Below are positions 1-22,749 of a stretch of 22,749 nucleotides of DNA, in pieces. Numbering within the stretch: position 1 is the stretch's first letter; every line of letters begins with the position of its first letter. The notes under the pieces were generated by a model. The model worked only from the letters and a program-made list of their open reading frames with translations. It did no database searches and was not told where the DNA came from. The DNA is from a virus. The position numbers and the translations under genes are program-made. The DNA lies in the IMG/VR virus record IMGVR_UViG_3300020205_001114, positions 1-22,749 of that record; one strand, 5' to 3'.

Positions 1-470
1 AATTCATCAAAAACATAAGAATTATTTGTATCCGATGCAGTGTCAAATGCATCCTGTCCTTCTGGTTCGCCATAATCAAGCAAACAACTTACTACAATAT
101 CGGTATAATTTGTTCCAGTAACGTGGCGGGTTTCTAAAAAGTTTCTTGCAGGATCGGAATTATTAACACTTCTGTCATCAACTACTTTTGTATAGGTTTG
201 ATTGTATAAACTAGCATTTGTACCTGTAGAATTTGGAGTTAAGTATGTGATAATACCAGTTGGATCAACTGACGTGCCACCATTTCCAAAGCTCATTTCG
301 TAAATGAATCCTTGTCCTGCATTACTTAGACTCTCTGCTAATGCTATACTCATATTTTCATAGTGAATAGCATTACGCTTATTAACGTAAATTTCGTTAG
401 TCGTAGGATCAAATATTTTAATATGACCTTGTATTAGAACACCGTTATTATCTTGCATAATTCCGCTCAT
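1..470 (-). CDS. Probable virion structural protein, N-terminal part (3' end outside window)
   Basis: This reading frame starts at the ATG at 470 and stays open for 156 codons to the window edge, so only the N-terminal part is visible. The protein begins MSGIMQDNNGVLIQGHIKIF. It continues with a DPTTNEIYVNKRNAIHYENM segment and a GNGGTSVDPTGIITYLTPN segment. That wording resembles small tail or baseplate proteins of marine phages, but I cannot name the family. It does not resemble T4 gp8. The gene begins 20 bases after the giant gene ends, and a TAAATA-type late promoter box overlaps that gene's stop codon. A GGAA sits 7 bases before ATG 470. A second AAGGA lies too close to that ATG and would better serve Met5 (ATG at 458), so the exact start is ambiguous by four residues. 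A baseplate or tail role is inferred from position only. Confidence 0.8.
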   Translation of the reverse strand, partial: MSGIMQDNNGVLIQGHIKIFDPTTNEIYVNKRNAIHYENMSIALAESLSNAGQGFIYEMSFGNGGTSVDPTGIITYLTPNSTGTNASLYNQTYTKVVDDRSVNNSDPARNFLETRHVTGTNYTDIVVSCLLDYGEPEGQDAFDTASDTNNSYVFDE

Positions 471-487
471 TTCCTTTTTCCGTATTG

Positions 488-495
488 TATTTATT
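488..495 (-). promoter_or_regulatory. Candidate T4-type late promoter upstream of partial gene
   Basis: The minus strand reads AATAAATA, one base off TATAAATA. It overlaps the stop codon of the giant gene and lies 17 bases before the next ATG. A promoter here would let the downstream gene be made without transcribing 15 kb first. The spacing to the ATG is short and the match may be chance. Confidence 0.35.
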
Positions 496-3400
496 CAGGT
501 AGCTTGGTTGTTCCTGCTCTCAAGAAAAACGCTATATCTGTCTGTGTTTCACTTAATGTCATGTTTGATTCTGTCCATATTTTACCTAATTTTCTCGTTA
601 CAGTTATCTGTTGATCAGCTAGAGGTGTTTCTCTTAGAATTATACTGCTACTTAGTATATTTCCTGCACTGTCAACGTTGTTGCTTAGAGTAAATTCAGC
701 AGCTACAATTTCATCACCTGTAGGACTATCTAATGCTAACACTGGGTTAAACACAGATATGTTTGATTTACGCAGTCTACGTCCTGAAACAAACACTTCA
801 AATTCATTAGCACTTGCTGCTTTAAAGTTTAAGGCAAATGTAGCAGTTAGACCAGTTGCTACTATGTTTTGCGTCTGCGTTACATCTTTATACGGAACAG
901 TTTTACTGTTGCTTTGATCAAACACGTCTGTTCCACTAGCATACAATTGCTTAACTCCAGTGCCAAGTGTTCCTCTACGTAGTTGGCGCAGTGTATTATT
1001 TTCTTTTACAAAATATTCAATACGTTCTCCATCAATAAAGATAATTCCTGGTCTGTTTGCAGATTTACTAGGTGCTGATAAAGTTGATGCATCAATCAGT
1101 TCTATTCTCAGATCAGTTTCTAGTAAAGTATTTGCTAGGACTGTTACAGGAGCATCAAGTCTCTTGTAATGTGTTCTATTAAGCATATCTTTAAATTGTC
1201 TAAATGCAAACTTTGTTTGAGAAAGTTGAGGTGTAAAATGTAAAATATCAATTACATCATCTGCATTAGGTTGTCTAACCAATCTAACTTTTGATTTATT
1301 ATCTGTTAATGAATAATCAACACTAGGTGTTAAAAGTTCACCATTTACACTTACCCAAACATACTGCGCATCAGCTGCTGGTGATCTTAATTTTATTTCT
1401 CCCACAGTAAGTCTGTTGTAAGTAACGTAATCAAGATCTTCAGCTGTTAGTGCAATTCTAGAAACTACATCATATTTTATTCTTTCAATTCCTAAAATAT
1501 CGTGGTTACTAAAGCTAAACACTTCTATAGTTTGATTAGCAATTGGTGTATCAACTAGGGTTAATGTATTTCCGTTTAGCTGGTACTCTCCATCTGTAAC
1601 AACGTATATTTCAATTAAATCTCCTACATTTCCTACTGTATCTGAAAGTACAATACTACTGTTGACAACATCAAATCTCCACTGTACCGGAGTAGTGATC
1701 TCTGTTCCATTAACAAAAACATTAACGTCTTCAGCTTGCAGCGCATTTCCTGGTTGTTGGAATGATTCTAATTGATATTCTCTTTGGCGATCAGCAGGAA
1801 CAACAAATTGAATATTGTAGCCGGGAGTAAGTATACGATTATCTACTTTAACCATAACATTATACGCAGTAGGAATTGCATAGAACGGTGCAGTATTCAA
1901 TGTAAATATTGAAGTTGATCCGTCAGCAATAAACGTATCTTTAGTAATTTGACTGTAGTTAATTACTGCATCTGTTGAGAATATTGTCCAATTAATTATT
2001 TGACCTTCTGATAATGTTTCTGCAAAACGTATTGCTGCATTACCTAATGCATCTTCTAAACCGTAGAATATTACAGATTGTTGTTCACCGTTAACTGAAA
2101 CAAAAACGCTCATACCATCAACATACTTTCTTGGTAATTCGTAGTCAGTTGTTGATCCGTCACTTACTAATCTGCCGTAGTCAATTATGTCCTGGCCGCT
2201 TCTTTCTACGCATAGGATGTTGAGTTCAGCGCCAATTACCGGTGATTGAATTGTTACTGTATTATTGATCCAATCAATTGTATATTCAGTATCAGCCAAC
2301 AGTTGATTTGCAATTTTAACAAATACCGATGGATTTGATCCTGGTACAACTCCTAGATCATATAGTGTTGTAGAATTCATTATATAACTTTGACTATAGA
2401 TAGTTCCAAGTCCACCGCTATCCCTTGTATATACTTTAATATCAAGAGTATCAAGCACTTGTCCTGGAACTAGTTCCTCAGGACCTTTACTTGTTGTAGG
2501 TGTAACAAATCCGTCACCGTCTACTAGTATTTCCTCAGCATTAATACCTCTAGCAGTTGCATACACTAGATCGCCACCACTTAGTGCAGTATCGTAACTT
2601 TCCGGATCAGGAATAAAACTACCATCGCTAGTGTATTTTCTAACTATAAGTACATCATTGTCGTTGGCAAGTATTCCGTAAATGCCAAGGTCAAGTATTC
2701 TAGTAGTTCCATCGCCAACAAAGCTAGGCATTAGTGCATTAGGATTAGTTTGTAATTCTGTACCGTAGTTAGCATCATCAATTCTGTTAGGTGTTGCTTC
2801 TCCGTATCGTTTTAAGTATACGTTGTATGTCATACCTAACGCTAATGGTGTAGCTAGTTCAATAATAGATGTTGATCCATCAAATGTAAATACTTCGTCT
2901 TCATAAGTGTTATCGTAAGTATCCCAAGTATCAGTATACCATCCTTTTACATCCCAGCCGGCAGCGCCGCCAAAATCAAAACTTGTTATCTCTACGCCAC
3001 CGTAGTCAACTCCATCCATTAAGTTTGCTAGATTTTTTCCTAACATATTTTGCAATGGATTATATGCAAAGTTAATTCTATCAGCAGCATGTAACATTGA
3101 TAGAGGACGCTTGTAAACTACTCGAATTACTGCCTCATTAGCGGGAGGATTTACAAAATTAATTCTACCCTGTTGACGTAGATATCCTGTACTTGAGTTA
3201 GAAACATTTTCATAACTATATGTACTTCTAAGTTGTTCTTCGTCATCAATATAAACAAAAACATTACTACTTTGAAGATCCATTGGCCATTCTAAATTAA
3301 ATCGTGTAGTTATATTAGTTCCTGCAAAAGTCTCCGTTTTTCCTAAAGAACTTATAAAATAATTTTTTGATGTTCTATCAAATTTAATTTTAATTGTAGG

Positions 3401-6400
3401 AGTTCTTACAACGCCGTTTCCTAATACTGCTGTTGCAGTTGCCGTAGTACTGTTAGCTGTTTGAGATCCTTCAATAATAACTGTGGGCGCAGTAATATAT
3501 CCTGTACCAGGATTAGTTACTTTAATCTTAGTAATTGCTCCGTACCCAAGATATGCTTCAGCTGTTGCGCCGGTTCCATTTCCACCAACTAATTTAATAA
3601 TAGGCTTATATGTGTATCCCGAACCTCCGTTAGCAATCTCTACACTCTTAACAGAATATCCATGATTGTCTAGCCAATTTTTTCTAGGATAGTCTAATAA
3701 TTTAGAATCTTCTGAAATTACCTGTCCTTGAAGTACAATTGCATTTGTAGGAGTAATTTTTTTCTTAAAAGTATTATAATAAGGCGGTAGATCAAAATCG
3801 CTAGTCATACTAGCAGTATTATCTATAGTCTCATATGCACTTACAAATTCTCTTATTACAGTTTTATATGGCTTAACTTCTTCAACATAAGATTTATAGC
3901 TGCTTGAAGTATCAGCATTAAATGTCCTATCTTGTTCAAGCATACCTACGTTATGCTTTATTTTAATAAAACTAGATTTAAACATCCAATCAACATATAG
4001 TTGCTCTGATAAGACATATCGTAAAGTAGCAAAAAATAGATTATTATATTCTACTTTTAATGCTCCAACAAATATATTGTCTCTAACGGTATTTAGGATA
4101 GTACGTAATTCGGTTACAGGATTACTATCGTAAATGATGCTGTCAAAATTTCTATTATCAAATCCAACTGCATTTTTACTGTAATCATATAAAGTGTCTT
4201 TAAACTCTATAGTACCGTTTTGTCTACCTACAGTTTTATAATTTATTGTATAGTCTTCTGAATCAAGATTATCTATTTTCTCAAGTAGCAACCAGCCGCC
4301 TGAATTAATATCTTGTATACGTACAGTATCCCCAATGTTATTAGTTATAGATTGAAGTTCACTTGACTGTGAAATGTTATAATCTATTGGTGTAAATTCG
4401 TTATACCCTGTAGCATACCAATCAACATAGTTCCAGTATAGATTTACATTATACCCTTGTATACCTGTTCTTGACCAAGTAGATGTTGTACTATTCCAAG
4501 TATAGATAGCCCACTTACCGTTTATCGTTGAATCACTAGATACTAGTGTGCTGAAATTTCTTACAAATATCTGTGCAGTAGGAGCATATCCACTACCGGT
4601 ACTTAGTACTTCAACGTTGGTAATTTGACCAAGGTTGTTAATCTCAATATTAAACTCAGCATCTGTACCTGTACCCGTTAGTACATAATTAGGAGCAACT
4701 TTATACCCTCGTCCAGAATTGTTAATAACTACACGCACGATTTTTCCGTTTTGAATTACAGGAGTTAATTCTGCGTGGACAAGTTTGTTTGTGCTTACAA
4801 AACGTAGTTCATCAATAGTGTCAATAACTGTATCATATTTTCCTAAAATAATATTAGGAACTTCTTCTTTAGTTAATAAAGGACTAATATCATATATGTC
4901 TGTTATTATATTTTCTTTAAGTACTAAATTAACTCGTTCAATGTACTGCTTTAGTGCTTCGTACCTGTTAACAAACATACTTTGACGAGGTCTGTTTTGA
5001 ATACCGTACTTCTGCTTAGGAGTAAGATTTTCAGCTGGAACCTTTCTATTCTGATTGTCATAACCTACTAAACTGTCAAACCATTTGCGTTCTATATCAG
5101 CATTAACTTCGCTTGACGCTAGGCCTTCAGACATAATATAATAAGCAGCATGTGTTTGCTGTTCTGTATTAGATCCAGTTGCATATTTTATATTTAAAAC
5201 AATGTCTTCGTTGTAAATTAACGAGTCGCAGTTGTTAAGAATAAATCTATCTTTACCTAAGAAACTAATAAATCTATAACCTTGTTCTCTAGGAGTTGCA
5301 ATAAGTCTTGCAATATCAAATACACTTATTGCTCTATTTTCTATCTGAGGAACAGTAAGTTTCTTTTCTACCCAGAAGTAAAATCTATTACTAAAAGTTT
5401 GTGATACACTATCGTATACAAATTTTTGGCTATATAGGGCATCACTATAAACTGATAATCCGCTTAGTCCTTGGCTTAATCCGCTATCAGTGTCTGCAAG
5501 TGAATCCCATTGGCTAGGTAGGAAATTACTTTCAACCCATTCGTAAACGTTGATTTCTGATCCTGGTTGTAACTCATTCCAATTAGCTTTTTGGTATTGT
5601 ACGTCTCCTTGGTATGGATAAGTAAATCTAGCAGTTTTAATATTCCACCAAACTTCACCTACGTGTTCGTCTGCCCAAAATACATCGGTATCAACTCCGG
5701 TATATACACCTACATTATAAGTAGCAGGATCATAAGGAACTTTGTATTTGATTTCTTGCTCTGCAGGTCCTGCAATTTTTCCTTGTATAGGATCAATAAA
5801 ATCAAGATAGGTTACTATTTGATTAGTTCTCTTATTATATAAAAATGCTCCTCTAATCTTTGAAACATCAGCTGGGGGGACAAATTCTCTTATTCTATTC
5901 CATGAAGTTGTACCTTTAGATTTTCTGTAATCTAAAACTGTACCTTTATACGTATCACTGCCTACACGAGGCATACCAACATATACATGATTATCTTTAG
6001 CTAGTAAAGTTTCACCAAAGTTTAATACAGTGCTGTCGTCGTATCGGAATGACTGAGAATATACTAACGTGTCTTCTAAATCTTCAAATATGTAAACAAC
6101 CCCAGTATCTTTAATTACGTTCTTAAATGTTGTATAACCGTTATCAAATGTAGTTTCATTTGTACTAGCAACATCAAACGTTGTTGGTATTTTCATGTCG
6201 CCATTTAAACTAGATACTACTAGATTATCGTTGCTAAACGACATTTTTGAACCAAACTTTTCTGACTCTTCATTTTGTGGAGCAAGCAACGTTTGAACTA
6301 AGTTAAACGATCCGTTGATCTGTCTATAAACATTAACCTTACCTTGATCAGTTTTTCTCTCATCGTTCTCAGGCTCAGAAACTGCAATTATATTTCCATC

Positions 6401-9400
6401 CGGTGCTAACACTATAGATTTTGTATTTTTTCCTAATACAATTGTTTGATCAAGATTATACTTATTACCAACTAATCTATAGATTGACATTATAGCAGAT
6501 GTAGAACTATCCGAATTAACTTGTTTAGATAGTACAGTTAATATAGATCCGTTGCTAGAAATATCAAACTCATTTGCAAATTCTTCTACATACTCGTCTG
6601 AAGGTTGGAAAACTTGTTCACCATAGAATGCATTTCCTGTTCTATTTGGAAGATACCCTAAGTAATCAATATCACTGGTAATTAATTCCCAATTAGCTGA
6701 GGTAATTATTGCACCTGCGGCAATATTTGTTTTTGCTTTATATAATGATCCGTTATAATTAACAATAGAACCTAATGCATACGGATATACATTATCCAGT
6801 GTTCCTCTATAATTTTCATCTTTACCCTGTCTCCAACTAATTTGATTCCAGTATATGGGATTAGATATATTTAGAACAGTTTGAGCATCAATATTTTTTA
6901 CAGCTCTATAGTAATTTCCTTTGTAATATACTATATCATCTGTTAAATAATCTGCTGATACTTTCCATGTTCCTTTAAACACATCGGTATCTGTATATCC
7001 ATGTTTAAATATTTCAATTGATCCGTAGCTTTGTTGAGAAGTATCACCAACACTAGTGACTAATAGAGTATAAAGTCCCTTATTTTTAATTAGTTTAAGT
7101 TTTTCACCAAATCTACGATCTGTTGCAGAATATTCGCTATATAATATTTCTTGCAACTTATAAGAACCGTTGCCCATTTTATAGTAAATTGCTACAGCGC
7201 CTGAACCAGCAGGTCCTGGTGATCCAAAAGCGTCAGCTGCAATATGATATATCTGTGTATAATCTTTATTAAGTTTGTTTGGTGGATTTTCGCCCCTGGC
7301 TGCGCCGCCGACAGTAAGTTCATCAAAGAACCAGTATTCTTCGTCAACGATGTAAGGGTTACTTGCTATGGGTAAATTATCAGTGTGTTCAAAAACAATT
7401 AGTTTGCCTATTTGTGAACTGCCTAATACTATATCATTGCTAAAATCGTTAACTGTACCAATTACGCGATCAACATCACCTGCGCCTCTAGCAGCAATAT
7501 TCTGTTTTCTTCTTAGTTCAACTTTACCTATGTTATTAATTTTTAACCAGTTACCTGTTTTATTTTTAACATAGACTCTAACAAAATTAAAATTTCTTTG
7601 GTAAAAAATAACTTCAACACTGCTTGTGGTATAACTGGTAAGAGCTAATCCGCCAAACTCATCAAACGGTGTTTGGACATCTTCTAATATATCGCCAATA
7701 ACTGGTTCAAATACGTTTCCGCTAAAGTCAAAATTTGTATATTCAAAATCAATGTAGCCGTCCCATAAATCAACAACTGTTTGCTTTTTGTTTAAAATAT
7801 CATAAGAAAAGCCTGCAGACGCAACATCAATAACTCTATTGTCTAGGTCGTAAAGTCGAAACTCAGATTCATAACTTATTGTTAGATCATCAGTATATGC
7901 TTTAGCACCTCTTACTACCCACTTATTAGTTAACTGACTGCCTTCAATTCCAGCTGGGTCACCAAAATAACTTAAATTTGCAATAAAGCTAGCTTGATTG
8001 TTATTGCTGATATAAGGGCCAATGCTTGCTACAGTAGTCTGTATGTTATAATAGTCAAACGCATCTCGTGTATCTGTAGACAGTAGTACGTCAACATATA
8101 CTAATCCTCGACCAATATCGTACCAACGACTGTTGTTATTATAATCAAATCCTGTTTCTATTAACCAAAAGCCACCTAGGTTATTTGAAACATTATAGGT
8201 ATCTTCTTCTGTATAGAATCCTATAAAATCTGTATCATTTACAAAAAGTTCTCCTGAAATATCAAAATTACCAGTGGTATCATTTATGTAGATTACTGCA
8301 CTGTCACCTTTAATGTCAAAGTAGCGAACTGTTCCAGCACCTGTGTCTGTTGTAACTCTATCACCTATAGATGGTAGGCCAACAAATGTTTCTACAAACA
8401 AGATGTGATCAATTTTTGCAGAAATTTCATGTATATTTTGTATAACTGATATAGTTAGATCATTTTCATCATCAAACGGAATATAGTTCTCTAATGTTGG
8501 ATAAGCAAAACTAGTTGTGTTCCATGCTAATTTTACACTGTCGCCGGCTTTAGTTCCTAAATACATGTCTAACGGAGCACGTACTAAGAAGTGGTTTGAT
8601 TCACTGTTTTCTAAACCAGGATTACCTGCAACTAGTAATTTAATTGTAGTTGAATCTGCATCTGATACACTTGCTAGTCGTACGTAGGTATCAAAAGTTG
8701 TAAATGGTTGACTAGTTGTAGTAGGAAGAATGGCTCTATTAGCCTTCCATAGACTTTCTCTGTAACGTATAATATCATTTTTACTATACGTTGAACTAGG
8801 ATTAAAGTCTCCAGTAAATCGTGTTTTTACACTACTTGCATTAGGTATACCTATTGCTAGGAATTCTCCGTCAGGACTTACTACAATAGATTTTCCAAAT
8901 TCAGCTGCTGTTATATCATATAAATCGCTAGTGTATTCAGGAGTAATTTCAGGTTCTTGTATTAGATTACTTGAATCTTTGCTCCTTCTATAATAATAAA
9001 CAACGCCATTGCCGTCATTAGGTGCTGACACAAACAGCGAACAGTTGTTGTCAGTAACTGACATTGAATAACTATATTGGTGATCGGTACTGTCAAAGAC
9101 TGCTGGATTCGATAATGTTTGCTGAATTGAATTGTACACTGGACTATTTTGATACACTGCCCAGTTACCGTTTTTATAATTATCTACCCAAATCTTTTGA
9201 TCGTTATAAATTTCTTCTTGTATTAAGTTGTTTAATCCTACTAGATTATTAACACGAACTTCACGCAGTTTTATTAATACAAAGTTTTCACTGTCAAATG
9301 GTTTAAACTCGTTTTCAATAGGAACAATTATGTTAATTGTTGCGCCATCAATAAAATCTATTTGATATATTCCAGTTAAATTATACTCACCGGCTCCCTT

Positions 9401-12400
9401 AATTCCTATCAAATCTCCTGCATTTAGAAGTGGAGCTGCCCATCTATCTACTGTTAAAGTAAAGATAGGTTTATTAGTATCAGTGTATGTTCCTAGGCTA
9501 ACTAGGGTAGTTACTTTAGCAACACTGTCTGCAACTTGATACACGTTCCACGAATTATCTTGTGTAGTTGTTAGCCATATGTATTGTCCAAACTGTAATT
9601 GATTTACGTCTGTTGTTTCAAGATCACTAATTGCTCCTGCCTTATATTCAACATCATCTTCGTACACATATCCGCTGCTCATTAAATAATCTGGATCAAT
9701 TGAGGTGGTAGGAAATGGTGCGTGATTATATCCTTCAGGCTTGTCGTATACTTCAAACGGGCGTATTCTATAAACTTTGTCAAAATTATCAGTAGGTAAC
9801 GTTTGCACTAATTCAATAGACTGAGGAGTCTCTTGCATCTTAGTTTCATCAAGTATAAATTCTACTTGTTGAACATTGTCCAGTGCACCGTAGCGTCCTA
9901 CTTGTATTGCCCATTCTTCGTAAAAATCAAAACTGTTGTTTTGAGAAGTACTTAACGGATCAAAAAGTTTAGTGATCGCATTTTTTGTGCCTTTATCTTG
10001 TATAAATCCCTGATAAAACTTATATTGACTTACATCATCAGTTATAATGTTAGCAAGATAGTCACGCTTTTGATAACCAATTAAATGTTGTGCTAGTCGT
10101 TGTTGTTCGGCATCAAAATTTCCAGAGTCAAGATCGTAAAAATCTGTAAACTGATTAATCTTATAATCAAAGTTTGTATATAGTTTTGGTACAGGTTTTT
10201 CGTTCAGTCTATACCAATATGCGCTATTAAATTCTTCTTCGCCCGGTACTGCAAATACAGCAACATAGTAGAATTGCTTGTACTTTACTAGAGTGCCAAT
10301 TGTATAGTCTTTCCATGCAGTCCATTCAACCATTTCTGCGGTGTCAAAAATAAATCCAGGAATATCTAAGCTGCCATTCCAGTTGTCTGAACGATAGCCT
10401 AATACTTTTAATCGTTCCTGTCTATAACCCGACTCTGGCTGATAGATAATGTCGTTAAACACTGTTGTATTGTCTATTAGTACAACATGTTCTTTTTGTA
10501 CTAGCGGAAACGTTACATTATAAATTCCGTCAGTGGTATTTTTTGGACTTACATGGATTGTATTTCCTTCTCTAAACACACTTATGTTTGACGGATTTAT
10601 TGTATCTCCATCTTGTTTTAAAACGTTGAACCCATAAAAGTCTTCAAATATGTCATCTGAAACACTGTAACTAGTAGTCAGTGTTATGTTATTTGCTCCT
10701 GGACTTAATGAAACAGTAGTTCCTGATGCCCATCCTTGTGTAGTCCAGAATAAAAATTCTCTTGCGCCGTGGTCCCAGTTTTCAACATATTCTGTATTTC
10801 TGTTGAAGTTATCAAAACTAAATCCTAAAGATTTTAAATAAGAATCATATCCTAAAATAAAATCTACTACATCTTGAGATGTAGAAAGTTTAGATCCGTA
10901 AGTAATTGTTTGAGGGCGTCTTTGATTAAAGTTTCTTCTAAATATTGCTCTCTTGCCACCAGTGATTGGTACATCGGTTAATAAAGCAATGTTGTCAGTA
11001 TTAAACGAGTCGCCGCTGGTAAAATTAGTAACTACTCTGTAATATTTAAAATTATTTACTAGTAGTTGGCCTTTAATATAACGTCTATTTGCTGTCCATT
11101 CAGATGAACTTTCTGTAATTCCGCCCACTGTTACTACAGGATCATTGGCAGTTTCGATTACTGGAAAATAAGTAAAATATGGAGTTTCGTCGTTATAGCC
11201 TCTAATTAAAAATCCGTCAGCTGTTTTTTCAACAATTACGCCGCTATAGTTATAAACAGCAATTGGAGAGCTTGTATTTAAAAATATATTATAGTTTTCT
11301 TCAGGAACATATAATCCTTCTGCTAAACTATTAGTAGGTGATCTACTATCTAAAATTATTTTTACTTTTTGCTTGTCAGTAAATCCACCTAGTTTAAATC
11401 CTAATTGATTAGTAAGACGCGATAAATCTTCTTTATAATCGTCATACACAGTAAGTATATTACTAGCGACTAAATTATAGATATAATTTACAAGTCCAGA
11501 AGTTTGTACTCGTTGCGTATCTTCATACGTATTTGGTACTTGAATATCCTTTAACGTAATAGGCTTTAATGTATTAGTATATACATATTGTCCTGCTAAA
11601 TTTTTAGTAATTCTAGAAACATCAAAACCTATTCCCATAACCTTAGCAGGTTGATTTAACAACCATGCTTTAATTAATGCAAACGCATAATCAGAACTTC
11701 TTCTCCATGCCGTTTCTACAGGTGCTTCGTCACCAAATTTCCAATTTTGAGTAGTGTATCTATAAAAGAAATTCTTAGCATAACTAGACGCAATAGGTGA
11801 TTTTAGCCTGCCTTTATCATCAGACGGTATAAAATTCATTAGTCCAGGTCTTACGTATTTGTTTAAAACTTTAATTTCTTTGCCTGGCTCTCTTAAAATA
11901 CCTTGCTCTAAGTCACTCCATAGTATCTCATTGTTTCCAGTGTAAGGGGCGGGACCATATACTGTATTCCACCATTTTGGTTTATTAGTTAAACCTAACA
12001 GTTCCCATGGATGACTGTGCGGGCGATCTGTATCAAAGACTTCTTTATAAACTCCTCTCCAGTGGCCCGGAAGTAGGGCGCCGTCAACAGCACTGTTCAT
12101 ATTTGAATAGTTAAATGTAAATTGATTTTCTCTTTGATAAAAGCTATTATCAGTATAATCGCTTTCAATATTTTTTAACCATTCAACAAAACTAGGGCGT
12201 AGAGAAAGATTTATTTCATCTCTACTAAAGCCTGTAATTCTTCCTTTGCTGTTTATAAAATCATTTACATCAAGCTGGCTGGCATTATACGATACTTTAA
12301 TATTATTAAATATTCTCTTTTCTAGATCGAGTATTAAGTAGTCTTTAAAATCTTTAAACGCTTTTACAAAACTGCCGTCGTGACCTCTTATTAATGCAAC

Positions 12401-15400
12401 ACCAATAGGATATTCATCAATTTCGTTATTATCAGTTCCTGCAACAATGCCGCTGTTAGCTGGCATGTAAATTACTCTGTTTAACCCGTTTAATTGTAAC
12501 TGTACTGCGGCGCCTTGACTGTCAGCATTTTGAGCAGAGCGTCTACTAGTATACACTGGATAGAACCAACCAACTGCTTGTGACACTTCGTCTTGACCGT
12601 AAATTTTAAATGGTCCGTTTACAGTAGGTTCTTCATTATTAATAAATGTATCATCAATAACAACTTGGGGATAAAAAGATGGGTATAGTCCTAATTTAGT
12701 AGGAGTTGGTGGTACAAAAGAACCGTCAGTTGTTGCAGATTCATAGATTGTAATAGTATCACCTTCTTGCTGATAACTATCAATTAATACAAATCCCTGA
12801 TCATCAAACGTGTAATCTTTAGTATGAATTAATTGGCTGTCATTTAAGTATACCGTTACTGAACGTTGACTTAGTTTTGTAGCAGAAAATACTGCACTAA
12901 GTGGGTAATAAGGATTTCTAGGATCTAACACTTCGTAAGTTAGTACAGTATTATTAGTCCCTGTATCAACCATATCAGAAAAGTAAAATGATTGTGTTTT
13001 AACTTTATCTTTATTAATTTCTTCAAACACACGATTAACGTGCTCTCTTACAGGACCATCAAATCCTAAAGTATCAGCGGTCTCAACAAAGGTTCGTTTA
13101 AAGCGAGCATATTCTTTCTTAGAAAAGTCAATTGCTTTAACAATATTATATTTTTTATTTGCTATATGATATAGTGGTAAGTTTATTGGTCCGCTATGTT
13201 TTACAAATCGCTTACCGTAAACATCTAAATCTCCTAAATCTCGCAGGTTACTAATGCCAGGAAACGTTCCTTCAAAGCCTTGTAAATCTTCAATCATACT
13301 GTCAACATGATCAATTACTTCGCCAAGAGTAAAAAATGACAAATCTTGGTTAGCAGGATTTCTTTCTAAGTTGATAGGAAAATCATACCAACCGTTGCTG
13401 TTTTTAGGTGCAACAGAATTAGTTTTAATTATAACAGTAGACCCAACTTTTAAATCTGTAAAAAATCTAATTATTAACTTTTTATTAATTCTATCAAATG
13501 TATAGTCACTATCTAACTGCTTTATAGTATTATTAACAAATACATTAACTGTTAAATCTGTTAAGGTTAATGGAGCATCATAAACATCAATTTCAAAATT
13601 ATTCCTTACATCAGCAGTTGCAATGTATTGTCTAATTACTTTTTGTTTGGTAATAGTTGGAGTACTTGCCCAACCATTTGCCCATTTAAATGAACTTATA
13701 TTTGAATATTTTCTTAAATTACCTATAGAAGTAGACACAGGAATTATATCTGTTTCTGTTTGATACGTAAATGTATCAGTTAACAAATTAAATTCGAATT
13801 GTATATCACCACTATTATTAATATTTCTGTATACTAAAGGAAATCCTAATTCACTATCAGTAGTTCCGTTACCTATAGAATAACTAAACAGTTTAGTTCC
13901 TTTAAATGTGCTTGAATTAAAAACATCACTGTTGGTATAGTTGTTACCTTCTGGGCAGCAAAGATCAAATAGTGGTGGTTGATTCCTAATAGTTTTTTGT
14001 TGCGCTTGAATCCATACATTATTATGATAATGAAAAGTTTGCCCAGCAAATTTTGTTCCGCTTTTAACAAATACTGTTTCAAGGTGTACTGGGTCAGTAT
14101 CCGCAGTCTCAATTAAGCTAATTTGTCTAACGTTATTAATAGTTACAAATTTTACTTGATAAATTTTACCACTTACCAGCACATCAGTATCTGCTGTAAA
14201 TAGAATTCTCATTCCTTCAGCAAGATCAATCTCATCAACGTTGTAGCCTAAACTTCCTTCAATTGTAGAAAAAACGTCTAATGTAAATGTGTCTATTAGG
14301 TCTACATCTGTTTTTGCAGCAACACCAAAATTAAATAATTTTAATCCTGCTTCAAATTCTATAATAGGACGCTTTGCACGTAGTTCCTCATCTAAATTAT
14401 ACGCAATTTTGCTGTAAGTTGAGCTTGCAATTACTACATCTTTATGAACCCACTTATTGTAACGACTCCATGGGTTCTTGTCAGGACTTGCTCTGTTAAC
14501 AACAATATAATCTTTTTCTTTTGCATAAGATTCAGAGTTTGAAAATGGTAGTGAATCAAACTTTTCGCTATCAAACGGTACTTCAATTGTTTGTGCATAT
14601 GCAGCAGGAATTATTAGATCACGTTCGTTTATTAATTTAATTTTGTCGCCAACACCTTCAACATACCAGCTATCTTTGCTGTATTGAACTGGAGTAACTG
14701 CCCCAATAAAATTAACTCGCATGCCGTTAGTAAGTGTTGCACCGTTAGCACTCTTATACGTTTTCTTTCCTAATATGTCTGTTTCAACATCTACAAAAGA
14801 GTTTTCTTCAATGTCATAGATTCTTACTATTCCACTAGTATCAACGTTATTTTTTGAAATATAATATAATCTGTTTGGAGCGTTTAAAGGAATAGTAAAT
14901 TCTATAGTACCCTTTTCAATATAAACGTTTGCAATTTCTTCTCCTGCTTCTCCCAACTTACGAATACCGTCAGGGTATAATGTTGATACATTTTCAGCAG
15001 CAGCAAATGTAACTGATCCGCTATCAGGTAATACAATATATTCACCCAAATCGTATTCATTTCCGTATAGTTGTGCATCAAACAATCCTGCGCCGCGAAT
15101 ACCTTCACGACCGGCTGTGATTAACGCATTACCAGGAGTAACTGTTTTACTGATAGCAAACGCTATTGGGTGTCCAGGTGTATTAATTTCAAATCTGTAT
15201 GTTTGTCCTCTATACAATTTTAACGTAGGGTTAGATGTAAGACCGTCAGGAGAAAATACATAAGAAGTATTATCAACATTATCAGCTAGTGTAACAGTAT
15301 ATGTGCTTACAACATCTTTGTTTTGACCAGCTATTCTTACGCTGGGCGGGCCGCCTGCTAGCCAATAGTAATTGCGGAAGTTTACAAATTTATCCCAATC

Positions 15401-15808
15401 AATATTTGGATTCCATGCATATGTTTCTTGACTGTTTAAACGACTGTGATTGTTGGTGTTTCCGCCAAAGGCAGTAATTTGATTGATGTAATCATTATAA
15501 TCTTTGTAAAATGTTACATTATCTAGATTATCTTTAATAACAGCAGCAGGTTCTAACTGATAGTTAGTTCTATCTACACTTATATCACCTACATAAGCAT
15601 CAGTGGCCGCAAATGCTTTTGCATTTTTTCTACCTACGTATCCACTAATTTTTTCAGCAACGCCGGGCTGTGTTAATTGATCAAGGGTGGCTTGCAAAAA
15701 CTTTTTATTAGCTTCAGTTCTAAAATATCTTGGTAGTAGTTCAGAAGTAGCACGTTTATTCTTACCAGGAACTGGTAGTGCTGATTCGTTTTGATTTTCG
15801 TTAGCCAT
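491..15808 (-). CDS. Giant 5105-residue modular virion structural protein in gene-7 position
   Basis: This is one uninterrupted frame of 5105 codons (about 560 kDa) directly after the gp6-like gene, where T4 has gene 7 (gp7 is about 1030 residues). The ATG at 15808 lies 2 bases after the gp6 stop (TAA-TA-ATG), with a weak GGGAG 12 bases upstream. Several segments read like large structural proteins of marine T4-like phages: the N-terminus (ELLPRYFRTEANKKFLQATL), NPWSRYNKWVHKD near residue 450, a WELLG/KWWNTVYGPAPYT region near 1270-1310 and NAEEILVDGDGFVTPTTSKG near 4420. Modules visible in order are a cupredoxin-like domain (about 175-335), W/Y carbohydrate-binding-like modules (1570, 1830, 2335 and 2945-3045), FG-GAP-like propeller blades (2244-3310), GxGY repeats (3685-3750 and 4053-4115), a run of VxVNG modules (4490-4860) and an IDGERIEYF module (4915-4973). 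I counted only about five cysteines and saw no signal peptide, membrane segment or catalytic motif. A baseplate-peripheral, scaffold or fibre role is inferred, not proven. Confidence 0.9.
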   Translation of the reverse strand: MANENQNESALPVPGKNKRATSELLPRYFRTEANKKFLQATLDQLTQPGVAEKISGYVGRKNAKAFAATDAYVGDISVDRTNYQLEPAAVIKDNLDNVTFYKDYNDYINQITAFGGNTNNHSRLNSQETYAWNPNIDWDKFVNFRNYYWLAGGPPSVRIAGQNKDVVSTYTVTLADNVDNTSYVFSPDGLTSNPTLKLYRGQTYRFEINTPGHPIAFAISKTVTPGNALITAGREGIRGAGLFDAQLYGNEYDLGEYIVLPDSGSVTFAAAENVSTLYPDGIRKLGEAGEEIANVYIEKGTIEFTIPLNAPNRLYYISKNNVDTSGIVRIYDIEENSFVDVETDILGKKTYKSANGATLTNGMRVNFIGAVTPVQYSKDSWYVEGVGDKIKLINERDLIIPAAYAQTIEVPFDSEKFDSLPFSNSESYAKEKDYIVVNRASPDKNPWSRYNKWVHKDVVIASSTYSKIAYNLDEELRAKRPIIEFEAGLKLFNFGVAAKTDVDLIDTFTLDVFSTIEGSLGYNVDEIDLAEGMRILFTADTDVLVSGKIYQVKFVTINNVRQISLIETADTDPVHLETVFVKSGTKFAGQTFHYHNNVWIQAQQKTIRNQPPLFDLCCPEGNNYTNSDVFNSSTFKGTKLFSYSIGNGTTDSELGFPLVYRNINNSGDIQFEFNLLTDTFTYQTETDIIPVSTSIGNLRKYSNISSFKWANGWASTPTITKQKVIRQYIATADVRNNFEIDVYDAPLTLTDLTVNVFVNNTIKQLDSDYTFDRINKKLIIRFFTDLKVGSTVIIKTNSVAPKNSNGWYDFPINLERNPANQDLSFFTLGEVIDHVDSMIEDLQGFEGTFPGISNLRDLGDLDVYGKRFVKHSGPINLPLYHIANKKYNIVKAIDFSKKEYARFKRTFVETADTLGFDGPVREHVNRVFEEINKDKVKTQSFYFSDMVDTGTNNTVLTYEVLDPRNPYYPLSAVFSATKLSQRSVTVYLNDSQLIHTKDYTFDDQGFVLIDSYQQEGDTITIYESATTDGSFVPPTPTKLGLYPSFYPQVVIDDTFINNEEPTVNGPFKIYGQDEVSQAVGWFYPVYTSRRSAQNADSQGAAVQLQLNGLNRVIYMPANSGIVAGTDNNEIDEYPIGVALIRGHDGSFVKAFKDFKDYLILDLEKRIFNNIKVSYNASQLDVNDFINSKGRITGFSRDEINLSLRPSFVEWLKNIESDYTDNSFYQRENQFTFNYSNMNSAVDGALLPGHWRGVYKEVFDTDRPHSHPWELLGLTNKPKWWNTVYGPAPYTGNNEILWSDLEQGILREPGKEIKVLNKYVRPGLMNFIPSDDKGRLKSPIASSYAKNFFYRYTTQNWKFGDEAPVETAWRRSSDYAFALIKAWLLNQPAKVMGIGFDVSRITKNLAGQYVYTNTLKPITLKDIQVPNTYEDTQRVQTSGLVNYIYNLVASNILTVYDDYKEDLSRLTNQLGFKLGGFTDKQKVKIILDSRSPTNSLAEGLYVPEENYNIFLNTSSPIAVYNYSGVIVEKTADGFLIRGYNDETPYFTYFPVIETANDPVVTVGGITESSSEWTANRRYIKGQLLVNNFKYYRVVTNFTSGDSFNTDNIALLTDVPITGGKRAIFRRNFNQRRPQTITYGSKLSTSQDVVDFILGYDSYLKSLGFSFDNFNRNTEYVENWDHGAREFLFWTTQGWASGTTVSLSPGANNITLTTSYSVSDDIFEDFYGFNVLKQDGDTINPSNISVFREGNTIHVSPKNTTDGIYNVTFPLVQKEHVVLIDNTTVFNDIIYQPESGYRQERLKVLGYRSDNWNGSLDIPGFIFDTAEMVEWTAWKDYTIGTLVKYKQFYYVAVFAVPGEEEFNSAYWYRLNEKPVPKLYTNFDYKINQFTDFYDLDSGNFDAEQQRLAQHLIGYQKRDYLANIITDDVSQYKFYQGFIQDKGTKNAITKLFDPLSTSQNNSFDFYEEWAIQVGRYGALDNVQQVEFILDETKMQETPQSIELVQTLPTDNFDKVYRIRPFEVYDKPEGYNHAPFPTTSIDPDYLMSSGYVYEDDVEYKAGAISDLETTDVNQLQFGQYIWLTTTQDNSWNVYQVADSVAKVTTLVSLGTYTDTNKPIFTLTVDRWAAPLLNAGDLIGIKGAGEYNLTGIYQIDFIDGATINIIVPIENEFKPFDSENFVLIKLREVRVNNLVGLNNLIQEEIYNDQKIWVDNYKNGNWAVYQNSPVYNSIQQTLSNPAVFDSTDHQYSYSMSVTDNNCSLFVSAPNDGNGVVYYYRRSKDSSNLIQEPEITPEYTSDLYDITAAEFGKSIVVSPDGEFLAIGIPNASSVKTRFTGDFNPSSTYSKNDIIRYRESLWKANRAILPTTTSQPFTTFDTYVRLASVSDADSTTIKLLVAGNPGLENSESNHFLVRAPLDMYLGTKAGDSVKLAWNTTSFAYPTLENYIPFDDENDLTISVIQNIHEISAKIDHILFVETFVGLPSIGDRVTTDTGAGTVRYFDIKGDSAVIYINDTTGNFDISGELFVNDTDFIGFYTEEDTYNVSNNLGGFWLIETGFDYNNNSRWYDIGRGLVYVDVLLSTDTRDAFDYYNIQTTVASIGPYISNNNQASFIANLSYFGDPAGIEGSQLTNKWVVRGAKAYTDDLTISYESEFRLYDLDNRVIDVASAGFSYDILNKKQTVVDLWDGYIDFEYTNFDFSGNVFEPVIGDILEDVQTPFDEFGGLALTSYTTSSVEVIFYQRNFNFVRVYVKNKTGNWLKINNIGKVELRRKQNIAARGAGDVDRVIGTVNDFSNDIVLGSSQIGKLIVFEHTDNLPIASNPYIVDEEYWFFDELTVGGAARGENPPNKLNKDYTQIYHIAADAFGSPGPAGSGAVAIYYKMGNGSYKLQEILYSEYSATDRRFGEKLKLIKNKGLYTLLVTSVGDTSQQSYGSIEIFKHGYTDTDVFKGTWKVSADYLTDDIVYYKGNYYRAVKNIDAQTVLNISNPIYWNQISWRQGKDENYRGTLDNVYPYALGSIVNYNGSLYKAKTNIAAGAIITSANWELITSDIDYLGYLPNRTGNAFYGEQVFQPSDEYVEEFANEFDISSNGSILTVLSKQVNSDSSTSAIMSIYRLVGNKYNLDQTIVLGKNTKSIVLAPDGNIIAVSEPENDERKTDQGKVNVYRQINGSFNLVQTLLAPQNEESEKFGSKMSFSNDNLVVSSLNGDMKIPTTFDVASTNETTFDNGYTTFKNVIKDTGVVYIFEDLEDTLVYSQSFRYDDSTVLNFGETLLAKDNHVYVGMPRVGSDTYKGTVLDYRKSKGTTSWNRIREFVPPADVSKIRGAFLYNKRTNQIVTYLDFIDPIQGKIAGPAEQEIKYKVPYDPATYNVGVYTGVDTDVFWADEHVGEVWWNIKTARFTYPYQGDVQYQKANWNELQPGSEINVYEWVESNFLPSQWDSLADTDSGLSQGLSGLSVYSDALYSQKFVYDSVSQTFSNRFYFWVEKKLTVPQIENRAISVFDIARLIATPREQGYRFISFLGKDRFILNNCDSLIYNEDIVLNIKYATGSNTEQQTHAAYYIMSEGLASSEVNADIERKWFDSLVGYDNQNRKVPAENLTPKQKYGIQNRPRQSMFVNRYEALKQYIERVNLVLKENIITDIYDISPLLTKEEVPNIILGKYDTVIDTIDELRFVSTNKLVHAELTPVIQNGKIVRVVINNSGRGYKVAPNYVLTGTGTDAEFNIEINNLGQITNVEVLSTGSGYAPTAQIFVRNFSTLVSSDSTINGKWAIYTWNSTTSTWSRTGIQGYNVNLYWNYVDWYATGYNEFTPIDYNISQSSELQSITNNIGDTVRIQDINSGGWLLLEKIDNLDSEDYTINYKTVGRQNGTIEFKDTLYDYSKNAVGFDNRNFDSIIYDSNPVTELRTILNTVRDNIFVGALKVEYNNLFFATLRYVLSEQLYVDWMFKSSFIKIKHNVGMLEQDRTFNADTSSSYKSYVEEVKPYKTVIREFVSAYETIDNTASMTSDFDLPPYYNTFKKKITPTNAIVLQGQVISEDSKLLDYPRKNWLDNHGYSVKSVEIANGGSGYTYKPIIKLVGGNGTGATAEAYLGYGAITKIKVTNPGTGYITAPTVIIEGSQTANSTTATATAVLGNGVVRTPTIKIKFDRTSKNYFISSLGKTETFAGTNITTRFNLEWPMDLQSSNVFVYIDDEEQLRSTYSYENVSNSSTGYLRQQGRINFVNPPANEAVIRVVYKRPLSMLHAADRINFAYNPLQNMLGKNLANLMDGVDYGGVEITSFDFGGAAGWDVKGWYTDTWDTYDNTYEDEVFTFDGSTSIIELATPLALGMTYNVYLKRYGEATPNRIDDANYGTELQTNPNALMPSFVGDGTTRILDLGIYGILANDNDVLIVRKYTSDGSFIPDPESYDTALSGGDLVYATARGINAEEILVDGDGFVTPTTSKGPEELVPGQVLDTLDIKVYTRDSGGLGTIYSQSYIMNSTTLYDLGVVPGSNPSVFVKIANQLLADTEYTIDWINNTVTIQSPVIGAELNILCVERSGQDIIDYGRLVSDGSTTDYELPRKYVDGMSVFVSVNGEQQSVIFYGLEDALGNAAIRFAETLSEGQIINWTIFSTDAVINYSQITKDTFIADGSTSIFTLNTAPFYAIPTAYNVMVKVDNRILTPGYNIQFVVPADRQREYQLESFQQPGNALQAEDVNVFVNGTEITTPVQWRFDVVNSSIVLSDTVGNVGDLIEIYVVTDGEYQLNGNTLTLVDTPIANQTIEVFSFSNHDILGIERIKYDVVSRIALTAEDLDYVTYNRLTVGEIKLRSPAADAQYVWVSVNGELLTPSVDYSLTDNKSKVRLVRQPNADDVIDILHFTPQLSQTKFAFRQFKDMLNRTHYKRLDAPVTVLANTLLETDLRIELIDASTLSAPSKSANRPGIIFIDGERIEYFVKENNTLRQLRRGTLGTGVKQLYASGTDVFDQSNSKTVPYKDVTQTQNIVATGLTATFALNFKAASANEFEVFVSGRRLRKSNISVFNPVLALDSPTGDEIVAAEFTLSNNVDSAGNILSSSIILRETPLADQQITVTRKLGKIWTESNMTLSETQTDIAFFLRAGTTKLPE
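575..2345 (-). repeat. C-terminal run of VxVNG-type beta modules in giant protein
   Basis: From about residue 4488 to near the C-terminus the protein is a series of similar units. Each has an opening strand such as SVFVKIANQLL, SVFVSVNGEQQ, YNVMVKVDNRIL, DVNVFVNGTEI, YVWVSVNGELL or FEVFVSGRRL. A Y-x-I/L-D or equivalent turn follows, and then a closing strand ending D-x-I-x-I-x. Single copies also occur earlier, near 13420-13560 (NVFVNNTIKQL), 12740-12865 (SVTVYLNDSQL) and 3115-3275 (NVFVYIDDEEQL). Between 890 and 1065 lies a distinct module with FIDGERIEYF and LRQLRRGTLGTG, which I recognise from marine phage structural proteins. The array looks like a fibre- or arm-building beta structure, by inference. 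Confidence 0.55.
3465..3655 (-). repeat. GxGY repeat pair (second)
   Basis: Residues about 4052-4115 carry VEIANGGSGYTYKPIIKLVG, then a GTGATAEAYLG linker strand and ITKIKVTNPGTGYITAPTVI. The full repeat period (GSGY, P, GxGAxAxA, I-T-x-I-x-V, GTGY, aP-x-V) is more regular here than in the first pair. Confidence 0.65.
4558..4755 (-). repeat. GxGY repeat pair (first)
   Basis: Residues about 3685-3751 contain two units, VVINNSGRGYKVAPNYVLTG and ITNVEVLSTGSGYAPTAQIF. Each has a hydrophobic strand, N/S-x-G-x-GY and a following P-x-V/I strand. This short repeat is common in phage structural proteins and in some bacterial surface proteins. A second pair occurs about 300 residues later. The role is probably architectural. 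Confidence 0.6.
6680..6978 (-). repeat. Two adjacent W/Y modules resembling chitin-binding (CBM5/12-like) domains
   Basis: Residues about 2945-3044 of the giant protein hold two consecutive units. The first reads GTWKVSADYLTDDIVYYKGN followed by YYRAV and, further on, a YWNQI end. The second reads GTLDNVYPYALGSIVNYNGS followed by LYKAK and an NWELI end. The shared pattern is an initial W or hydrophobic residue, Y, G/D-x-I-V-x-Y-x-G, a YxA strand and a closing W. Small CBM5/12-type modules of chitinases and phage tail proteins have this pattern. They lie between propeller units 3 and 4. Sugar binding is possible but unproven. Confidence 0.5.
8677..8815 (-). repeat. W/Y carbohydrate-binding-like module inside propeller unit 2
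   Basis: Residues about 2332-2378 read FNPSSTYSKNDIIRYRESLW and then KANRAI, with a TFDTYVRL end. They follow the same Y, D-x-I-x-Y, LWKA pattern as the adjacent pair at 6680-6978. The module directly follows the second FG-GAP-like unit and opens the long stretch that separates that unit from its closing strand. Confidence 0.45.
10205..10330 (-). repeat. W/Y carbohydrate-binding-like module
   Basis: Residues about 1827-1868 of the giant protein read EWTAWKDYTIGTLVKYKQFY, then YVAVFAVPG and an AYWYRL end. The layout (W, Y-x-I-G-x-L-V-x-Y, YYVA, closing W) matches the other W/Y modules of this protein. It is the clearest single copy outside the adjacent pair. Confidence 0.5.
11035..11105 (-). 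repeat. Partial or diverged W/Y module
   Basis: Residues about 1569-1592 read EWTANRRYIKGQLLVNNFKY followed by YRVV. This shares the EW, Y-x-x-G-x-L-V and YY pattern of the later copy near residue 1827, but no clear closing W follows. It is the weakest of the five copies and may be a diverged one. Confidence 0.35.
14804..15286 (-). other. Cupredoxin-like domain without copper ligands, in giant protein
   Basis: Residues about 175-335 of the giant protein show the start NPTLKLYRGQTYRFEINTPG followed by HP. The closing half is IEFTIPLNAPNRLYYISKNN and then GIVRIYD. This is the usual order of the plastocyanin-like domain common in marine proteins, where the second half normally reads roughly LYYxCxxHxxMxGxI. 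Here the Cys, His and Met positions are replaced (ISKNNVDTSG), leaving only the early His. A purely structural beta-sandwich is therefore more likely than a metal site. The fold assignment comes from pattern recognition. Confidence 0.6.
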
Positions 15809-15810
15809 TA

Positions 15811-18800
15811 TTAGTAAGAACTCCCATTAATAGAACTCTGTATTCCAGAAGTGCTACTTGATATACTTGTAACAACGTTACCTAATGCTTTTAGATTTGT
15901 TGCTGTAATTTCGTCAATTATTTCAACATCAGCAACTGTTGCTGCCGATACAAATATTTCGTCTGATTCTGATTTAATTTCAAACAAACTACCAAATCCT
16001 TGTGCTGTTTGTTTTGGTACTAATAATAATGAAACTAAATTAGGTGATAAATTATTCATAACATATGCGCTTAGTTCCGAGAAGTAAAAAGTATCACCAA
16101 AATTCCAATATTCTATACTAAAAAATTTATTAATCGCATCGATAACTTTTGATTTGATTTCATTGTTGTTAATTGTTAATCCTGGATTTTTTACGATCTT
16201 AAAGGTTGCTTGTAGGTCTTCTCTTGCTTTTGATCCGAACAGTACCTTGTACTTAACAGGATGATAAACTATTTCATCACTTATTGATTTAATTTTGTTA
16301 ATCTCAAATCCATAGCTTCTAAATAATTCATCGCTGCTTGGTGGCAGAGGTTTATTAGTTAACGTTCCGCTAATCCATTTTCTAAATTCTGTATCATAAC
16401 CTTTAGTTAAGAAATAGGTATCTATAATATTAGTAGAGCTAGGATCAATTCTATAATTAGAATCTGCTACGTGTACATAATGAAATTTTAAATTATCTCT
16501 TCCAACAAATCCTCTATAGTTAGAGGTAACTGATGAATTATTATTTGCGATACTTAATACTTTGAAAACTCCTTCTTCTATAAGGTAGAATGTTTGTCCT
16601 TCGCTGTAGCTACTAGGTGAGCCTATTGCAGCTTCATTAGCTCTAACTAAGATTGTATTATTAGAATTATCAAAATATTTAAAATCTTCAACTCCGTCAG
16701 TTGTGATGTATTTCTTTTGAAATACGAACTTAGTTGAACTGTTCACAGTTTCACTGACTATTTGTTCAAATACTTCAGGGTTATCAGAAACACCATCATC
16801 ATCTTTATCAAAAAATTCAACTTGAATTTTTCTTGAATCTACATAGCCGTCGCTATCTCTAAATGCGTCAGAAATTGTCCAAGGAAAATCTTCTGTAAAT
16901 GATACCAACGAATCAGGCTGTCTGTTGATGTTTAATATTGAAATTTTATCTTTAATAAGTTGTCCAGTCTTTGGATCATATATTCTGTCTGCACTGTCAA
17001 AGAAAAATCTAATTTCATTTGCGCTCTCAAATACATATCGTAAGTTACGATAGGTAATTGTGTAAGTTTCGCCGTTGGTTTTAAAATATAGTATCCAACT
17101 AGAATCAAGGTTTTGTCCGCTTGTATCGCCAGCTTTACCTGTGTTAAAATTGTTTATTGTATTAATATTTTCAGCCGTAATGATTTTCCATTGGCGGGCT
17201 TCTCTATCATATCTTAATGCAAAATCTCTATAAGCAAATACTCTATCAATAATTTGAGACTTAATATCAGAAATTAATACTCTTGATAATTTAGGAACAA
17301 TTTGAGTTAATATTGCGCCTTCTGGAATAATATCGTTTAAGACCAGTGCGCCAGCACTGCTGCTGTCAATTTGTGTTCCGTTGCCATAAACACTTACCAC
17401 TTTTGTCCATTTGTAAGTTGATGCTCCTAAATGGTCAGAGTCTCCTATCATTAATGTGCCGTTAGGCATAAAATGATATCCGGTTGGTGCGGTAAATTTA
17501 ATTAGGGCGCCGGGTTCAATTAATCTTAAACTATTTGCTGTAAAACTTCCTACTGGTTGTCTTACAGAGTCACTGTCAATAAAGAATCCAGTTGACCTGT
17601 TTGTTGAAGTAGTAACTTGTGCCCAAGACACACCTAAATCACTTACAATGATTTTGCCGTATTTGTCAAGATAAAAATTATTAGTATTTGTACTTGACAG
17701 TATTGGTTCAATTGTATTGTATATAACACCTTCAATGTCTGACTGAGTGTTAAACGTAAACGAAGTTTTTCTTAAAAAGTCTTCTTTATATATAATTCCG
17801 TCATCTGCAAATAAACTTGTGTTTGAATATTTTCCACTTGCATCTTTGAGGTCATAATATCGACTAATTCCGCTTGCTACTCTATTAACAGATTTAGTTT
17901 TAATAATATCTTGGCTTATTCCCAAAGGACCAATATTATAATCTTCAGCAGTAATTAATCTATTTTGAGTGTAATATGTAGCAGGTGCATTAGCTTTAAT
18001 ATCTGCATTACTTTCTGATGTTGCTCCGTTAGCTACAGAGTATTTTAAACTTAGCCCCAGTGTAAGAGTTTCTTGTACATTATTTTTACTAATATACGGA
18101 ATATCAATAGAGATGTTATTTAATGCACCTGGATTAATAACACTGTTTCTATTCTCACTAACTCTATAATAAATTTTAAAGTTTCCGGATGGTAAGTTAC
18201 CAAATACACCATCGCTAAACACTAAGTTAATTCTATCTTCAATTCGTGTTTGTACAGCGTACACACTGCGAGTACCTCTAAACAAGCTATTATAGATAAT
18301 ATTATTTCCCTCAACTGCATCAATCTTTGTCCACAGTTCAGTTTCAATACCATTTGTATCTGTGCTATAGAGCCATACATCAGAATTATTAATATTAGTT
18401 GAGTCAATAGAAACTAGCTGATTTGGGGTAGTATTGTTGATTAAAAATGTACCATTATCAAGACGCCCTTGACGGAAGTGCATAAAGAAACCAGTATTAG
18501 AACTGCCTGCACCTTGGCCATCATCTCTATAGAGGAACGCTGTATTATTTCCTGGAAGTGGAGGTTCTTCCACAATACTTCCATTAAAAATGTCAGAACT
18601 TACTATCTCAAATCGTGTACTTAATCCTTCAATATTTTTAGTAAAAGGATAAACAGGTAAATCAGTATTTGCAGCCTGAAACCTATATTGCTGTGTTAAT
18701 ACTCCAGAAATATTTTCACTTTTAACTGGTCTGCCATAGGTGCCATTTACTGGCAATGCTGCATTGAGAACTTTAACAAACTGTTCAAAATAGTTTGTAT

Positions 18801-19245
18801 TGCCTCTATCATTCCATCTTACTACAATACCTGCTAGGTTTAATCCTGTGCTGTCGTATACTGACTCAGTAGTTTTTATAGTTTCAAATTTTAGTAGGCC
18901 ATTTGCTGCTTGATTTCTGGTAGGATTATACGAAATTAAATTTGCTAGACGTAGGATGCTTTCTCTACGTTCAGCAGTTTCAAGAAAATTTTCTCTAGCA
19001 TTAAGGTCAACACGGAAACTAAGATTTTGTCCTAAAAATGCAATCAAATCAATTAATGCAAGATACTCAGAACTTTCAATGTAGTCATTAAAATCTTCTG
19101 GGTAATTTTGTCTTAAGTAATTAATCATTGTGCGACGAAGATTATCAAAGTCATAGCTTTGAAAATCAGCATTGCGGAAGCTCTGATAAATTGTTTTCCA
19201 ATCTTCAGTCGCTAGTAATCTTGATTGCCTATCAGTTGAGGACAT
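15811..19245 (-). CDS. gp6: Baseplate wedge protein gp6-like
   Basis: In T4, gp6 forms the ring of the inner baseplate wedge with gp25 and gp53 around the hub. This 1144-residue protein has the conserved N-terminal region at about 12-125 (YPEDFNDYIESSEYLALIDL and ARENFLETAERRESILRLAN). A baseplate-J-like core lies around 355-455 (DGVFGNLPSGNFKIYYRV, then YYTQNRLITAEDYN). The C-terminal segment at about 1040-1120 (SIEYWNFGDTFYFSELSAYV and EIFVSAAT) is strongly gp6-like. T4 gp6 is about 660 residues, so the roughly 500 extra residues lie mainly in the middle (about 480-1000) and look beta-rich. The ATG at 19245 follows an AAGGA with a 9-base spacer. The gene is preceded by the only sizeable gap in the block, which contains a late-promoter-like box. 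Its stop is 2 bases before the giant gene, suggesting coupled translation. Confidence 0.95.
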   Translation of the reverse strand: MSSTDRQSRLLATEDWKTIYQSFRNADFQSYDFDNLRRTMINYLRQNYPEDFNDYIESSEYLALIDLIAFLGQNLSFRVDLNARENFLETAERRESILRLANLISYNPTRNQAANGLLKFETIKTTESVYDSTGLNLAGIVVRWNDRGNTNYFEQFVKVLNAALPVNGTYGRPVKSENISGVLTQQYRFQAANTDLPVYPFTKNIEGLSTRFEIVSSDIFNGSIVEEPPLPGNNTAFLYRDDGQGAGSSNTGFFMHFRQGRLDNGTFLINNTTPNQLVSIDSTNINNSDVWLYSTDTNGIETELWTKIDAVEGNNIIYNSLFRGTRSVYAVQTRIEDRINLVFSDGVFGNLPSGNFKIYYRVSENRNSVINPGALNNISIDIPYISKNNVQETLTLGLSLKYSVANGATSESNADIKANAPATYYTQNRLITAEDYNIGPLGISQDIIKTKSVNRVASGISRYYDLKDASGKYSNTSLFADDGIIYKEDFLRKTSFTFNTQSDIEGVIYNTIEPILSSTNTNNFYLDKYGKIIVSDLGVSWAQVTTSTNRSTGFFIDSDSVRQPVGSFTANSLRLIEPGALIKFTAPTGYHFMPNGTLMIGDSDHLGASTYKWTKVVSVYGNGTQIDSSSAGALVLNDIIPEGAILTQIVPKLSRVLISDIKSQIIDRVFAYRDFALRYDREARQWKIITAENINTINNFNTGKAGDTSGQNLDSSWILYFKTNGETYTITYRNLRYVFESANEIRFFFDSADRIYDPKTGQLIKDKISILNINRQPDSLVSFTEDFPWTISDAFRDSDGYVDSRKIQVEFFDKDDDGVSDNPEVFEQIVSETVNSSTKFVFQKKYITTDGVEDFKYFDNSNNTILVRANEAAIGSPSSYSEGQTFYLIEEGVFKVLSIANNNSSVTSNYRGFVGRDNLKFHYVHVADSNYRIDPSSTNIIDTYFLTKGYDTEFRKWISGTLTNKPLPPSSDELFRSYGFEINKIKSISDEIVYHPVKYKVLFGSKAREDLQATFKIVKNPGLTINNNEIKSKVIDAINKFFSIEYWNFGDTFYFSELSAYVMNNLSPNLVSLLLVPKQTAQGFGSLFEIKSESDEIFVSAATVADVEIIDEITATNLKALGNVVTSISSSTSGIQSSINGSSY
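15821..15825 (-). promoter_or_regulatory. Weak Shine-Dalgarno for giant gene inside gp6-like coding end
   Basis: A GGGAG within the last codons of the gp6-like gene lies 12 bases before the ATG at 15808, longer than ideal. With a gp6 stop only 2 bases before this ATG, ribosomes finishing gp6 may reinitiate. Both signals support 15808 as the start. Confidence 0.45.
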
Positions 19246-19254
19246 ACTTGTTAT

Positions 19255-19259
19255 TCCTT
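19255..19259 (-). promoter_or_regulatory. Shine-Dalgarno site of gp6-like gene
   Basis: An AAGGA lies 9 bases before the ATG at 19245, read on the minus strand as TAAGGAATAACAAGTATG. It is the best-spaced ribosome binding site in the window and supports this start. Confidence 0.75.
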
Positions 19260-19270
19260 ATCTATATTGA

Positions 19271-19278
19271 TATTTATC
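19271..19278 (-). promoter_or_regulatory. Candidate T4-type late promoter upstream of gp6-like gene
   Basis: The minus strand reads GATAAATA, one base different from the T4 late consensus TATAAATA. It lies 25 bases before the gp6 ATG, just upstream of its Shine-Dalgarno site and in the largest intergenic gap. Position supports it, but such strings arise by chance in AT-rich DNA, so this remains a candidate. Confidence 0.4.
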
Positions 19279-19280
19279 CG

Positions 19281-19318
19281 TAGCAATTATATGCTAACTT
19301 TATTATCCAATATTGGAT
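19281..19318 (-). promoter_or_regulatory. Two dyad symmetries between gp25- and gp6-like genes
   Basis: A perfect 14-base palindrome, ATCCAATATTGGAT, occupies 19305-19318 over the last codons and stop of the gp25-like gene. About ten bases further along the transcript, TAGCA and TGCTA flank TATAAT (19281-19296), which could form a 5-bp stem with a 6-base loop. TATAAT equals a sigma70 -10 box, but no -35 box at standard spacing is visible. No U-run follows, so this is not a classic terminator. It could be an RNA-processing or protein-binding site, or chance. Confidence 0.35.
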
Positions 19319-19740
19319 GCTTGATCAAATTTAAAGCGGAGTTGCTCAGAAATATTATAAGGAATATAAGACAGTGTACAGTCTATGCTGATACCTGATT
19401 CGTAAGTATCAACAATAACTTCTTCTACTCGAACACGAGGATCGTAGTTTACAATTTCCGTAACATTATCTATAATTGCTTGTTTTACTTGGTTAGTAAA
19501 CGGTTCAAATAACATATCCCAGATAATTGTTCCAAAACTAGGATCAGATAGTTTTTCTCCTTGACGGATATGAAAGTGATTGATAATATCTTGTTTGATT
19601 AATTCAAAATCATAAAGAGCGTAGCCCTCTGTACTTTGATTTACCGATGAAAACCCTCTGTAGGCTCGGCCAACCTGTCCTCGTTGAGGCCCCGAAGATA
19701 CAGTAACACGTTTATAAAGATTTTTTTCTAATGTACTCAT
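19303..19740 (-). CDS. gp25: Baseplate wedge protein gp25-like
   Basis: This 145-residue protein belongs to the GPW/gp25 family of contractile-tail baseplates, including TssE of type VI secretion. In T4, gp25 sits in the inner wedge with gp6 and gp53 and is thought to help start sheath assembly. Visible hallmarks are the RQGEKLSDPSFGTIIWDMLF segment at about 58-77, matching the family's G-x-R-x-x-P-x-F-G...LFE signature, and YDPR near residue 99, corresponding to YEPR in T4. The length is close to T4 gp25 (132 residues), with a slightly longer N-terminus. The ATG at 19740 lies 23 bases after the gp5-like stop, with AAGG 10 bases upstream. The family is sometimes called lysozyme-like, but no lysozyme catalytic signature is visible. 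Confidence 0.94.
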   Translation of the reverse strand: MSTLEKNLYKRVTVSSGPQRGQVGRAYRGFSSVNQSTEGYALYDFELIKQDIINHFHIRQGEKLSDPSFGTIIWDMLFEPFTNQVKQAIIDNVTEIVNYDPRVRVEEVIVDTYESGISIDCTLSYIPYNISEQLRFKFDQASNIG

Positions 19741-19763
19741 ACTGTATTTACCTTATAGTATTA

Positions 19764-22361
19764 TTAGGGTCGACCTGACTCAGGTTTAGTAGGCGGAGTT
19801 TCTGCAAGTGAATTAGAACGTCCGGTAGTAGGAGCTTGGCCTGACATTTGAGAGTTTGAAGGTATTGTGCCGTCGCTCTTAACTGGCCATTTGCCACCTT
19901 CACTTTTTGCTGCACTAAAATGCATAGCATCATCTGAACTGGTCCAGTTGCCTCCCCATCCTAGGCCCCATTTCTTTACTAACTGTCTAACTTGAGCAAC
20001 TGGCATGTCAGTTAACGGTGCATTGGCAGGGCGTGGTCTAAATAGTCCGTTAGGGGCTTTGTTTACAGCAGGATTTGGTGGGTTAATATCAATCGCCGCG
20101 CCACTAGCGTGAATACTCCATTTATTAGGAATACCATTAATATTTCTTCTAGCATATCCGCCCATTGATTTTATCTTATATCCAGTAGCTTCGAGATCAG
20201 TAACAAAGCCTTGGAATGCTTCTTGGAAGCACTGTGCTACTTGTGCAGATTTTCCGCTAGCACTCTTAACACTTACTAACGTACCTTGGCCATTATAACT
20301 AACTGTTCCATCGGCGCCACTGTAGCCGCTGTCTGTGCCGCCGCCTCTAGCGCCGCCTTCACCTGAATAGCTAGGATTTGTACCGTTAGTAACACCGTCT
20401 CCTGTATTACCAAAATCTGATTTGTTTGCAGGACCAATCATACTTACAAATGTAGTAGTTGCTGCTCCATCTTTATTTTTACGGAAAGTGTCAGGAGTTA
20501 ATGCTCTGTCTTGTAGATTTAAATCTCCAGGAGCTTCTCTATCTGTTTGATCAGGTCTAAATGCTAACGGGTTAAAATTCTCATGGTGTGGCCACGGTTC
20601 ATGTTGTGGAGCTCTTGTTAAAATACTTTCGTATGCAACTGCTTGCTGGGCGCCTGGTTTGATATATGGCAATAGTATTGAAGGTAGTCTTTCGACTTTT
20701 TCTGCATCTTCTGGAGGAGTGGTTGGTGTTGCAGGTGCAGCAGCAGTATTAACCCCACTAGCAGCTTGACCACTATTCCAATGGATTGCGCCGGCATCAC
20801 CTGCTACGATGGATCCACCTAATAAGTTAATTCCTCCAGAAGCAACATGATGAATACTAACAGCATTATTAGAAATTGATGCAGCAGCAGTTTCAACAAT
20901 TTCAGCTCCTGCTGTAGAATGTATATAACCTGCTGATAAAATATCAGTATTAGCTGCTTTATTAAAATAAGTTTTTCCAGCTAGGTCATTAATATTATTA
21001 GTTGCTTCTCTATACCAACCGTGGCCGGCTTTTTCATGTGTATTAGTGTCTGACTGTTGATAGATAGCAGCTTTGCTGTGTAGATGATAATCACTTTTAG
21101 TAATAATTTTCATAGCTTGATCAACTGCTATATGAAAATTATTACTAACTGTAGTTTTTAAATCTTTACCTACATTAATATAAGTGTTGAATGCACTTTC
21201 AATTTGAATTCTGCCAGAATCTGAACCGTTGTCAGTTTCTTTACCATCTGAATAACGAGCCTGTGCTCGCATATTGATGTTTCTTCCTGCATCAATATTA
21301 AAATCTCTTTCAGCAGTAAAATTGATATCTTGGTCTGACATAACACTTATACTGTCATAGGCATATATGTCAATTTTTCCGTCTGATGATAGTTCTATCC
21401 AAGCTGTTCCTCTGCTGTTGGCAATATAGATTAAATCTTCACTGTTATGCATCAATATTTGATGACCAGTTCTCGTTCTAATTCTTACATGCTCATTTTG
21501 AGGTATAGTTTCATCACCGCCAGTTTCGCCACCTTCTCTATTAATATAGATTGGTGGGCCATCAGCTGCATGAGTTGCTCTAATAAATTTATCGTCGCCG
21601 TCATCCATTACAAAACTAGTACCACCTAATCTGTTGTATGGCATGTCTGCTGATTCTGTATCCGAGCCATATTTTGCAGTAGGGCTTTTATTTCGTTTAT
21701 CTAAAGGTCCTGGGGTACTAATACCAAACACCATTGACGGTGCTTCTCTTCTAGCACTAGAAGTTGTAGTACCTCTTGTTTCGTCTAGCAAGGTACCTTG
21801 TACTTCTAATACTTCAGTAAAATCTTTATTGTATGGTTTTTCAAATAAAGTAGGATCTACCTTTGCTCCTGTTTCTTTTAGTTTGTTATACTCACCAACA
21901 GGTAACTTAACTCCTTTAAGATTTTCAGGAGTTTCAGCAGTAGTAACCGATGCGGCTGCTTGGCCACCGCCGGGTACCATAAAATTCATTCCTATTTCAG
22001 GAATGCATCCAATCCAATAACCGTATGCAGTATTACCTTCAGCAAAAATTACCAGCACACGAGTACCCACGTCCGGTGGAATCATCCACATTCCGTAACT
22101 CTTTTGTGTATATTGGTAGCCGTCATTGGGAGTTAGGCCGTTAGCAGGAGTTACACCGTAAAACGGACTTAAATATCTCACAGTTATTAACTGTCCTGTA
22201 CGCTGAGGCGTGCCGCCAGATTCAGTTTGTTTTACAAGCTCAACTTCTAGTGTTCCCATATACATGGGATCAAGATGACTTACAACTATTGCTTCATACG
22301 GTCCAATATCTTTAACAGTTGATTGTTTGTCTCTAGTTCTTGAATATGTTTGATCTGCCAT
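19764..22361 (-). CDS. gp5: Baseplate hub/spike protein gp5-like with C-terminal M15-type peptidase
   Basis: The protein has 865 residues. In T4, gp5 trimers sit below gp27 at the tail tip, pierce the outer membrane and digest peptidoglycan. The N-terminus (about 18-125, including GPYEAIVVSHLDPMYMGTLE and PPDVGTRVLVIFAEGNTAYG) is the OB-fold. About 285-535 is a beta-helix shaft (such as DINFTAERDFNIDAGRNINM, as in gp5 and VgrG). A linker at about 558-612 contains TRAPQHEPWPHHENFNP, and a Gly-rich stretch follows. The C-terminal domain (about 690-820) has SIHASGAAIDI with His751 and Asp758, and DDAMHF with Asp811 and His814. This fits the M15 zinc ligands His, Asp, His and a catalytic Asp, as in T5 endolysin. 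Peptide cleavage in peptidoglycan is therefore likely. No T4-lysozyme domain is seen between OB and shaft. A disordered Ser/Pro/Gly tail ends the protein, with a tandem TAATAA stop. Confidence 0.92.
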   Translation of the reverse strand: MADQTYSRTRDKQSTVKDIGPYEAIVVSHLDPMYMGTLEVELVKQTESGGTPQRTGQLITVRYLSPFYGVTPANGLTPNDGYQYTQKSYGMWMIPPDVGTRVLVIFAEGNTAYGYWIGCIPEIGMNFMVPGGGQAAASVTTAETPENLKGVKLPVGEYNKLKETGAKVDPTLFEKPYNKDFTEVLEVQGTLLDETRGTTTSSARREAPSMVFGISTPGPLDKRNKSPTAKYGSDTESADMPYNRLGGTSFVMDDGDDKFIRATHAADGPPIYINREGGETGGDETIPQNEHVRIRTRTGHQILMHNSEDLIYIANSRGTAWIELSSDGKIDIYAYDSISVMSDQDINFTAERDFNIDAGRNINMRAQARYSDGKETDNGSDSGRIQIESAFNTYINVGKDLKTTVSNNFHIAVDQAMKIITKSDYHLHSKAAIYQQSDTNTHEKAGHGWYREATNNINDLAGKTYFNKAANTDILSAGYIHSTAGAEIVETAAASISNNAVSIHHVASGGINLLGGSIVAGDAGAIHWNSGQAASGVNTAAAPATPTTPPEDAEKVERLPSILLPYIKPGAQQAVAYESILTRAPQHEPWPHHENFNPLAFRPDQTDREAPGDLNLQDRALTPDTFRKNKDGAATTTFVSMIGPANKSDFGNTGDGVTNGTNPSYSGEGGARGGGTDSGYSGADGTVSYNGQGTLVSVKSASGKSAQVAQCFQEAFQGFVTDLEATGYKIKSMGGYARRNINGIPNKWSIHASGAAIDINPPNPAVNKAPNGLFRPRPANAPLTDMPVAQVRQLVKKWGLGWGGNWTSSDDAMHFSAAKSEGGKWPVKSDGTIPSNSQMSGQAPTTGRSNSLAETPPTKPESGRP
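19903..20291 (-). other. M15-type (VanY/endolysin-like) peptidase domain of hub protein
   Basis: Residues about 691-820 of the gp5-like protein form this domain. His751 and Asp758 are seven residues apart in the SxHxxGxAxD motif. Asp811 and His814 form the DxxH motif. An RRNINGIPNKWS stretch precedes the first motif, and QVRQLVKKWGLGWGGNW precedes the second. All expected catalytic and zinc-binding residues are present, so the domain should be active. The exact bond cut (L-Ala-D-Glu or D-Ala-type) cannot be decided from sequence. Confidence 0.85.
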
Positions 22362-22370
22362 GTGCTAGTA

Positions 22371-22376
22371 TTCCTT
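22371..22376 (-). promoter_or_regulatory. Shine-Dalgarno of gp5-like gene overlapping upstream stop
   Basis: The stop codon of the upstream 123-residue gene is embedded in TAAGGA, which is also the ribosome binding site for the ATG at 22361, about 10 bases away. This ties translation of the two genes and supports the chosen start of the gp5-like protein. Confidence 0.65.
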
Positions 22377-22746
22377 AGAAAAATGATACAGTTGCAGGAA
22401 CTGCTGATAAGTTAGATGAATAGTTTGCACCTGCTAGATCAATACTTAAACTACTTGCTTGTGATTTAATATTATTAATTGTTTGCAACGATGCTTGTAC
22501 AGTTGACAATAAACTACTGTAGGCGGAATTACTACTAGTTTTATTCTGTAACTCATTTGTACTTAATCCATACGGACTGCCTCTACTAAGTTTATATTCT
22601 ATAGTAGAAATTAATGTTTGAGCATTAAATGCACGGGCATTATCTCCAAGTATTTGGGCCTGTCTCAGTTCAGTTTTTGCATTTACTAAATCTGTTTGTA
22701 ATTCTGATCCGTATATATTGCCTTGATTAATATATACAGTTCTCAT
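22375..22746 (-). CDS. Small protein of unknown function upstream of gp5-like gene
   Basis: This frame encodes 123 residues from the ATG at 22746, three bases from the window edge. The one upstream codon visible (CAA) is open, so the true start may lie outside. The protein begins MRTVYINQGNIYGSELQTDL and ends PATVSFF. It is rich in Ser, Asn, Gln, Ala and Leu. Two stretches, about 17-52 (including KTELRQAQILGDNARAF) and 76-100 (including LLSTVQASLQTINNIKSQAS), look amphipathic and helical and could form a coiled coil. No signal peptide or membrane segment is evident. It does not resemble T4 gp53, which is the neighbour of gene 5 in T4. The 13-base gap and shared stop/Shine-Dalgarno with the gp5-like gene suggest co-expression and possibly a hub or tail assembly role, which is inference. 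Confidence 0.72.
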   Translation of the reverse strand: MRTVYINQGNIYGSELQTDLVNAKTELRQAQILGDNARAFNAQTLISTIEYKLSRGSPYGLSTNELQNKTSSNSAYSSLLSTVQASLQTINNIKSQASSLSIDLAGANYSSNLSAVPATVSFF

Positions 22747-22749
22747 TTG

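Follow-up and report, generated by a model that had tools for sequence, protein, structure and literature searches.

A single 5105-codon gene after gp6 encodes a giant protein of the tail baseplate in a marine jumbo phage

A viral stretch of 22,749 nucleotides (IMG/VR record IMGVR_UViG_3300020205_001114, positions 1 to 22,749; hereafter the window) contains a 15.3-kb reading frame without a stop directly after a baseplate gene. Is this frame one gene, and does its product take the place of T4 gp7? The frame occupies positions 491..15808 of the minus strand, reads from 15808 to 491 and has exactly 5105 codons, with an ATG start 2 bases past the gp6 stop. On the plus strand, the same interval has many stops throughout. 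The encoded protein has a computed mass of 574 kDa, a pI of 4.7 and 5 Cys. A sequence-only reading of this DNA had described a real gene (strand unstated) placed after gp6, with T4 gp7 at about one fifth of its size, and these points stood (1032 against 5105 residues). Its estimate that six copies would add about 3.4 MDa to the baseplate also agrees with the computed mass (about 3.45 MDa), as arithmetic on an assumed copy number.

When the frame was compared with that of a 67 %-identical relative in bins of 250 codons, divergence was highest at codon position 3, lower at position 1 and lowest at position 2 in each bin (identities of 0.44-0.57, 0.67-0.81 and 0.73-0.93, respectively). As the codon positions diverge in this order everywhere, the entire frame is under protein-level constraint.

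In IMG/VR, a scan found relatives of the N-terminal 2100 residues encoded on 301 stretches, a tally that counts duplicate contigs. The possibility had been raised that homologues carry this region as several separate genes. Among the fetched loci with both N- and C-terminal parts, named isolates included, the two were found in one frame in 86 out of 86 and none was split; in 88 loci, the end of gp6 lies no more than 150 bases from the giant frame. Complete frames of close relatives range from 4693 to 5345 codons in dozens of contigs, two close relatives at contig ends are open for at least 5441 codons, and more distant relatives have 3400-4302 codons. The coding pattern, together with a homologous frame that is unbroken in every relative examined, shows that 491..15808 is a true gene rather than a chance open frame. 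An assembly or frame-joining artefact, an idea prompted by size alone and for which nothing was found, is vanishingly improbable: the same single frame recurs in dozens of contigs and in eight named isolates, and the coding pattern is unbroken along it. Misassembly and joined genes were thus rejected, and we conclude that a marine jumbo phage here carries a real, intact gene for a giant protein of the tail baseplate.

A 357,559-base contig with 70 % identity retains the order hub, gp6, giant gene (5136 codons), small gene and fibre genes. The giant gene is also present on contigs of 335 kb and 153 kb that are binned in one Neomarinimicrobiota metagenome-assembled genome; these look like jumbo phages binned into it and may give a hint of the host. 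The two contigs are 99.95 % identical across 26 kb at the giant locus.

In the window, the order in the direction of transcription (all minus strand) is a gp5-like hub gene (19764..22361, 865 aa; phrog_13211, E-value 1.1e-45), gp25 (19303..19740, 145 aa; baseplate wedge, PF04965, E-value 8.9e-9), gp6 (15811..19245; baseplate wedge, phrog_10646 and phrog_219; 64 phages), the giant gene and a phrog_11259 gene (3..470). The gp6 product is 1144 aa long, compared with 660 aa in T4. The C-terminus of the hub protein carries a D-Ala-D-Ala carboxypeptidase (M15) domain (PF13539, E-value 9.4e-14), whereas the RaK2 and CBB hubs carry a T4-type lysozyme. Only the start of the phrog_11259 gene is included, as it is cut by the window end. 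It encodes about 200 aa in relatives, comes after the giant gene in most of them and is full-length in the 357-kb relative; that its product is a fibre connector is a guess. Downstream of the giant gene in the 357-kb relative, fibre genes with a Collar domain were found. Neither Pfam nor PHROG gave a gp8 among the genes next after the giant gene in this relative, and no gp8-gp11 genes were recognised downstream of it. The genes from gp6 to the fibre genes include no further recognised candidate for gp7.

In the PHROG scan, the giant protein was assigned to phrog_10938, annotated as 'virion structural protein' (E-values of 9.5e-104, 5.3e-141 and 1.8e-84 for three slices), a family of giant proteins from Rak2-like, PA5oct-like and Atu_ph07-like jumbo phages. 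The same single gene stands at the post-gp6 place, downstream of gp25-gp6, in PA5oct (gp355, 3857 aa), Atu_ph07 (gp180, 4449 aa), Phosso (4555 aa), 121Q (3323 aa), RaK2 (ORF070, 3326 aa), XbC2 (3339 aa), CBB (3340 aa) and Vibrio phage 2.275.O (3771 aa). Profile and BLAST comparisons place these proteins in one family with the window protein across the greater part of the N-terminal 2100 residues, at 24-30 % identity; the window protein is longer (5105 aa, against 3323-4555 aa in the isolates). Salicola phage SCTP-2 also has the giant gene, with gp6 about 92 kb away. In the fetched SCTP-2 locus, a 3096-aa protein is encoded right before the giant (5624-14914 and 14992-26415, respectively).

The family is known from virions. 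The record of PA5oct gp355 is annotated 'ESI-MS/MS' for virion detection, and CBB_236, which is the 3340-aa gene after gp6 in the CBB record, was detected in the virion by mass spectrometry through 21 unique peptides, for a coverage of 7.72 % (PMC5259590, Table 4); the window protein itself is known here from its gene. A UniProt entry from an uncultured Caudovirales phage (A0A6J5L0K2, 'YHYH domain-containing protein') shares 45 % identity with the 3290-4300 model across 856 aligned columns, which places close relatives already in UniProt. The window gene is therefore a longer marine member of an already known, virion-borne family, and the novelty implied by the sequence-only reading does not hold, as both the family and the size class occur in named phages (PA5oct, CBB, RaK2 and cyanophages). 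In the literature, no paper was found that treats the giant protein as a giant gp7.

Across distant isolates, residues 1-200, 400-900, 1200-2050, 3300-3600 and 3800-4000 are conserved. On alignment grounds, the middle of the protein, at about 2050-3300, is a marine addition that the isolates largely lack; it holds propeller-like repeats and further CBM5/12-like modules. Recognisable structural segments had been claimed from end to end. This was borne out for family profiles at about 17-728, 1141-1822 and 3287-3637 and for scattered repeats; outside these, only close marine relatives have recognisable counterparts.

The conserved N-terminus (residues 1-165; 15314..15808, this and all following positions on the minus strand) was defined from alignments of isolates and marine contigs by the motifs LP..FR...KF, YQLEPA and W.P.ID.DKF.NF..YYW, and no known fold was found for it. 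It is followed by a region (residues 168-335; 14804..15307) that is inserted relative to most isolates, with 88 % gap in the isolates at residues 201-300. By eye only, this region reads like a cupredoxin-type fold. It contains the motifs LYRGQTYRFE...GHP and APNRLYYISKN, and all aligned marine relatives lack the usual cupredoxin metal ligands at the second motif. A phrog_677 match at residues 164-224 was set aside as it falls inside the inserted region.

Iterated HMMs within the family identified five CBM5/12-like modules, five propeller-like (FG-GAP-like) repeats, three GSGY repeats and several beta 'bead' modules. The CBM5/12-like modules are at residues 1571-1610 (10979..11098), 1829-1869 (10202..10324), 2335-2371 (8696..8806), 2948-2983 (6860..6967) and 3005-3043 (6680..6796). 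One copy exceeds the Pfam CBM_5_12 cutoff (29.3 bits against 26.2), and the predicted fold of the first module resembles a region of the Vibrio chitooligosaccharide deacetylase 9jeo (Z 6.9, rmsd 1.3, 45 aligned residues). The propeller-like repeats are at residues 2245-2329 (8822..9076) and 2866-2936 (7001..7213), with three more at 3077-3300 (5909..6580); FG-GAP_2 scored 16.2 and 15.3 bits, below the Pfam cutoff of 23. Given these weak, small domains, glycan binding is putative. GSGY repeat 1 is at residues 3695-3734 (4607..4726) and repeats 2 and 3 at 4058-4135 (3404..3637). PHROG matches to families 438, 708 and 2885 (baseplate wedge) and 460 (head-closure) were traced to these GSGY repeats and were not taken as evidence for gp7.

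Bead modules were found at residues 738-818 (13355..13597), 968-1028 (12725..12907), 4678-4738 (1595..1777) and 4813-4859 (1232..1372), the last resembling the T7 tail-fibre N-domain (PF03906, E-value 1.2e-4; 22.2 bits, below the cutoff of 25.2). In the AF2 model, a beta module at residues of about 4159-4239 (3092..3334) has a predicted tail-fibre anchor fold. When it was compared using VIA-align, matches spanning 64-73 residues were obtained with the DT57C neck protein 8hqo (Z 9.0), the CBA120 TSP4 anchor 7rfv (8.8), the T5 portal complex (8.6), the T7 gp17 N-terminus 7boz (7.1) and T4 gp6 5iv5 (6.6). The AF2 models of residues 1200-2240 (pLDDT 63) and 3290-4300 (pLDDT 76) are usable for single modules only. 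Foldseek against PDB gave no solved structure at E < 0.001; ferredoxin reductase and ubiquitin E1, the top matches of the 1200-2240 model, were set aside as they look like common beta-barrel arrangements. A sequence search of solved structures with four profiles returned only the chitinase A1 CBM (E-value 0.22) and the Dpo31 tailspike (E-value 0.0047).

The T4 gp7 sequence was taken from record NC_000866. When 12 slices of the giant protein were compared with T4 gp7 directly, by HMM and by HHalign, nothing above chance was observed; the best HHalign score was 15.4 against 16.6 for shuffled sequences, with the best segment on the same motif as described below (734-753). A comparison with large post-gp6 proteins of cyanophages had been proposed by the sequence-only reading and was carried out. 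Through a weak gp6 match to Synechococcus phage Sf-CH8, a region with the order gp25, gp6, a 4878-aa 'baseplate wedge subunit' and gp8 (PF09215, E-value 3.2e-15) was reached. The post-gp6 proteins of ACG-2014f ('baseplate wedge initiator') and MED4-213 have 4225 aa and 4458 aa, respectively, so that 4225-4878 codons stand between gp6 and gp8 in these phages. Marine T4-like phages thus commonly have giant proteins at the gp7 position. In Sf-CH8, a 7407-base gene annotated 'virulence-associated VriC protein' comes after gp8 (record positions 58695-66101).

The cyanophage giants (phrog_2885) are similar to the window protein in size and in their place right after gp6, and they have GSGY repeats, a KGT motif and an IDGE/RRG module. 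Overall, however, they belong to a different family with another order of motifs, and they are followed by gp8, which the giant of the window lineage is not. Positions 195-362 of a profile of the first 400 cyanophage residues match T4 gp7 733-919 (score 47.9; shuffled 18.8, sd 3.2; 0/100). By HHalign, residues 1911-1970 of the window protein (9899..10078), with the motif FY.GFI.DKGT.NA..KLF...EEWA, match cyanophage residues 174-230 (32.5; shuffled mean 15.3, sd 2.7; 0/150). In a blind scan of 51 slices against the cyanophage profile, residues 1930-1969 ranked first (to 191-229), and second was the C-terminal IDGE/RRG module (residues 4887-4968; 905..1150), which matched cyanophage 71-143 (30.2; shuffled 13.3, sd 2.5). 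AF2 confidence over the KGT region is low (model residues 653-835 under 50).

These comparisons support a weak gp7-core-like motif at residues 1930-1969, whose link to T4 gp7 runs solely through the cyanophage proteins. As it is short, the KGT motif supports a gp7-type element without proving orthology. A model in which the gp7 core begins with residues 22-165 as its first half and is then interrupted by 1750 inserted residues before the KGT motif found no support in profile comparison. In T4, gp8 lies next to gp7; because the gp6-gp7-gp8 order is not kept in the window lineage, the giant was not filed as a member of the gp7 family. The sequence-only reading had also suggested a fusion of gp7-like wedge, arm and fibre functions in one chain. 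The gp7-like motif shared with the cyanophage giants and the sugar-binding and fibre-anchor-like modules are consistent with that idea, but a literal gp7+gp8+gp9+gp10 fusion was not found, and the direct comparison with T4 gp7 stayed at chance.

Taken together, a marine jumbo myovirus related to Rak2 and Atu_ph07 encodes this giant as its post-gp6 baseplate protein, which probably serves as an enlarged wedge scaffold replacing T4 gp7. The N-terminus and the KGT motif may contact the gp6 dimer of each wedge, with six copies per baseplate. Through its long insertions, the same chain would also form the outer baseplate, on which the propeller-like stretch and the five CBM5/12-like modules would be exposed and could attach to glycans of the cell surface or matrix. 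The tail fibres encoded just downstream would dock on the C-terminal beta modules. The low AF2 confidence over the KGT region and the lack of a Foldseek match at E < 0.001 count against the wedge assignment, and so do the chance-level likeness to T4 gp7 in direct comparison and the SCTP-2 giant, located away from gp6. The last two speak for a peripheral adhesin or fibre-network protein on the baseplate, the role of gp7 being filled by another gene or by gp6, which is itself enlarged, and much of the chain does consist of sugar-binding, propeller-like and fibre-anchor modules. We consider this somewhat unlikely. Distant isolates conserve the N-terminus, 1200-2050 and 3300-4000 most strongly, not the adhesin-like modules, the KGT motif ties the giant to cyanophage proteins at the gp7 position, and the interval from gp6 to the fibres offers no other recognised gp7 candidate.

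The size and modular layout of the protein, and the lack of recognisable gp8-gp11 genes downstream in the 357-kb relative, would also suit a polyprotein or precursor that is cut into several baseplate proteins matching gp7, gp8, gp9 and gp10. Pfam, however, finds no gp8, gp9 or gp10 domain inside the giant, and nothing in the mass spectrometry reports on PA5oct and CBB suggests cleavage (at the low coverage noted above for CBB), which makes such processing very unlikely. At the other extreme, a single uncut 574-kDa chain would supply not only the wedge core but all of the outer baseplate as well, with a sugar-binding organelle built in. This reading is unlikely; if it is true, the baseplate formed by six copies would carry its receptor-binding layer as a covalent part of the wedge.

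The surprise at the size of this protein is answered by its family and by the cyanophages, which have comparable proteins. In a widespread lineage of marine jumbo phages, a protein of about 5000 residues at the gp7 position is the norm rather than an exception, and the giants of cyanophages and jumbo phages have a small gp7-type motif in common. The locus thus provides an entry point to how phages enlarge the baseplate wedge and place glycan-binding parts in it.
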